Positions 1 through 64,000 of a DNA stretch of 64,000 nt are shown here, piece after piece; position 1 is the first letter of the stretch, and every line of letters begins with the position of its first letter. Source of the DNA: Vallitalea guaymasensis (GTDB taxonomy: Bacteria > Bacillota > Clostridia > Lachnospirales > Vallitaleaceae). The notes under the pieces were generated by a model. That model ran no database searches. It was not told the origin of the DNA and worked only from the letters and a program-made list of their open reading frames with translations. The position numbers and the translations under genes are program-made. The stretch covers positions 3,906,001 through 3,970,000 of the forward strand of contig NZ_CP058561.1 in NCBI RefSeq assembly GCF_018141425.1, given 5' to 3'.

Positions 1-1
1 T

Positions 2-538
2 ATGAAGTGTGAAAGTCTATTGAAAAACATCAGTATGGTGTTTCAAAATGTATATTTGTTCCACGATACAATCTATAACAATATTAAGTTCGGTAATCCT
101 AGTGCAGGTAAAAAAGATATCATAAAAGCAGCTAAAAAAGCTAGATGCCATGATTTTATCATGAGTCTACCAGATAAATATGACACAATTATAGGGGATG
201 CCGGTTCAACATTATCAGGTGGAGAGAAACAAAGGATTTCTATTGCTAGGGCCATATTGAAAGATGCTCCTATAGTAATCTTAGATGAAGCTACTGCAAG
301 TGTCGATCCTGAAAATGAATATGAGATTCAGAGGGCGATAAGTTCACTTGTAGAAGGGAAAACCATGATAACAATAGCACACAGACTAGCTACTATCCAA
401 AATGCAGATCAGATATTAGTTGTAGATAATGGCGAAATAGTACAAAAAGGAAGTCATGACAAGTTATTGGATGAGGAAGGTATCTATAAGAATTTCTTAT
501 CCATACGTGAGAAAGCTGAAGGATGGAGTATAGTATAG
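2..538 (+). CDS. ABC transporter, C-terminal ATP-binding part (cut by window edge)
   Basis: This is the C-terminal part of an ABC transporter; the open frame runs off the left edge, so the first Met seen is not the start. Visible are the Q-loop (VFQN), the signature LSGGEKQR, Walker B (IVILDEAT) and the H-loop (AHR). Walker A and any membrane domain lie upstream, outside the window. The ending style (VVDNGEIVQKGSHDKLL) is that of fused permease-ATPase half-transporters such as the YbtP/YbtQ (Irp6/Irp7) pair of yersiniabactin loci. It is followed after 16 bp by an ECF transporter and then by the NRPS genes. I infer a role in uptake or export of the metallophore. Function as an ABC ATPase is certain; substrate and direction are inferred. 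Confidence 0.85.
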   Translation: MKCESLLKNISMVFQNVYLFHDTIYNNIKFGNPSAGKKDIIKAAKKARCHDFIMSLPDKYDTIIGDAGSTLSGGEKQRISIARAILKDAPIVILDEATASVDPENEYEIQRAISSLVEGKTMITIAHRLATIQNADQILVVDNGEIVQKGSHDKLLDEEGIYKNFLSIREKAEGWSIV

Positions 539-554
539 ATGAAGGATAGATACA

Positions 555-1280
555 ATGAATAGAATGGACTTTAAAACATCAAAACCCGATCCTCGTGTAT
601 TAATATTTTTGGTTATAGTGGTATCTGTATTAAGTTGTATGCTTTTTCAACTGGCTATGGTATATGTATTGTTTCTTATTTTAGACATATTGATGTTTAG
701 TCAGAAGATGAAGAAAAAAGCCATCCATTTTTTTGTGGCTTATAATATATTAATTATTGCTAGAAGAGCTTTAACCCTTATACCAACCTATTCTATAAGT
801 ATGGTTATATCAATGATAATTATTTTGCTGCTGCATGTAATACCTATATATATAGTTTGTTTCATCATGTTCAATAAGAACTATATGAATGAGATGATAA
901 CTGCTCTAGAACATATGAAAATACCTAAGACATTTATTATTCCACTAGCTGTGGTGTATAGATATGCACCTACAATTACAGAAGAAATAAGTCTGGTCAG
1001 GATCAGTCTTAAAATGAGAGGGTTAAATACTTCTTTTATAGGATTTATAATGCACCCAATGAAAATGATTGAAAATTTTATGATGCCTTTATTAATAAGA
1101 AGTGCAAAAATAGCTGACGAGTTGTCAGCGGCTACACTTTGCAAGGGATTAGACCTTGATAATAATAGAACTTGCACCACAAAAGTGAGATTTCAACTTG
1201 TTGACGGGTGTTATTGTATTGCTTTTATATGTATAGCGGTTTTAATTATTTTTATTGACAAGAATTATATATTATTGTGA
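555..1280 (+). CDS. ECF transporter transmembrane component EcfT (CbiQ family)
   Basis: This 241-residue, very hydrophobic protein has about five membrane segments and the size of EcfT/CbiQ proteins. In energy-coupling factor transporters EcfT links the S component to the two ATPases through short Ala-Arg-Gly type motifs. Here the corresponding cytoplasmic positions read MRG (in SLKMRGLN) and CKG (in LCKGLD), degenerate but in the right place in the C-terminal third. The ATG at 555 is preceded by GAAGGA. The next gene encodes the paired ATPase and the one after that the S component, giving a complete dedicated (group I type) ECF transporter. Its place inside the NRPS operon suggests that it handles the metal chelate or a precursor; that is inference. 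Confidence 0.85.
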   Translation: MNRMDFKTSKPDPRVLIFLVIVVSVLSCMLFQLAMVYVLFLILDILMFSQKMKKKAIHFFVAYNILIIARRALTLIPTYSISMVISMIIILLLHVIPIYIVCFIMFNKNYMNEMITALEHMKIPKTFIIPLAVVYRYAPTITEEISLVRISLKMRGLNTSFIGFIMHPMKMIENFMMPLLIRSAKIADELSAATLCKGLDLDNNRTCTTKVRFQLVDGCYCIAFICIAVLIIFIDKNYILL

Positions 1281-1311
1281 TTGATAATAATGAATTATTA
1301 AGGAGTATATT

Positions 1312-2805
1312 ATGTTGGAAAAGAACCAGACAGTTATTGACTACAGACATTTATATTTTAAATACGAAGGAAGCGATGAACAAGCATTATCAGATATTAA
1401 TCTTTCTATAAAAAAAGGAGAATTTATTGTACTTACAGGAAAAAGCGGGTGTGGAAAAACTACTTTAACAAGATGTGTCAATGGATTAATTCCTAATTTC
1501 TATAATGGAGAATTTAGGGGGAAAGCTAAGGTCAAGAACTATGATTTAAGCAAAGATGGAATAAGAGAGATTTCACGTGAGGTAGGGTCTGTCTTTCAAG
1601 ACCCCCGTTCACAATTTTTTACTCTACATGTAAAGACTGAAATTCCATTTTCAAGTGAGAATTATGGAATTGATTCTGAAATCATTCAAGAGAATATAAT
1701 AAAATCTGTTGAAGACCTTAAGCTTAATAAACTAATAGATAAACAGCTTTTAAACTTATCCAGCGGAGAAAAACAAAAGATTGCTGTTGCTTCTGTATAT
1801 ACTCTTGGAGCGTTGATATATGTGTTGGATGAACCGTCCTCTAATCTGGATTCTGAGGGAACAAAACAACTAGGTGAAGTACTAAGAAAATTAAAAGAAA
1901 AGGGTCACACAATCATAATATCAGAGCATAGACTCAATTATCTAAAAGACCTGGCGGATAGAGTTGTGTATATGGAAAATGGGGGTATAAAAGAAATAAT
2001 AGATGGAAAAGATTTTGTAAAAAAATCCTCCCTTTGGCTTGATAAAAAAGATCTGAGACAATTATATATAAGTCCTATAGAGTTAATAAAATACGATAGA
2101 AACTCCAAATCAATCAGAGCTAATCCTCTATTGAAAGTTGATAATTTATCTTTTAGATATAGAGGAGGAAAGTATATCTTTGACAATGTTTCATTTGATT
2201 CATATGGTGGAGACGTAATAGGTATACTTGGGAAAAATGGAGTTGGTAAAAGTACTTTATTAAAAGTATTGATGGGACTTGAAAAACCTAATAAAGGTGA
2301 AATATATATAGATGCAAAGAAAGCATCAAAACGTGTACGAATCAAGAATTCAACTTATGTCATGCAGGACGTAGATTACCAACTGTTTGCTCCTAGTGTC
2401 CTGGAGGAAATGATTATTGGATTGCCAGATTCTAAAGAGATAAGGGACAAAGCAAAAGAATATCTTAGTTATTTTAATCTGGAAAAATATATTGAAAGAC
2501 ATCCAGCCTCTCTTTCTGGCGGTCAAAAACAAAGATTAGCTATAGCCATGGCTTGTATGAAAGATTCTAGGTTACTATTTTTTGATGAACCTACAAGTGG
2601 ATTAGATGCTGCTAACATGAAACAAGTCAGTAGTGCAATAAGGAAAATATCGAATAATAATAGATGTATCTTTGTGATTACCCATGATGAAGAATTTGCT
2701 AATCTTACATTCAATACGGTATTAAAATTCAATGATGATAAAACAATCAATTATTTTAATATAAATAAAGAAAAAAATAATTATAAAAAGGAGAATTTAG
2801 CATGA
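1312..2805 (+). CDS. fused ECF ATPase (EcfA1-EcfA2)
   Basis: This 497-residue protein carries two ABC ATPase domains in tandem, so it supplies both nucleotide-binding subunits of an ECF transporter in one chain. Domain 1 (about residues 8-235) has Walker A GKSGCGKTTL, signature LSSGEKQK and Walker B YVLDEPSS. Domain 2 (about 270-480) has Walker A GKNGVGKSTLL, signature LSGGQKQR and Walker B LFFDEPTSG, with the H-loop THDEE. An AAGGAG-type ribosome site precedes the ATG. The stop overlaps the start of the S-component gene by four bases (ATGA), indicating translational coupling. Fused EcfA proteins are well known in Firmicutes. The substrate is set by the S component, not by this protein. Confidence 0.9.
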   Translation: MLEKNQTVIDYRHLYFKYEGSDEQALSDINLSIKKGEFIVLTGKSGCGKTTLTRCVNGLIPNFYNGEFRGKAKVKNYDLSKDGIREISREVGSVFQDPRSQFFTLHVKTEIPFSSENYGIDSEIIQENIIKSVEDLKLNKLIDKQLLNLSSGEKQKIAVASVYTLGALIYVLDEPSSNLDSEGTKQLGEVLRKLKEKGHTIIISEHRLNYLKDLADRVVYMENGGIKEIIDGKDFVKKSSLWLDKKDLRQLYISPIELIKYDRNSKSIRANPLLKVDNLSFRYRGGKYIFDNVSFDSYGGDVIGILGKNGVGKSTLLKVLMGLEKPNKGEIYIDAKKASKRVRIKNSTYVMQDVDYQLFAPSVLEEMIIGLPDSKEIRDKAKEYLSYFNLEKYIERHPASLSGGQKQRLAIAMACMKDSRLLFFDEPTSGLDAANMKQVSSAIRKISNNNRCIFVITHDEEFANLTFNTVLKFNDDKTINYFNINKEKNNYKKENLA

Positions 2806-3404
2806 ATAATACCCAAAAGAACAGTAAAGTAAAAGATCTAATAACAATAGGGATATTTAATGCTCTACTCATAGTAGTGTTTGGAGCTATAGCTTGTACA
2901 ATAGGATTTTTCCCACCTATATTGATTGTATTGCCATTGATCCTATCAACAATTGGTGGATTGATTTTTATGTTGATGATAACGAAAGCACCTATGAGAG
3001 GGATATTTATAATTAGCAGTGCACTATTAGGACTTGTGCTTTTTAATATGGCACCTGGCGGCAGTATGTTTATAACTACATTGGCAGGCGGAATAATTGG
3101 AGAGATAATCTATAACGTTCTAGGTAGAAAAAAATTCATATCTATTGCCTTAGGATATGCATCTTATATGTTAGGATTGGCACTTGGTGAATATTATCCT
3201 TTCATATATATGCAGGAAGAATATATTGAGTTATATGCTAAAAAAGGCAGTCAATCTTTACCAGTCGCACAAAAATGCATAGAGATAATGACCCCAGAAT
3301 TAATGATAATATTAAGTATCTTAACAATAATCACATCTGTATTAGGTTGTCTATGGGGAAGAAAGATGTTACATAAGCATTTTCTAAAAGCAGGTATTGC
3401 ATAA
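2802..3404 (+). CDS. ECF transporter S component, MptD-like family
   Basis: This 200-residue integral membrane protein has about five or six hydrophobic segments and overlaps the EcfA gene by an ATGA. Length, position and style (short polar N-terminus, then LITIGIFNALLIVVFGAI) match the ECF substrate-binding (S) components annotated as the MptD/Trep_Strep family. The family assignment is from recognition, not a search. S components bind the substrate within the membrane and are powered by EcfT and EcfA. The substrate of this family is not firmly established. Its location directly before the reductase and NRPS genes argues for recognition of the small hydrophobic siderophore or its metal complex. 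Confidence 0.75.
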   Translation: MNNTQKNSKVKDLITIGIFNALLIVVFGAIACTIGFFPPILIVLPLILSTIGGLIFMLMITKAPMRGIFIISSALLGLVLFNMAPGGSMFITTLAGGIIGEIIYNVLGRKKFISIALGYASYMLGLALGEYYPFIYMQEEYIELYAKKGSQSLPVAQKCIEIMTPELMIILSILTIITSVLGCLWGRKMLHKHFLKAGIA

Positions 3405-3432
3405 CAATTATCTAAAATAGGAAGGAGTCAAT

Positions 3433-5601
3433 ATGCACCAGACAAAAGTAATAAAAACAATAGTGTGTGGAGTAGGATTCGGACAATTTTATTTGGAAGC
3501 ATTACAACTTATAAAAGATGAAGTAAAGTTGATTGGTATTTTATCTAATGGTAGTGAGAAATCAAAAGAATGTGCCAAGTATTATGGAGTTGATTTATAT
3601 ACAGATATAAAAGAGATTCCTAGTGATATTGACTTAGCATGTATTGTTGTAAAATCTGAAATCATGGGTGGTCAAGGTGTTGATTTAGCAATAGAATTTC
3701 TACAGAGAAAAATAAATGTAATTCTTGAACACCCTGTTTGCCATAAGAATATAGCAAAGTGCATGAAAACTGCTAAAGAACATAATGTATTTTTCAAAGT
3801 TGGAGATTTGTATGCAAATCTTCCTTCTGTGAAAAAATACATGGATTGTACAAAAGAACTCTTTAAAATACAGAAACCCCAGTATATAGAGATACAATGC
3901 TCCACAAGAGTTCTTTTTCCAATGGTACATATCCTATCTAAACTATTACCAAGCATAAGTCCTATAAAAGTTGTTTGTTGCACCAAAGGATTAGGTATAT
4001 ATCAGATAATATCAGGAACCATAGGTAAAATACCTTTTCTATTAAAGGCAAATAATGAACTTAATGTAAATGAGCCAGATAGCTACATAAGAGAATTCCA
4101 TAGATTCTCCATAGACGTTCAAGGTGGGAGATTAACACTTACTGATACTCATGGTCCTGTTATATGGCAGCCCATTCTGAAATTGCCTACTCTGGATATA
4201 GAACCAAAGGATAGGTTTACAAAATATCCTAGGGAGCTTTTGAATGAAAGCACTCATATTATTGGAGATGAAAAAACTCCTTCATATGATGTGATACTAT
4301 CTGAGTTATGGCCAAAAGCCATAGCAGAAGATATACAGGAAATGAGAAGCATGATTTTGGGTGAATCAGAAAAGAAATATGATTTGTGTAATATGCAGCA
4401 AATGATTCTATATGCAAAACAATGGCAGCAGTTAACAAAAGAATTAGGGTATCCAGAGTTAAACCACCAAAGTAGCAATGAATGGGTTGACCCATACATA
4501 TTTGAAAATACGGATAGTGAATCTACGAATAGAGTCACAGAAAAGGATATTATCAATTACATAGACAGCTTGGATGAAGCATCTATAATATCTATGTTGT
4601 ATACATTACAGTCATACAACGCTTTATTGCCCAATGTTCATTATACAGAAGAAGATATACTAACTCTGATCAAGATGTCACCAAAATATAATAAGGTGAT
4701 AAAAAGATGGTTAAGAGTATTGCATGATAAAAAATATGTTGATGTAATTAACAATGAATTCATCTATAGGAATAATAGAATAACCAAGAATGATATGGAA
4801 AATTATTGGAAAAATGTTAATTATATATCAAGTAATAAAATATGCCCTAAACTGGTTGTAGATTATTTTGAAAGCAATGCAAATAATCTTGCCCAGTTTC
4901 TGAATGATGAGATGAATCCGACTTTTTTATTATTTCCCAAAGGCCGTATGGATTATGCTGATGCATTATATAGTGAAACAATAATAGCCAAATATCTAAA
5001 TGGGAAAATAGCAAAAAAAGTAATGGAAATTATGGATGGTAAGAAAGATACTATTAATATTTTGGAAGTAGGAGCAGGAACGGGAGCAACTTCCAAGGTA
5101 GTACTTGAGGAAATGAGTAAAAGGAATAATAATAGTTTCTTCTATCAATTCACTGATATATCTAATTATTTTATTTCTAATGCAAAAAAATATTTCAGCA
5201 GTTATTGCAATATGGATTATCAAGTTATTGATATAGATACTGATTTAAAAGAACAAGGAATCAATATTGGAAGTAAGGATATTATAATAGCCAATGGTGT
5301 TCTCAACAATGTTCGTAATATGAAATACACACTTAATAACTTCCAAAGAACCATGAGAAAAGGCGGTTACTTATTGATAATAGAACCAACAAAAGAATTT
5401 GTTGAAATGCTCATATCACAAGTATTCATGATGGAATCACCAAATGATGATAGAAATAATACGAAAACAACATTCTTGACTGTTAAACAGTGGAGAAGCA
5501 TCTTAGAGGAAAATAATTTTCTGATTGAAGATGTTTTGCCGAATGATGATAATGTTCTAAAACATTTTGGTCAAAATCTATTTATAGTTAAAAAGGAGTA
5601 A
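3433..5601 (+). CDS. thiazolinyl-imide reductase fused to a SAM methyltransferase
   Basis: This is a 722-residue bifunctional tailoring protein. Residues 1 to about 350 form a Gfo/Idh-type NAD(P)-dependent reductase of the Irp3/PchG kind. The Rossmann motif is GVGFG (residues 13-17), followed by a LEHP segment typical of thiazolinyl-imide reductases, which reduce one thiazoline to thiazolidine on the carrier protein. Residues from about 360 to 722 form an NRPS/PKS-type methyltransferase with an intact SAM motif I (LEVGAGTGATS, residues 544-554) and the later FTDIS and KGGYLLIIEPT segments. Irp3 and PchG are about 350-365 residues and lack this extension. In pyochelin and yersiniabactin synthetases the equivalent methyltransferase is embedded in an A domain; here it is attached to the reductase. 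It is likely to methylate a thiazolidine nitrogen or an alpha carbon. The pairing may couple reduction with N-methylation, as in the last steps of pyochelin synthesis. Confidence 0.85.
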   Translation: MHQTKVIKTIVCGVGFGQFYLEALQLIKDEVKLIGILSNGSEKSKECAKYYGVDLYTDIKEIPSDIDLACIVVKSEIMGGQGVDLAIEFLQRKINVILEHPVCHKNIAKCMKTAKEHNVFFKVGDLYANLPSVKKYMDCTKELFKIQKPQYIEIQCSTRVLFPMVHILSKLLPSISPIKVVCCTKGLGIYQIISGTIGKIPFLLKANNELNVNEPDSYIREFHRFSIDVQGGRLTLTDTHGPVIWQPILKLPTLDIEPKDRFTKYPRELLNESTHIIGDEKTPSYDVILSELWPKAIAEDIQEMRSMILGESEKKYDLCNMQQMILYAKQWQQLTKELGYPELNHQSSNEWVDPYIFENTDSESTNRVTEKDIINYIDSLDEASIISMLYTLQSYNALLPNVHYTEEDILTLIKMSPKYNKVIKRWLRVLHDKKYVDVINNEFIYRNNRITKNDMENYWKNVNYISSNKICPKLVVDYFESNANNLAQFLNDEMNPTFLLFPKGRMDYADALYSETIIAKYLNGKIAKKVMEIMDGKKDTINILEVGAGTGATSKVVLEEMSKRNNNSFFYQFTDISNYFISNAKKYFSSYCNMDYQVIDIDTDLKEQGINIGSKDIIIANGVLNNVRNMKYTLNNFQRTMRKGGYLLIIEPTKEFVEMLISQVFMMESPNDDRNNTKTTFLTVKQWRSILEENNFLIEDVLPNDDNVLKHFGQNLFIVKKE

Positions 5602-5603
5602 AT

Positions 5604-6305
5604 ATGTTAAAAATTAATCAATTACAATGCAAAGTCACAGATTTACAAAAAGCTGTAAATGACTTTAAAGAATTAGGATTTACTGTTTGCTGGGGAGCTG
5701 ATCCAGAGCGGGCAAGTAATGCATTCATATATTTTGAGAATGGACCTGTCATTGAACTTTTTTTAATGCCTGATATAGCTTATTACGCTGCATCAGTTTT
5801 TGGTGTTTTTTATGGAAGCAGTGCAAAAAGACGCTGGAAATATTGGTGTAGATCAAATGAAGGCTGGTGCGATTTTAACTTGAAAAGTGATAATGAAGCA
5901 GCATCCTTAGAAAATATAGGTAATATTAGAAATCACGTAAAAAATAAGAATATTTCAGTATCAAGAGTTATTAAAGGTCATAGAACACAGCCAGACGGAC
6001 AAAAATTAAAATTCGGATATTTTGTTACAGACCCAGTTGAATTACCTTTTATAACTTCCGATTATCACATAAAGAATACCATTAAAAAAGTTAAGCACAA
6101 AAATGGTGCAAAAGAAATTGAATGGGTCAAAGTTGGAGTTAATGATAAAAACAGAGATAAATTAGAATTGTTGACTGGTGATGATAAGAAAATAATATTA
6201 GTGCCTTCTGAACATACGAACATAATTGAAATAGGAATTAAAGGGATTAAGAATAAATTGGATGGTAATAGATTGCATGGAGCAAAAATAGTTTCGTTAG
6301 ATTAA
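5604..6305 (+). CDS. VOC (glyoxalase/bleomycin-resistance fold) family protein
   Basis: This 233-residue protein begins with a betaalphabetabetabeta-type VOC module (KINQLQCKVTDLQKAVNDFK, then an ENGPVIELFL strand), with a second, weaker half towards residue 220. VOC proteins include metal-dependent isomerases and dioxygenases, and also metal-free ligand-binding resistance proteins. The gene lies two bases after the reductase-methyltransferase gene and 14 bp before the NRPS gene, so it is co-transcribed with the assembly line. It may be a tailoring enzyme acting on the aryl ring or thiazoline, or it may bind and sequester the product. I cannot assign metal ligands with certainty, and no function is established. 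Confidence 0.6.
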   Translation: MLKINQLQCKVTDLQKAVNDFKELGFTVCWGADPERASNAFIYFENGPVIELFLMPDIAYYAASVFGVFYGSSAKRRWKYWCRSNEGWCDFNLKSDNEAASLENIGNIRNHVKNKNISVSRVIKGHRTQPDGQKLKFGYFVTDPVELPFITSDYHIKNTIKKVKHKNGAKEIEWVKVGVNDKNRDKLELLTGDDKKIILVPSEHTNIIEIGIKGIKNKLDGNRLHGAKIVSLD

Positions 6306-6319
6306 CAGGAGGAATATAT

Positions 6320-9300
6320 ATGGAAATAAGTATAGAAAAGTTTTTAGAAGATTTATATGTAAAAGGTATTTCTCTTTGGATGGAAGATGATAAATTACAC
6401 TTCAAAGCTCCAAAGGGCAGTATCAGCAAAGATGAATTAAATATGTTAAAAGAGAATAAGGAAAAGATAATAGATATACTAACAGAAAATGAGACCATAA
6501 AAATAGTTCCTGACATAAAGTCAAGGTATGAGCCCTTTCCTTGTACTGATATACAATCTGCATATCTGTTAGGACGTAGTGATAGTTTTGAATATGGTGG
6601 AGTGGCATGCCATATATATCTGGAATTGGAATATGATCAATTAGAACCGAAGAAGACAGAAGAAATATGGAATAGATTGATTGAACGGCATGATATGTTA
6701 CGTGTGAAATTTGATAAAAGTGGTAATCAATACATTCAGAAAGAAGTAGATGATTTTGAAATAATCTATAACGATTATAGTGGACAAGATGAAAGTGTGC
6801 TTACAGAAAAAATGAATGAAATACGGCAAAACATGGGTAATAGGGTATACGATATTGAGAAATGGCCATTATTCGATATACAACTTACTAAGACTAACAA
6901 TAAATACATAATGCATTTCTCTATTGAATTCATAATAGCAGATTGGACAAGCATTAGATTGTTGTTGAATGAATTTGATATATTGAATAGGAATATAGAT
7001 GAAGAACTTCCTAAATTAGAGCTCACATTCAGAGATTATATATTAGCTGCCGACAAGCTAAAAAAATCAAAACAGTATATTGAAGATAAAAATTATTGGA
7101 TGCAAAGAGTAGATACTCTACCTTCAGCACCTAAATTACCAATATTGGTTAATGAGAAAAATGAAAAAGTAAAGTTCGAGAGACATACTTTACATATAAA
7201 ACAAGATAAATGGAATATATTAAAAGACTTTGTAAAGAAAAAAGGATTGACACCTACAGCAACTGTTTTAACTGCATTTGCACTCATAATAGAAAGATGG
7301 AGTACGGAAAGTAGATTCTGTCTTAATCTTACATTGTTGAATAGAATGCCTATACACCCACAAGTCAATGATATTGTTGGTGATTTTACAACTATCAACT
7401 TATTGGAAATTAACCTTAATGACATCAAGACATTTATAGAATACGCAAAGGACATTCAAAAACGTTTATTCGATGACTTAGACCACAAATTATTTTCAGG
7501 AGTAGAAGTAATTAGAGAATTAGCAAGGAGACATAGCAATAAAGAACTGATGCCCATCATTTTTACTAGTGCCATAGGAAGTGAATCCACTAATGTAGCT
7601 TCATCCAAAATAGAGGTTAATGAAAATGGTATTTCACAAACGCCACAGGTATTCATTGATTGTCAAGCTATGGATGATGAGAATGGGCTTAGAATAAATT
7701 GGGATGTGAGGGATAAGATATTCCCCCAAAACATGATTAAGGATATGTTTAATTCTTTTGAAGAATTATTGAATAGATTAATAGAAATGAAAGAAACCTG
7801 GAATGAAAAAGATATTGTGAAACTTCCATTATGGCAGCAAAACGAAAGAAAAATTGTTAATGATACATCCAAGATTTTGCCAGATAAATTACTGCACCAG
7901 CAAATATTTGAACAAGCAGAATTAACACCGGATAATATAGCTGTCAAAGATGGAAATAATTCAATAACCTATAGAGAGTTAATAAGATTAAGCGATACTA
8001 TATCAGCTTATCTATTAGACGCAGGTTGTAAACCACAGGACAAGATAGCTATAGTAATGGAAAAATCCATTTATCAAGTAGCAAGTGTCCTAGGGATATT
8101 GAATATTGGAGGTATCTATGTACCAATATCCAATAAACAACCTGTATCAAGGATTGAATCAATAATTGAACAATCATCTTCTGACATTGTACTTATGACG
8201 TCATCGTCAAGTATAAAAATAGATGATAACTATAAAGTTATTGAAGTTGATAAATTAGAACCTAGGAATGAAGAGTTTAATAGATTTACAGGTGATTCAA
8301 ATAACACAGCATACATTATATTTACTTCTGGCTCTACAGGTGTGCCAAAAGGTGTTACTATCAGTCATAAAGCTGCCCTGAATACTATAAATGATATAAA
8401 TGATAGATTCAAGGTTACCAGCGATGATTCTATTATAGGAATATCAAAACTTAGCTTTGATTTATCTGTTTATGATATTTTCGGGTTATTAAGTGTTGGA
8501 GGAAAGATAATATATCCTATGGATAGTAAATTAAATGATCCTTCTTATTGGTACTCATTAATATCAGAAAATAATATAACTATGTGGAATACTGTTCCTG
8601 CGATTATGGAGATGCTGGTTAATTACTTGGAAGTATCTAATTATAGCCTCGATTCTATGGAAAAAATATTTTTATCTGGAGATTGGATCGGTGTAAATCT
8701 ACCAGATAGAATTAAAAATAAAATGCCTAATGCAGATATCATATGTATGGGTGGTGCTACAGAAGCTTCCATATGGTCAATATACCACGTATATGACGAT
8801 AGTGATAAATCTTATAAAAGTATACCATATGGCAGACCTCTAGCTAACCAACAATTTAAAGTTTTTGATTCTATGCTAAGAGATTGTCCTGTATTAGTTG
8901 AAGGAGAACTAGGAATCATGGGACAAGGTTTATCAAAAGGATACCTAGGGCAGAAAGAGATAACTGCCAATAGTTTCATAATACATGAAAAAGATAAAAT
9001 ATATCGTACTGGCGATTATGGTAGATACCTTCCTGGCGGAGAAATTGAATTCTTAGGACGAAAAGATGCTCAAGTCAAGATTAGAGGACATAGAATTGAA
9101 TTAGGAGAAATTGAATCGGCTTTGAATAGACATGAGAAGGTTAAATCAGCGGTTGTAATAGTTGGTACAGAGAACAAAAATCAATTATATGGATTTGTCA
9201 TGCTGGACGATAATCAAAAATCACCGAAAGTCACAGAAGATGAGTTAAAAGAATACTTAGCTTCATATATACCTGAGTATATGATACCAACTTCTATTTC

Positions 9301-10627
9301 AATATTATCTATTTTCCCTTTAACTCAAAATGGGAAGGTTGACCGTAAAAAACTGCTTAGTATCAAAATGCAAAATGTATCTCATGATGATAAAGAGAAT
9401 AAGGAAGAAGTATTTGACCAATTGGAATTAAAACTAAAAACAATTATGGAAAGTGTCTTAGAAGTAGTGGAGATAGGTAAGGAAGATGATTTTTATGACT
9501 ATGGAGCCGATTCTCTCATAATGGCACAAGCTGCTGGTATTTTACACGAAGAACTATTAGCCATTAACAAAGATATACCTTATGATGCTCTACTACGTCA
9601 ATTGTTGAATTATCCAAGTATTGATTCCCTTGCCAAATTCGTTAGACAACAAGGAACTGGTGAAGAACAAATAGATGATTCATCCAATGATTCTAGTAAT
9701 GCTTCAATCATTGAGTATAGCAAAAATGAAAATGGACCTCTTAGAATTATTTTACATGCTGGACTTGGAACTATGAACTGTTTCAGATATCTTATAAAGC
9801 ATCTTGTGAAGGAAGATATAGGTACTGTTATAGGAATCGCAGTTAAAGATGCAGATAAATATTCTTCAATAAACCCAGAGGAACTCATAGAAAATATTGC
9901 TGATGATTATGTTGAAAGAATTATGGAATATGACAATAATGATGTACAGATTATTGGATATTGCCTAGGTGGTTTAATAGCGGTGGAAGTGGCTAAACGC
10001 TTGGCTGAAAATAATGTAAATATTGTTGATTTGGTCTTAATTGACAGTCATCCAGTACAAGCTGATATAAAAGACGAACTGTTTTTAGAATCAATATTCA
10101 TAACTAATTTTTATATTACCCTGCCACAGGTCTATGATGAGATTACTATAGATGAACTGGATTATACATTCAAAAGATTATTTGAAAAGCATAGGGATAA
10201 TATTCCAAAAAATGCTTTGTGTAATTTGGATGGGGATGACAAAATCACGAAAGTCAGTAATTTATTTAGAAAGCTAAGTACATTGACAAAAGAAGAAAGA
10301 TTCAGGGATTATGTAGAGGCAATGCATAAGATAACAGGGGAGAATGTACCTGTGAATATGGCAATGGGTATGTTTAATATTTATTGTCAAAGCTTCAAAG
10401 CAGCACAATTTGAACCTTCAATCTATATGGGTGATGTAAGATTTTTATTAGCTCGTGAAGATTTCCAGTATCTAGCTAATTCTAGTGAGAGGTCTTTGGA
10501 TTTTTGGAAACAATTCTGTTTAGGAGAATTTGAAGTCACTAAAATAGATGGAGATCATATTAGTTGTATAGAAGATGAGAAGAACGTACCTCATTTAGCT
10601 AAGTTAGTTACAGAACCTTTGTCATAA
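6320..10627 (+). CDS. NRPS termination module: docking-Cy-A(Cys)-PCP-TE
   Basis: This 1435-residue NRPS is the terminal module. Residues 3-55 resemble the TubC-type docking domain (GISLWMEDDKLHFKAPKG), which accepts an upstream synthetase. Residues about 65-505 form a heterocyclisation (Cy) domain; its DxxxxDxxS motif reads E203 FIIA D208 WT S211, with Glu for the first Asp. The A domain (about 525-1020) has core A3 FTSGSTGVPKG and a hand-read code D-L-Y-N-F-S-M-I-W-K, close to the cysteine code DLYNLSLIWK. The PCP carries Ser1064 in DYGADSL. The C-terminal thioesterase (about 1130-1435) has G-Y-C-L-G-G, so the nucleophile is Cys1215 rather than Ser, with a later GDH for the catalytic His. 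It should add and cyclise the last cysteine and release the product. A strong AGGAGG site precedes the ATG. Confidence 0.92.
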   Translation: MEISIEKFLEDLYVKGISLWMEDDKLHFKAPKGSISKDELNMLKENKEKIIDILTENETIKIVPDIKSRYEPFPCTDIQSAYLLGRSDSFEYGGVACHIYLELEYDQLEPKKTEEIWNRLIERHDMLRVKFDKSGNQYIQKEVDDFEIIYNDYSGQDESVLTEKMNEIRQNMGNRVYDIEKWPLFDIQLTKTNNKYIMHFSIEFIIADWTSIRLLLNEFDILNRNIDEELPKLELTFRDYILAADKLKKSKQYIEDKNYWMQRVDTLPSAPKLPILVNEKNEKVKFERHTLHIKQDKWNILKDFVKKKGLTPTATVLTAFALIIERWSTESRFCLNLTLLNRMPIHPQVNDIVGDFTTINLLEINLNDIKTFIEYAKDIQKRLFDDLDHKLFSGVEVIRELARRHSNKELMPIIFTSAIGSESTNVASSKIEVNENGISQTPQVFIDCQAMDDENGLRINWDVRDKIFPQNMIKDMFNSFEELLNRLIEMKETWNEKDIVKLPLWQQNERKIVNDTSKILPDKLLHQQIFEQAELTPDNIAVKDGNNSITYRELIRLSDTISAYLLDAGCKPQDKIAIVMEKSIYQVASVLGILNIGGIYVPISNKQPVSRIESIIEQSSSDIVLMTSSSSIKIDDNYKVIEVDKLEPRNEEFNRFTGDSNNTAYIIFTSGSTGVPKGVTISHKAALNTINDINDRFKVTSDDSIIGISKLSFDLSVYDIFGLLSVGGKIIYPMDSKLNDPSYWYSLISENNITMWNTVPAIMEMLVNYLEVSNYSLDSMEKIFLSGDWIGVNLPDRIKNKMPNADIICMGGATEASIWSIYHVYDDSDKSYKSIPYGRPLANQQFKVFDSMLRDCPVLVEGELGIMGQGLSKGYLGQKEITANSFIIHEKDKIYRTGDYGRYLPGGEIEFLGRKDAQVKIRGHRIELGEIESALNRHEKVKSAVVIVGTENKNQLYGFVMLDDNQKSPKVTEDELKEYLASYIPEYMIPTSISILSIFPLTQNGKVDRKKLLSIKMQNVSHDDKENKEEVFDQLELKLKTIMESVLEVVEIGKEDDFYDYGADSLIMAQAAGILHEELLAINKDIPYDALLRQLLNYPSIDSLAKFVRQQGTGEEQIDDSSNDSSNASIIEYSKNENGPLRIILHAGLGTMNCFRYLIKHLVKEDIGTVIGIAVKDADKYSSINPEELIENIADDYVERIMEYDNNDVQIIGYCLGGLIAVEVAKRLAENNVNIVDLVLIDSHPVQADIKDELFLESIFITNFYITLPQVYDEITIDELDYTFKRLFEKHRDNIPKNALCNLDGDDKITKVSNLFRKLSTLTKEERFRDYVEAMHKITGENVPVNMAMGMFNIYCQSFKAAQFEPSIYMGDVRFLLAREDFQYLANSSERSLDFWKQFCLGEFEVTKIDGDHISCIEDEKNVPHLAKLVTEPLS

Positions 10628-10649
10628 ACAAACTAAAAAGGAGACTATT

Positions 10650-11681
10650 ATGGAATTAGAAGAAAATATCATTATATCTAAGATACAAGGCTATTACACT
10701 GCTTATTTGATGTATATTTCATGTGAACTTAATATATTTGATTATTTATATAATGAAGATATGAGTATTAATGATTTGAGTGAGAAAATAAACATATCAA
10801 GAGATAAGACATATAGGTTGATTAGACCTCTAGTAGCTAATAGTTTTATTAATGAAGAAGATGAATTATTAAGTCTTTCTAGATTAGGTCAAAAGTTATC
10901 CGAATATGACGAAAAATCATTAAAAGGATTTGTTTTATTCAACGGTAGAGAGTGTATGACATGTTGGTCATATATGTATGAGGCATTATCAAAAAATATA
11001 TACCCATTCAAATTAGTGAGTAAAAATGAATTTTTTGATGCCCAAGCTTTAGATGATGGTAAATTTGATAATTTTAATTTGATGATGAGAAGTTCAAGTA
11101 GGAACATGAATCTAAGTCCATACTTGGAACAACAATATAATAAAGATGATAAATTGAAGATTGTTGATATTGGAGGAGGAGCAGGAGATATCATAAGTAA
11201 ATTTTTATTATCTTATCATAATAGTTCAGGGACAATAATTGACCTGGAGCATGTAAGAAAAGAAGCTGAAGAAAACGTTGGTAGCCATAGTCTTTCCAAT
11301 AGATGCAGATTTGTTTCTGGTGACTTCTTTGTAGAATTAAATATACAAGGAGATATATTCATTCTATCTAGAATCATTCATGATTGGGAAGACGAAGATG
11401 CCATTAATATATTGAAAAATGTAAAAAACAATATGGATGAACATTCAAGACTACTTATAATTGAAAAGATAATTCCAGAAAAGATTGAGAAGAAGAATCT
11501 ATATTTGTATATGAGTGACCTGCATATATGGTCAATGTGTGGAGGAAAAGAGAGAACTGAAAATGAGTTGGTTGATATCTGCCAAGAGAGTGGATTAGTA
11601 CTCAATAAGATATATGGATTAGCCGATTTTGAATACATTTTGGAATTCCAGAAAGATTGTTATGAGGAAGGGGTATTATGA
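10650..11681 (+). CDS. SAM-dependent O-methyltransferase (acetylserotonin-OMT type)
   Basis: This 343-residue protein has an N-terminal winged-helix dimerisation domain (SINDLSEKINISRDKTYRLI) and a C-terminal class I methyltransferase domain. SAM motif I is VDIGGGAGDII, and the catalytic segment reads SRIIHDWEDEDA, in which His is the usual general base for O-methylation of phenol-like hydroxyls. The length is normal for the O-methyltransferase_2 family used by plants and by bacterial aromatic polyketide pathways. The gene sits between the two NRPS genes and overlaps the aryl-AMP ligase gene by four bases. If the starter is 1,4-dihydroxy-2-naphthoate, the free 4-hydroxyl, which is not needed for metal binding, is a sensible target; methylation there would also hinder oxidation to the quinone. 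The target is inference. Confidence 0.85.
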   Translation: MELEENIIISKIQGYYTAYLMYISCELNIFDYLYNEDMSINDLSEKINISRDKTYRLIRPLVANSFINEEDELLSLSRLGQKLSEYDEKSLKGFVLFNGRECMTCWSYMYEALSKNIYPFKLVSKNEFFDAQALDDGKFDNFNLMMRSSSRNMNLSPYLEQQYNKDDKLKIVDIGGGAGDIISKFLLSYHNSSGTIIDLEHVRKEAEENVGSHSLSNRCRFVSGDFFVELNIQGDIFILSRIIHDWEDEDAINILKNVKNNMDEHSRLLIIEKIIPEKIEKKNLYLYMSDLHIWSMCGGKERTENELVDICQESGLVLNKIYGLADFEYILEFQKDCYEEGVL

Positions 11682-13264
11682 TGAATTTTAATGATATTTA
11701 TGATACATATGAAAAACAGGGGTATTATGAACCTTTTACAATGGGAGAGCATCTTGAAAACTGGACAGAAAAATATGGTGATAAGATAGCATTAGTTGAA
11801 GAAGACAAAAGAATAACCTATAGGGAATTGAATCAGAAAGTCTATGAATTAGCAGCAGGATTCTATAAAACAGGAATAGGAAAAGGGGATAATGTTGTGG
11901 TTCAACTACCTAATTCAATTGCTTTCGTTATAACATGCTTCGCACTATTTCGTATAGGTGCAAGACCTGTTTTTTCATTGCCAGCCCATAGGGAATCAGA
12001 ACTTAATGGAGTCTTTAATATTGCTAAGCCTGTAGCTTATATCATACCTACTGATTTCTTAGGATTTGATTATTCAGTTATGGCAGAAAAAATGAGTAAG
12101 AAATATCCTTGTTTAAAATTGATTATAACAGACGGACAAGCAGGAGATTACATCAACCTTAATGATTTGTTCATAGAACCTTCTGATATTGAAGATGAAC
12201 CTTCCTATAAAAAAACTGCACTATTCTTATTATCAGGAGGAACAACAACAGGAAAGCCCAAACTAATACCCAAGATTCATTCAGCATATATGTATAATGC
12301 TAAAGCCAGTGCTGTTAGATGTGGATTAGATGAGACAAGTGTTTATCTTGCTTTTTTACCAATAGCACATGATTTTCCATTTTGCAGTCCAGGGGTATTA
12401 GGTACTCTATTATCAGGAGGAAAAGTAGTACTTTGTAAAACCTCAAGCCCAGATGAAGTATTTCCTATGATAGAAAGGGAGCAGGTAACAGTAATGGCAT
12501 TAGTACCAGCCATAGGAGAAGTATGGTTAGATGCTGTCATGTGGGGAGAGAGCGCAGATTTTTCAAGTATCAAGTTAGTAATAGTAGGTGCCACCAAAAT
12601 AGAATATGATACCGCAGAAAGATTATCAGAGACGATGGGGTGCAAGATTCAGCAGGGATATGGATTAGGTGAAGGCTTAACCTGCTTTACTTCTCTTGAT
12701 GACCCTGTAGAAATTGCATTTACTTGCCAAGGAAGCCCCATTTCACAGGGTGATGAGGTGAAAATAGTTGATGAGAATGGAGAAGAAGTAGAAGATGGTG
12801 AGTATGGGGAATTACTTGAAAAAGGACCATATACATTTACTGGATACTATAATTCGCCAGAATTGAATGAAAAGGCATTTACGGATGATGGCTTTTTCCG
12901 TACAGGTGATAGAGCAAGATTCACTGAAGAAGGCAACATACAGCTGGGAGGACGTATTATAGAGATTATCAATAGAGCAGGAGAGAAGATTGTTCCGGCA
13001 GAGCTTGAGGACCATCTAAGGAAATATAAAGACATCAAAGATGTGGCAGTAGTTCCTATGCCTGATAAAAACCTAGGACAAGCTATTTGTGCCTTTATAA
13101 CTACAGATGATTATGATATAAACTTTACAGATATAAATGAATTCTTGAGGAATGAAGGAGTAGCTGCATATAGAATGCCCGATAAGATAAAAGTAATTGA
13201 TTTTTTACCTCGAACTAATGTTGGTAAAGTGGATAAAGTAACACTAAAGAAGATGCTGGAATAA
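11678..13264 (+). CDS. stand-alone aryl-AMP ligase (DhbE/EntE/YbtE family), divergent pocket
   Basis: This 528-residue adenylating enzyme starts like EntE, DhbE and YbtE and should load an aromatic acid onto the ArCP of the large NRPS. Core motifs are present: A3 (SGGTTTGKPK, one residue longer than I recall for EntE SGGTTGTPK), A7/A8 (FRTGDRA, then IEIINRAGEKI) and the A10 lysine (NVGKVDK). The pocket differs from salicylate and dihydroxybenzoate ligases. Where those have H-N at position 235 this has H-D (residue 232, in AHDFPFCSPG). My hand-read ten-residue code is D-F-S-A-I-G-G-T-C-K, against N-Y/F-S-A-Q-G-V-V-N-K for DHB. The Val-to-Gly change removes bulk and would suit a larger, bicyclic acid. 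Because the operons encode DHNA synthesis and no salicylate or DHB synthesis, I propose DHNA as substrate. Confidence 0.88.
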   Translation: MMNFNDIYDTYEKQGYYEPFTMGEHLENWTEKYGDKIALVEEDKRITYRELNQKVYELAAGFYKTGIGKGDNVVVQLPNSIAFVITCFALFRIGARPVFSLPAHRESELNGVFNIAKPVAYIIPTDFLGFDYSVMAEKMSKKYPCLKLIITDGQAGDYINLNDLFIEPSDIEDEPSYKKTALFLLSGGTTTGKPKLIPKIHSAYMYNAKASAVRCGLDETSVYLAFLPIAHDFPFCSPGVLGTLLSGGKVVLCKTSSPDEVFPMIEREQVTVMALVPAIGEVWLDAVMWGESADFSSIKLVIVGATKIEYDTAERLSETMGCKIQQGYGLGEGLTCFTSLDDPVEIAFTCQGSPISQGDEVKIVDENGEEVEDGEYGELLEKGPYTFTGYYNSPELNEKAFTDDGFFRTGDRARFTEEGNIQLGGRIIEIINRAGEKIVPAELEDHLRKYKDIKDVAVVPMPDKNLGQAICAFITTDDYDINFTDINEFLRNEGVAAYRMPDKIKVIDFLPRTNVGKVDKVTLKKMLE

Positions 13265-13281
13265 TATTAAGGAGGTAAGTT

Positions 13282-16200
13282 ATGAATGATATTATATATA
13301 GTTATGAAAATATAAAAGAAGATATTAATAAGATGTTAGGTGAACCTATAGATTTCTCTGCTTCTCAAAATTTATTGGAGCTGGGACTAAGTTCATTGCA
13401 AATAATGAGATTAGCCAATGTATGGCGTAGAAAAGGTATAAGAATAACATTTGTGGATCTTATATCAAAGCCCTATCTGGATAAATGGTATGAATCAATT
13501 AATAAGAATAAAATTAGTATAGATAGTAAGAATCAATTAAATGAAACGAAAGAAAAAATTGAGACTATACAATATATAGATGACGAGGAAGAATTTTCTC
13601 TTACAGATGTACAATACGCTTATTGGATAGGAAGGGAAAAACATCAGATATTAGGTGGTGTAGGTTGTCATGGATATCTTGAGATAGATGGAAAAAATGT
13701 GATACCAGAGAAATTAGAAGATGCATGGAATACATTGATATCACATCATCCTATGCTTAGAGTTAAATATACTAGTAATGGTAAACAAAAAATAATAAGT
13801 AATCCAGAAAAAAGAGAAATAGTAATACATGATCTAAAAGATATGACAGAAGATATTATATCACTTGAACTCGAAAAGATACGAAAAAGAATGGCACACA
13901 GACTTTTGGATATTGAAAATGGTAAAGTAACAGGTATGGAAATAAGCATATTGCCAGATTATAATACAAGAATTCATTTTGATATTGATTTACTTGTTGC
14001 AGATGTTCAGAGCTTCCAGATAATATTAAGAGACCTAGTAGCCATCTACAATAGAAACCAGATGCCAAAAGCTCCAAAAAACTGGAGTTTCGGTAGATAT
14101 CTAAAGAAGTTTGAAAAAAATCAATTAGTAATGAAGAACGAAGCAAAAAAATATTGGGATAGTATATTAGATACATTACAGGGACCACCTTCTCTACCTT
14201 TAGCGAAAAAAACAGAAGAGATAGAAGATGTCAAATTCAAAAGGCACGAATACTTTTTGAATAAATCTCATTGGGAAGGGATAAGGAGAAAGTCTGCAGG
14301 ATATGGATTAACCCCTGCAATGATATTTTTAACAGCTTATTCAAAGATAATTAAAAGATGGAGCAGTAATGAACAGTTCTTGATGAATATTCCTCTTTTT
14401 AATAGAGATTGTTTAGATAAAGAATTAGAGAATGTAGTAGCGGACTTCACGAATCTGCTACTTATGCAAATGGATTTTACTAATGAAGAATCCTTTGTTT
14501 CATCAGCTAAAAAGATACAAGAACAATTCCATAATAACATGAAATATTCTGCTTACTCAGGAGTTGAAATTCAACGTGATTTAGCGAAATTACATAAAGA
14601 GCAGAAAAATTTTGCACCAGTAGTATTTTCCTGTAACTTAGGTGAGCCACTTATAAATAATGAGTTCAGAGATGTTTTTGGTGAAATAACATATATGATA
14701 TCTCAAACTCCCCAAGTGTGGATTGATCTACAGATTTTTAATTATGAAGATGGTGTTTTACTTATATGGGATTCTGTGGAAGAACTGTTCCCTAAGGGTA
14801 TGCTGGATGATATGTTTAACAGGTTCACTTTACTGCTGGAACAATTAGGGGCTGATGATGATATATGGAATGGCATACCCCACTTAGTTCCTGAAAAACA
14901 GATTAAGATAAGAGAAGAAATAAATAAAAAGAATGCTTTACAATTAGAAAATAACCTGCATACTTCATTCTTTAAGTATGCTTCAATGAAGCCAGATAAA
15001 ATAGGAGTAATAGATACAAATGGTAAACAATATACATATGGAGAATTACTTGATGATACGTTGAAAGTCGCTAATTATCTTAGGAAGCAAGGCGTAAAAG
15101 AAAAGATGGCAGTAGGAATGACAATGGAGCGGGGAGTAGACCAGATTATTGCTATAATGGCAATTGTATCTATTGGAGCACACTATGTTCCAGTTGCTGC
15201 CGACCAGCCTATAGTTAGACAAAATGTAATGTATAAAAAAGCGAACGTAAAATATCTGATGATTAATAAGAAGTTAGAGGAAAGCAAGTATCTAGATTCA
15301 TCAATCAAGATATTAAATATAGAAGAAGGAAAAAAAGAAGAAAGACTGCCAATTTCCCAGATTAATGAAATAGATGGTAGTAATCTGGCATATATAATAT
15401 TTACTTCTGGTTCAACTGGCGAGCCAAAAGGTATTGAGATAACTCATTTCAATGCTTTAAATACTATAACAGATATTATAAACAGGTATCACATAGAAGA
15501 AAACGATAAAATATTAAGTGTTTCTTCAGTGGCATTTGATTTATCTGTATTTGATATATTCGGCTTACTAAATGTTGGTGGAACTGTAGTATTGATTAGA
15601 GAAGAATCCTATAGAGATGCTGATGAATGGGTTAGATTAATAAACAAGTATAATATAACTCTTTGGAATTCTGTTCCAGCACTGTTAGATATGCTGTTAG
15701 TGATGGCAGAGAGTAAACACATCAGTATGCCAACTCTTAGATTAGCTTTACTTTCAGGAGATTGGATTGGTCTTCATTTACCCAAGAAATTAAAAGAGAT
15801 TGCTTCTAATTCATCTATGGTTGGTCTAGGTGGTGCTACAGAAGCTTCCATATGGTCTAATCATTATGAAGTAACTTTACCTATACCTGATGAGTGGAAG
15901 TCCATACCTTATGGTAAGCCATTGACCAATCAGAAATTCAGAGTTGCTGACAAACAAGGAAGAGATTGTCCAGACTATGTGCCTGGAGAATTATGGATTG
16001 GTGGAGATGGAGTAGCAAGAGGGTATGTTAATGAGCAACAGTTGACAAAAAACAGTTTTGTTATGTGGGAGGGTGAACGTTGGTACAAGACAGGTGACTT
16101 AGGACGTTATCTATCAGATGGTAATATAGAATTTCTTGGAAGAGAAGATTTTCAAGTTAAGATAAGAGGTCACCGTATTGAATTAACAGAGATTGAAATA

Positions 16201-19200
16201 GCTATAAATAGATTTCATAACATAAAAGATAGTGTTGTAATACCTGTAAACAACTTAAATGGTAAATATCTGGTATCTTTCTTAGTATTAGAAAATAAGG
16301 ATTTGACATTAGATACTAAGAAACTATCAGATTACTTGGAAAATAAACTACCACACTATATGGTACCTACTTCATTCAACATTATCCAAGAAATGCCTAT
16401 AACATCTAATGGAAAAGTTGATATCAAGAGTTTGACCGAGATGAATATAGAAGAAGACGTTAAGGAGTGTATATCACCAAAAACACCATTAGAGATTTCT
16501 TTAGCCAAGATATGGAGTGAAATACTGCAAGTAGATAGGATAAGTACCTTGGACAACTATTTTGCTTTAGGAGGAGATTCACTTCTCGCAACTAGATTAA
16601 GTGCATTAGTTTCTGAGAAACTGAATGTAAGATTATCATTAGAAGAAATATTTACAAAGCCAGTTTTTGAAAAACAAATACTCCATATAGAAAAGGTTTT
16701 AGCTAATAATGATATAGAAGAAGCTTACCAAGAAAATAAAGAATTGGCAAAATACATTGAAATAAATGATAAGATGAAATATGAACCATTCCCATTAACA
16801 GAAATACAACAGGCTTATCTGATAGGACGTAGTGGTCTGTATACTCTGGGAGATGTATCTACTCATTATTATTATGAATTAGAAGGAAGTACAATTGATA
16901 TACAAAAATTAGAGAATGCCTTGAATGTATTAATAGGTTACCATGATATGTTAAGAGCTGTTATCCTGCCAGAAGAACATAAACAGGTAATACTTGAAAA
17001 AGTACCTGATTATCATATCAAAACTACAGATTTAAGAGGTATTTCTAATATAAAGGGAAAGTTGGATGAGATAAGAGAAGAGATTTCTCACACTACTCTA
17101 TCAATAGATAAATGGCCTTTGTTTGACATTAGGGCAACTTATTACGATGATAAGATAAGATTACATATGAACTTTGATAATATTATATTTGATGGATGGA
17201 GTATTTCATTATTCATGGAACAAATGAAAAATTTATATTCAGATATAGATTATAAACTGCCAGAAATACACCTTTCCTTTAGAGATTATGTATTGGCTCT
17301 ACAGAAAATAAAAGAAACATCCTTATATGAGAATGATAAAAATTATTGGTTGAATGAAATTAAGAGTATGCCTCCTGCACCAGAATTACCTATTGAAAAT
17401 AGTCCGGATTCTCTTCAAACAGCTAGATTCAATCATTATGAATCCATATTAGTCAGTGATAGGTGGAATAGACTTAAATCTATAGGGAAAAAAGAAAATA
17501 TTACACCTTCAGCCATTTTATTGACTGCATTTTCAGAAGTGATAGGAAGGTTCAGCAAGACACAAGATTTTACAATAAACTTGACCAGATTTAATAGATT
17601 ACCTGTTCATGATAGGATAAATGATATAATCGGGGACTTTACTTCTCTTGTTATGTTGTCGGTAGACAGAAAAAATGGAGCAACATTCTTGGAAAGATGT
17701 AAAAATGTACAAAAGAAATTATGGCAAAATCTTGACCACCCATATTTTTGTGGAGTTGAAGTTCAGAGAGAATACAGTAAGCTTGGGTCCAAGGATAATT
17801 CGTCACCTATTATGCCAATAGTATTTACAAGTGGTCTAGGGATAAGTCTGGATGGGGATCAGGCAAGTAATGATTTCCCAAAGATAAAATATAACATGTC
17901 AGAGACACCACAGGTATGGTTGGATCATCAAGTAGCAGAAAAGGATGGTAATCTATATCTTTTCTGGGATGTAATTGATAAGATTTTTCCTGATGGATTG
18001 GTTAATGAAATAATGTCAGCCTATGAAAAATTATTAACTGATTTGGCAGTCAATAAAGATATGTGGACAAATAATACTTGGAACCTGATTAGTATTTTAG
18101 ACCAGTCAAGAATAGAAGCAAATAATACAAAAGCTCCTATGGCTTCTGAAACATTGATAAGCTTGTTTTTAAAGCAAGTCAAGGAAAATCCTGATTATAT
18201 AGCTGTCATCAATAATGATAGAACACTAACATATAAGGAAGTATTTTTGTATGCATATGAAATAAAAAAATATATCGAAGTAAAAAACATTGATGATAAG
18301 AGCCTGATTGCTGTAGTCATGAACAAGGGTTGGGAACAAATTCCAGCGGTTCTAGGTGTAATGATGGCAAAAGCTGCTTATCTACCTATAGATTCCAGTA
18401 ATTCAGTAGACAGAATGAGAGTGATATTAAAAGAAGCTGATACAAATATTATTTTGACCCAATCTGTTCTATATAATGAGTTAGATATAGAAGGAGCAAT
18501 TAAGCTGTCTGTTGACGAAGTTTTGATATCTGATAAAACCATAGATGATTATGTAGATGGGACAAAACCTGATGATTCAGCTTATGTAATATATACATCT
18601 GGTTCAACTGGAGTACCAAAAGGAGTTGTCATAGATCATAAAGGTGCAGTTAACACCATTTTAGATATCAATAAGCGTTTTAATATAGATCATAATGATA
18701 GAACAATAGCATTGTCAAACCTTAATTTTGATTTATCGGTATATGATATATTTGGAATGTTATCCTGTGGAGGAGCCATTGTCATACCTGAAAGTACAAA
18801 AGCAAAAGAACCTGATTATTGGATTGACCTATTAGATGAAAAGAATATAACCGTATGGAATACTGTTCCTGCATTCATGCAGATGCTTATTGAATATGAC
18901 TATGATAATAAGCTTATAGATAATACTGATCTAAGGTTAGTATTGTTAAGTGGAGACTGGATACCTCTTAATCTGCCAGATAAAATAAAAGCTGCATTTG
19001 AAAATGCTGTCGTAGCAGGTCTAGGAGGAGCGACAGAAGCCTCTATCTGGTCAAATATATTTATAGTGGAAGATATCAATGATAAGTGGAAAAGCATACC
19101 TTATGGGAAGCCCCTTACCAATCAGAGATACCATATCTTGAATGAACTGATGGAGGATTGTCCTAACTGGGTCGAAGGTAGATTATATATTGCTGGAGAA

Positions 19201-21099
19201 GGTCTTGCAAGAGGATACTGGAATGACGAAGATAAAACAAGAGAAAGATTCATATATCATTCTGAAAAAGGTGAACGGTTATATTATACAGGTGATATGG
19301 CAAGATACTTCCCTGATGGAAATATAGAGTTTCTTGGAAGAGAAGACTTGCAGGTCAAGATAAATGGTTATCGTGTTGAATTAGGAGAGGTTGAATCAGC
19401 AATTAGTAGTATAGATGGTATTGCAGATAGTGTTGTAACTCTTATGGATACTAAAGACTTAGGTGTAGGATACTTGATAGCTAATATAATCATAGAAGAT
19501 GAAAAGAAGATATATGATGAAGTGAAAGTGGAATCTGTAGATACTCTATATCATTGGAATGAGTTAAGTGAGTATATAACTACTATAGACAGTAATATTA
19601 AGACACCAGATTATCATAAGATATTAGATGAATTTCGTAAGTTTACTGATTATGCCAGCATTTATGGTATATGCAGAGCTTTTTTTGAGGCAGGTATATT
19701 TGATGAAGCTTTCAAGGAATATACCATAGATGAAATAATGGAAAAAGCAGGTTATATAGCTAGATACAGAACACTTATTAACAGTTGGCTGGACATGTTA
19801 ATAGATGAAAACATTATCAAAATAAAAGATAATAGATATTATTGTGATAGCATGATATTAGTTAAAATTCCTATAAAGCCTAATGCTGGATACATAAAGT
19901 CACACGAAGATGTATATGCAAAAGCATTGGACATAATCAATAAAATCAGACGAGATATTAAGACTTATAATTTGATATTAAGAGGTAAGATAGAACCTTT
20001 AGAGTTATTGTTAGAGGAAAAAGAGGTATTTCTAACACCAGAATATCTTAATAAATATAATCTAACCACAGAGTATAATAAAAAGCTTATGTTGCATGTA
20101 TTTGATAAGTTGTTAAAAATACATTCAGAAGATAAGAAAGTCAAAGTACTGGAAATTGGAAGCAGAGCTTCTAATATCACAAAAGACTTGGTAGAAGGCT
20201 TAGGAACCAATGTAGAATATACTTATTCAGATGAATCAAACTTTTTCTTGAACAAGAAAAAAGAGAGTCTAGGAGATATAAGCATAGAATACAAATTATT
20301 CAATATGAATAAATCAGCTATGGAGCAAGGTTATGAAGATGAAAGATACCATATCATAATTGCAGACAATTGCCTTCATAGATCAGATAATATAGGAAAG
20401 ACAGTAGAATACCTTAACGATATGATAGAACCGGGAGGATATCTATTATTTGTTGAGCCAACGGAAAATAATAAATTGATTCTTAATACAACAGCTTTCT
20501 TTGAAGATGGATATGAAGGCCTTACGGATGAACGTAAAGAGAGCAAACTACCATTTTTATCAGCATCCAGATGGATAGAATTATTAAAAGACAGCAGTTA
20601 TAAGAGAGTGTACAATATGGATAATTTCTTCATAGCAGAAGCCAAAGACACTTATTATTCTTTTAACCAAGAAAGGATAAAAGAATTATTAAGTCATAAG
20701 CTTACTGATTATATGATGCCTAAGAAATTTGTTGTACTAGATAGATTCCCCTTATCCAATAATGGAAAAATAGATAGGGCTAAGATAAAAGAGATGAACG
20801 AAAAATCTAATATGACTTTGATAGGTGAAAAGAGATATCCTACGAATGATACAGAAAAAGAAATCGCTCTTATATGGTGTAATATTCTAAAATATGATGA
20901 GATAGGCATAGATGATAATTTCTTTGAACTAGGAGGAGATTCATTATTAGCCATTCAAGTAATAAATGTTTTTAAAGAGAAAAAAATCAATATAGCTTTA
21001 AAAGATATTTTTGATAATCCTACAATAAAATCATTAGGAGATTTTATTGATGAGGAATTAAGCAAGGATGATGAAGAGTATGAAGAAGGAGAAATATAA
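13282..21099 (+). CDS. NRPS: ArCP-Cy-A(Cys)-PCP-Cy-A(Cys, inserted MT-like)-PCP
   Basis: This is a 2605-residue initiating and elongating synthetase. An N-terminal aryl carrier protein carries Ser38 in LGLSSL. Cy1 (about 110-545) has the canonical motif D236 LLVA D241 VQ S244. A1 (about 560-1060) reads D-L-F-N-L-S-L-I-W-K. PCP1 carries Ser1100 (LGGDSL). Cy2 (about 1165-1600) has D1299 NIIF D1304 GW S1307. A2 (about 1625-2500) reads D-L-Y-N-L-S-L-I-W-K, the textbook cysteine code. PCP2 carries Ser2554. Between A8 (KINGYRVELGE, about 2026) and A10 (NNGKIDR, about 2490) a methyltransferase-like domain of some 390 residues is inserted, but its SAM motif I reads LEIGSRASN (G2293) without GxGxG. 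Such SAM-defective inserts act as epimerases in PchE and HMWP2. It has no TE, so the chain passes to the docking-Cy-A-PCP-TE protein. The domain order matches an HMWP2-like aryl-Cys-Cys synthetase. Confidence 0.93.
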   Translation: MNDIIYSYENIKEDINKMLGEPIDFSASQNLLELGLSSLQIMRLANVWRRKGIRITFVDLISKPYLDKWYESINKNKISIDSKNQLNETKEKIETIQYIDDEEEFSLTDVQYAYWIGREKHQILGGVGCHGYLEIDGKNVIPEKLEDAWNTLISHHPMLRVKYTSNGKQKIISNPEKREIVIHDLKDMTEDIISLELEKIRKRMAHRLLDIENGKVTGMEISILPDYNTRIHFDIDLLVADVQSFQIILRDLVAIYNRNQMPKAPKNWSFGRYLKKFEKNQLVMKNEAKKYWDSILDTLQGPPSLPLAKKTEEIEDVKFKRHEYFLNKSHWEGIRRKSAGYGLTPAMIFLTAYSKIIKRWSSNEQFLMNIPLFNRDCLDKELENVVADFTNLLLMQMDFTNEESFVSSAKKIQEQFHNNMKYSAYSGVEIQRDLAKLHKEQKNFAPVVFSCNLGEPLINNEFRDVFGEITYMISQTPQVWIDLQIFNYEDGVLLIWDSVEELFPKGMLDDMFNRFTLLLEQLGADDDIWNGIPHLVPEKQIKIREEINKKNALQLENNLHTSFFKYASMKPDKIGVIDTNGKQYTYGELLDDTLKVANYLRKQGVKEKMAVGMTMERGVDQIIAIMAIVSIGAHYVPVAADQPIVRQNVMYKKANVKYLMINKKLEESKYLDSSIKILNIEEGKKEERLPISQINEIDGSNLAYIIFTSGSTGEPKGIEITHFNALNTITDIINRYHIEENDKILSVSSVAFDLSVFDIFGLLNVGGTVVLIREESYRDADEWVRLINKYNITLWNSVPALLDMLLVMAESKHISMPTLRLALLSGDWIGLHLPKKLKEIASNSSMVGLGGATEASIWSNHYEVTLPIPDEWKSIPYGKPLTNQKFRVADKQGRDCPDYVPGELWIGGDGVARGYVNEQQLTKNSFVMWEGERWYKTGDLGRYLSDGNIEFLGREDFQVKIRGHRIELTEIEIAINRFHNIKDSVVIPVNNLNGKYLVSFLVLENKDLTLDTKKLSDYLENKLPHYMVPTSFNIIQEMPITSNGKVDIKSLTEMNIEEDVKECISPKTPLEISLAKIWSEILQVDRISTLDNYFALGGDSLLATRLSALVSEKLNVRLSLEEIFTKPVFEKQILHIEKVLANNDIEEAYQENKELAKYIEINDKMKYEPFPLTEIQQAYLIGRSGLYTLGDVSTHYYYELEGSTIDIQKLENALNVLIGYHDMLRAVILPEEHKQVILEKVPDYHIKTTDLRGISNIKGKLDEIREEISHTTLSIDKWPLFDIRATYYDDKIRLHMNFDNIIFDGWSISLFMEQMKNLYSDIDYKLPEIHLSFRDYVLALQKIKETSLYENDKNYWLNEIKSMPPAPELPIENSPDSLQTARFNHYESILVSDRWNRLKSIGKKENITPSAILLTAFSEVIGRFSKTQDFTINLTRFNRLPVHDRINDIIGDFTSLVMLSVDRKNGATFLERCKNVQKKLWQNLDHPYFCGVEVQREYSKLGSKDNSSPIMPIVFTSGLGISLDGDQASNDFPKIKYNMSETPQVWLDHQVAEKDGNLYLFWDVIDKIFPDGLVNEIMSAYEKLLTDLAVNKDMWTNNTWNLISILDQSRIEANNTKAPMASETLISLFLKQVKENPDYIAVINNDRTLTYKEVFLYAYEIKKYIEVKNIDDKSLIAVVMNKGWEQIPAVLGVMMAKAAYLPIDSSNSVDRMRVILKEADTNIILTQSVLYNELDIEGAIKLSVDEVLISDKTIDDYVDGTKPDDSAYVIYTSGSTGVPKGVVIDHKGAVNTILDINKRFNIDHNDRTIALSNLNFDLSVYDIFGMLSCGGAIVIPESTKAKEPDYWIDLLDEKNITVWNTVPAFMQMLIEYDYDNKLIDNTDLRLVLLSGDWIPLNLPDKIKAAFENAVVAGLGGATEASIWSNIFIVEDINDKWKSIPYGKPLTNQRYHILNELMEDCPNWVEGRLYIAGEGLARGYWNDEDKTRERFIYHSEKGERLYYTGDMARYFPDGNIEFLGREDLQVKINGYRVELGEVESAISSIDGIADSVVTLMDTKDLGVGYLIANIIIEDEKKIYDEVKVESVDTLYHWNELSEYITTIDSNIKTPDYHKILDEFRKFTDYASIYGICRAFFEAGIFDEAFKEYTIDEIMEKAGYIARYRTLINSWLDMLIDENIIKIKDNRYYCDSMILVKIPIKPNAGYIKSHEDVYAKALDIINKIRRDIKTYNLILRGKIEPLELLLEEKEVFLTPEYLNKYNLTTEYNKKLMLHVFDKLLKIHSEDKKVKVLEIGSRASNITKDLVEGLGTNVEYTYSDESNFFLNKKKESLGDISIEYKLFNMNKSAMEQGYEDERYHIIIADNCLHRSDNIGKTVEYLNDMIEPGGYLLFVEPTENNKLILNTTAFFEDGYEGLTDERKESKLPFLSASRWIELLKDSSYKRVYNMDNFFIAEAKDTYYSFNQERIKELLSHKLTDYMMPKKFVVLDRFPLSNNGKIDRAKIKEMNEKSNMTLIGEKRYPTNDTEKEIALIWCNILKYDEIGIDDNFFELGGDSLLAIQVINVFKEKKINIALKDIFDNPTIKSLGDFIDEELSKDDEEYEEGEI

Positions 21100-22207
21100 T
21101 ACTATAGGTATTTTAGGAGCAACAGGCAGTGTAGGAAAAAAAGCAGCTAAGACGCTTATGGAACATACAGATTATAAATTACTTCTAGGGTCTAGAGACA
21201 AGAACAAATTAGAAACGATGTTTGACGTTTCTGATTCCATAAAAGAATATGTACAAGTTGATATTAATAACAAAGTACAGCTTGAAGAATTTTGCAGTAG
21301 ATGCAGTATGGTTTTGAATTGCTCAGGTCCTAGTGAAATTATATTAGAAAAAGTTGCATTAGCATGTATTGAACGAGGGGTACATTATGTAGATGTTTCA
21401 GGTGGAGAGAAGCTCTATGAGTTATTAAAAACTAAAGAGGACATAATAAGATCCAAGAAGTTATTATTCATTATAGCTTGTGGAGTCTACCCAGGATTAA
21501 CAGAGATATATCCTAAGTATATCATCAAAAAATATTTTGACCTTGTAAATAGCCTGAAATTCTATTTTACTACTCAAGGGAAACTATCTTTCAGTTCCGC
21601 ATATGATTACATATGCGGAATCCTGAATAAAGTTGGTAAAGGGATGAAATATATAGATAGAGGATGCATTACTAGTGTGGACAACAATAAAATACAAGAG
21701 TGCAGCCTCCCAGAACCAGCAGGGAGCAGATATTGTTATCCTATTATTAATGTAGAATTCGAGAAAATGTGCCAGAACAATAATATAGATGAAGCATATT
21801 TTTATAATACTTTCTATAACAAAGAGGACATTGAGAATGCTATGTTAATAATAAAAGACAGCAAAAGACTAGGTAAAGATGTATTAGCAAAAAATATGAC
21901 AGGGCAGTTTGTAGGAGATAGTAGTCTAAGGGACTTTACCATGATTTATATGACCTGTGAAGGGATAAAAGATAATAGTGAAATAGAAATAGAGGGGAAA
22001 ATGCTATACCAAGGAGCTGGAAATGATATATCAGGCATTGTAGGTGCTAATGTAATTGAAATAATAATGGATACTGAACCAAATGAGCATGGTATTTATT
22101 ATGTTACAGATATCATCTCTGTGGACAGTTTTATAGACAAAATGAATAACAAAGGAATTATGTTCTATGAAACAATAAAAGAATATGAAGAAGGAGAAAT
22201 TATATAA
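21068..22207 (+). CDS. saccharopine-dehydrogenase-like NAD(P) oxidoreductase
   Basis: This protein of up to 379 residues has an N-terminal Rossmann fold with GATGSVGKKA and a basic segment LGSRDKNKLE that favours NADP, then SGPSEIILEKVALACIERG and HYVDVSGGE, all typical of the saccharopine dehydrogenase/trans-acting enoyl reductase superfamily. The start overlaps the NRPS gene by 32 bases; three in-frame ATGs (21068, 21071, 21080) are possible, and the third gives a more usual N-terminus. It is the last gene of operon 1. In some pyochelin-like pathways (enantio-pyochelin PchK) I recall that the thiazoline reductase is not of the PchG type, so this may be a second, alternative imide reductase. 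With the Irp3-like domain upstream, the pathway would then have two reductases for up to three thiazolines. Specific function is inferred. Confidence 0.7.
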   Translation: MMKSMKKEKYNTIGILGATGSVGKKAAKTLMEHTDYKLLLGSRDKNKLETMFDVSDSIKEYVQVDINNKVQLEEFCSRCSMVLNCSGPSEIILEKVALACIERGVHYVDVSGGEKLYELLKTKEDIIRSKKLLFIIACGVYPGLTEIYPKYIIKKYFDLVNSLKFYFTTQGKLSFSSAYDYICGILNKVGKGMKYIDRGCITSVDNNKIQECSLPEPAGSRYCYPIINVEFEKMCQNNNIDEAYFYNTFYNKEDIENAMLIIKDSKRLGKDVLAKNMTGQFVGDSSLRDFTMIYMTCEGIKDNSEIEIEGKMLYQGAGNDISGIVGANVIEIIMDTEPNEHGIYYVTDIISVDSFIDKMNNKGIMFYETIKEYEEGEII

Positions 22208-22223
22208 TGTATTATATTTTTTT
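22202..22223 (+). terminator. weak AT-only hairpin plus T-run after operon 1
   Basis: A 7-bp stem (22202-22208 with 22211-22217) with a two-base loop is followed by six further T residues. It contains no G-C pair, so it is a poor terminator, and partial read-through into operon 2 is possible. It overlaps the stop codon of the oxidoreductase gene. Confidence 0.3.
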
Positions 22224-22238
22224 ATTTGGTAAAAGATA

Positions 22239-22267
22239 TTGACAATCATTATCAATTATAATAAAAT
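22239..22267 (+). promoter_or_regulatory. sigma-A promoter overlapped by a Fur box, driving the aroF-men operon
   Basis: The -35 element TTGACA (22239-22244) is a perfect match. After 17 bp comes TAAAAT (22262-22267), five of six bases of the -10 consensus. The bases at 22240-22254 read TGACAATCATTATCA, which matches the 7-1-7 Fur operator TGATAATNATTATCA at all but one position. The inverted repeat extends one base on each side (22239-22255). The operator covers the -35 box and most of the spacer, so bound Fur-Fe2+ would block RNA polymerase. This makes the DAHP synthase/men/thioesterase operon iron-repressed. The transcript would have a leader of about 130 nt before the ATG at 22408. Confidence 0.85.
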
Positions 22268-22407
22268 AAGATTGAAAATAAAAATAATATAGTATTATAT
22301 AATTTAATGTAGTAATTTGTAATATTATTAAGACAATATAGAAATAAATAATTAAAAACAAAAATAATCACAAATAAAATAAATGAGAAAAGAGAATAGG
22401 AGGGATT

Positions 22408-23424
22408 ATGATAATAGTACTAAAATCTCAATCGGAAGATAAAGATATTAATAGATTATTAGAAATACTGGACAATAAGAATGTACAAGCACATAAAGTT
22501 AATGGACTAGATTCTAAGGTTCTCATATTAAGTGGCGATACTCATAAAATTGACCCATATAGTATTGAATCAATAGATATAGTCAATAAGTATATAGAGA
22601 TCAAAGATCCTTATAAAAAAGCAAATAGATTATTTCATTCAGAGGATTCTGTCTATAATATCAAAGGAAAAACTATAGGAGGAAAAAATATAGCATTGAT
22701 TGCAGGACCTTGTTCTGTAGAGAGCCAACAACAGATAGAAGATATAGCGAAAAAAGTTAAAAGGGATGGGGCTTCGTTTTTACGTGGGGGAGCTTTTAAA
22801 CCAAGGACATCTCCATATACTTTTCAAGGATTAGGAACTGCTGGCTTAGAATATCTAAAAGAAGCTAGTAGGAAAACAGGATTACCAATAGTTACAGAAA
22901 TAATGTCAGCGGATTATATGGATCAGTTTGTTGAATATGCAGATATTATACAGGTAGGTGCAAGAAATATGCAGAACTATGCCCTTCTAAAAGAATTAGG
23001 TAAAATCAATAAACCAATTTTGCTTAAGAGAGGTTTGTCTGCTACCATAGAAGAATTTCTATTATCTGCTGAATATATAATGGCAAATGGTAATGATAAA
23101 GTAATCCTATGCGAAAGAGGAATAAGAACATTTGAAACTTACACTAGAAATACTTTGGATCTAAGTGCTGTGGTAGCTATTAAAAGATTAAGTCATCTGC
23201 CAATAATTGTTGACCCAAGTCACGCTTGTGGAAGAGACTGGATGGTATCATCTCTTTCAAAAGCAGCAATAGCTGTAGGAGCGGATGGACTAATAATAGA
23301 AGTTTGCGAAGATCCAGAGAATGCAGTATCAGATGGACAACAGACATTGACACCATTTTGTTATAAAAAACTAGTTAAGGAACTAAGAGTATTAGCAAAA
23401 GCTGTAGGAAGAGATATTGCTTAA
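22408..23424 (+). CDS. aroF: 3-deoxy-7-phosphoheptulonate (DAHP) synthase, type I-beta
   Basis: This 338-residue enzyme condenses phosphoenolpyruvate with erythrose 4-phosphate, the committed step towards chorismate. An N-terminal ferredoxin-like (ACT-type) regulatory domain (residues 1-70) precedes the TIM barrel, as in Thermotoga- and Bacillus-type enzymes. Signatures are AGPCSVES, LRGGAFKPRTSPY, QVGARNMQN, LLKRG and VDPSHACG. It is the first gene behind the Fur box and has an AGGAGG ribosome site. A DAHP synthase is common in siderophore loci that draw on chorismate; here it should raise chorismate supply under iron starvation for the isochorismate-dependent genes that follow. Its N-terminal domain suggests feedback control by an aromatic amino acid, not established here. 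Confidence 0.93.
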   Translation: MIIVLKSQSEDKDINRLLEILDNKNVQAHKVNGLDSKVLILSGDTHKIDPYSIESIDIVNKYIEIKDPYKKANRLFHSEDSVYNIKGKTIGGKNIALIAGPCSVESQQQIEDIAKKVKRDGASFLRGGAFKPRTSPYTFQGLGTAGLEYLKEASRKTGLPIVTEIMSADYMDQFVEYADIIQVGARNMQNYALLKELGKINKPILLKRGLSATIEEFLLSAEYIMANGNDKVILCERGIRTFETYTRNTLDLSAVVAIKRLSHLPIIVDPSHACGRDWMVSSLSKAAIAVGADGLIIEVCEDPENAVSDGQQTLTPFCYKKLVKELRVLAKAVGRDIA

Positions 23425-23449
23425 TTAATTGTATAAGAGAGGTTATTGT

Positions 23450-24589
23450 ATGTATAAAGAGAAATCGTTGAATCTTAATAATATATTCTCTTTTTGGAAT
23501 GATTTCCAAGATGAAGAAAAATTCTTGTTTTATAACCCAAACGAAAAAGAAATAATAATGGGTGCCAAGAGGTTGAAGACTTTCAAACACAACGAAAGCT
23601 TTGATGGATACAAATATATTTTTTCTACAAAAACATTTTTTGATAATGTGAAAGACAGTATATGGAATGACTTCAAGTCCGAAAATATTGCTTTTTCCTA
23701 TTATTTGAAGATAAAGGATAATAAACAGACACTATATTATCAAGGTATAGATAGGAAGTTTTGTGATAATACAATGGACGAAGAGTATTATAATTATACT
23801 CTTACTAATACAGATTATGATGACTGGAAAGAGCTATTTAACATTAGCTACGATAAAATACTGACAAAGAAAATTAACAAGGTGGTTCTATCAAGAGAGG
23901 TTATCGTTGATTTATCCAAGAGACCAAGAGAAGAATGCATAATTAAAAGATTGATTGATAATAATTCAGGGAACTTTATTTTTGCTTATTCCAAGGGAAA
24001 CAAGTGCTTTCTAGGAGCTACACCAGAAATATTGCTAGAAAAAAAGAAAAACAAAATAATCAGTCATGCTGTAGCAGGAACTCTCCTTAAGGATAAGAAA
24101 AATGATTCTAAGAACAGAGAAGAATTTTTAAAAGATGAAAAGAATTCCCATGAACATGATTTGGTAGTATCAACAATCAAAAAGACCTTAGAGAAATACG
24201 GTAACAATACATATGTTTCCAAAAGAAAACTTCTGGAAGCAAAAAATCTTTATCATCTACATACTGAACTTTTGACAGATAGCACTGATGATATTATCAC
24301 ATGGAGAGACAGATTACATCCAACTCCTGCATTAGGAGGCACTCCAAGAGATATTGCTCTTGAAATAATAAGAAAACACGAAACCCATGAAAGGGGTATG
24401 TATGCTTCGCCTATAGGTTTGATAGATGAATCTGGTAATGGCGTATTCGTGGTTGGAATAAGGTCAGGAATGATTGAAGATGATAAGCTCTATGGATATG
24501 CAGGTTGTGGTATAGTCAAGAATTCAGATTGTGAAAAAGAATATATAGAAACGGAAGGTAAACTTAAAACTATTTTAGAGTGTTTGTAA
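23450..24589 (+). CDS. menF: isochorismate synthase
   Basis: This enzyme isomerises chorismate to isochorismate. I start it at ATG 23450, with an AGAGG site seven bases upstream, rather than at an upstream in-frame TTG at 23429; the product is 379 residues. Chorismate-utilising family motifs are clear: KVVLSRE (catalytic lysine), HAVAGTLLK, HEHDLVV, LHPTPALGGTP, HERGMYASPIG and a C-terminal AGCGIVKNSDCEKEYIETEGK. There is no fused lyase domain, and no isochorismate-pyruvate lyase (PchB) or isochorismatase gene is nearby. The next gene is menD, which consumes isochorismate. This points to the menaquinone branch and away from salicylate or dihydroxybenzoate. A bifunctional salicylate synthase cannot be excluded by eye, but the MenF/EntC-like features and the context argue against it. 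Confidence 0.88.
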   Translation: MYKEKSLNLNNIFSFWNDFQDEEKFLFYNPNEKEIIMGAKRLKTFKHNESFDGYKYIFSTKTFFDNVKDSIWNDFKSENIAFSYYLKIKDNKQTLYYQGIDRKFCDNTMDEEYYNYTLTNTDYDDWKELFNISYDKILTKKINKVVLSREVIVDLSKRPREECIIKRLIDNNSGNFIFAYSKGNKCFLGATPEILLEKKKNKIISHAVAGTLLKDKKNDSKNREEFLKDEKNSHEHDLVVSTIKKTLEKYGNNTYVSKRKLLEAKNLYHLHTELLTDSTDDIITWRDRLHPTPALGGTPRDIALEIIRKHETHERGMYASPIGLIDESGNGVFVVGIRSGMIEDDKLYGYAGCGIVKNSDCEKEYIETEGKLKTILECL

Positions 24590-24600
24590 GGAGATAAATT

Positions 24601-26262
24601 ATGACTAACTATATAGGAGCATTAATTGATGAATTATATTTATTAGGAATAAAACATGTAGTAATTAGTCCAGGGTCTAGGTCAACACCCTTATCCATGA
24701 TTTTCATGGAAGGGGATTTTAAGACATATATCAATATTGATGAACGTTCAGCTGGATTCTTCGCTCTAGGAATAGCAAAAGAACTAGGTGAACCAGTAAT
24801 ATTAGTGTGTACTTCCGGTACTGCTGCTTGTAATTATTTGCCAGCTGTTACAGAAGCAACAGCTTCCAAGATACCGCTTATAGTACTTACGTCAGATAGA
24901 CCCCATGAACTAAGGAATGTTGGTGCACCTCAATCAATAAATCAAAACAATATATATAATAATTTTGTTAAACATTATGAAGAACTGGCATTACCAAAAG
25001 ATGATGAACTATATTACAGATATGCAAGGACAGTGATAGACAGAAGTTACAGTATGGCTATGGCTCTACCTAAGGGAGTAGTACATATCAATGTACCATT
25101 GCGAGATCCTTTAGTTCCAGAATTTGATAAACTTGATTTTACTCTAGGCAGAAGAAAGCATACTTATAATTTTTTTGAATCATATAATGGTAATGATTAT
25201 AACTTGGACGTAGATTTTTCTAAGTACCAATCAGGTATCATCATATGTGGTGTTGATATCAATCAAAATTATTTTGATGAAGTAATAGCTTTATCAGAAA
25301 AACTTAAGGTTCCAATATTAGCTGACCCTATTTCCAATTTTAGAAGTAGGTTAAGCAAAAATATAATATATACATATGATTCAATATTAAAGAATGAAGA
25401 GATATATTCAGAATTACAAGTAGATTATATAATTCATTTTGGGGACATTTTTGTATCAAAACCCTTGAATAAATTCATTAGATATAATGATAATGTTAGA
25501 TATATCAAGGTTGCACCAGATTTTAACTATGTCAGTTCAACTCTTTCTATTACAGATTATATTGTAGCTGGGGAACAAAGTTTTTGTAACTCAATCAATT
25601 ATGAGCTAAAGGATTGTGGTTATCTTGATAAATGGATTAACCTTCAATCAAAATACACCAAGAACATAGATGATGTTGTTAAAGAAGAAGCTATAGTTGA
25701 AGGTAACATAATAAAGACGATGGAAAAATCCATGAAGGAAGATACTAGATTCTTTGTTGCCAATAGTATGTCAATTCGCAATGTAGACAGCTATTTCAGA
25801 GATAAGTACAAGAAAAATATAAAGATACTTTGTAATAGAGGAGCTAATGGAATTGACGGCATAGTTTCATCTGCATTAGGTGTTGCACAGGTTGCTGATA
25901 ATACAGTTTTGCTTATAGGTGATTTGTCCTTCTATCACGATTTGAATGGTTTGTTAGTTTCTCAGATGGAAGGTGCTGATATTGTTATTGTATTAATCAA
26001 TAACGGGGGCGGTGGAATATTTAGATATCTTCCACAGAGTCAGGAAAGGAATTTTGAATACTTGTTTTTAACTAAACATGGTATTGATTTCAGTGGACTT
26101 GCTACCTTATATAATATCAATTACAGATTGATTAATGATTATGAAGATTTTGAGATAAGCTTCAAGAAAGCTATTGAATCAAAAGGTGTCAACTTATTAG
26201 AAGTCATGATAGATTCACAAGAGAGTAAAAGAATACATAAAATGATTACGGAAAAATGTTAG
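24601..26262 (+). CDS. menD: SEPHCHC synthase MenD (ThDP-dependent)
   Basis: This 553-residue protein has the normal MenD length. It uses thiamine diphosphate to decarboxylate 2-oxoglutarate and add the succinyl-semialdehyde unit to isochorismate, giving 2-succinyl-5-enolpyruvyl-6-hydroxy-3-cyclohexene-1-carboxylate. Diagnostic stretches are SPGSRSTPLS, NIDERSAGFFALG (with the conserved ThDP-activating Glu), CTSGTAACNYLPAV, LTSDRPHELR, APQSINQ, the ThDP-binding GDLSFYHDLNGL and the NNGGGGIF loop. It is 11 bp behind menF with a GGAG ribosome site. MenD commits isochorismate to the naphthoate route, so its presence in a Fur-controlled siderophore operon is the key to the pathway reading offered here. 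Confidence 0.95.
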   Translation: MTNYIGALIDELYLLGIKHVVISPGSRSTPLSMIFMEGDFKTYINIDERSAGFFALGIAKELGEPVILVCTSGTAACNYLPAVTEATASKIPLIVLTSDRPHELRNVGAPQSINQNNIYNNFVKHYEELALPKDDELYYRYARTVIDRSYSMAMALPKGVVHINVPLRDPLVPEFDKLDFTLGRRKHTYNFFESYNGNDYNLDVDFSKYQSGIIICGVDINQNYFDEVIALSEKLKVPILADPISNFRSRLSKNIIYTYDSILKNEEIYSELQVDYIIHFGDIFVSKPLNKFIRYNDNVRYIKVAPDFNYVSSTLSITDYIVAGEQSFCNSINYELKDCGYLDKWINLQSKYTKNIDDVVKEEAIVEGNIIKTMEKSMKEDTRFFVANSMSIRNVDSYFRDKYKKNIKILCNRGANGIDGIVSSALGVAQVADNTVLLIGDLSFYHDLNGLLVSQMEGADIVIVLINNGGGGIFRYLPQSQERNFEYLFLTKHGIDFSGLATLYNINYRLINDYEDFEISFKKAIESKGVNLLEVMIDSQESKRIHKMITEKC

Positions 26263-27077
26263 GTAAAGCTATGAAGATAAAATATAAAGATATTAATTAC
26301 AATGTAGAAGTTGAAGGTGATGGAATACCTATAGTGTTTTTACATGGTTACTCAGAAAATATGAGTACTTTCAGGTATTTGGATTGTACAGGATATAAAA
26401 GAATTTTTATAGATCTCATAGGACATGGGAAAACCCAGTCGCCTAAGGATATGAAATACTATAATGTGAAATATTTAATAAAGGCAATTAACTATATAGT
26501 TAAGTCTATAACTGATACAAAGTATATATTTTATGGTTATTCAATGGGAGGAAGAATGGCTTTAGCATATGCTCTTGAATATCAAGAAGAGTTAAGCCAT
26601 CTTATCTTAGAATCATCTTCTTATGGTATAGAAGACCAATCAATACGTGATAAACGTTATTATAATGATTGTAGGTTAGCTGAAGAGATAAGACATAATG
26701 GAATAGAGTGGTTTGAATCCTATTGGAGTAATATATTGATATTCAAAACTCAAAAGATGTTAGGTGAAGATGCAAGAAATACTATAAAGAAGATTAGACT
26801 CAGCAATAATATAATTGGGTTATCCAACTCACTTATAGGTTTTAGTCAAGGTAGAGTTAACTGCCTTAGAAATGAATTATATAAACTGAATATAGGTGTA
26901 ACATATATAAGTGGTGAAATAGATAAAAAATATACATCTATAGGAGAGGAACTTACTAAGCTGATAAGAAATATAAAACATGTTAGAGTTAAGTCCAGCG
27001 GACATAATGTTCATATGGAAAAAACTCAGTCAATCAATAAGTTATTAAATGAGATTAGACTATCTCATAGTGAATGA
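26256..27077 (+). CDS. menH: SHCHC synthase MenH-like alpha/beta hydrolase
   Basis: This 273-residue alpha/beta-hydrolase has the nucleophile elbow GYSMGG, an acid in ISGEIDKKY and the His in SSGHNVHMEK, plus the oxyanion segment FLHGYSE. MenH eliminates pyruvate from SEPHCHC to give 2-succinyl-6-hydroxy-2,4-cyclohexadiene-1-carboxylate. The start at 26256 overlaps menD by seven bases; an in-frame ATG at 26271 is an alternative. The position between menD and menB is the usual one in menFDHBEC operons, which supports the assignment over a generic hydrolase. A 92-bp gap follows, in which I see no promoter or operator of note. Confidence 0.85.
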   Translation: MLGKAMKIKYKDINYNVEVEGDGIPIVFLHGYSENMSTFRYLDCTGYKRIFIDLIGHGKTQSPKDMKYYNVKYLIKAINYIVKSITDTKYIFYGYSMGGRMALAYALEYQEELSHLILESSSYGIEDQSIRDKRYYNDCRLAEEIRHNGIEWFESYWSNILIFKTQKMLGEDARNTIKKIRLSNNIIGLSNSLIGFSQGRVNCLRNELYKLNIGVTYISGEIDKKYTSIGEELTKLIRNIKHVRVKSSGHNVHMEKTQSINKLLNEIRLSHSE

Positions 27078-27169
27078 AAATTCATAATGGTATTTAACAT
27101 ATTATTTAGAATTTTATAAGGAATCATCAATCATATTAAATATATAAATATAAATAACGGAGGTATTAC

Positions 27170-28012
27170 ATGGATAAGATTAATTGGATAAAAGGAACAA
27201 GAAATTATGAAGATGTCATATACGAAACTCATGAGGGGATTGCTAAGATTACAATAAATAGACCTCACGTGAGAAATGCGTTTAGACCCAAAACTGTAAT
27301 GGAATTAATAGATGCATTTACAATAGCTAGAGAAGACAGCAGCATTGGAGTTATTGTGCTAACTGGAGCTAATCATGGTGAAGGTGAAGAAAAAGAAGCA
27401 TTTTGTTCAGGTGGTGACCAGAAGGTTAGAGGTAACGGAGGTTACGTGGGAGATGACCAAATTCCAAGATTGAATGTTCTAGACTTGCAACATCTAATAA
27501 GGATTATACCAAAGCCAGTAATCGCAATGGTAAATGGTTTTGCTATTGGAGGAGGACATGTTCTTCATATAGTTTGCGATTTGACCATAGCTTCAGAGAA
27601 TGCTAAATTTGGACAAACAGGACCAAAAGTCGGCTCCTTTGATGGAGGATATGGTGCAGGTTATCTTGCTAGAATAGTTGGTCATAAGAAAGCAAGAGAG
27701 ATATGGTATCTGTGCAGACAATACACTGCTAAGGAAGCTTTGGAAATGGGTCTTGTAAATACAGTGGTACCATTTGATCAATTAGAAGATGAAACTGTAA
27801 AATGGGCAAAAGAAATATTGCAGCACTCACCTACTGCCTTAAGGTTCTTAAAATCTTCATTTAATGCTGATACTGATGGTATAGCAGGGTTACAGCAATT
27901 AGCAGGCGATGCAACACTATTGTTCTATACTAGTGAAGAAGGTAAAGAAGGCAGGGATGCTTTCAAAGAAAAGAGAGAACCAGAGTTCGATAAATTTTAT
28001 AAATTCCCTTGA
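27170..28012 (+). CDS. menB: 1,4-dihydroxy-2-naphthoyl-CoA synthase
   Basis: This 280-residue crotonase-fold enzyme performs the intramolecular Claisen (Dieckmann-type) ring closure of o-succinylbenzoyl-CoA to DHNA-CoA. Motifs are specific: [24 protein letters not shown] (oxyanion hole), the conserved [20 protein letters not shown] segment, and the C-terminal [20 protein letters not shown] tail typical of MenB. The SFDGG form, with Gly in place of an acidic residue, is that of the bicarbonate-dependent MenB class. The ribosome site GGAGG stands eight bases before the ATG. This is the step that creates the naphthalene ring. Confidence 0.96.
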
Positions 28013-28023
28013 TGGTGATAATT

Positions 28024-29454
28024 ATGAACCAGCTATATAAGCATAGTCAAACTATGCCAGACAAAAAATTCATTAATTCACTTACCTATAGACAAGTGTA
28101 TACAGAGACAAATAAGCTAACCATAAAATTAAAAAAATATATAGGAGATAATAATAGAGTTGCAATCATATCTAACAATTCAGTGGAATTTGCAATGATG
28201 TTATTAGCCTTGATGAATTTAGAAGTAGAGACCCTACTTCTAAATTCTATGTTAAAAAACAAGGAGATAAAGGAACAAATTGATGAGCTGGATATATCAG
28301 TGATCTTTTCAAGTGACAATAGATACATTTCATTCAAAGAGGTATTCGGTACACAGATTACTGAGCCTTATGAATCAGATATTACCAATGTTCATATTGA
28401 TGGTAATATGAACAAGTATAAAGATGAAAATTATGAGAGTGACAAAGTACTATTTATAATGAATACCAGTGCTACAACTGGCAGGTTCAAGTCCGTTCCC
28501 ATAACAATAAATCAGATAACAAGTCATGTACAAGCTTCAAAAAAATCATTAGGATACTGTCCAGATGATAATTGGCTCTTAGTTCTTCCTATGTTTCATG
28601 TGGGAGGATTGATGGTATTACTTAGAAGTCTGTATAATGGTACAGCTATAACCATTTTAGAAAAATTCGACGAAGATAAGGTCATATATCTAATAAACAA
28701 TAATAAGGTTAATATGGTATCTATGGTACCCACTATGTTAAGAAGGATAATAGATAGGATAGAAAAACATAATCTTAGAGTCATGCTTTTAGGAGGAGAA
28801 TTCATAGAAGATGATTTAATCAACAAATCTGTAAAATTGAATGTTTCTATCTACAAAAGTTATGGTATGACTGAGACCACTAGTCAAGTAGTTAATTTTA
28901 ATGTACTGGATAACTTAGATAAATTAAAATCAGTAGGAAAACCAATGGAACATGTAGATATTAAGATAAATACTGATAAATTTTTGGAACATACAAAAGA
29001 TGGTTACCCAGCAGGAGAAATAACCATAAAATCATCTATGCTTATGAAAGGATATTTAAATAAGGATGGATTATCAGGATATTTTTGTACTGGAGATATT
29101 GGCTATTTTGATGATGATGGATTTTTATATATACTTGATAGAAGATCCAACTTAATTATTTCTGGAGGTGAAAACATATATCCCAAAGAAATAGAAAATA
29201 TCTTATATAATAATCCTCATGTAAATGAGTGCGCTGTCATATCAAAAAGAGATTCCAAATGGGGTTATGTACCAGTACTCTATATTGTCACAGTATTATC
29301 CGAGGATAATATAATAGAATACCTGAAATCACAGTTAGCCAATTATAAAATCCCAAAAGAGATAATTTTTAGAGAGAGTCTACCTAAAAATTCCACAGGG
29401 AAAATAATGAAAAAAGCTTTGAGGAGTTGTGAATATGAAGATAAAGAGAGTTGA
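28024..29454 (+). CDS. menE: o-succinylbenzoate-CoA ligase
   Basis: This ANL-superfamily enzyme activates o-succinylbenzoate as its CoA thioester. The frame opens with TTG 28009 and ATG 28012; I prefer ATG 28024 (NQLYKHSQ) because GGTGAT lies just upstream; the product is 476 residues. Core motifs are YGMTETTSQ, CTGDIGYFDDDGFLYILDRRSN, SGGENIYPKEIE and the C-terminal lysine in NSTGKIMKK. The phosphate-binding loop is unusual: NTSATTGRFK in place of the more common TSGTTGKPK, keeping only the final lysine and the TTG core. It overlaps menC by 20 bp. Assignment rests on order between menB and menC as well as on motifs. Confidence 0.9.
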   Translation: MNQLYKHSQTMPDKKFINSLTYRQVYTETNKLTIKLKKYIGDNNRVAIISNNSVEFAMMLLALMNLEVETLLLNSMLKNKEIKEQIDELDISVIFSSDNRYISFKEVFGTQITEPYESDITNVHIDGNMNKYKDENYESDKVLFIMNTSATTGRFKSVPITINQITSHVQASKKSLGYCPDDNWLLVLPMFHVGGLMVLLRSLYNGTAITILEKFDEDKVIYLINNNKVNMVSMVPTMLRRIIDRIEKHNLRVMLLGGEFIEDDLINKSVKLNVSIYKSYGMTETTSQVVNFNVLDNLDKLKSVGKPMEHVDIKINTDKFLEHTKDGYPAGEITIKSSMLMKGYLNKDGLSGYFCTGDIGYFDDDGFLYILDRRSNLIISGGENIYPKEIENILYNNPHVNECAVISKRDSKWGYVPVLYIVTVLSEDNIIEYLKSQLANYKIPKEIIFRESLPKNSTGKIMKKALRSCEYEDKES

Positions 29455-30544
29455 GCTTTTTAAAATCCATCTTGATATAAAGTTTATATTCACTTCATCC
29501 AAATCAAGTCTTAATAAAAGGGAAACTATTGTAATAAAAATAACGGATTACAATGGAAATCATGGATATGGAGAGGTTGTGGCTTTTAATAAACCCTTTT
29601 ATACAGATGAAACCATCGATAGTTCATTACATATCCTAGAAAATGATTACATAGATAGATTATTGAACCTCCAAATAGATGACCCTTTGGAAATTCACGA
29701 AATCATTGATAATAAGTATCCTATGACTATAGCAGCTATAGAAGCTGCATTAATAGACTTATTTTGCAGAACAAATAATATAAAGGCAATGGATTATCTA
29801 TTTGATAGAGAGGTCTTGAAGGAAAAGATAAAAGGTGGCATAGCACTTGGTGACATGGAATATAAAGCATTATATTATAATATCAAAAAATACTCTAATG
29901 AAGGATATGAGAGATTCAAACTAAAGATAAAACCGAAAACCAGTCTTCCTAAGATAATTAAAATTGTACATGATTTTCCTGAGCTAAGATTTCTATTAGA
30001 TGCCAATAGAAGTTTTACTATAGATGATATAAAAGAACTTAAGATTTATGATTCCATGAACTTTATTTGTATAGAAGAACCAATTGGGTACAAAAAAATG
30101 AAAGAACTTGCTTGGTTACAAAAACAGTTGATAACTCCCATATGTCTAGATGAAAGCATTATGAATACAAAAGGTCTAAAAAAAGCTATTTCACTAAAGG
30201 CAATTAAAATGCTCAATATAAAATGTTCAAGATTAGGGGGGATATATTATACAAAAGAAGCAATCAAGATATGCAGAGCTAAGGGCATACACTTCTGGAT
30301 GGGAAGCATGGTTGAAAGCAGCATAGGAAAGATGATACAAGTTAATCTTGCTTTTTTGCAGGATAATTGTATGGAAGGTGATATATCTTCAACATCTAGA
30401 TATTTTAGTGAAGATCTGATATCTCCACCACTTGAATTTCACAAGAGTTATTATGATTTAAGCAGCAGTATTAGTTTCGGTTATGAAGTGAGTATGGATA
30501 GACTTAAGAAATATACTACGTATTACAATAAGAAGGAGGTATAG
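29435..30544 (+). CDS. menC: o-succinylbenzoate synthase
   Basis: This enolase-superfamily enzyme dehydrates SHCHC to the aromatic o-succinylbenzoate. I start it at ATG 29435, eight bases after GAGGAG; a GTG at 29429 would lie too close to the ribosome site. The product is 369 residues. Catalytic features appear in order: the KxK pair in RFKLKIKP, metal-binding Asp in LLDANRSF, Glu in CIEEPIG, Asp in CLDESIM, and the second catalytic Lys in LNIKCSRLGG. The gene follows menE with overlapping frames. Together with the preceding genes it completes the menFDHBEC set. Confidence 0.93.
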   Translation: MKIKRVELFKIHLDIKFIFTSSKSSLNKRETIVIKITDYNGNHGYGEVVAFNKPFYTDETIDSSLHILENDYIDRLLNLQIDDPLEIHEIIDNKYPMTIAAIEAALIDLFCRTNNIKAMDYLFDREVLKEKIKGGIALGDMEYKALYYNIKKYSNEGYERFKLKIKPKTSLPKIIKIVHDFPELRFLLDANRSFTIDDIKELKIYDSMNFICIEEPIGYKKMKELAWLQKQLITPICLDESIMNTKGLKKAISLKAIKMLNIKCSRLGGIYYTKEAIKICRAKGIHFWMGSMVESSIGKMIQVNLAFLQDNCMEGDISSTSRYFSEDLISPPLEFHKSYYDLSSSISFGYEVSMDRLKKYTTYYNKKEV

Positions 30545-30547
30545 CTT

Positions 30548-30946
30548 TTGAATATTTTACAGGTCATGGATATGAAGAATGTAGTGCTGAAAGATGATTA
30601 TATTGAAGCAAGAATAGATATTACTGATTTTTATGATCAGAGTTATGGTATAGTTCATGGGGGATTGACAATTACTTTTGCTGAGACATTGGCTGGGTTG
30701 GGCTCAAAGAATATTCTTGATGAAGACTACATGGCTGTAGGTCAAAACATAACTGCTAATCATCTTAGACCTAAAAAAATAGGTGGCTTTTTACAGGGGA
30801 TAGGAAGACTGATTCATAGAGGTAAACGAACCCATCTATGGACTATTGAAATAAAAGATGAAAAAAATAAATTGATATCCATAGTAAATGTGACTAATGC
30901 TATAATGGAGTTATATAGTATCAAACTGGAGAAAGGGGAGAAATAG
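30548..30946 (+). CDS. hotdog-fold thioesterase, probable DHNA-CoA hydrolase
   Basis: This 132-residue protein starts at TTG 30548, fixed by AAGGAGGT seven bases upstream. The HGGLTITFAETLAG segment is the active-site helix of PaaI/YdiI-type hotdog thioesterases, with the catalytic Glu after the HGG turn, as in E. coli YdiI (MenI), which hydrolyses DHNA-CoA. Position directly after menC fits release of free 1,4-dihydroxy-2-naphthoate. That matters here because the aryl-AMP ligase of operon 1 needs the free acid and not the CoA ester. The specificity for DHNA-CoA is inferred from context. Confidence 0.82.
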   Translation: MNILQVMDMKNVVLKDDYIEARIDITDFYDQSYGIVHGGLTITFAETLAGLGSKNILDEDYMAVGQNITANHLRPKKIGGFLQGIGRLIHRGKRTHLWTIEIKDEKNKLISIVNVTNAIMELYSIKLEKGEK

Positions 30947-30952
30947 GTAATT

Positions 30953-31705
30953 ATGGAAAGGTATAAGAAATGGTTTCCATTCAAAGATATGGAATCCTTG
31001 AAAGATAAGAAAAAACACAAAGTATTTTGTTTTCATCATGCAGGAGGAAGTGCTTCTACGTATAGACCTTGGATGATGTATGATACTGATATAGATATAT
31101 TATCTATTGAATTACCAGGTAAGGCAACAAGAATGACTGAAGATTATATCTCCAACTACGAAGATTTGATTCCAGAAGTAGCTAAGGCCATAAATGAAGT
31201 ATCCTGCGGACAAGATTATACACTATATGGGCATAGTATGGGAGCAATGATAGCTTTTAAAACTGCCTACATATTACAGAATAAGTATAATAATAAGCCT
31301 TCTTCCTTGATTGTTGCGGGTAGACATGCACCTGTAGATGATATAAAAGACAGGTATCAGACCTACATGGAAGATGATGAATTAGTAAAGGAATTGAAAA
31401 GAAACAACGGAACACCTTCAGAGATTTTGGAAAATGAGGAAATACTGAAAGTTATAATACCTGCCATAAAAAATGATTATAAGTTAAATGAATCCTTAGC
31501 TTACAAAGATGAAGTAGTTGACATTCCTATTATAGCTCATGCAGGAAGAGAGGATTTTGATGCTAATAAGAAACTAATGGAAAGATGGGGACTGGTTACA
31601 ACTGATATGTTTGTAATAAAAGAATTCCAAGGAAGTCATTTCTTTTTGCATGATTTGGGAAAAGAGTATTATGATGAAGTGGTTAATAATGTATTGCTAA
31701 TATGA
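30953..31705 (+). CDS. type II (editing) thioesterase of NRPS systems
   Basis: This 250-residue alpha/beta-hydrolase begins with FCFHHAGGSASTYRPW and carries the nucleophile motif YGHSMGA (Ser) and a late His in GSHFFLHD. This is the standard pattern of external type II thioesterases such as YbtT, PchC and GrsT, which clear misprimed or stalled acyl groups from carrier proteins. It lies six bases after the hotdog gene, so an NRPS housekeeping enzyme is the last gene of the men operon. This is direct genetic evidence that operon 2 serves the assembly line encoded in operon 1. A strong terminator follows. Confidence 0.93.
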   Translation: MERYKKWFPFKDMESLKDKKKHKVFCFHHAGGSASTYRPWMMYDTDIDILSIELPGKATRMTEDYISNYEDLIPEVAKAINEVSCGQDYTLYGHSMGAMIAFKTAYILQNKYNNKPSSLIVAGRHAPVDDIKDRYQTYMEDDELVKELKRNNGTPSEILENEEILKVIIPAIKNDYKLNESLAYKDEVVDIPIIAHAGREDFDANKKLMERWGLVTTDMFVIKEFQGSHFFLHDLGKEYYDEVVNNVLLI

Positions 31706-31751
31706 ATATTTATAAAGAAGGGAACTAGAAAGTGCAATAAATCTAACATAT

Positions 31752-31796
31752 AAAATCAAGGTAATCACTTGGAATAAAAATGATTACCTTGATTTT
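31752..31796 (+). terminator. rho-independent terminator of the aroF-men operon
   Basis: A perfect 16-bp inverted repeat (31752-31767 with 31781-31796) encloses a 13-base loop. It begins 46 bases after the TEII stop, and its 3' arm ends in four T. It closes the metallophore locus. Confidence 0.85.
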
Positions 31797-31860
31797 CAAT
31801 ATATTTTTAAGTTTTATCCACCATTTTGTTGAGTTGGAAATAATGGCAAACTAATATTAG

Positions 31861-31897
31861 GAAAGAGGCTGTAATCGTGAATGATACAGTCTCTTTC
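31861..31897. terminator. second hairpin between convergent genes
   Basis: A 13-bp stem with one G-T pair (31861-31873 with 31885-31897) and an 11-base loop lies just downstream of the minus-strand lipoprotein gene. It probably terminates transcription arriving from the minus strand; the T-richness is modest on both sides. Confidence 0.55.
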
Positions 31898-31918
31898 TTA
31901 TCTTATTGATTTTAATGT

Positions 31919-32458
31919 CTAATCAGTGGTAGTTTCTGTAGTAGGTGGGCGATAAATTCCTTTACAGTATGTTTTATCTCCTCCCCAATCAAACTGAGTT
32001 TTTCGATCGGATTGTTTAATTATTTGTAGCATATCCAGTCCAACATTGTCAGGGTCCTTGGTATCAGTTAAATTGTCAATGTAAAACACTATATATTCAT
32101 CCTCATCAGTGCTGACAAAGTTGAGGGTTTTTAGGTCAATTTCTCTATCGTCTCCATCTTTGGAATCAGAACCTTCTCTAGCACTTTCTATTGATATTAT
32201 TTCACCTTTATAAAAATCCATCAAATATTCTATATCCTCATCAATATTATCAGCTTCTTTTAATGCATTTGAAGAGAACATAGCTTTTAATGTCTCTGAA
32301 TCTTTATTATTTAAGGCTTCTATAATTTCATCAAAACGTGTCTCGGATATTTTAGCATCATCTCTGGAGTATGTTTTATAAAAAAGACTACAGGAGGATA
32401 AGGCTAAAGTAAGTAGTGTGATTATTGTAAATAACAGTAATTTATTTTTATTAATCAT
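31919..32458 (-). CDS. lipoprotein, probably DUF5104-like
   Basis: This 179-residue protein has a lipoprotein signal peptide: positively charged start, hydrophobic run, and lipobox LALSSC with Cys23. The mature part (FDEIIEALNNKDSETLKAMFS, then an acidic, strand-rich region ending in KTYCKGIYRPP) resembles the small DUF5104-type lipoproteins of Clostridia; this is recognition by eye, not a search. The gene overlaps the stop of the upstream 487-residue protein by eight bases, so the two are made together. It should be anchored on the outer face of the cell membrane. A role as partner or immunity protein for its neighbour is possible but unproven. Confidence 0.75.
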   Translation of the reverse strand: MINKNKLLLFTIITLLTLALSSCSLFYKTYSRDDAKISETRFDEIIEALNNKDSETLKAMFSSNALKEADNIDEDIEYLMDFYKGEIISIESAREGSDSKDGDDREIDLKTLNFVSTDEDEYIVFYIDNLTDTKDPDNVGLDMLQIIKQSDRKTQFDWGGDKTYCKGIYRPPTTETTTD

Positions 32459-33914
32459 TTTTTCTCCTTTCTAATGGTTTTGCTTCCCATTTACATTCTG
32501 CTCGCATAGAGTCTTCATAAAATGTCCACATAGAATTATCTTGATATATATCATAAAAACTTTTCCACATCTCTGGATTATCTGAAAAATTTATTGTTGC
32601 TTTAACCGTAAGATCATTAGCTTTTATATTTTGAATATCAGGATTGAATCCAGTTATCCACCAGTTATTTTCTTCAGGGTCCCAATCAAAAATTTCATTA
32701 TTATCACTATCTTCTAGTGACAAAGTCATAGGTAGGGCCAAATCTTTATCTATTAACCAATGAGGTCCACCACCATAATATATTCCTACTTCAGCACCTG
32801 CACCAAGGTTAAGATAATCACCTTTCCAAAACCATAATCTATATTTTTCATTATTATTATCACAGGTGAAATCAAAAATTTTTGTATCCATACTTGTAGC
32901 ACAATCAAAAACATAGTCATAGATAGCATTATATCCTACATATTTTTGACTTTGTAATAATGCATCCTGTTTAGCATGGTATATCCCATCTTTTCTTTCA
33001 AACCCTGCTAAATCAAAGGCTTCTGGAAACCACCCATTCTGTGTAGCGTAAGTAAAAGCTTGATAAGGTATTGAATATGGATAAGTATCTTTGAAAAAAT
33101 ATACTGTTTCCCTAGTAACATCAGGAATATGGTCTAATACACTAACTGCATTCTCTACCTTAGTCAATATCCAATCTGGAGGTTTGACGGTATAATCATC
33201 AAAGAAAGCTGGAAGATCATTAAAGTAGTCGTATATATTGAGGCTTAGAGCATCAATAGAATTCGTAATTAGACCATTATCTTTTAGGTCATCAAACCCA
33301 ATCATACGTAGAGCTTGAAAAGTAGCTTTATCCACTATACCTGTTACATCAATGTTTATTCCTTTTTCGCTAATATATTGTTGTATTTGTTTAATTCTAT
33401 CTACAAAGTATGATTCATAATCGTCTATGCTATGGCCAAGCCATTTAAAAGTAGGTTGATTGATAATACGAATACCGTTATTATCAAAGAAATCTTTTAA
33501 ATGTTTTATGCTGCTTGTTAATTGATTGCAAATATCTTTAAACCATTTATGTAAAATACTGAAACCAGATATAGCATCTTCCTTGGAGTGTTTTGTTCCT
33601 GTACCAACTGAGTCAGTGTTTATTTCTAATAATCCATTCAGAAGATTTTGTATTTGCTTCTCACCATGACTATATTCAGTTATTGCTTCATTAATAATCT
33701 TACTTGTGTTGTAAGTATGTTCAATAAGATTTTGAAATTCATTCAGTAAAGAATTAAGCTCATTATTTATATTATCTCTTCTAACAATGTCGGTGTCAAT
33801 AGAATTGCTAATTATTTTGAATTTATTAAATATATAGTCTGCTCTTTCAGCTATTTTTATTATGTCATCTTCTTTTTTGGATAAATCCTTTAAATTATAT
33901 TTTGTGTTTCCCAT
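32451..33914 (-). CDS. large protein with helical N-terminus and DUF4474-like C-terminus
   Basis: This 487-residue protein has no signal peptide. Residues 1-130 are predicted helical coiled-coil, rather like the N-termini of WXG/LXG-type exported proteins. Around residues 195-215 lies DVTGIVDKATFQALRMIGF, like the last helices of a peptidoglycan-binding type 1 domain. The C-terminal half (from about 300) includes GAGAEVGIYYGGGPHWLID and DLALPMTLSLED, which I recognise as DUF4474, a domain of unknown function common in Clostridia. An AAGGAG site precedes the ATG. It forms a two-gene operon with the lipoprotein gene. Its function is not known. Confidence 0.7.
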   Translation of the reverse strand: MGNTKYNLKDLSKKEDDIIKIAERADYIFNKFKIISNSIDTDIVRRDNINNELNSLLNEFQNLIEHTYNTSKIINEAITEYSHGEKQIQNLLNGLLEINTDSVGTGTKHSKEDAISGFSILHKWFKDICNQLTSSIKHLKDFFDNNGIRIINQPTFKWLGHSIDDYESYFVDRIKQIQQYISEKGINIDVTGIVDKATFQALRMIGFDDLKDNGLITNSIDALSLNIYDYFNDLPAFFDDYTVKPPDWILTKVENAVSVLDHIPDVTRETVYFFKDTYPYSIPYQAFTYATQNGWFPEAFDLAGFERKDGIYHAKQDALLQSQKYVGYNAIYDYVFDCATSMDTKIFDFTCDNNNEKYRLWFWKGDYLNLGAGAEVGIYYGGGPHWLIDKDLALPMTLSLEDSDNNEIFDWDPEENNWWITGFNPDIQNIKANDLTVKATINFSDNPEMWKSFYDIYQDNSMWTFYEDSMRAECKWEAKPLERRKND

Positions 33915-34093
33915 AATTAGCTCCTTTCATTTTTAAAACATTATATACACATAATTAAAAAAATTTCAACAAATCCTGACGAACGACATGATTTAAAGGA
34001 TAGAATGCATAATTAATAACATATTATAGGTATGTAGTTAGTGATGAATGGAGTAATTTTTGTGGTAATTATAGTTAATGATCAATTATCATA

Positions 34094-34122
34094 TTGACAA
34101 ATTGGGCATAAATTAGTATTAT
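34094..34122 (+). promoter_or_regulatory. sigma-A promoter of the nag operon regulator
   Basis: TTGACA (34094-34099), a 17-bp spacer and TATTAT (34117-34122) precede the ROK regulator gene by about 50 bases. It is the only strong plus-strand promoter visible in the divergent region 33915-34172. Confidence 0.75.
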
Positions 34123-34129
34123 AATAATA

Positions 34130-34146
34130 AGTAAATAAACTTTACT
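34130..34146 (+). promoter_or_regulatory. candidate ROK/NagC operator at the transcription start
   Basis: AGTAAA (34130-34135), five bases, then TTTACT (34141-34146) form a perfect 6-bp inverted repeat placed at about +1 to +20 of the promoter above. An operator here would allow autorepression by the ROK protein encoded just downstream. The pairing of site and regulator is inferred from position. Confidence 0.45.
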
Positions 34147-34172
34147 AACTATATATAACAAGGAGATTATTT

Positions 34173-35345
34173 ATGACTAGAGCAGGCAATCAATCTATGG
34201 TGAAAAAGAATAATCAGAAGGCGATAGTTAAGTATTTAATGGAGAATGGAGCTGCTTCAAGAGCCGATTTAGCTAAGGTACTTGAAGTAAGTAAACCAAC
34301 CATATCAAAAAATACTAATGAATTAATCGAGTATGGCATTCTTATTGAAGAAGGAAAAGGCGATAATGAATTAGGTAAAAAGTCTATTCTAGTTAATTTC
34401 AATAAGGACCATAAATACGTCCTAGGTATAGATATATCAAAAAGACGATTCAAGATTGCTCTAGGTGATTTGTTATGTAATATAAAATACACCTTGGATA
34501 TTGAATATAATCACCCTGATGATATAGATTGTATAACTTTTATTGAGGATTTTATACATAATAATAATATAGATAAATCAGATATATATTGTATAGGGAT
34601 TTCCTATCCAGGAATTATCAGCAATGGAGCATTTCCTAATATATTATCTGAAAAAGTTAATCAAATAAAACTACAAAAATTAACTAATGCCATAGATAAA
34701 GTATTTGACTCCAAAATAATAATTAAGAATGACATCAACCTGGCTATCATAGGAGAGAGAATCATCACAGGGCTGATGGATATCAATAATCATTTATATA
34801 TAAGTGTGGATGTAGGGATTGGTGCAGGACTTATTATTAATGGGAGACTATACGAAGGAGATAGAAACGGAGCAGGTGAAATAGGATTCACAGTTCCTAA
34901 TATACATGTGGATGGAAAGTACGTTAACATTGAGGAAGTTGCTTCCAAAACAGGTATCATAAAAATTATAAAAAAAGATTTCAAAAATATAACCGATAGT
35001 AAATTATATAAATTATGCGATGGCAATATGGATAATATATCAATAAATAAATTTGCACAAGCGCTGAAACAAAAAGATGAATATTGCCAGAATCTTATGG
35101 ACAAAGTATCTAAATACTTAGGAATAACCATAGCCAATATCACATCTCTATTAGATATAGAAAATGTTGTTATTGGTGGAGATATACCTAACTTGGATGA
35201 ATCAATTTTAATTAGGATCAATGAAGTGGTATCTAACTTAGTTCCTTTCCATACATCAGTTGATATTGCAAAAGCAAAAGATTCCAGTTTGGTGGGAGCA
35301 GTTAAAATAGCTATGGAACAAACTATAGAAGATATTTTGAATTAG
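34173..35345 (+). CDS. ROK-family transcriptional repressor (NagC/XylR type)
   Basis: This 390-residue regulator has an N-terminal winged helix-turn-helix (ASRADLAKVLEVSKPTISKNTNELI, residues about 28-52) and a C-terminal ROK sugar-kinase-like domain (VLGIDISKRRFKIALGD, then SVDVGIGAGLIINGRLYEG, GAGEIGF). The usual ROK zinc-finger cysteines (CxCGxxGC) are not evident after GAGEIGF, where NIHVDGKYVNIEEVAS appears instead. AAGGAG stands before the ATG. It is followed by nagA and nagB, so it probably senses N-acetylglucosamine or its 6-phosphate and controls amino-sugar use. Confidence 0.88.
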   Translation: MTRAGNQSMVKKNNQKAIVKYLMENGAASRADLAKVLEVSKPTISKNTNELIEYGILIEEGKGDNELGKKSILVNFNKDHKYVLGIDISKRRFKIALGDLLCNIKYTLDIEYNHPDDIDCITFIEDFIHNNNIDKSDIYCIGISYPGIISNGAFPNILSEKVNQIKLQKLTNAIDKVFDSKIIIKNDINLAIIGERIITGLMDINNHLYISVDVGIGAGLIINGRLYEGDRNGAGEIGFTVPNIHVDGKYVNIEEVASKTGIIKIIKKDFKNITDSKLYKLCDGNMDNISINKFAQALKQKDEYCQNLMDKVSKYLGITIANITSLLDIENVVIGGDIPNLDESILIRINEVVSNLVPFHTSVDIAKAKDSSLVGAVKIAMEQTIEDILN

Positions 35346-35439
35346 AGAACAATATGACATTAATGTTATATTCAACATAAAAATTAACTTATTAAAGCAA
35401 AGGGCAAAGCTATAATAACATACAAGAAAGGGTGATTAC

Positions 35440-36588
35440 ATGAAATGTATCCATAATGGAAAAATATTGATTGATGGAAAGTTTGTAAGTAATAAAGTAA
35501 TTTTATTTGATGATACAATAAATAAGATTATTGATGAAAGTCAATTAGATGATGAAACCATTGATGATAAGATTGATGCAAAAGGCAACTATATTGTTCC
35601 AGGATTTATTGATGTACATATACATGGCTATAAAGGACATGATACCATGGACGGTGATATTGATACATTAAGGACTATAAGTAAGAGTATACCTGAAAAT
35701 GGGGTAACATCATTTTTACCAACAACTATGACAATGGACGTTCCTACTATAAGGAAAGCACTTGGTACTATTAAGAATCTTATGGAAGAAAAGACATATG
35801 GTGCAGAAGTATTAGGTACACATCTAGAAGGACCTTTCATCAGTGAGAAATATAAGGGAGCTCAATCAGAAGAGTTCATAAAAGAGCCGGATGGAGAAGT
35901 AATAAAAGGTTATGAAGACATTATTAAAATAATTACTATTGCTCCAGAAGTAAAAGGTTCTCTTGAATTTATAGAAAAATATACAAAAGACTATGGTATT
36001 AGATTTTCCATGGGACATTCAGCAGCTTCATATGATGCAGCAATGGCAGGAATAGAAGCAGGAGTATGCTCTTGTACCCACTTCTTCAATGCTATGACAG
36101 GTCTTCATCACAGGAATCCAGGTGTAGTTGGAGCGGTTATGAATTCTGACATAAGATGTGAAATAATTGCAGATACTATACATGTTAATCCAGCATTATT
36201 CAATCTGATAGCTCGTGTCAAAGGCATGGACAAAGTATTGTTGATAACAGATGCCATCATGGGAGCAGGACTTAGCGACGGTGAATATAGCCTTGGGGGA
36301 CAAAAAGTATTTTTACAAAAGGGAAAATGCATGTTAACTGATGGTACCATTGCAGGTAGTTCATTAAAATTAAATAAAGCTATCTATAATTTTACAAAAC
36401 ACTCAGATTACTCATTGGAGAAAGTTATAGAATCAGCAACTATCAATCAAGCAAAATATATTGGTGTGGAAGACAGAAAAGGTACTTTGGATATCGGTAA
36501 AGACGCTGATATTGCCATTGTTAATGACAAACTAGATATATACTATACAATTGGGAAAGGGAAGACATTATATGAAAAATCAAATTAG
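35440..36588 (+). CDS. nagA: N-acetylglucosamine-6-phosphate deacetylase
   Basis: This 382-residue amidohydrolase removes acetate from GlcNAc-6-phosphate to give glucosamine-6-phosphate. Metal and substrate motifs are present: VHIHGY (His60, His62), HLEGPFIS (Glu130), FSMGHSAA, CTHFFNAM, and LITDAIMGAG with the catalytic Asp. The length is normal. Its 3' end overlaps nagB. The product feeds the deaminase next door, and the likely source is cell-wall or chitin-derived amino sugar. Confidence 0.95.
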   Translation: MKCIHNGKILIDGKFVSNKVILFDDTINKIIDESQLDDETIDDKIDAKGNYIVPGFIDVHIHGYKGHDTMDGDIDTLRTISKSIPENGVTSFLPTTMTMDVPTIRKALGTIKNLMEEKTYGAEVLGTHLEGPFISEKYKGAQSEEFIKEPDGEVIKGYEDIIKIITIAPEVKGSLEFIEKYTKDYGIRFSMGHSAASYDAAMAGIEAGVCSCTHFFNAMTGLHHRNPGVVGAVMNSDIRCEIIADTIHVNPALFNLIARVKGMDKVLLITDAIMGAGLSDGEYSLGGQKVFLQKGKCMLTDGTIAGSSLKLNKAIYNFTKHSDYSLEKVIESATINQAKYIGVEDRKGTLDIGKDADIAIVNDKLDIYYTIGKGKTLYEKSN

Positions 36589-37333
36589 AGGTATGAGAAT
36601 AATTGTTACAGGTACATATGAAGAAATGAGCAAGAAAGCTGCAACACTAGTAGCTTCTCAAGTTAATCTAAAACCAAACAGCATATTGGGATTAGCAACA
36701 GGAGGAACTCCAGTTGGTATGTATAGAGAGTTAGTCAAGATGTACCAAGAAGATGAAGTTGATTTTAGCGGGGTTAAGACCTTCAATCTTGATGAATATT
36801 ATCCTATAGATAAAACTAACGACCAAAGCTATTATTATTATATGAAAGACAACCTTTTCAATCATGTAAATATTGATGAAGAAAATATTAATATCCCTAA
36901 TGGAAAAGCGAAAGATATAGAAACAGAGTGTTACGAGTATGATAAAAACATTTATAATTCTGGCGGAATTGATTTACAAGTATTAGGTATTGGAACAAAT
37001 GGACATATTGGTTTCAATGAGCCTGATGTAACATTTGAGTCAGGTACACATAAAGTGACTCTTGATGATGAAACAATAAAAGCCAATTCAAGATTCTTTG
37101 ATTCAATTGAAGAAGTACCAAAAGAGGCTATTAGCATGGGTATGAAAACTATTATGCAGTCTAAGAAAATAGTCCTTCTAGCAAATGGTGAAGCAAAAGC
37201 TAAGATCATAGAAAAAATGTTATTTGGAGAAATTTCTCCTAACGTACCTGCTTCGATTTTACAATTGCATCCTCATGTCATAGTTATACTTGACAAAGAA
37301 GCAGCAAAATATATAGAAGATAAAGTAAATTAA
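36572..37333 (+). CDS. nagB: glucosamine-6-phosphate deaminase
   Basis: This enzyme of about 253 residues converts glucosamine-6-phosphate to fructose-6-phosphate and ammonia. Motifs are GLATGGTPVGMY, FNLDEYYPI (catalytic Asp of NLDEY) and GIGTNGHIGFNEP, which identify NagB. The start is probably ATG 36572, overlapping the nagA stop; an internal ATG at 36593 (MRIIVTG) matches the usual NagB N-terminus but lacks room for a ribosome site. It completes GlcNAc-6-P catabolism with nagA. Confidence 0.95.
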   Translation: MKNQIRGMRIIVTGTYEEMSKKAATLVASQVNLKPNSILGLATGGTPVGMYRELVKMYQEDEVDFSGVKTFNLDEYYPIDKTNDQSYYYYMKDNLFNHVNIDEENINIPNGKAKDIETECYEYDKNIYNSGGIDLQVLGIGTNGHIGFNEPDVTFESGTHKVTLDDETIKANSRFFDSIEEVPKEAISMGMKTIMQSKKIVLLANGEAKAKIIEKMLFGEISPNVPASILQLHPHVIVILDKEAAKYIEDKVN

Positions 37334-37344
37334 AAGGAGAAGCT

Positions 37345-37977
37345 ATGAATCAATATAATGTTAAGATTATTAATGATAAAGACATTGATTGGGATAAGGT
37401 AGATGAATTAACTATTGATAATTACCCATGGTATGAAAGTGGACTGAAACAAGCTACACATGTTAAAACTGTCATACATAATAGATGTATTGAGATAAAA
37501 GCTTTATGCGAAGATATTCATAGTTACAGTAAAGAAACAAAATTAAATGGAGATGTTTACCTAGACAGTTGTTTTGAATTTTTTGTTACTCCAGAAGATA
37601 ATCTAGGTGGAGGATACTACAATATGGAAATGAATTGCTGTGGTGTACTTCATCTAAGCTACAAAAGTGAAAAAGGCGAAAAAGTCTTTTGTACCAAGGA
37701 ACAACGAGATAGGATTACTATAATTTCTTCAATCAAAACTATAACAAAAGAAGAATCAAGTGATGATAAAGCATGGGAACTATCAATAATACTGCCAATA
37801 GAAGTATTAGAAGAAATGAGCGGTAAGGAGATTAGTTACGATAAGGGATGCTGGTATGGTAATTTCTATAGATGTGGAGGTTTAACCGAGCCACAGTATG
37901 CTGCATGGAATAACATAGATTTCGAATATCCTAATTTTCATGTACCTGACCAGTTTGGGAAATTGATTATTAGTTAA
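37345..37977 (+). CDS. CBM9-like carbohydrate-binding protein
   Basis: This 210-residue protein without a signal peptide resembles the family 9 carbohydrate-binding module (DOMON-like beta-sandwich): an opening Trp-containing segment, DSCFEFFVTPED, YYNMEMNCCGVL, and a closing PNFHVPDQFGKLII. AAAGGAG precedes the ATG, and the gene lies 11 bp behind nagB, so it belongs to the amino-sugar operon. CBM9-like proteins of this size are often found as single cytoplasmic or surface proteins near sugar genes, with no known activity. Confidence 0.75.
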   Translation: MNQYNVKIINDKDIDWDKVDELTIDNYPWYESGLKQATHVKTVIHNRCIEIKALCEDIHSYSKETKLNGDVYLDSCFEFFVTPEDNLGGGYYNMEMNCCGVLHLSYKSEKGEKVFCTKEQRDRITIISSIKTITKEESSDDKAWELSIILPIEVLEEMSGKEISYDKGCWYGNFYRCGGLTEPQYAAWNNIDFEYPNFHVPDQFGKLIIS

Positions 37978-38060
37978 TTGTGTTCTCTTTTTACTTGCAA
38001 ATAATATAAAGGTGCTAAAATTGCAGATTCATTGTATAAAATGTTAATTAATGGTATAAT

Positions 38061-38099
38061 AAAAGGTGGATATGGTATAAATATCCGCCTTTTTATATT
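38061..38099 (+). terminator. terminator of the nag operon
   Basis: An 11-13-bp stem with one G-T pair (38061-38073 with 38081-38093), a 7-base loop and a T-rich tail separate the nag operon from the next gene. It lies inside an open frame that runs upstream of the DUF5058-like gene, showing that the longer frame is not the real start. Confidence 0.8.
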
Positions 38100-38139
38100 T
38101 TTAAAAGAGATACATAAAAACTACATTAGGGGGAAGACA

Positions 38140-38853
38140 ATGAAAGATTATATGGAAATTGCTAATAGTAACATAATATTCATTTTAGCAGCTGTTCTTA
38201 TCTTATTTGTATTAATTCAATGTGTTGTATTCTTAGTCATATCTTGGAAGCGTGGAATCGCTATAGGAATGTCAAAGGAAAAGATGATGAGTGCTGTAAA
38301 ATCAAGTGCAATCTTTTCAATCGTTCCGTCAATTCCGATTATCATCTCATTAATTGCAATTGCACCTGTTCTAGGAATCCCTTTCTCGTGGATGCGGTTA
38401 TCAATAGTTGGTTCTGCACCTTATGAACTCATATCTGCAGATATTGGAGCTAAGAGCATGGGAGTTGCTAAGCTTGGAGCTGAAGGGTATACTTCTTTGG
38501 TTTTTGGTAACTCCATGTGGATAATGAGTATAGGAATTATATGGGGATTATTATTTTGTATTATCGGTTTAAAGTGGTATCAAAATAAAATGAAGAATAT
38601 ACAGAAAAAGGATTCTAATTGGTTAGCTATATTAATAAACGCATTATTTTTTGGTATGCTATCTGTCTTTATAGGACCTCCAATAGTTGAAGGAGGCGTT
38701 GCATTATTAGTATTACTCAGCAGTGGTATCATAATGACCTTATTAACATTCATAGGCAACAAATTCAAACTGGATTGGATCAATAATTTCTCATTAGCTG
38801 TAAGTATGTTATGCGGTATGATATTAGCTGTAGTATATACAGGAATTCTATAA
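38140..38853 (+). CDS. DUF5058-like integral membrane protein
   Basis: The start is ATG 38140, preceded by GGGGGAAG; the 237-residue product has about six membrane helices. The frame opens further upstream but would run through a terminator. Features are an early single helix (IIFILAAVLILFVLIQCVVF), then long hydrophobic stretches with GAEGYTSLVFGNSMW and FIGPPIVEGG. It matches my recollection of the DUF5058 family, found in Clostridia next to a second membrane protein and a peptidase, as here. The combination suggests a two-part transporter for peptides or amino acids, but no function is established. Confidence 0.65.
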   Translation: MKDYMEIANSNIIFILAAVLILFVLIQCVVFLVISWKRGIAIGMSKEKMMSAVKSSAIFSIVPSIPIIISLIAIAPVLGIPFSWMRLSIVGSAPYELISADIGAKSMGVAKLGAEGYTSLVFGNSMWIMSIGIIWGLLFCIIGLKWYQNKMKNIQKKDSNWLAILINALFFGMLSVFIGPPIVEGGVALLVLLSSGIIMTLLTFIGNKFKLDWINNFSLAVSMLCGMILAVVYTGIL

Positions 38854-38865
38854 GGAGGATACGTT

Positions 38866-39525
38866 ATGAATTATAATGATAGAGTACATAGAATCGGAAG
38901 AATAACAGGAATCAGTGTGTTGATTATGATTATCTTGATACCAACTGTTATATGCATGAAATATAATATATTCCCACCAGTCATAAACCTACTAAAAGGG
39001 ATAGGTATGGTTTGTATGATATATATACCTATGTGTGCAGCTGAATTTGCTACATATACACCTATGTTAGGTACTAGTGGGTCTTACTTGGCTTTTGTTA
39101 CAGGGAATGTAACTAACCTGAAAATACCATGTGCCCTTATGTGTATGGAAAACGTAGGTGTAAAACCACAGACAGAAGAGGGAGAAGTCATTGCAGGAAT
39201 CTCAATAGCCGTATCTGCCATAGTAACTGTCATTGTGGTATTCGTGGGGATGCTTGCAGTAGTACCTCTAGAACCAGTGCTTAATTCAGCTGTTCTAAAA
39301 CCTGCTTTTGACAATATTTTACCTGCATTGTTCGGAGCTCTTGGAGCATATTGGATTCAAAAACAATGGAAATTAGCTGTTACACCTCTAGCCATAGTTG
39401 TTCTAGTATTTGCCATATTCAATGTTCCAGCAGGTGCTGAAGGTGTTATGATACCAGTAATGGGTGTGATTTCAGTTATATCTGCAAGAATTATGTACAA
39501 CAAAAAATTTGTCAAAGAGGTATAA
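38866..39525 (+). CDS. integral membrane protein, partner of the DUF5058-like protein
   Basis: This 219-residue protein has about five hydrophobic helices. An AAGGAGG site lies in the 12-bp gap after the previous gene, so the two are translated together. The stretch YTPMLGTSGSYLAFVTGNVTNLKIPCAL with a following KPQTEEGEV loop looks like a re-entrant or substrate-binding region of a carrier. I do not recognise the family with confidence. The neighbouring M20 peptidase suggests a substrate that is a dipeptide or acyl-amino acid. Confidence 0.6.
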   Translation: MNYNDRVHRIGRITGISVLIMIILIPTVICMKYNIFPPVINLLKGIGMVCMIYIPMCAAEFATYTPMLGTSGSYLAFVTGNVTNLKIPCALMCMENVGVKPQTEEGEVIAGISIAVSAIVTVIVVFVGMLAVVPLEPVLNSAVLKPAFDNILPALFGALGAYWIQKQWKLAVTPLAIVVLVFAIFNVPAGAEGVMIPVMGVISVISARIMYNKKFVKEV

Positions 39526-39549
39526 AAAACATAAAAGGAGGAAATGACT

Positions 39550-41001
39550 GTGTATTTATATTTGGTTTTGGCAATTATCATTTTATTACTAATCATTATT
39601 ACAGTTCGTACTATAAGATTTAAAAATGTAGATATTCATGTTAGTGAACAAGATAGTAATGTAAAATATGATAGAATGGCTTGTGCCAATAAATTAGCCA
39701 AGTCAGTTCAAATAAAAACAATTTCCAACAGTGACTATTCAATAACAGACTGGGAACAGTTCAAAAGATATCATAGTTTAATTGAAGAAATGTTTCCTCT
39801 CGTACATAAAAACATAGATAGAAAAATAATCAATGAATATAGTTTGCTCTACCATTGGAACGGAAAGAACAAAAATAATAAAAAGCCTATAATCATTACT
39901 GCACATATGGATGTTGTTCCTATTGAAGAGGGAACAGAAAAAGACTGGAAACAGGAACCTTTCAGTGGAGCCATTGTAGATGACATTATCTGGGGGAGGG
40001 GTACTATTGATACAAAAGTTCATATGATAGCTGTATTAGAAGCGGCTGAACTATTATTAAAGGAAGGTTTTGTGCCTGATAGAGATGTATACTTTGGATT
40101 TGGACACGATGAAGAAGTAGGAGGAAAACAAGGTGCTGTTAAGATAGTAGAATATCTAAAAGGACAAGGCATCGAATTTGATTATGTACTTGATGAAGGT
40201 GGTTGTGTCACAGAAGGTGCAATAAAAGAAATTGCTAAACCTATTGCTTTAATAGGAATTGGAGAAAAGGGATATTGCAATATTAAGATAGAGATTGAAG
40301 GTAACGGTGGTCATGCATCCATGCCTCCAAAACATACTTCATTAGGTTTGATTGGACAGGTAATCAATAATCTAGAAACAAAACAATGTAAATTAAAACT
40401 TACAAAACCTGTTGAAGAATTTCTTCTTAAAATAGGACCTGAAATGAAACTTCTAAATAGAATTATATTATCTAACCTATGGTTATTTAGACCTCTATTC
40501 GTGAGAGTGTTCTCTAAAATGCAATCAGGGAATGCATTATTAAGAACTACAACAGCAGTAACTATGGCAGAAGGGAGTATGGAGCCTAATGTTTTACCAC
40601 AAAAAGCATCTGTAACCTGTAATTTTAGAGTACTTCCAGGAGAAACAGGAGAGGATTTGGTTAATCATATAGAACAAGTTAATAAGGATATACCAATTAA
40701 AATACAACCTCTCAGAATGGAAGATCCTTCAATGATATCAAGTTCCAAAACAGAAGGGTTCAAAAAGATTGAAAATATAACTAACAGAGTGTATAAAGAC
40801 GTTATAGTGGCACCTTATATAGTACTAGCTGGAACTGATGCCAGAAAATATGAACCAGTGTGCAACAACATCTATAGATTCTCACCTTATAAACTACATA
40901 ACGATGAGTTAGGTAAGATACATGGTACTAATGAAAATTTATCAGTGGATAACGTTAATAAATGTTTGGAATTCTTCTATTACCTATTAAAAGAGTCTTA
41001 A
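39550..41001 (+). CDS. membrane-anchored M20 family metallopeptidase
   Basis: This protein of about 483 residues begins with one N-terminal membrane helix and continues with an M20 amidohydrolase/carboxypeptidase domain. Zinc-site motifs are TAHMDVVP, WGRGTIDTK (bridging Asp), GHDEEVGG (catalytic Glu pair) and DEGG; GNGGHASMPP belongs to the lid/dimer domain. The start is likely GTG 39550, eight bases after AGGAGG; the ATG at 39544 has only two bases of spacing. M20 family members with this architecture (carboxypeptidase S type) hydrolyse N-acyl amino acids or dipeptides. It forms an operon with the two membrane proteins before it. Confidence 0.88.
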   Translation: MYLYLVLAIIILLLIIITVRTIRFKNVDIHVSEQDSNVKYDRMACANKLAKSVQIKTISNSDYSITDWEQFKRYHSLIEEMFPLVHKNIDRKIINEYSLLYHWNGKNKNNKKPIIITAHMDVVPIEEGTEKDWKQEPFSGAIVDDIIWGRGTIDTKVHMIAVLEAAELLLKEGFVPDRDVYFGFGHDEEVGGKQGAVKIVEYLKGQGIEFDYVLDEGGCVTEGAIKEIAKPIALIGIGEKGYCNIKIEIEGNGGHASMPPKHTSLGLIGQVINNLETKQCKLKLTKPVEEFLLKIGPEMKLLNRIILSNLWLFRPLFVRVFSKMQSGNALLRTTTAVTMAEGSMEPNVLPQKASVTCNFRVLPGETGEDLVNHIEQVNKDIPIKIQPLRMEDPSMISSSKTEGFKKIENITNRVYKDVIVAPYIVLAGTDARKYEPVCNNIYRFSPYKLHNDELGKIHGTNENLSVDNVNKCLEFFYYLLKES

Positions 41002-41068
41002 TTGACAATACTCCCAATATTTGCTAATATCAACGTATAAAATTAATTATAAGGGGACTAGAAAAAAG

Positions 41069-44000
41069 ATGAAGAAAAAAGTGTGTACATCAATAGTTAC
41101 TAGTATTTTACTAATATTTTTACTTGGTTTTTCAATTAACGCAGAAGAAAATACTACTGTCTCACCTGTGGGGAGACTTGGTAATACAAGTATGAATGCA
41201 ATTAATTATAGTAGATTGGCTTATGAAAATGGAGCAATCTATACTTGTGTAGAACGTGATAATAATTATGCTTTATATAAATATACCCTAGATTCAGGAG
41301 TAACAAAGAAGATAACAGATAATAATATCTATGGTCTTAATATATTGGATGGAGTTATATATGGGTACATAAATTATGCAGATGATGAGGAGAACAAATC
41401 TGGAATATATAAAATTGACACCAACAATGATAATAAACCAACTCTTTTATACGAGACAGAGGATATTTATAATCTATTGGTTGTAGAAGATATAATATAT
41501 TTCTTGAAAGACAATGAATACAATGATACAAGTTTTTGGAGTGTCAAAGTAGATGGCAGTGATGCAAGAAGTATTACTGACAAACAGATTATATCATTTA
41601 CAGTTTATAAAGATGAAGTATATATTTTATCAAATGATGGATTACAAAAAATGATTATTACAGAAGATAAAATAGCATATACAGATATATCTAAGAAGTT
41701 GGACACCAAATATAATTCAAAATTCACAATTATGGATGATTATATTTATATAATGGCTAATGGATATAATGATAACAAGCAAGCAGGCATATATAAAATA
41801 TCTCTAGATAAAGGGAATAAAGCAGAACTTATCCAAGATACAGTAGAAGCCTACGAATTTGACGTAACAAAAGACTATATAATATATCTAAATAGTTATG
41901 ATGAAGTGGTTAGAGTACCATTGAATGGAGAAGAAAAAGAAAAAATATTTCAAGCATACGAAGTGATTCAACTATCATGCTTAGAAGATTCTATCTACCT
42001 GTTGACTTATGAAAATATCGATGATACATTCAATGATCAGTTATGGAAAATTGATTTAGATGGTTCTAACGAAAACATGATTTATCCAGGATTTGATAAA
42101 GACTACAATAAGATAAAAGACATATTAACAAAAACTACAAAAGTCATGAACAATCTGAAAAGATATGATATGAAAGTATCAATAGTAGATGATAGAAAAG
42201 ATGAAGAGGTAGTTAATACATATAATCTTGATTATAGTATAGACCTAGTGAACAAAATCATCAGTGAGAAATATAATCTGAAATCAAAAAGCGAAGACAA
42301 CAAGCCTACTAATCATTATTACAGTGAATGGGCTGATGATAAACTGATATATATTTCAGAAGATAATAGCCCTTGGAGATTTGTGCAGCATGATGAACTA
42401 GAAGAAGCTACAGAAAAAGATCTTTTTGATATATATAATTTTATTGATAATGGTTGTGACTTGAGCAGTAAACTAAAACTTACTGAAGATAGTAAACAAT
42501 ACATACTACAAGGAAAAAGTTCTTTCAGTAGACAGTTTGATAAATTTGAAGATAACTACTGGTTGCATTTTTGGACTAGTGACTTTTATGACTTGGATAC
42601 ATTTGATTATTCCATATATATCAATAAATCAAACTACAAGATTGAAAAAGTTGTAATAGAGCATAAAGAGTATGATGTGGATAATGAAATAACAAGAGAA
42701 TTCAAATTAGAAATGGTTAATAAGTTCAATCTGACTAATAAGCTTGTAATACCTAATAGCATTTTTGAGTCTCTTAAAAAATTACAACAAGCCACTACTT
42801 ACTTAGAGAAGGCAAAAAAAGCTATGGAAGAAGAAAAATATGAACAAGCGATCAAATATTCTGATATAGCATTAAAATTACACAGTAAAGCTATCTATGC
42901 TTACGGACAAAAAGCATATGCTTATTATATGCAAGGCAAACAAGAAGAAGCATTAGAACAATTGGAAATGTTTTTAGAGCAACGTTTGAATGAAGATAGT
43001 AATGGTGTATATTTTCTACTAGCTGAGATATATAATGAACAAGCAGATTACGAATCAGCATCAAAATGTATATATCGTATTGACTGGAGTACACTTGACT
43101 CAGAAGAGGATTTAGATAGATATATTAATTATTTACTCATAGCAAGTAAAACATTCATCGGTTCAAAAGATAATGAAGAAGCGTTATCATATGTCAATGA
43201 AGCACTACTACTTGATGAAAATAATAATCTAGCAAAATCTCATAAAATGGCTATCTTATTGAATGAGACTAAATATGATGAATTATTGGAGTATACTAAT
43301 GAGCAATTAGAGAATGAAGATTTACAGGATCAAAGATACATCTATTATTATAAAGGCAAATCCAATCTCATGTTAGATAACAGAGATGAAGCCATCAAAG
43401 CATACAAAAAAGCATTACGATGTAAAGAAGAAATAATAGCAGATTCTGCTCTATATTTTGATATGGGCTTATATTATACCTTAGTAGGTAAATACAATGT
43501 AGCTAGGATATATTCAAACAAAATAGATAAAGAATATAACATATACAAACTAATACTTGATATGGCAATCGAAGAGAGTGAGAAGCCTATTTCTGTTAAG
43601 GTTGGTGAATTTGTACTTGATAACTATTTATATCTAAATAATACAGATGTGACAAGTTTGACTAAGGAGTTCATGAAAAACGATAATGCTACACTAGATG
43701 ATATTAATGACTATATTGAAAGTATTAAACAAGATGATGATAAATTCACATTCTTCTATAAAGTAGAGAAAAATGAAGAAGGAGAAAGTGAAGAAGAAGT
43801 AACCTACAAACAAATTGATGATTCTACAGAATATATCAAAGTAAGCAGCTTTTTAAACCAAACCAGCAGCAAGTTCATAAATTATATCGAAGGAATAGAA
43901 AAACCTTATAAAAAGACACTAATAATCGATTTAAGAGGTAATGGTGGAGGACTTATATCCGCTGCTACTGAAATGCTAGATGTTCTATTACCAGATTGTT

Positions 44001-44365
44001 CACCATGCTATTTGGTAGATAGAGACGGTAAAACATCTAATATTGAATCCGACTATTATAGAGTTCCATTCAAATCAATCAAAATATTAGTTGATAATGA
44101 TTCCGCAAGTGCATCTGAATTACTAGCACTAGGGCTTAAAAAGTTCTTAGGCAATGTACAGATATTAGGAAAAACAACTTACGGAAAAGGTGTAGGACAG
44201 CAAATATACGTAGACAATAACGGCGAATTCGTACTATACCTAGTAAGCTTCTACTGGAATATCCTAGAAGAAAACATCAATGATGTAGGAATTACACCAG
44301 ATATAATTGTTGAAGGAACTGAGTTAGAAGACTTCCTAAAAGTAATAAAAGCCGAACAAAACTAA
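41069..44365 (+). CDS. secreted multidomain protein: propeller-like, TPR, S41 peptidase
   Basis: The start is ATG 41069, which gives a classical signal peptide (KKKVCTSIVTSILLIFLLGFSI, cleavage near NAEE); an upstream TTG-type frame start is unlikely. The mature protein of about 1075 residues has an N-terminal repeat region of DUF5050/beta-propeller style (repeated GLNILDGVIYGYIN-type strands, about 40-330), a middle domain, TPR repeats (about 585-830, e.g. YEQAIKYSDIALKLHSKAIYAYGQKA), and a C-terminal S41 (tail-specific protease) domain. The latter contains LIIDLRGNGGG, DSASASELLALGLK with the catalytic Ser, and KTTYGKGVGQ with the Lys. The combination of propeller, TPR and S41 is uncommon. 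A perfect palindromic terminator follows. Confidence 0.85.
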   Translation: MKKKVCTSIVTSILLIFLLGFSINAEENTTVSPVGRLGNTSMNAINYSRLAYENGAIYTCVERDNNYALYKYTLDSGVTKKITDNNIYGLNILDGVIYGYINYADDEENKSGIYKIDTNNDNKPTLLYETEDIYNLLVVEDIIYFLKDNEYNDTSFWSVKVDGSDARSITDKQIISFTVYKDEVYILSNDGLQKMIITEDKIAYTDISKKLDTKYNSKFTIMDDYIYIMANGYNDNKQAGIYKISLDKGNKAELIQDTVEAYEFDVTKDYIIYLNSYDEVVRVPLNGEEKEKIFQAYEVIQLSCLEDSIYLLTYENIDDTFNDQLWKIDLDGSNENMIYPGFDKDYNKIKDILTKTTKVMNNLKRYDMKVSIVDDRKDEEVVNTYNLDYSIDLVNKIISEKYNLKSKSEDNKPTNHYYSEWADDKLIYISEDNSPWRFVQHDELEEATEKDLFDIYNFIDNGCDLSSKLKLTEDSKQYILQGKSSFSRQFDKFEDNYWLHFWTSDFYDLDTFDYSIYINKSNYKIEKVVIEHKEYDVDNEITREFKLEMVNKFNLTNKLVIPNSIFESLKKLQQATTYLEKAKKAMEEEKYEQAIKYSDIALKLHSKAIYAYGQKAYAYYMQGKQEEALEQLEMFLEQRLNEDSNGVYFLLAEIYNEQADYESASKCIYRIDWSTLDSEEDLDRYINYLLIASKTFIGSKDNEEALSYVNEALLLDENNNLAKSHKMAILLNETKYDELLEYTNEQLENEDLQDQRYIYYYKGKSNLMLDNRDEAIKAYKKALRCKEEIIADSALYFDMGLYYTLVGKYNVARIYSNKIDKEYNIYKLILDMAIEESEKPISVKVGEFVLDNYLYLNNTDVTSLTKEFMKNDNATLDDINDYIESIKQDDDKFTFFYKVEKNEEGESEEEVTYKQIDDSTEYIKVSSFLNQTSSKFINYIEGIEKPYKKTLIIDLRGNGGGLISAATEMLDVLLPDCSPCYLVDRDGKTSNIESDYYRVPFKSIKILVDNDSASASELLALGLKKFLGNVQILGKTTYGKGVGQQIYVDNNGEFVLYLVSFYWNILEENINDVGITPDIIVEGTELEDFLKVIKAEQN

Positions 44366-44381
44366 ATTTAATGAGTAAATA

Positions 44382-44411
44382 AAGGCTCTACTAGAATTCT
44401 AGTAGAGCCTT
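44382..44411 (+). terminator. perfect 30-base palindromic terminator
   Basis: Two perfect 15-base arms (44382-44396 and 44397-44411) follow the S41 gene by 16 bases. The T-tract after it is weak, but position and stability suggest transcription termination. Confidence 0.7.
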
Positions 44412-44476
44412 AGTCTTTAGCATTATTTACTAAATCAGTCACTTTAATTGAATTAATATCTGCGGTATTTATAAAG

Positions 44477-44603
44477 AGTGTAAATAGTATAGGGGAATAT
44501 GAAGCAGTGAGCCATGGACGGCGAACTCAGCCTTTTAAACACGGACGTTTAACTGGCTGACGTAATATTCCCCTATACTATTGGAACGACTGTGAGCTAC
44601 ACT
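44477..44603. ncRNA. palindromic structured RNA-like element, unknown family
   Basis: Between two convergent genes lies a compact foldable element. A perfect 18-bp stem (44483-44500 with 44565-44582) encloses a 64-base interior with two small hairpins: GCC-ATGGAC-GGC (about 44511-44522) and TTTAAAC/GTTTAA around ACGGAC (about 44534-44552), itself inside a TCAGCC/GGCTGA stem. An outer 6-bp stem (44477-44482 with 44598-44603) encloses the whole with a 15-base bulge. Both inner hexaloops fit ANGGAN on the plus strand, the form bound by CsrA-type proteins. I see no promoter or T-run of its own. It could be a small RNA, a mobile palindromic unit, or a structured 3' region. I do not recognise a named RNA family. 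Confidence 0.5.
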
Positions 44604-44614
44604 ATTCGCCATCA

Positions 44615-45631
44615 CTATTGAATAATTTTATTAACATTCTTAATTAATATAGATATCTTTCCATCAGGATTAGTCACAAATTCAATATTATTAGGATCAT
44701 TATATAATTCCATAGGAATCTTTAATTCAATACCATTATCGGTTTTAATCCTTTGCTTCTCAAATGAACGAGTAATAGTTTTTTCAGAAAGGGTAACTAC
44801 TGGTTCTTCAAGCCCTTTTTTCTCTAGATTCTCAATAAACTCTTTTTTTACTTCTATATTATTCTTAAATACATCATCCGCAAATTTATCCAGATTGATT
44901 TCTCCTGTTTCTTCAATATTATTATATAGTTCTTGTTTGATTTCCATTTTCTTTTCAACATCTTCATCAAAATACTTCTTGCTGATTGAATCAGTTGCTT
45001 TTTTGACAATGTTATATTGTTCTTTTGAAGATAGGGTAGTCTTACATCTTAATAAATGCATGGATAAATAATATTCTTTGTTTCCATCTATCTCATATTT
45101 CTTTTCAAGTACTTTTAAGTCTAAATTGGATAAATCTATAATTACTGCTTCGTTAATCTTTTGTCCCATATTAGGAAGTGTAGTCCTATGTCTTATGATA
45201 CTATTGATATTAGACTCATTTTCTACCTCTGTATAATGAATAAATGAATTAGTATAATTTAGTTTTAATAATGCCAAATATCTATTACTTCTACATGAAA
45301 AATTGATTATAGCCAAATCTGCTGAAGGTATATCAAGATTAGAAGACATAATAGAGAACAACTGATTAGCTATATTAATTGACATATCAATGAATTTATC
45401 TTCTGCTGATGCAAATTCTTTAACATATGTATATACCATATTATAATCTGTGTTGAATTCACAGTTTTTTATACTGTCATCATTAAGAGTTTTTACTATA
45501 TGATTTGCAAAAAATTCTTTTATTTCATAATTACTTTCCATTTCATCCATAGAAATCACTGGAACGCTTAGATTAGTATCAAGTATATGTACAATCATAT
45601 TTGATATATTAATTTCTTCTATACTATACAT
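44615..45631 (-). CDS. nucleoid-associated protein, NdpA/YejK-like
   Basis: The start is taken at ATG 45631 with GGAGATATT before it; the longer frame upstream encodes an unlikely hydrophobic stretch and runs through a terminator. The 338-residue product has an N-terminal SNMIVHILDTNLSVPVISMDEME and the FADDVFKNN/EFIENLEKKGL region of the NdpA (37-kDa nucleoid-associated) family. Members in enterobacteria are nucleoid proteins; in Firmicutes the role is less clear and some copies sit near prophages or defence genes, which are not seen here. It stands as a single gene. Confidence 0.75.
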   Translation of the reverse strand: MYSIEEINISNMIVHILDTNLSVPVISMDEMESNYEIKEFFANHIVKTLNDDSIKNCEFNTDYNMVYTYVKEFASAEDKFIDMSINIANQLFSIMSSNLDIPSADLAIINFSCRSNRYLALLKLNYTNSFIHYTEVENESNINSIIRHRTTLPNMGQKINEAVIIDLSNLDLKVLEKKYEIDGNKEYYLSMHLLRCKTTLSSKEQYNIVKKATDSISKKYFDEDVEKKMEIKQELYNNIEETGEINLDKFADDVFKNNIEVKKEFIENLEKKGLEEPVVTLSEKTITRSFEKQRIKTDNGIELKIPMELYNDPNNIEFVTNPDGKISILIKNVNKIIQ

Positions 45632-45745
45632 AATATCTCCTTTGTTTTTCTTATTGAGAAGTACTATTTTAAACACATGAAGTATAATATTTTCACATGC
45701 AGTAATGAACATTCTTAGATATTTAATTATAATATATAATAAAAA

Positions 45746-45779
45746 TAAGTCAATGAATATATGAATATCCATTGACTTA
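45746..45779 (-). terminator. terminator of the minus-strand ABC operon
   Basis: A 10-bp stem (45746-45755 with 45770-45779) is followed, on the minus strand, by a run of five T and more A/T. It lies 25 bases after the permease stop. Confidence 0.8.
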
Positions 45780-45803
45780 TAAGTTCTTACTTTAATATAT
45801 TTT

Positions 45804-47243
45804 TTATTCTGTCTTAATAGCTTCAAGTGCACTAAGTTTCATTGCCTTACGTGCAGGTAGATAACCTGATATAAGACCAATCAATGATGTGAAAGCCATA
45901 GCAGATACAATTAGCCAAGAAGGCATTATAAAAATATCTGGATTAGCTTCACCTGTTTCATAAATATGTAAGAAATTCAACAATGCAGTATTTTGCATAT
46001 TATTGAGTAGAATGGATATACCAATGCTTATTGATATTCCTAGTATCCCACCTAATAAACCTATAGTAGCTGATTCAAAGAGGAATAATTTTTTAATATC
46101 TTTTATGGATGATCCAATAACTTTCATTACACCAATTTCTTTTCTTCTCTCATATATTGCCATAACCATTGTATTAGTGATACCAATAGCTGCAACTAAT
46201 AATGAGATACCTCCAATAGCTCCGAAAACCATTTTGATAGTATTACTCATGGATTCTTGCTGTTTGAATGCATTGGCGTCACTTCTAGCAGTAAAGCCTA
46301 GTTTTTGAATTTCTTCTTGAACTTTTTCAAGATTTTTACGTTTTGGTACATATACTAACACCTTTTCGTATCCATCTTTTTTAGGTCTTCTACCATCAGT
46401 ATCACGATAACCAGTCATCTTATCATATTTATCTTTTAATTCAGTTAATTGGTTTATTTCCATATAAGCACACTCGTTTTTTTGCCAACCCGCGTGTTCT
46501 GATAACTGTCCTACGGCTTTAACAGTCATTGGTCTTACTGGTTTTTGTTCTTCTTCATTACCATAACGACTATATCTGTCATCACGTCCATAATTCCTGT
46601 CAAAACTCATAGTTATTTTGCTTTCTAATGGTTTGAAAGTAGGAGGTTTTCTTTCTCCAGTTTCTGGATCAAACATAGATTGCCACCTATCTTCACGATT
46701 ATTTGGATTATAGAATCTATATAATAGCTCATATCCAATAATAAATGATTTAGTATCTTCAGCAGTTAGCATACGCCCTTCACCAAGCTCTAATCCATAT
46801 TTATCCATAAATTCTAGAGTCATACCTTTAATCTCAACATAATTATTTATTAATTTTTTTGACTTCATGACTACAGTATGTTCTATAATAGGAGTAACAG
46901 CTTCTACACCATCAATTTGTTCAATTATTGCAAGATCACTATTTTCAATTTTTTGCTTTTTATTTTTAGCATTACTATCATTTGATGGATAAGCGTCCAT
47001 TACAACCATACCACCGCCATAGTATTCGTTACCACCGCCACCTGCAGGGTATACTTCTACGATGTCTATACTTCCCCACTGACTCATCTGTTTTTCCATA
47101 TTTTTCTGCATCCCCAAACCAAGGGAGACCATCAACACAATGGATATAGTACCTATTATAATACCTAGAGTAGTAAGAAAGGTTCTAAGTTTTCTTCTAA
47201 ATAAATTCTTAAGTCCCATTCTTATTAAATCTATTTTATTCAT
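45804..47243 (-). CDS. MacB/FtsX-type ABC transporter permease
   Basis: This 479-residue permease has an N-terminal helix after a basic start (RMGLKNLFRRKLRTFLTTLGIIIGTISIV), a large extracellular domain, and three C-terminal helices of the FtsX fold (VFGAIGGISLLVAAIGITNTM, ending with PARKAMKLSALEAIKTE). This is the MacB_PCD-FtsX layout. The extracellular part begins with an odd Gly/Tyr-rich stretch (GGGGNEYYGGG). It overlaps the upstream surface-protein gene by eight bases and pairs with the ATPase at the head of the operon. Such systems work by mechanotransmission on envelope proteins or export of peptides, not by classical import. Confidence 0.88.
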   Translation of the reverse strand: MNKIDLIRMGLKNLFRRKLRTFLTTLGIIIGTISIVLMVSLGLGMQKNMEKQMSQWGSIDIVEVYPAGGGGNEYYGGGMVVMDAYPSNDSNAKNKKQKIENSDLAIIEQIDGVEAVTPIIEHTVVMKSKKLINNYVEIKGMTLEFMDKYGLELGEGRMLTAEDTKSFIIGYELLYRFYNPNNREDRWQSMFDPETGERKPPTFKPLESKITMSFDRNYGRDDRYSRYGNEEEQKPVRPMTVKAVGQLSEHAGWQKNECAYMEINQLTELKDKYDKMTGYRDTDGRRPKKDGYEKVLVYVPKRKNLEKVQEEIQKLGFTARSDANAFKQQESMSNTIKMVFGAIGGISLLVAAIGITNTMVMAIYERRKEIGVMKVIGSSIKDIKKLFLFESATIGLLGGILGISISIGISILLNNMQNTALLNFLHIYETGEANPDIFIMPSWLIVSAMAFTSLIGLISGYLPARKAMKLSALEAIKTE

Positions 47244-49662
47244 CGAAGTTCATTTCCTTCTTTTTCTTAATTTTTCTTCTTACTATAATAATAGTTACTA
47301 TTACTGCTACAGCGGCTACAGAAGATATAATAATAATTAATGTCTTATTTGATTTCTTTTCTTGACCAGGCATTTTATCAAATTCTCCCATGTCCATGCC
47401 CATATCTCCTTCTGATGGACCGAAATCCATTGCTTGACCTACTGTCTTGAACTCTTTTCTTACTTCTTCTTCTTTACCATCTGGTTTTGTATAAGTGAAA
47501 ATTAAAGCACCAGTAATTTCGCCTTCTTCATCAACCCATATTTCATTACTGTAATAAGTACTTCTACCAGTCTCTAGATTACCTATATAATTCCTGCTAT
47601 TAGTACTACTGAATCCTTCTACTCTGACAGTAAAATTATCAAGTGAAGTTCTACCAGTATTACTTATATCAAATTCTAGGTCTGTTTGATTACCCACAAT
47701 CATTGTTTCTGGTATTTTAATGTCACTAGTAATAAAACTGGACGGTTGAATTACAGTTACAGGAATAGCATCTTTAATTGTTTCAGTAAGTAATTTTTCA
47801 TCGCTTTCATATTCATAGTAAATATCAAGTTTTAGGTTATGTACCTTTGATGCAGCAAATGGTATTGTAAATATTTTTAATTGCTTTTCAATTGATTGAC
47901 CAGGAGCAATTTCTTTAATAAAGAAAGTACTACTTGATTCAACTGGAGTAAATACGCTACCTGCTTTTGCTTTATCTGTATCTGAATTTTCTTCAGCACC
48001 CAAAGATACCTTTATGTTTTGTACTTTTTTACTGTCATGTGTATTTTTGAAATATAGTGTAAGGTCAAAATTCTCACCTGCATTAGTTATCTCAGATTGA
48101 GTTGACTCTGAAACAATAGTAAAGTTATCTACAATAATGATTGGCTTACTTGTAGTTCCATCAGCATTTTCTTTCTTAGCTTTTACATAAACACCTACAT
48201 ATTGATTGATAGTTGTAAATGCATCTTCATCTTTACCTTTTATTTCAATGTTAAGTAAATGAGTTTTAGTTTTTGCTTCTTCAGTTGGTTGGAATTTGTA
48301 TGTTAGTTGTTTAGTTGCTCCGACTTCCATTTCATTGATTACTTGTATGTTTTGTGACATTGGTACAATTTCTTCGTCACCTTTTACTGTAACAATAAGG
48401 TCTTCTGCTTTTACTTCACCAGTATTAACAATATCAAAAGATACGTTGAATGGTTGACTCGCATTTATTTGACCTGTTGGAGCTTTGATATTTCTAATAG
48501 CAATATCAGTATTTCCACTGTCTACCATTAAATAGATTTCTTTTTTAACTTCTTTTTCAGCATTAGAACTGTCTTTATATTTAAGATTTACTGTTATTGG
48601 ATAACTTCCTTTTTTCAAATCTGATGATGCGAAAAGGTCAAAAGTTACTGTTTCTCCTTTTGCATCAGGACGTAAGTTACTGATTCTACGACCGTTAACA
48701 CCATCAACGATTGTAAATCCTTTACCTAATCCTTCTAATGTAACATCTAGTGCGCTAACAGTAGATAAACCATAATTATTGTTAACTAAGAAGCTAAGTT
48801 GAACTTTTTGTCCTGCTTTGATTATTTCAGGATCGTTAGTTACTTCTGATAATCTTAAATCAACAGAAGGGAAACCTTTTCTTACTTTTATATATATGTC
48901 TTGTGTTTTTTCTACTTTGTCACCATATAAGTTGAAGTATGTATACTTTAATTGACAACTATATGTCTTAGCAGGTGTTGAATCTTTAACTAAGAAAGAA
49001 TAGTTTAATTCAGCAGTTTCAGTTTTCTTTAATTGCTGTATTTTATCAATTAAACTAATTGTATTTGTTTCATAACTAAAATCTTTATCAGTTGGTGGTA
49101 TAAGTTCAACTGTAATATTTTTAGCTGTGTATGTACCAGCATTCTTTAATTTTAGAGCTAAATCAATATCTGAACCAGCATTAGCAGTAGGTATTTCTTG
49201 ATTTTCTATTACTAATTCTGGAGTGTATTTGCTAGTGTCTGTTGGTGATGATGAACCGCTGTCGCTGTATTTTACCATGTCAACTGTGATCTTATTAATT
49301 GACTGATATGTTGTACCACTGTCGGTATAACTACAAGTTAAAGTAATTGTATTGTTAGTTCCTGAGCACTTCATAGGAATATTAATATTATTTTGGTAAT
49401 TTATTATTAACCCTTGATTTCTAACTACAAAACTACCTGGGTCAATTTGAATTTTTTTGTCAGTTGCTGTTCCAGGAATACTACCAGAAAAAGTAACATT
49501 TAAGTCAAATTCTGTTCCTTCACTAATTGTTTTACCACCTGTAGAAAATGATTGTACTAAGATGTCATTTTTTATTACCGGTGTATCAGCGGCAGATACA
49601 TCAACCCCCATCACATTCAAGCTAATCACAAGCGCACACATATATACTAAAAATTTCTTCAT
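47236..49662 (-). CDS. surface-anchored CARDB/COG1361-like repeat protein
   Basis: This 808-residue protein has a signal peptide (KKFLVYMCALVISLNVMGV, cleavage after SAA), several tandem beta-sandwich repeats of the CARDB/NEW3 kind (for example QKVQLSFLVNNNYG, QPFNVSFDIVNTGEVKAEDL and TDLEFDISNTGRTSLDNFTV), and a C-terminal membrane helix followed by a basic tail (RRKIKKKKEMN). It is therefore exposed on the outside and anchored at the C-terminus. It sits between the ATPase and permease genes, so it is most likely the extracytoplasmic partner of this ABC system, the place taken by MacA in Gram-negatives. Confidence 0.8.
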   Translation of the reverse strand: MKKFLVYMCALVISLNVMGVDVSAADTPVIKNDILVQSFSTGGKTISEGTEFDLNVTFSGSIPGTATDKKIQIDPGSFVVRNQGLIINYQNNINIPMKCSGTNNTITLTCSYTDSGTTYQSINKITVDMVKYSDSGSSSPTDTSKYTPELVIENQEIPTANAGSDIDLALKLKNAGTYTAKNITVELIPPTDKDFSYETNTISLIDKIQQLKKTETAELNYSFLVKDSTPAKTYSCQLKYTYFNLYGDKVEKTQDIYIKVRKGFPSVDLRLSEVTNDPEIIKAGQKVQLSFLVNNNYGLSTVSALDVTLEGLGKGFTIVDGVNGRRISNLRPDAKGETVTFDLFASSDLKKGSYPITVNLKYKDSSNAEKEVKKEIYLMVDSGNTDIAIRNIKAPTGQINASQPFNVSFDIVNTGEVKAEDLIVTVKGDEEIVPMSQNIQVINEMEVGATKQLTYKFQPTEEAKTKTHLLNIEIKGKDEDAFTTINQYVGVYVKAKKENADGTTSKPIIIVDNFTIVSESTQSEITNAGENFDLTLYFKNTHDSKKVQNIKVSLGAEENSDTDKAKAGSVFTPVESSSTFFIKEIAPGQSIEKQLKIFTIPFAASKVHNLKLDIYYEYESDEKLLTETIKDAIPVTVIQPSSFITSDIKIPETMIVGNQTDLEFDISNTGRTSLDNFTVRVEGFSSTNSRNYIGNLETGRSTYYSNEIWVDEEGEITGALIFTYTKPDGKEEEVRKEFKTVGQAMDFGPSEGDMGMDMGEFDKMPGQEKKSNKTLIIIISSVAAVAVIVTIIIVRRKIKKKKEMNFDE

Positions 49663-49669
49663 TTTTTCA

Positions 49670-50389
49670 TTAAGCCTCCTGTTTACTTTCTATTTCATTT
49701 TTATCAATACTATCTATCGATTCTATAAGTCCATCACGTACATGAATAACACGGTTTGCATATACGGAAGTTTCTACGTCGTGGGTTACGATTATAAGTG
49801 TTTGATTATTTTCCTTAGCAATATTCGTAATCAGTTCCATGACTTCCATAGTTGTCTTGGTATCTAGATTTCCTGTAGGCTCATCGGCAAATACTATCTC
49901 AGGTGTTCCTACAAAAGCTCTTGCAATACTTACTCTCTGTTGCTGACCTCCACTCATTTGTGAAGGTTTATGATGAAGTCTATCACCTAGACCTACGGCT
50001 GTAAGCATTCGCTTAGCCTCTTTTTCCCTTTTTTTCTTAGGTACACCACCAAATATCATAGGCATAGCCACATTTTCAAGGGCTGTTAAGTTAGGTAATA
50101 AATTGTAAGATTGAAAAACAAAACCTACATTTTTTTGACGGAACTTTGTAACTTGTTTTTCATTCATTTTTTCAATTCGACTACCTTTAATCTTGATTTG
50201 TCCTTTAGTAGGTTTTTCAAGACCAGCAATCATGTTAAGCAGAGTAGATTTTCCAGAACCTGAAGTTCCTAATATACAACAGCATTCGCCTTTCTTAATA
50301 CCCAGGCTGATATTGTCAAGGGCGACAACACGTTCATTACCCATTCGATATACTTTTCTTAGGTTTTTGATTTCAATTAGATCACTCAT
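49670..50389 (-). CDS. ABC transporter ATP-binding protein (MacB/LolD type)
   Basis: This 239-residue ATPase is the first gene of the operon and has AGGAGGAGT before its ATG. Motifs are Walker A GTSGSGKST, Q-loop FVFQSYNLL, signature MSGGQQQRVSIARA, Walker B IVFADEPTGNLD and H-loop VTHDVE. The NLDTKTTMEVMELI region and overall size place it in the LolD/MacB group that pairs with FtsX-type permeases, here the one encoded two genes later. Confidence 0.93.
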   Translation of the reverse strand: MSDLIEIKNLRKVYRMGNERVVALDNISLGIKKGECCCILGTSGSGKSTLLNMIAGLEKPTKGQIKIKGSRIEKMNEKQVTKFRQKNVGFVFQSYNLLPNLTALENVAMPMIFGGVPKKKREKEAKRMLTAVGLGDRLHHKPSQMSGGQQQRVSIARAFVGTPEIVFADEPTGNLDTKTTMEVMELITNIAKENNQTLIIVTHDVETSVYANRVIHVRDGLIESIDSIDKNEIESKQEA

Positions 50390-51047
50390 TATACTCCTCC
50401 TTTCTTACATTATGTTGTTAGTAGTTTTTGAGCTTATATAACCCTATTAATCAGTTTCTTTACATTTTTTAAAAACTTAATTAACTCAAAAACAAGCAGG
50501 TCATTAGTTTAATAATGGTATGGTAATCTTTACTGCCTAAAGAAGAACCTAAATAATAAATAAGATAAATAACATAATATGTATAATTTAGCCATTTATC
50601 CCTTTATTTTCCCTTAAGACTAATCATAAAAAAGTATAGCACTTTTTATATAATATTACTATACATAAAAAAACAGACTATTTATTAATAAAACAAAATG
50701 TTAAATAAAATTAACAATTTTTACCACTATATATTGGTGCTGAGTGTAATGCGGTATACTATATGATGTGGATTTCGACGTTTGACACATTTTTGGCATT
50801 TAAATAAATTAATGAAAAATTAATAATTTATATACGGTTTATGTCGTATGGAGGTAAGGTAATTAACACCTTAAAAATAATTATTGAGGAGAATCAAAAA
50901 GTAACATTATATTTCAATTTTTTTATGATTATATATGATATAATTAATATATACAGCCAATTACTTAAGTAAGATAATTGCCTAGTCAAGCAATTGTTTC
51001 TAGGAGAAAAGAACAGGGGATTTATTATATTAAGGAAGGGTGAAATA
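50390..51047. other. 658-bp AT-rich intergenic region between divergent genes
   Basis: No coding frame with a ribosome site is visible. On the plus strand TTGACA (50782-50787), 17 bp, then TAAATT (50805-50810) is a candidate promoter for the small gene at 51048, giving a long leader of about 240 nt. The leader holds short inverted repeats (an AAGGT/ACCTT hairpin near 50854-50870 and an AATTGC/GCAATT hairpin near 50975-50994). I recognise no riboswitch. The promoter of the minus-strand ABC operon should lie near 50400-50520, but I cannot pick one convincingly. Confidence 0.4.
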
Positions 51048-51500
51048 ATGGGAAAGGTAACTTTATGTACTGATAAATATTTGGACGCTAAACCTATAGT
51101 AGCTTTATTAGAGACAGAATTATTTGAAATTAAACTATTCTATAAAACTGAAGATATCCGTGATTTGAAACCTAAGTATCTAAAATATATGCTTAAGAAT
51201 GATAATATCAACATTATATATGGTTTAATAAAAACTAGAGAAACCCTAGTTAAAAGCTATTTCTTTAAGATTATTGATTGGTTATGTGATAACTACGCTA
51301 TAGATATTAGTGATTATGCCAAATATAAAGTATGTGAAAAAACTTTTTATTTCTCTTATGAGGATATAGTGATTGACTTGGAAAAAACGGGTATACATTG
51401 TAAATATGATTTTGATGAACTATATTTATCAGAGAAAAACTATTGGGATATAATGGATTATATCTATATTGATAAAGGTTATGACCTGAAGAGTGGATAA
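51048..51500 (+). CDS. hypothetical protein, 150 residues
   Basis: The start is ATG 51048 with AAGGAAGGG upstream; a TTG-initiated longer frame at 50994 has no ribosome site. The product is soluble and rich in Tyr, Lys and Asp, starting GKVTLCTDKYLDAKPIVALL and ending DYIYIDKGYDLKSG. I do not recognise a family. It stands alone behind a long leader and 92 bp before tcdA. Confidence 0.65.
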   Translation: MGKVTLCTDKYLDAKPIVALLETELFEIKLFYKTEDIRDLKPKYLKYMLKNDNINIIYGLIKTRETLVKSYFFKIIDWLCDNYAIDISDYAKYKVCEKTFYFSYEDIVIDLEKTGIHCKYDFDELYLSEKNYWDIMDYIYIDKGYDLKSG

Positions 51501-51592
51501 ATATATTAATTGATTTTTATATATATTTAAGTTAAAATTACGATAACAAGATAGATGTATAGAATAAGACTACTTAGACTAGAGGTGTTAAA

Positions 51593-52330
51593 ATGTCACA
51601 TGCATTTTCAAGAACAGAAATGTTGATTGGCAAAGATGGTTTACAAAAGTTAAAAAACAGTAAAGTAGCTGTTTTTGGAGTTGGTGGAGTAGGAACATAT
51701 GTAATAGAGGGATTAGCAAGAAGTGGAATAGGAGAATTGATTCTAATAGATGACGATGATATATGTGTCTCTAATATAAATAGGCAATTACATGCAACCA
51801 CTAGGACTGTAGGACAAGCTAAAGTAGATGTGATGAAGGATAGGATTTTAGATATTAATAATGAAGCAAAAGTTATTACCTACAGAGAATTATATAATTC
51901 TCATAGTGCAGACAGATTATTATCAGATGATTATTCTTATGTAGTAGATGCTATAGATATGGTTTCATCAAAACTTGATTTGATAGAACGATGTAAGAAG
52001 AGAAATATACCGATTATTAGTAGCATGGGAGCAGGTAACAAACTCAACCCTGCCATGTTTGAGGTTGCAGATATATATGAAACGTCAGTATGTCCATTAG
52101 CTAAGGTAATGAGGAAAGAGTTGAGAAACAGGGATATTGACAGTCTTAAGGTGGTTTATTCAAAAGAAAAGCCATTAAAACCTATATTAGTTGATGATGA
52201 TAAAACTGATAGTGAAGAATATGAATCAGCAAAAATAAAAAGACAGACACCAGGGAGTGTTGCATTTGTTCCCTCGGTTGTGGGATTGATTATAGCTTCA
52301 GAGGTAGTGAAAGATTTACTTAATTTCTAG
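51593..52330 (+). CDS. tcdA: tRNA threonylcarbamoyladenosine dehydratase (ThiF/E1-like)
   Basis: This 245-residue protein carries the E1-like ATP-binding fold: VAVFGVGGVGTYVIEGLARSG, LIDDDDICVSNINRQLHA and DAIDMVSSKLDL. TcdA (CsdL) dehydrates t6A37 in tRNAs to the cyclic form ct6A. The pattern ISSMGAGNKLNPAMFEVADI and the C-terminal RQTPGSVAFVPSVVGL are characteristic of TcdA rather than ThiF or MoeB. It is followed 16 bp later by hydE. Confidence 0.9.
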   Translation: MSHAFSRTEMLIGKDGLQKLKNSKVAVFGVGGVGTYVIEGLARSGIGELILIDDDDICVSNINRQLHATTRTVGQAKVDVMKDRILDINNEAKVITYRELYNSHSADRLLSDDYSYVVDAIDMVSSKLDLIERCKKRNIPIISSMGAGNKLNPAMFEVADIYETSVCPLAKVMRKELRNRDIDSLKVVYSKEKPLKPILVDDDKTDSEEYESAKIKRQTPGSVAFVPSVVGLIIASEVVKDLLNF

Positions 52331-52346
52331 CATAAAGGAGATTGCC

Positions 52347-53393
52347 ATGAAAAGATTAATTGATAAACTATATGATAGTAATAATTTGTCTTCTGATGAA
52401 TTATTACTATTACTTAATAATATGGATGAAGAATCTAAGAAGTACTTACATATGAAAGCTAATGAAACAAGATTACATATTTATAATGATAAAGTATATA
52501 TGCGAGGATTGATTGAATTCACTAATTACTGCAAAAACAATTGCAGATATTGTGGAATCAGAAGAGATAATAAAGATGCAAGTAGGTATAGATTAAGTAA
52601 AGAAGAAATACTTGATTGCTGTAAGGAAGGATATAGATTAGGTTATAGGACTTATGTTCTTCAAGGAGGAGAAGATGCTTATTATACAGATGATAAAATT
52701 GTAGATATAGTTTCCTCTATAAAAGCATCTTTTGAGGATGTTGCTGTTACATTATCAATTGGAGAAAAAAGCTATGAATCCTATAAAAAATATTTTGATG
52801 CAGGAGCGGACAGATATCTTTTAAGACATGAGACTAATTCTAGAGAACTCTATGACAGTTTACACCCTGATATGAGCTATGATAATAGAATTAAATGTCT
52901 ACATGATCTAAAAGATATAGGATATCAAATTGGAGCAGGTTTCATGATTGGATTACCTAATCAGACCAACGAAGATTTTGTTCAGGACCTTACTTTCTTG
53001 AAAAAATTACAACCACATATGGTAGGTATAGGACCATTTATACCTCAATCAGATACACCACTTGCAGATGAAAAGGCAGGGACGGTGGAAAAGACATGTA
53101 TACTTCTTTCATTAATAAGACTTTTACTGCCAGAGGTTTTATTGCCAGCCACAACTGCACTTGGTTCCATCAATAATAAAGGAAGAGAACAAGGGTTAAA
53201 AGCAGGTGCTAATGTTGTAATGCCTAATTTATCTCCAACCAGTGTAAGAGATAAATATGCATTGTATGATGGTAAGATATGTACAGGTGATGAAGCGGCA
53301 CAGTGTAGGAACTGTATTGAAAATAGAATCAAGATGGCAGGATATGAAGTGGATATGTCCAGAGGTGACCATATATCTTTACAAAATAAATAA
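52347..53393 (+). CDS. hydE: [FeFe]-hydrogenase H-cluster radical SAM maturase HydE
   Basis: This 348-residue radical-SAM enzyme has the cluster motif Cys62-x3-Cys66-x2-Cys69 (CKNNCRYCGI), then LQGGEDAYYTD, LRHETNS, GFMIGLPNQT and GIGPFIPQSDTPL, the pattern of HydE. HydE acts with HydF and HydG to build the diiron cluster of [FeFe]-hydrogenase. HydF and HydG are not in this window. It marks the host as a hydrogen-metabolising anaerobe. Confidence 0.92.
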   Translation: MKRLIDKLYDSNNLSSDELLLLLNNMDEESKKYLHMKANETRLHIYNDKVYMRGLIEFTNYCKNNCRYCGIRRDNKDASRYRLSKEEILDCCKEGYRLGYRTYVLQGGEDAYYTDDKIVDIVSSIKASFEDVAVTLSIGEKSYESYKKYFDAGADRYLLRHETNSRELYDSLHPDMSYDNRIKCLHDLKDIGYQIGAGFMIGLPNQTNEDFVQDLTFLKKLQPHMVGIGPFIPQSDTPLADEKAGTVEKTCILLSLIRLLLPEVLLPATTALGSINNKGREQGLKAGANVVMPNLSPTSVRDKYALYDGKICTGDEAAQCRNCIENRIKMAGYEVDMSRGDHISLQNK

Positions 53394-53455
53394 AAAGATT
53401 AACTTTTGAAATTGTATTGAATATAATTTAATAAGAGCAAAAAAGGAAAGATTAT

Positions 53456-54748
53456 ATGCAAATACATGTCGTGAGTCCTGGAGAATCACTCTTTACTATT
53501 GCAAGGACATATAATATACCTGTTAGCGATATAATTGAAATAAATCAGTTAGAAAATCCTGCTAATCTTGTTGTTGGGCAGACATTATTAATCCCTACAA
53601 TGGGAAAATTCTATACAGTTAGACCCGGTGATAGTTTATATTCTATTAGTGAAAAATTTAATGTACCAGTGTATTTGATTCAAAGAGCCAATGATTATAT
53701 GGACCCAATGGATTTACAAGTTGGTACAAGAATATTTATACCTAGTGGACCAAAACCTATTGTAGATGTAGCAGCTTATGTTGATCTAGATATAACAGGT
53801 GAAGATTCAGCTTCATATGTAGAAGAGGTAGGAGATAATTTAACATATGTTAATATATTTAGCTATAAAGCTAATGCTGATGGATCCTTAACTCCACCAA
53901 TAGGTGATGAACCAGTAATTAATGCTGCTTATAGTAAAAGGGTAGCACCTCTCATGGTAATAACAAATATTGATGAGGGTGGATTCAGTATTGAAAATGC
54001 AACAGCCCTGCTTAATGATGAGGAAGCACAAGATAGATTATTAGATGAAGCTATAGCTATTATGAAAGAAAAAGGGTATCTAGGAATTGATTTTGATTTT
54101 GAATACCTTGGAGCAGAAAATCGTAAAGCATACATTGATTTCTTGAAGAAAGCCAAGAAACGGTTAAAGGAAGAAGATGAAAGATATACTCTATCAGTTG
54201 CTTTGGCACCTAAGATTAGTGATGACCAGGTAGGAATATTATACGAAGGACATGATTATAGAGAAATAGGTAAAATAGTTGACTTTATTTTTATTATGAC
54301 ATACGAGTGGGGATGGTCAGGGGGACCACCTAGAGCAGTTTCTCCAATAAATGAAGTCAGAAGAGTGGTTGAATACGCTTTGTCCCATGTTCCTAGTGAA
54401 AAGATTATGATGGGAATACCTTTATATGGCTATGATTGGACACTACCTTTTGTTGAAGGAGGTAAGTTCGCAAAATCTATTGGTTTCAAAGATGGAGTAG
54501 AGTTAGCTAGGAAATACAACAGGCAGATTCAATTTGATGAAGAATCCCAGTCACCATTTTTTAGATATATAGATGAAGAAGGCAAAGAACACGAGGTATG
54601 GTTTGAAGATGCTAGAAGTCTACAAGCAAAATTTGATTTGGTTAAAGAGTTGGATTTAAGAGGTTTCTTTTATTGGGTTTTAGCTAGAGCAGCTCCACAG
54701 AATTGGGAGTTGGTTGAAGATAACTTTATTGTTAATAAGGTAATATAA
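53456..54748 (+). CDS. LysM-LysM-GH18 hydrolase (YaaH/SleL-like)
   Basis: This 430-residue protein lacks a signal peptide and has two N-terminal LysM repeats (HVVSPGESLFTIARTYNIP and YTVRPGDSLYSISEKFNVP, residues 3-97) followed by a glycoside hydrolase 18 domain with the catalytic acid in GIDFDFEYLG and the later FIMTYEWGWSGGPP. This is the architecture of YaaH and SleL, spore cortex-fragment lytic N-acetylglucosaminidases that reach the spore by mother-cell expression. It fits the sporulation and germination genes elsewhere in the window. A bidirectional terminator follows. Confidence 0.9.
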   Translation: MQIHVVSPGESLFTIARTYNIPVSDIIEINQLENPANLVVGQTLLIPTMGKFYTVRPGDSLYSISEKFNVPVYLIQRANDYMDPMDLQVGTRIFIPSGPKPIVDVAAYVDLDITGEDSASYVEEVGDNLTYVNIFSYKANADGSLTPPIGDEPVINAAYSKRVAPLMVITNIDEGGFSIENATALLNDEEAQDRLLDEAIAIMKEKGYLGIDFDFEYLGAENRKAYIDFLKKAKKRLKEEDERYTLSVALAPKISDDQVGILYEGHDYREIGKIVDFIFIMTYEWGWSGGPPRAVSPINEVRRVVEYALSHVPSEKIMMGIPLYGYDWTLPFVEGGKFAKSIGFKDGVELARKYNRQIQFDEESQSPFFRYIDEEGKEHEVWFEDARSLQAKFDLVKELDLRGFFYWVLARAAPQNWELVEDNFIVNKVI

Positions 54749-54749
54749 T

Positions 54750-54777
54750 AAAAAGTGTGCTATGACGCACACTTTTT
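54750..54777. terminator. bidirectional terminator
   Basis: An 11-bp stem (54750-54760 with 54767-54777) has A-run and T-run flanks on its two sides and lies between convergent genes, so it can serve both. Confidence 0.85.
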
Positions 54778-55395
54778 CTATGTCTCGATATAAGAATTTC
54801 CATCTAATGGTATCAATAATTGTAAATAAGGATCTCCCTCAACTAGACCGATTGCGTATAATGAGTAAAAGGCATCTGGAAGTAATCTAATATTAGGTAC
54901 AAACAAAACTGAATTATCCGTACCAGTAGGTGCTATTTCTACTGTATAAGTGTCGGGGGTTATACTCAAATAATCAGTTATATCTTTATAGCTTACATCT
55001 TTAAATAGTATTGACCCATTCGGCTCTATAACATCAACAGCTGGAGCATCTGGGGAAAGATGTACAAATCTTATTTTGCTGGTATTTGGTTGTAAAGGTT
55101 CTTTTGGGTCTTCTACTATGAATAATTCTAGTTCTGGTAATTCTCCAATAGCAGCTATTGTAGCTATTGTCTTTTCAGGTAAAACTAATTCTTTAGTAAG
55201 AATCGGCGTATCTGAATTATCAGCAGGATAAATATCAATGGTATAAGTTCCAGGCATAACTGGAAGATATGGAGTAAATTCTCCATATGATAGGTCGTCT
55301 GCTAGAATATTGTCACCGTTGGCATAAACATCCACTGCTGGAGCTTTTGGAGACGCATGAAGAAGTCTGATATATGATGTTTTCTTATCGCGCAC
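54778..55395 (-). CDS. DUF4397 two-repeat protein
   Basis: This 205-residue protein without a signal peptide starts at GTG (55395) behind AGGTGGTGA. It consists of two homologous beta-rich halves, beginning YIRLLHASPKAPAVDVYANG and KIRFVHLSPDAPAVDVIEPN. The xRxxHxSPxAPAVDV signature identifies DUF4397, a domain common in spore-forming Firmicutes and of unknown function. Lack of a signal peptide leaves open a coat- or spore-associated location. Confidence 0.85.
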   Translation of the reverse strand: MRDKKTSYIRLLHASPKAPAVDVYANGDNILADDLSYGEFTPYLPVMPGTYTIDIYPADNSDTPILTKELVLPEKTIATIAAIGELPELELFIVEDPKEPLQPNTSKIRFVHLSPDAPAVDVIEPNGSILFKDVSYKDITDYLSITPDTYTVEIAPTGTDNSVLFVPNIRLLPDAFYSLYAIGLVEGDPYLQLLIPLDGNSYIET

Positions 55396-55514
55396 AAAGT
55401 CACCACCTAATAATTAACTTAGTACAATATATGAGTATTTAGGACAAAGGGTTACAGGGATTAATAAAATAATATTCCTATTTAATATAGGATCAATCCA
55501 TATATTTAAATAAG

Positions 55515-55544
55515 TTGAAATATATATTATATAAGTGTTATAAT
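55515..55544 (+). promoter_or_regulatory. candidate sigma-A promoter
   Basis: TTGAAA (55515-55520), 18 bp, then TATAAT (55539-55544) lies 36 bases upstream of the small membrane protein gene at 55581. Confidence 0.6.
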
Positions 55545-55580
55545 TACAAATAATAGTATTAACCAACGAAAGGAGAAATT

Positions 55581-55745
55581 ATGATGATTGAATACAGTGA
55601 TAAATTATACAAGAAAGTAAGTGGAGCAGGAAAAGTTGGTATATGTCTAGGGATTATTTCAATAGTTACAGGGATTGCTATTGGTATAATATCAATAATT
55701 TTTGGTTCTATACTACTTAATGTTAGAAATCAATTAATTGATTAG
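55581..55745 (+). CDS. small membrane protein, 54 residues
   Basis: ATG 55581 follows AAGGAG by five bases, and the frame runs to TAG at 55745. After a charged start (EYSDKLYKKVSGAGK) comes one long or two short hydrophobic helices (VGICLGIISIVTGIAIGIIS), then SILLNVRNQLID. A promoter and a good ribosome site support a real gene despite the length. It may be an envelope-stress or spore membrane peptide; no function is known. Confidence 0.7.
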   Translation: MMIEYSDKLYKKVSGAGKVGICLGIISIVTGIAIGIISIIFGSILLNVRNQLID

Positions 55746-55822
55746 TTAAATTACGTAAGTTTATCAACAACTTATATTCTTCATAAGCATATAATATATA
55801 AAGTGCTAGGAGAGGTGATAGG

Positions 55823-56551
55823 TTGGATAAAAAGGTTAAAATATATAATTGTAATTTATCGATGGGGCAAGGTACTAGAATTGAAGGTAGAATTGTTGGA
55901 AAAAATTTATCAAGAGATCATATACGCTGTACATTAGAAAAAGAACCCGAGAGTGGAAAAATAGAATTGACAACCAATGGTTATTGGTCTTATATACCTA
56001 ATAGTAGTTTTGTTGGAACTGAAGAATTTGTTATAAAAGTTTATATTTGTGGAGTAGGAGAAAAATATTCAACTATAAAGATAGATGTAGAAGAACAAGA
56101 GGTCAGCACTAAGATATCCAAATTTCTACAGTTTGAGGATAGACTTAAAATAGAGAATTATGAGGATGAGATTGTAGAAATAAAAAATATCATGTTATAT
56201 GTAGTTATACATGATAAAAAACTCATCAAAAATGATTTTAATAAAACATCAAAATTAAGGATAGCAGGTACACTAAAATATCTAGTCAACTATGATGTGG
56301 GTATCGTACCAGTAGAAAAAAAACCAACTATTTGGTTTGACGAAGATGCAGAAGAAACTAGTGAATTTGTACCTGAAAAAGAAGTTCAAGTTGAGAGAGA
56401 GACTAAGTTCAGGACAGAGATAGATTTGGGAGATTATAGATTAGACGATGATTCTATTATAGAATACGAGGTTAAATATCAAAATTATAGATTAATGGAT
56501 TATGATGTCATAAATCATTATTGTGCTATAGAATTGTATATAAATAAGTAA
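55823..56551 (+). CDS. hypothetical protein with an Ig/VCBS-like N-terminal domain
   Basis: This 242-residue protein starts at TTG 55823 behind AGGAGAGGTGA. Residues 30-75 look like one bacterial Ig/cadherin-like repeat (SGKIELTTNGYWSYIPNSSF, then GTEEFVIKVYI). The remainder is acidic and strand-rich, with a charged, low-complexity linker (EEQEVSTK). No signal peptide or anchor is seen. I do not recognise the rest. A long hairpin begins at its stop codon. Confidence 0.65.
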   Translation: MDKKVKIYNCNLSMGQGTRIEGRIVGKNLSRDHIRCTLEKEPESGKIELTTNGYWSYIPNSSFVGTEEFVIKVYICGVGEKYSTIKIDVEEQEVSTKISKFLQFEDRLKIENYEDEIVEIKNIMLYVVIHDKKLIKNDFNKTSKLRIAGTLKYLVNYDVGIVPVEKKPTIWFDEDAEETSEFVPEKEVQVERETKFRTEIDLGDYRLDDDSIIEYEVKYQNYRLMDYDVINHYCAIELYINK

Positions 56552-56577
56552 GGTACAGATTTCTGTACCTTACTTAT
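56544..56577 (+). terminator. perfect hairpin overlapping the stop codon
   Basis: A perfect 16-bp stem (56544-56559 with 56562-56577) with a two-base loop includes the stop codon of the preceding gene. It should terminate transcription or protect the 3' end. Confidence 0.7.
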
Positions 56578-57000
56578 AATTCTGAGGAGGATTTTACTGA
56601 CAAGTTCTACTTGCCTGAGTAATTGATTAGCAATTAAGTCTAATATATGTTGTCCTAATTTAGTATATGTACTTGTCTACATCGGTGTTACAAAAAGCTA
56701 AAAAATATTTTGAAAATATTTTTTAGCTTTTCTTGTCTGGTAGGAAATTTCTATTTTCCTACAAATCATAAAAGATTTCATAAGCAACGATATTATAAAA
56801 ATCATCATAAAAAATACTGTTATTTATTAAAATATCTAAATGATACAAAAAAAAACGGTTTAGTCCATGTTGATTAAATATAAAAGCATGATATAATACG
56901 TTAAAATATAAAAAAATTACATGAATATACTCTAAAAACAGTAACAAAAATGTTGCTAGTCATATATTTATTAAATTCAAGTATATAGGGGGGGATTTAA
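56578..57000 (+). other. 423-bp non-coding leader before the ABC exporter genes
   Basis: No gene is visible. It holds a stable 19-bp hairpin at 56693-56731 and, before it, a GACAAGT/ACTTGCC repeat near 56598-56614. After the hairpin the sequence is extremely AT-rich until a run of seven G at 56989-56995, which acts as the ribosome site for the GTG at 57001. I find no confident promoter. Confidence 0.4.
56693..56731 (+). terminator. 19-bp perfect hairpin, terminator or attenuator
   Basis: Perfect 19-base arms (56693-56711 and 56713-56731) with a single-base centre lie 142 bases after the first terminator and 270 bases before the exporter genes. It may end a short transcript starting between the two hairpins, or attenuate the exporter operon. 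Confidence 0.55.
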
Positions 57001-58800
57001 GTGAGAGAAATATTTAAAGCGTATAAGCTTTTATTTGGGTTTGGAAAAAAGTATTGCAAATTACTCTTGTACAAAGTGTTTATATTGGCAATTATAGCAG
57101 GATTATTAGCACCTGTTGGAATTTATATTGATAAAGAAATTATAAATAGAGCCTTATTATCAGCAAAATTTAATAATTTCGAGATAAAAAGCCTTATACC
57201 ATTATTTATAGCTTTTGCTATAATAGCTCTACTAAAACAATTTTTATCTGATCTTAGTTATGGATATTACAGTCAAAAATTTCAACTAGTCATTAGAACA
57301 AAAGTAAGAGGAGAATTACTAGAAAAAGCATCCAAAATAAAATATGAGTATTTTGAAGATGAAAAGACAGTGGAAATCATTGATAGGACATTTAATGATT
57401 TTGATAATTCAGTACGCTTACTATTTCCTATGTATGTTGTATATTTTCTTACAAGTTCAATATCTTTAGTTGGTTTTATTGTATTTACAGCCAAACAAGC
57501 TTGGTGGGTACCATTAGTGCTATTATTACCATTCTTTCCATATCTGTTTTTACAATATATTAAACGATATGACTTTTACAATGTAATAGAAAAATACTGG
57601 AAAAAAGATAGAATAAATGATATTCTTGCAGAATATTTAAAGAGCAGGAATTATATAAGAGAGCAGAGAATATTTAACTCTTTTAATTATTTAATAGATA
57701 TCTATGAACAAAGAATAATAAAAAGGAATAAAGAGTTTGAAAAAGAGTATAAAAAATATTGGAAAGACAATCTTATATATAATCTGATTATTGATATTAC
57801 TATTGTTATAAACCTATTAATTCAACTGTATATGCTACTTACTAATAATCCTAACACAAGTATAGGATTATTTATTGCATTATCAGGGCAGATTCTTGGG
57901 TTAAAAGGATTATATTCAGGCTTAATAGTACCTATTTTATCAAGTGTAAGGCAGATGAGATATATTAATTTTTACTATAAGTTCTATGAATTCGAGAACA
58001 CTAAAAGTGGTAGTATAAATATAGTACCAAAAGAGATAGAAATAGAATTTAGTGATGTATATTTTAAATATCCAGGAACAGATAAATACATATTAAATGG
58101 TGTATCATTTAAAATTCCAAAAGGTAAAAAGATATCTTTAGTTGGTGCTAACGGCGAAGGTAAAACAACTCTAATAAAATTATTACTAGGATTATTTGAA
58201 CCAACTAGTGGACATATATTACTTAATAATATACTACTTGATGATTATTCTGAAGAAGCTAGATGTAATATATTTGCACCGATATTCCAAGATTTTTATA
58301 AATACTCTTTATCATTAAAAGAAAACATTGCTGTAGGAAGTATTGATAATATTGATAATTATAAAATGATATGTGAAGCTGCTGAAAGTGCGGGGGTAAC
58401 CCAATTTTTATATAAACTTCCTAATAGTTATGATTCACAATTGAATCGTGATTTTACTGAGGGGGTTGATTTATCAGGAGGTCAGTGGCAGCGTATAGCA
58501 CTAGCTCGAGCTTTTATGGGTAACAAACCATGTATACTTCTTGATGAACCTACGTCCCAACTTGATCCAATGGCTGAAGCTAAGTTATATGAAGAATTTT
58601 CTAATATTATAAAAGATAAAACCTCCATCTTTATTACTCATAGATTAGCATCTACTAAAATAACTGATAAGATATTTGTGCTAAAAGATGGTAAAATAGA
58701 AGAAGAAGGTAGCCATGATGAGTTAATGACTCATATGGGTATATATTATGACATGTTTAATTCTCAACGCAGCTGGTATAAGGAGGAGAATATATGTTAG
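57001..58800 (+). CDS. ABC exporter half-transporter (subunit 1)
   Basis: This 599-residue fused permease-ATPase starts with GTG behind a G-rich ribosome site. An N-terminal domain with about six helices (residues 20-320) precedes an ATPase domain (about 340-590) with Walker A GANGEGKTT (Glu in the loop and Thr in place of the usual KST), signature DLSGGQWQR, Walker B CILLDEPTSQLD and H-loop THR. The membrane-domain style recalls exporters of peptides or lipids in Firmicutes. It overlaps the next gene by seven bases; the two should form a heterodimer. Substrate is unknown; no peptide or lantibiotic gene is seen nearby. Confidence 0.9.
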   Translation: MREIFKAYKLLFGFGKKYCKLLLYKVFILAIIAGLLAPVGIYIDKEIINRALLSAKFNNFEIKSLIPLFIAFAIIALLKQFLSDLSYGYYSQKFQLVIRTKVRGELLEKASKIKYEYFEDEKTVEIIDRTFNDFDNSVRLLFPMYVVYFLTSSISLVGFIVFTAKQAWWVPLVLLLPFFPYLFLQYIKRYDFYNVIEKYWKKDRINDILAEYLKSRNYIREQRIFNSFNYLIDIYEQRIIKRNKEFEKEYKKYWKDNLIYNLIIDITIVINLLIQLYMLLTNNPNTSIGLFIALSGQILGLKGLYSGLIVPILSSVRQMRYINFYYKFYEFENTKSGSINIVPKEIEIEFSDVYFKYPGTDKYILNGVSFKIPKGKKISLVGANGEGKTTLIKLLLGLFEPTSGHILLNNILLDDYSEEARCNIFAPIFQDFYKYSLSLKENIAVGSIDNIDNYKMICEAAESAGVTQFLYKLPNSYDSQLNRDFTEGVDLSGGQWQRIALARAFMGNKPCILLDEPTSQLDPMAEAKLYEEFSNIIKDKTSIFITHRLASTKITDKIFVLKDGKIEEEGSHDELMTHMGIYYDMFNSQRSWYKEENIC

Positions 58801-60632
58801 ATAAAACTAATAAAATAGAAGAACAGTTAAATAATAAAGTACTAAAAGGAAGTTATAAGGATATCTTCAGATTATTTAAATATATGTTTTCATCTTCATT
58901 TGCTGCATGTAATTTATTTATGTCATTTTTAATACTTGTGAGCTTTTTAACGCCACTATCAGCTTATCTATGGAAAATACTTTTAGATTTAATAGATAAT
59001 TATAGTATCAACAAAAGCAGCATAATAAATATAGTCTTAGCGTTACTTGGATATTATTTAATTATATATATAACTGATTTTTTAAAACGATCAACTCAAG
59101 TAACAGGTGAAACAGCCGAAAGATTAGATGTAGTACAATCTAACTGGCTCCAATGCCATTTAAATAAAAAAATATATACCAAATTATCTAATCTATCAAT
59201 AGAACTAATGGAAGTTCCTGCTATTAATGATATGATTAATAGAACCTTGAATTATGTAGGTAAACCAAAGGGGTGGGGTAATAGCAATTTACAAATGAGT
59301 GTATTACTACCTTTTTATAATGTAATTGCTAAAATAATAAGTATAGTAATCATATCAATAACACTTTGTGTTTTTAGTCCTTGGCTGTGTTTTATTATAT
59401 TATTTGTTCCAATACCATTGATATTTACACAAATGAAGGTTGCAGAAAGAATATTTAAAGTTAATAGAGATAATACAATCCACTATAGAAAAGCAGAATA
59501 CTATCAAGACTTATTATTAAAAAACGCTGTAAAAGAAGTAAAAACCCTTAGAATCACAAATTTCCTATACAATAAATGGCATGACGCAGTTGAATTATAT
59601 TCTAAAAAAGAAATGTCAATTCAACTTAAAAACCAGCTAATTAATTTATTTAATATTACACTAAATAGTTTAGTAGGCATCTTTGGTAGTATATTTGCAA
59701 TAACATTACTTGCTCGTGGCGACATTTCAATAGGCGAGTTTGGATGTGTTATGGCTTTAATAAATGTATTGCTGGTAGATACAACTTCATTATTTAATAA
59801 CATCGGTACTATTTTAACTAAAAAACTTGACTGCTCACAGTTTTTTGAATTAATAGATATAGAATCAGAAAAAGCCATTGGTGAAACTATAGAAGAAATA
59901 CACGAAATAAGTATTGACAATATATCTTATCGTTACCCGAATACTAAAAGATACGTGTTGAAAGATGTGAATATTAAAATAAATAAGGGCGAAACAATTG
60001 CTTTAGTAGGAGAAAATGGTGCTGGAAAATCAACGTTTGTAAAATTACTTACAGGAATATTATCACCATCAAAAGGCGAAATATATATAAATAGTAAACC
60101 ACTTAGTGGATGTAATATTAATAACTACTATAATGAAACTTCAATAGTATCTCAAACACCTGCCAAATATTATACATTTACTGTACTGGATAACGTTAAA
60201 ATGGGAGATGCTACTAGAATATCAGATGACGAAAAAGCAATAGAAGCTATTAAGTTTTCTGGTTTTACAAAAGAGTATAATAATATTCTTGGTAAGGATA
60301 TAGGAGGGGGAGAGCTATCAGGAGGAGAATGGCAAAAAATTTCTATTGCTAAAGCATATTTTAAAGATAAAGATTTTCTTGTACTTGATGAACCTACAAG
60401 TAACTTAGATCCACTTGCTGAAACAGAAATATTTAAAAAATATATGAAAATGGCAGAGGATAAAACTGTTTTTATTGTAACTCATAGAATAAGTTTAGCT
60501 GCATTAGCAGAGAGAATATTAGTTTTTAAAGATGGTAAGATTATAGAAGTAGGTAATCACAAAGAATTAATAGAAAAAAATGGTGAGTATGCTAGATTAT
60601 ATAATACACAGGCAAAATGGTATAAGAGGTAA
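58794..60632 (+). CDS. ABC exporter half-transporter (subunit 2)
   Basis: This 612-residue partner of the preceding protein has about six N-terminal helices and a C-terminal ATPase with canonical Walker A GENGAGKST, signature ELSGGEWQK, Walker B FLVLDEPTSNLD and H-loop THR. Both subunits show W in the signature region (GGQWQR, GGEWQK). The start ATG 58794 overlaps the first gene within AGGAGGAGAATATATG, so translation is coupled. A typical terminator follows. Confidence 0.9.
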   Translation: MLDKTNKIEEQLNNKVLKGSYKDIFRLFKYMFSSSFAACNLFMSFLILVSFLTPLSAYLWKILLDLIDNYSINKSSIINIVLALLGYYLIIYITDFLKRSTQVTGETAERLDVVQSNWLQCHLNKKIYTKLSNLSIELMEVPAINDMINRTLNYVGKPKGWGNSNLQMSVLLPFYNVIAKIISIVIISITLCVFSPWLCFIILFVPIPLIFTQMKVAERIFKVNRDNTIHYRKAEYYQDLLLKNAVKEVKTLRITNFLYNKWHDAVELYSKKEMSIQLKNQLINLFNITLNSLVGIFGSIFAITLLARGDISIGEFGCVMALINVLLVDTTSLFNNIGTILTKKLDCSQFFELIDIESEKAIGETIEEIHEISIDNISYRYPNTKRYVLKDVNIKINKGETIALVGENGAGKSTFVKLLTGILSPSKGEIYINSKPLSGCNINNYYNETSIVSQTPAKYYTFTVLDNVKMGDATRISDDEKAIEAIKFSGFTKEYNNILGKDIGGGELSGGEWQKISIAKAYFKDKDFLVLDEPTSNLDPLAETEIFKKYMKMAEDKTVFIVTHRISLAALAERILVFKDGKIIEVGNHKELIEKNGEYARLYNTQAKWYKR

Positions 60633-60677
60633 GTAAATCTTATATTAATATTTTGAAAGTTGACAAAACATATATTG

Positions 60678-60721
60678 AGCCTTTGTTTATCATGAACAGT
60701 GATAATATAAGGGCTTTTTTT
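60678..60721 (+). terminator. rho-independent terminator after the exporter operon
   Basis: A 7-bp AGCCTTT/AAGGGCT stem (one G-T pair) with an inner TATCA/TGATA pairing is followed by seven T. Good form for a terminator. Confidence 0.8.
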
Positions 60722-60892
60722 ATATGAGTTATTCATTCATATTGAAATTATTAAGGCTCGTTACCTTATGGTGTTAAGGAGAGCAATAATTGAATTATGG
60801 ATTAAATTTCATTATCAGAATAATAAATACATATTATGGGATAATATTTATTAAGTCTAAGTATTATAGTTTAACAATAGGAGGATATAATT

Positions 60893-62071
60893 TTGAGGAA
60901 AAAAATTTGTTTTGTGGCAGTATATTTTATTACATGTATCCTATTAGTTGGCTGTTGGGATTATAGAGAAATAGATGAGGTAGAGATAGTGTTAGGGCTT
61001 GGAGTAGATTCCCATATCACTCCTTCTGAGGAAGTAGATAAATTATCTGAGACTCAATTCCTTGTTACATATGAAATAGTTGGTATAGAAAGTGAACAAG
61101 GTCAGTTAAAAAGCAGGGTTTTAAAGGATGAAGGAGATACGTTATATAGAGCCATCAGAAAAATAATTGAAAAGAATGGTAAACAAGTATATCTAGCTCA
61201 TACAAAAATATTAATAATCAGTGAAGAGTTAGCAAGGGAAGGCATAACTGAAATATTAGACTACACAATGAGAGATGCAGAATATAGACCAGATGTACAT
61301 GTACTCATAACAGATAATTGTGATGCAGGAGAAATGTTCAAAGATGACGCTACTGATGTAGCTAGTATGAGATTAAACGATACATTAAAAAATCAAAATA
61401 AAATAGGTACATTTGAATCTTCTACAGTATGGAATATAATAGATAAAATGACCAAAAAAGGTTTTGAACCAGCTATTCCTTTAATTAGAATGGATAAGGA
61501 ACATGTGGATGGGAATTTAATACACATTGTAGGTGGAACTGCTGTTTTTAAAGCATCAAAAATGGTAGGAAAATTATCAGAAGATGAAACATTGTATTAT
61601 CTTTTTATTGACAATGAAATCAAGAATCAACCCTTATCCATAGAATATTACTTTGAAGATCAACTAGGGCATATTTCACTGGAAATATTGTCTAATGAAA
61701 CAAAAGTAACTCCAGTAGTAAATGGAGAGTCCCTTGGAGTTAATATTGCAGTTGATTGCAAAGTAGCCATAAATGAGTTGAGTCACCAAATAGATATTCT
61801 AGATGAAAAGGATAGAAGTGATATAGAGATGAATGCTGAGAAAGATATTGAAGAAGGTATAACGGAATTAATTACTCACGTTCAAAAAGATTATAATTCA
61901 GATATATTCGGATTTGGAGATTTAATTAAAAGACAAAAAAACAAAACATGGAAAAAGGTTGAAAAAGATTGGGATAATATTTTTCAGACTTTAAAAATAA
62001 CCACAGATATAAATGTGCAAATTGAGAGGTCAGCATTATCATCTCACTCAATAGAAATTGATAAATACTAG
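60893..62071 (+). CDS. gerC: spore germination lipoprotein, Ger(x)C family
   Basis: The start is TTG 60893, eight bases after AGGAGG. The 392-residue product has a lipoprotein signal peptide with LLVGC (Cys21), followed at once by WDYREIDEVEIVLGLGVD, the hallmark of GerAC/GerKC lipoproteins. Ger(x)C is the lipoprotein subunit of nutrient germinant receptors in the inner spore membrane. It is the first gene of the receptor operon here. Confidence 0.93.
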   Translation: MRKKICFVAVYFITCILLVGCWDYREIDEVEIVLGLGVDSHITPSEEVDKLSETQFLVTYEIVGIESEQGQLKSRVLKDEGDTLYRAIRKIIEKNGKQVYLAHTKILIISEELAREGITEILDYTMRDAEYRPDVHVLITDNCDAGEMFKDDATDVASMRLNDTLKNQNKIGTFESSTVWNIIDKMTKKGFEPAIPLIRMDKEHVDGNLIHIVGGTAVFKASKMVGKLSEDETLYYLFIDNEIKNQPLSIEYYFEDQLGHISLEILSNETKVTPVVNGESLGVNIAVDCKVAINELSHQIDILDEKDRSDIEMNAEKDIEEGITELITHVQKDYNSDIFGFGDLIKRQKNKTWKKVEKDWDNIFQTLKITTDINVQIERSALSSHSIEIDKY

Positions 62072-62097
62072 ACTTATAAAGCTAAGGAGCCTTATAT

Positions 62098-63576
62098 ATG
62101 AATAAAATATTTAACAAAAGTTTAACTTATAATATTGATTTGTTTAAGAAAGAATTCAAGGATGATGATAGCATCGTTTATCGATTGTTTCAGAATGAAG
62201 GAAGTAAAAAAAAGTTTTGCCTGATTTATGTTAAGAGCATGGTTAATGATGAAGTAATGTCTGATAATATATTTAAGCCTATAATGAGTGCAGATATAAA
62301 AAGACATGAAAATAGTACAGAATTTATGGATTATGTTGTTAACAAGATAGTAAGTATCAACGAAGTAGAGAAATCAAGTGATTTTACAACTCTTGTTGAA
62401 AATCTATATATAGGAAAAAGTATATTATTTATTGATGGTTTTGCAAAAGGTGCTATATTAAACACTCTTGACTGGTCTTCAAGGTCTATTAATGAGCCAA
62501 TATCAGAGACTATAATCAAAGGACCAAGGGAAGGTTTTAATGAAGTTATATATACGAATATTTCTTTGATCAGAAGGAGAATTGTATCTCAACATTTAAA
62601 AGTCAAATTTAGAGAGATTGGAAATATAACTAAAACAAAAGTATGCATCTGTTATATAGAGGAGATTGCTAAAGATGAGATTGTGAAAGAAGTAGAGAGA
62701 AGATTGGATAAGATTGATATAGACGGTATATTGGATACTGGTTATATTGAAGAATTCATAACTGATGAACCAATATCATTATTTAAGACATTATTCTCAA
62801 CAGAGAAACCTGATACTGTATGTGGCAAATTACTTGAAGGAAGAGTAGCTATTATATGTAATGGGTCACCTTCTGTAATTACTACACCATTTGTTTTTAT
62901 TGAATACTTTCAAGTGGATGAAGATTATTATCAGCAATATTATTTTGCTACATTTAATAGAATGCTTCGATATTTAGCATTTTTTCTTACTACTAGTGTT
63001 CCAGCTATTTATATTGCACTGACTAACTATCACCAAGAATTAATACCTACCCCGTTAATATTAAGTATATTTGAAGCTAGGCAAGGTATACCTTTCCCGT
63101 CGTTTTTAGAAGCTTTTATAATGATTATTGTATTTGAATTGATAAGGGAATCAGGTATTAGGATATCTAAATATAGTGGTTCGGCTATAAGTATCGTAGG
63201 TGCTCTTGTAGTTGGTGAAGCAGCAGTACAAGCTAGATTGGTCAGCCAGCCTATGATAATCGTGATCGGTATAACGGGAATAGCTAATTTCTTGTTGCCT
63301 AAGATGGCCAATTCAACCATTTTCATTAGAATAATTTTCTTGTTTTTAGCTTCAATATTAGGTTTATATGGATATATTTTTGGAGTAATATTCTTAAGTC
63401 TTCATTTATTCTCTATTAGAAGCTTTGGTATACCATATATGTTGAATGTTGATTCAATGGAAGATGCAATAAACATGAAAGATGCATATATTAGGGCGCC
63501 GTGGTGGTATATGGATATGAGAGGCAAATTAATTTCTAAAAAAAGAAATAGGAAGAAAAATATAGCCAAAAATTAA
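62098..63576 (+). CDS. gerA: spore germination receptor subunit GerA
   Basis: This 492-residue protein of the GerA family has a large soluble N-terminal domain (residues 1-285) with DWSSRSINEPISETIIKGPREGF and NISLIRRRI, then a C-terminal membrane domain with RMLRYLAFFLTTSVPAIYIAL, VVGEAAVQARLVSQPMIIV and the terminal FGIPYM. GerA subunits form oligomeric ion channels that open on germinant binding. It stands 26 bp after gerC. Confidence 0.94.
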   Translation: MNKIFNKSLTYNIDLFKKEFKDDDSIVYRLFQNEGSKKKFCLIYVKSMVNDEVMSDNIFKPIMSADIKRHENSTEFMDYVVNKIVSINEVEKSSDFTTLVENLYIGKSILFIDGFAKGAILNTLDWSSRSINEPISETIIKGPREGFNEVIYTNISLIRRRIVSQHLKVKFREIGNITKTKVCICYIEEIAKDEIVKEVERRLDKIDIDGILDTGYIEEFITDEPISLFKTLFSTEKPDTVCGKLLEGRVAIICNGSPSVITTPFVFIEYFQVDEDYYQQYYFATFNRMLRYLAFFLTTSVPAIYIALTNYHQELIPTPLILSIFEARQGIPFPSFLEAFIMIIVFELIRESGIRISKYSGSAISIVGALVVGEAAVQARLVSQPMIIVIGITGIANFLLPKMANSTIFIRIIFLFLASILGLYGYIFGVIFLSLHLFSIRSFGIPYMLNVDSMEDAINMKDAYIRAPWWYMDMRGKLISKKRNRKKNIAKN

Positions 63577-63593
63577 TAGAAACAGGTGAAGGT

Positions 63594-63806
63594 ATGTATC
63601 TAAAAGGTTTAATAGTAGTTGTTATTTTCGCTGTAATTGGAATTACAGAGATAGTGCCACTAAAAAAAAATAAAGATAAAAAGGAACTTACAATATATAC
63701 TTTGTTTTTTGCAGCAGCTTTTGTGCTTATGTTTTTATATAGTATTGGTGTTGAAATACCTAAAATATCAAAAGGCTTGAATACAATAATTGAAAAAATT
63801 ATATAA
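63594..63806 (+). CDS. small membrane protein of the ger operon
   Basis: This 70-residue protein has two hydrophobic helices (LIVVVIFAVIGITEIVPL and TLFFAAAFVLMFLYSIGV) separated by a basic loop (KKNKDKKE). It lies between gerA and gerB. Its position and form match the small GerD-like/GerXQ membrane proteins found in some receptor operons; it may adjust the receptor, but this is not shown. Confidence 0.75.
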   Translation: MYLKGLIVVVIFAVIGITEIVPLKKNKDKKELTIYTLFFAAAFVLMFLYSIGVEIPKISKGLNTIIEKII

Positions 63807-63859
63807 CTCTATAATGTTTACATTGCATTTATAAAGGGAAATGGTAAAGTGGTGAGGTT

Positions 63860-64000
63860 ATGGATAAAACGGTGATGTCTAATAAACAAGGCATATGTTT
63901 AATAATTTTATTTATGTCTAGTAGCTCGTTGGTACTATCTTCAGCTAGTGAAGCCAGAAGAGATATATGGATTGCGATATTATTAGGTCTTGCTATAGCT
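63860..64000 (+). CDS. gerB: spore germination permease GerB, N-terminal fragment
   Basis: ATG 63860, preceded by GGTGAGG, opens a frame of 47 codons that runs off the right edge. It reads NKQGICLIILFMSSSSLVL, then SEARRDIWIAILLGLA, the first two helices of GerAB-type (amino acid-permease-like) receptor subunits. It completes the gerC-gerA-gerB set. Confidence 0.85.
   Translation, partial: MDKTVMSNKQGICLIILFMSSSSLVLSSASEARRDIWIAILLGLAIA

Follow-up and report, generated by a model that had tools for sequence, protein, structure and literature searches.

In the stretch of Vallitalea guaymasensis DNA analyzed here (64,000 nucleotides, hereafter the window; contig NZ_CP058561.1, positions 3,906,001 to 3,970,000), a thiazolinyl imide reductase and a methyltransferase (MT) of the kind embedded in nonribosomal peptide synthetase (NRPS) adenylation (A) domains are joined in a single chain. 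This fusion, its recurrence in other genomes, the kinship of its MT, a free slot in module 3 of the adjoining synthetase, and the loss of the MT in a same-genus genome (G018) can all be read from the sequences. We consider it probable that the protein is a bifunctional trans-acting enzyme which would reduce a carrier-bound thiazoline and then N-methylate the ring, its MT having been transferred from A-domain kin.

The fused chain is a single 722-aa open reading frame (Table 1). By the curated TIGR01761 cut-off and its motifs, the N-terminal half is predicted to be a thiazolinyl imide reductase of the Irp3/PchG type: residues 8–345 resemble the Irp3/YbtU structures 4gmf and 4gmg (E 6e-30), CGVGFGQFY, EHPVCH, and DTHGPVIW are all found, and the FGxxY, EHP, and GPxxW positions agree with the YbtU and PchG rows in an alignment of 30 reductases. 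The only TIGR01761-family match in the whole genome was the window gene itself. For the C-terminal half, the highest-scoring solved structures were the CurJ, AprA, and DisA MTs. An initial sequence-only reading had already described an Irp3/PchG-like reductase and an MT with a full SAM motif in one chain, and the domain search bore out both parts.

Table 1. Features of the window (positions counted from its first nucleotide).
Feature	Position	Strand	Evidence or remark
Reductase-MT fusion	3433..5601	+	One uninterrupted ORF, 722 aa
Thiazolinyl imide reductase domain, residues 6-347	3448..4473	+	TIGR01761 245.5 bits vs. cut-off 188.8; 4gmf
PchF-type MT domain, residues ~376-722	4558..5598	+	382.5 bits to custom MT profile; trees
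SAM motif I ILEVGAGTG, residues 543-551	5059..5085	+	Motif table
ANGVLNNV segment	5290..5313	+	Asn-Asn at the site of His in HMWP1 MTs and epimerase-type inserts
Stretch missing (approx.) from the orthologous G018 operon	4507..6284	+	
VOC/glyoxalase-like protein (PF13468)	5604..6305	+	Starts 2 bases past fusion
NRPS module 3, docking-condensation(Cy)-A-PCP-TE, A without MT insert	6320..10627	+	Domain and profile search
O-methyltransferase-like protein (PF00891)	10650..11681	+	
Aryl-acid AMP ligase-like protein	11678..13264	+	TIGR02275 538 bits, below cut-off 723.55
NRPS modules 1-2, carrier-Cy-A-PCP-Cy-A(insert)-PCP	13282..21099	+	3 PP-binding, 2 condensation, 2 AMP-binding stretches; Cy inferred
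A2 MT-like insert without SAM motif, LHR kept, predicted epimerase-type	19633..20658	+	Profile, trees, motif table
Saccharopine-dehydrogenase-like oxidoreductase (PF03435), possible second reductase	21068..22207	+	
1,4-Dihydroxy-2-naphthoate route genes	22408..31705	+	DAHP synthase, isochorismate synthase, MenD, MenH, MenB, MenE, MenC, MenI-like, thioesterase-like

Phylogenetically, the fused MT is kin to the PchF-type stuffed MTs. Two trees of MT-like domains were built, one of 40 and later one of 53 domains. In the latter, 12 of the 13 fused MT rows (several of them near-copies) and one A-domain insert from G759 form a clade (97/96), nested in a 24-row clade (99/97) with module-3 inserts and the Burkholderia PchF MTs, a label taken from position and domains in an unannotated record. 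In the 40-domain tree, the fused and PchF MTs likewise share a 14-row clade (99/95). Eight domains were left out of the smaller tree as duplicates, truncated, or long branches (L080 twice, L079_16428, L057_4888, L060_5234, L081 twice, L062_11094), the larger one omits the G837 fusion duplicate and one short match, an earlier insert alignment omitted four short matches, and the G557 fusion, a near-copy of that of G531, is absent from the MT trees. The Asn-Asn of the ANGVLNNV segment is common to the window MT and Burkholderia PchF (GALNN), and all 12 fused MTs of the 97/96 clade carry GVLNN (most), GVVNN (G338), or GALNN (G852/G845), while a second MT group, including the second MT of G338, reads V-L-E/D-N. 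A His in this post-motif segment matters for carbon-MTs, and an N..H segment is found in HMWP1 and in 8/8 coelibactin-type module-3 inserts.

The sequence-only reading also held that the A2 insert of the same operon had lost its SAM motif, and it does read VLEIGSRASN. The motif-less inserts (window A2, both from G338, Klebsiella A2, and HMWP2, the last labeled by position beside irp1 in unannotated or split records) form a separate clade in two trees (99/98 and 100/98), so that in a comparison with PchF, HMWP1, and HMWP2 inserts the fused MT falls with PchF and A2 with HMWP2. A His-Arg pair is kept in all 12 motif-less-clade rows of the motif table, and three dropped long-branch rows keep only the His; the Burkholderia PchE insert, at ~25 bits, was left out of the comparison. 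The A2 insert is best read as a predicted epimerase-type insert as in HMWP2 and PchE, inserted epimerases being described in available passages on PchE (PMC8807600) and HMWP2 (PMC9547227).

As to where the MT came from, the proposed move out of the synthetase onto the reductase stands in its general form, given the A-domain-MT kinship, and fails for the A2 slot as donor: a topology deriving the fused MT from the window and G018 A2 inserts was rejected (p-AU 0.0056). An MT thus appears to have left a synthetase A domain, yet not from A2; it is module 3 (6320–10627) that has a free slot, its A domain lacking an insert. Unlike the stuffed MT of PchF, the window MT follows the reductase instead of interrupting an A domain, and an A7-A8 profile detected no A-domain remnant in the window and Klebsiella linkers. 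Placing all six fused MTs of the tested tree in one clade was also rejected (p 0.0004). The five without the second G338 MT fall on one side of a weakly supported branch (47/26), the G759 A-domain insert is placed among fused MTs, and the reductase halves form no supported clade of their own in a reductase tree that left out two truncated frames present whole elsewhere, which together allow different counts of fusion events.

Relocation of an A-domain MT onto the reductase is seen most clearly in G338, from another family of the phylum, whose 1216-aa protein has two MTs behind the reductase. The second MT clusters with other genomes' module-3 inserts (98/98 in the 40-domain and 97/95 in the 53-domain tree), and the stretch between the two resembles A7-A8 at 37.5 bits by a custom profile of 48 segments, whereas none of 1000 shuffled sequences, 500 of them made from that stretch, scored above 11.3. 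At E 0.01 the fusion has no Pfam A-domain match, and an A9-like tail after the second MT was not significant (5.1 bits vs. 5.4 for the best shuffle). A tandem duplication of the two MTs was rejected (p-AU 0.0016). In G338, module 3 is encoded on a different contig, lacks an MT insert, and adjoins a VOC gene.

In G852 and G845, whose clusters are near-identical and count as one example, the genes run AMP ligase, carrier-Cy-A(insert)-PCP, reductase-MT, and Cy-PCP-TE. The last protein has neither A domain nor MT, hence no MT host, and across these 19 kb the fused MT alone has an intact motif among the two MT families profiled; this makes the set pyochelin-like, with the MT of PchF sited on the reductase. 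On a Klebsiella plasmid, the fusion stands alongside an intact module-3 MT, with a VOC gene adjoining the fusion. This plasmid, pINF237_01-VP (L042), carries a thiazoline-siderophore-like NRPS cluster in which the fusion is annotated merely as "methyltransferase"; the available text of PMC6205773 describes it for its iuc2a and rmpA loci.

Across the genome sets, all of which are samples giving lower bounds, the fusion is real, recurrent, and uncommon. Within the own family, 2 of 22 genomes matched at E 1e-15, one of them fused, and within the own order 7 of 295 matched at E 1e-25, just one of them, the window genome, over the full length. The class sample yielded 14 matches above the TIGR01761 cut-off in 9 of 391 genomes, that of the window being the sole fused one; G531, G557, and G674 from this sample each hold an extra fused copy with a diverged reductase, below the threshold of that scan. 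The phylum sample gave two genomes above cut-off out of 398 (window and G338, both fused), with weaker matches in 33 more. Finally, the order of G531, a related one, had matches in 24 of 249 genomes and the fusion in nine, as full-length single frames in G837, G852 (two), G845, G825, and G531, as fused frames detected by profile in G674, G832, and G857, and broken by one TGA in G925. The same domain order in separate assemblies rules out the local assembly error that the sequence-only reading had raised as a danger, and its other concern, a C-terminal domain grouping with unrelated MTs, did not materialize for the window fusion. Fusion genes on L079, L080, L088, and L105 are almost identical in G531, G557, G825, and G852, and G531 and G557 belong to separate families, which makes recent horizontal transfer likely.

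Among plasmids, 267 of 72,556 records matched the fusion; of the 40 matches listed, only Klebsiella CP032834.1 spans nearly the whole query in one piece, the two-piece hits among them being annotated irp1 and ybtU, or just one of the two. The Klebsiella fusion DNA had no match in the E. coli genomes, and a search of viral contigs added nothing.

Streptomyces has a second fusion type (in the strains NBC_01320 and SAT1 and in S. clavifer), with a small class I MT of another lineage joined to the same reductase family. This MT scores 1.5 bits against the A-insert MT profile, and in Pantoea At-9b and G759 it is encoded by a gene of its own. The three Streptomyces reductases form one clade (100/99) and so count as a single event, and this fusion appears to have an origin separate from the PchF-type one. 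Both MT lineages match the broad Pfam family PF08242, which makes them distantly related and not of unrelated folds. The relatives thus indicate that joining of MT and reductase arose more than once, and two MT lineages on one reductase family argue that reduction and methylation are coupled, as the sequence-only reading had supposed and as remains the best interpretation. The gene order in NBC_01320 is that listed for SCO7681–SCO7691 of coelibactin in the accessible part of PMC5270213, where SCO7685 appears as "hypothetical protein". The Streptomyces fusion at L053 15983–18088 corresponds in position to SCO7685, and by this analogy SCO7685 may be such a fusion.

Within the genus itself, a natural loss can be seen. 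In G018, a Vallitalea MAG with the operon on a 201-kb contig, the row is conserved at 81–96% protein identity, except that the MT and VOC sequences are missing. The reductase ends at 359 aa, and the DNA from there to module 3 retains AAAATAGTTTCGTTAGATTAA. This sequence occurs once in the window, at 6285–6305, as the last VOC codons. This VOC scar speaks for deletion rather than insertion, and most likely MT and VOC (~1.8 kb) were lost in one deletion. The reverse, insertion of both into a G018-like state, we judge unlikely on the same grounds.

How the fusion would work can be sketched as follows. The reductase half would dock on an NRPS module and reduce thiazoline to thiazolidine with NADPH, whereupon the MT half would add a SAM-derived methyl group to the newly basic ring nitrogen; with a PchF-type N-methyltransferase transferred to the reductase C terminus, two successive steps would have become one chain. 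We infer here both activities, their order, N- over C-methylation, and which ring is treated. For pyochelin, Patel and Walsh reportedly reconstituted thiazoline reduction and N-methylation in 2001, and work by Ronnebaum from 2019 is said to concern a "stuffed methyltransferase" in pyochelin N-methylation. Against this probable scheme counts G018, which keeps the operon without the MT, so that the methyl group seems dispensable there. Carried further, the same absence of MT and VOC would make the MT a tail on its way out, dispensable and of little function in Vallitalea, which we regard as very improbable given the intact motifs of the window protein and the retention of the fusion in several lineages.

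A more serious competitor, if still an unlikely one, is that the reductase half acts mainly as a docking arm that delivers the MT to the carrier protein, with reduction as a secondary activity that some lineages have lost. Seven fusions (G531, G557, G674, G825, G832, G857, and a copy in G852; they fall into three sets of near-copies, and the G557 MT is outside the motif table) have lost family motifs in the reductase half and kept the MT motif, G531-type sequences reading EIPKSK where the window has EHPVCH. Each of their contigs holds two more reductase genes, which largely keep the motifs in the three checked (G531, G557, and G674), and in one of the two distinct thiazoline NRPS clusters of G674 (L062, L081, L083) a strongly degenerate reductase is fused to an intact MT. 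Such losses imply that the two activities need not go together. However, the reductase motifs are kept in the window, Klebsiella, and G338, and mostly so in G837, G845, and the other G852 copy, and no second TIGR01761 reductase was found in the window genome. With at least two MT lineages moved onto the reductase, one with an A-domain fragment attached, it is tempting to speculate, quite tentatively, that tailoring enzymes use the thiazoline reductase fold as a portable docking arm, and that the reductase may in places survive for MT delivery only. CurJ- and DisA-type MTs are carbon-MTs. So is the MT of HMWP1 (PMC9547227). With such relatives, the fused MT might act on another position (a ring carbon, or a phenol or naphthol oxygen) or on another intermediate. 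We hold this for rather improbable, since the fused MTs have Asn-Asn against the His of HMWP1 and coelibactin-type module-3 inserts and group with PchF, and the gene at 10650 already supplies an O-MT-like protein.

The setting of the proposed coupled reduction and N-methylation is an operon-like row of fusion, VOC, NRPS, ligase, and oxidoreductase genes, followed by a dihydroxynaphthoate route. Within 22408–30946, DAHP synthase, isochorismate synthase, MenD, MenH, MenB, MenE, and MenC all exceed their cut-offs and the MenI-like thioesterase scores below its own; the thioesterase-like protein at the end of the set is named by similarity. The window genome (one contig, 5.63 Mb) gave no match to MenA, which 9 of 14 controls matched, nor to the UbiA family, matched by 14 of 14. 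This suggests that the dihydroxynaphthoate is probably not made for menaquinone in this genome and may prime the NRPS. The line is probably primed by 1,4-dihydroxy-2-naphthoate, and the predicted product is a probable dihydroxynaphthoyl-capped thiazoline metallophore. Such priming has been proposed for a Sporomusa termitida cluster related to karamomycins (PMC12971057, seen in part), so the idea is already published and the window cluster is a further candidate for it. In a partial readout, six A domains fitted the substrate-code pattern.

Among known systems, pyochelin comes closest in its chemistry: PchG belongs to the same reductase family, the MTs share the clade with Burkholderia PchF, and the same two reactions are proposed, whereas in pyochelin the MT lies inside the PchF A domain and the reductase is separate, and in the window both form one chain and module 3 lacks an MT. 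Yersiniabactin has the same reductase family (Irp3/YbtU) and, like the window, an HMWP2-type insert in an A domain, with YbtU a separate 366-aa protein instead of a fused one. In gene content, the coelibactin/sorangibactin-type set (reductase, VOC, saccharopine-dehydrogenase-like protein, aryl ligase, and two NRPSs) is complete in the window. As far as the available portions go, sorangibactin SrbE–SrbJ (PMC10127202) and mupirochelin MchE–MchJ (PMC10080011) have an Irp3-like reductase, VOC, saccharopine-dehydrogenase-like protein, aryl-AMP ligase, and two NRPSs as in the window, and sorangibactin has tandem N-methyl thiazolidines (PMC10127202). These two clusters list reductase, VOC, and trans-acting MTs as separate genes, whereas the window MT is fused and of the A-insert type, and their starter pathway differs as well (PMC10127202, PMC10080011). 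The coelibactin-like Streptomyces clusters share the reductase-MT fusion with the window, but with a small class I MT, whose profile had no hit in window positions 1–32000. The window isochorismate synthase scores 78.9 bits against the salicylate synthase model TIGR03494 (cut-off 325), and no P450 was recognized among the listed window ORFs. In the accessible parts of the openly licensed literature, including PMC6205773, PMC6814731, PMC10291242, PMC11934131, PMC5270213, and PMC13033682, a reductase-MT fusion is otherwise not described, although one published passage can be understood as a previous mention of coupling of this kind; we take this absence as a weak sign of novelty.

Relocation of NRPS domains is usually guessed from phylogeny alone. 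Here, several further lines of evidence accompany the donor clade: the unoccupied slot in module 3, the piece of an A domain left in G338, the joining of the reductase to another MT lineage in Streptomyces, and the deletion that G018 underwent in nature. The system also lends itself to comparing how well a tailoring domain performs in cis with how well it performs on a partner acting in trans, and the fusion may serve as a marker for N-methyl-thiazolidine metallophores of clusters without salicylate genes.

Immediately upstream of the fusion, at 555–3404, lie ECF-type transporter genes (a double ATPase, an MptD-like S component, and, by eye, a T component). S components in similar surroundings adjoin the clusters of G578 (L058 13383–16258) and G759 (L059), and by eye a similar one lies near that of G338 (L074 9798–12587). 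Elsewhere in the window genome, at 1.29–1.31 Mb (L004, L005), frames of 4106 and 8253 aa with PKS-type MTs form another large PKS/NRPS cluster.
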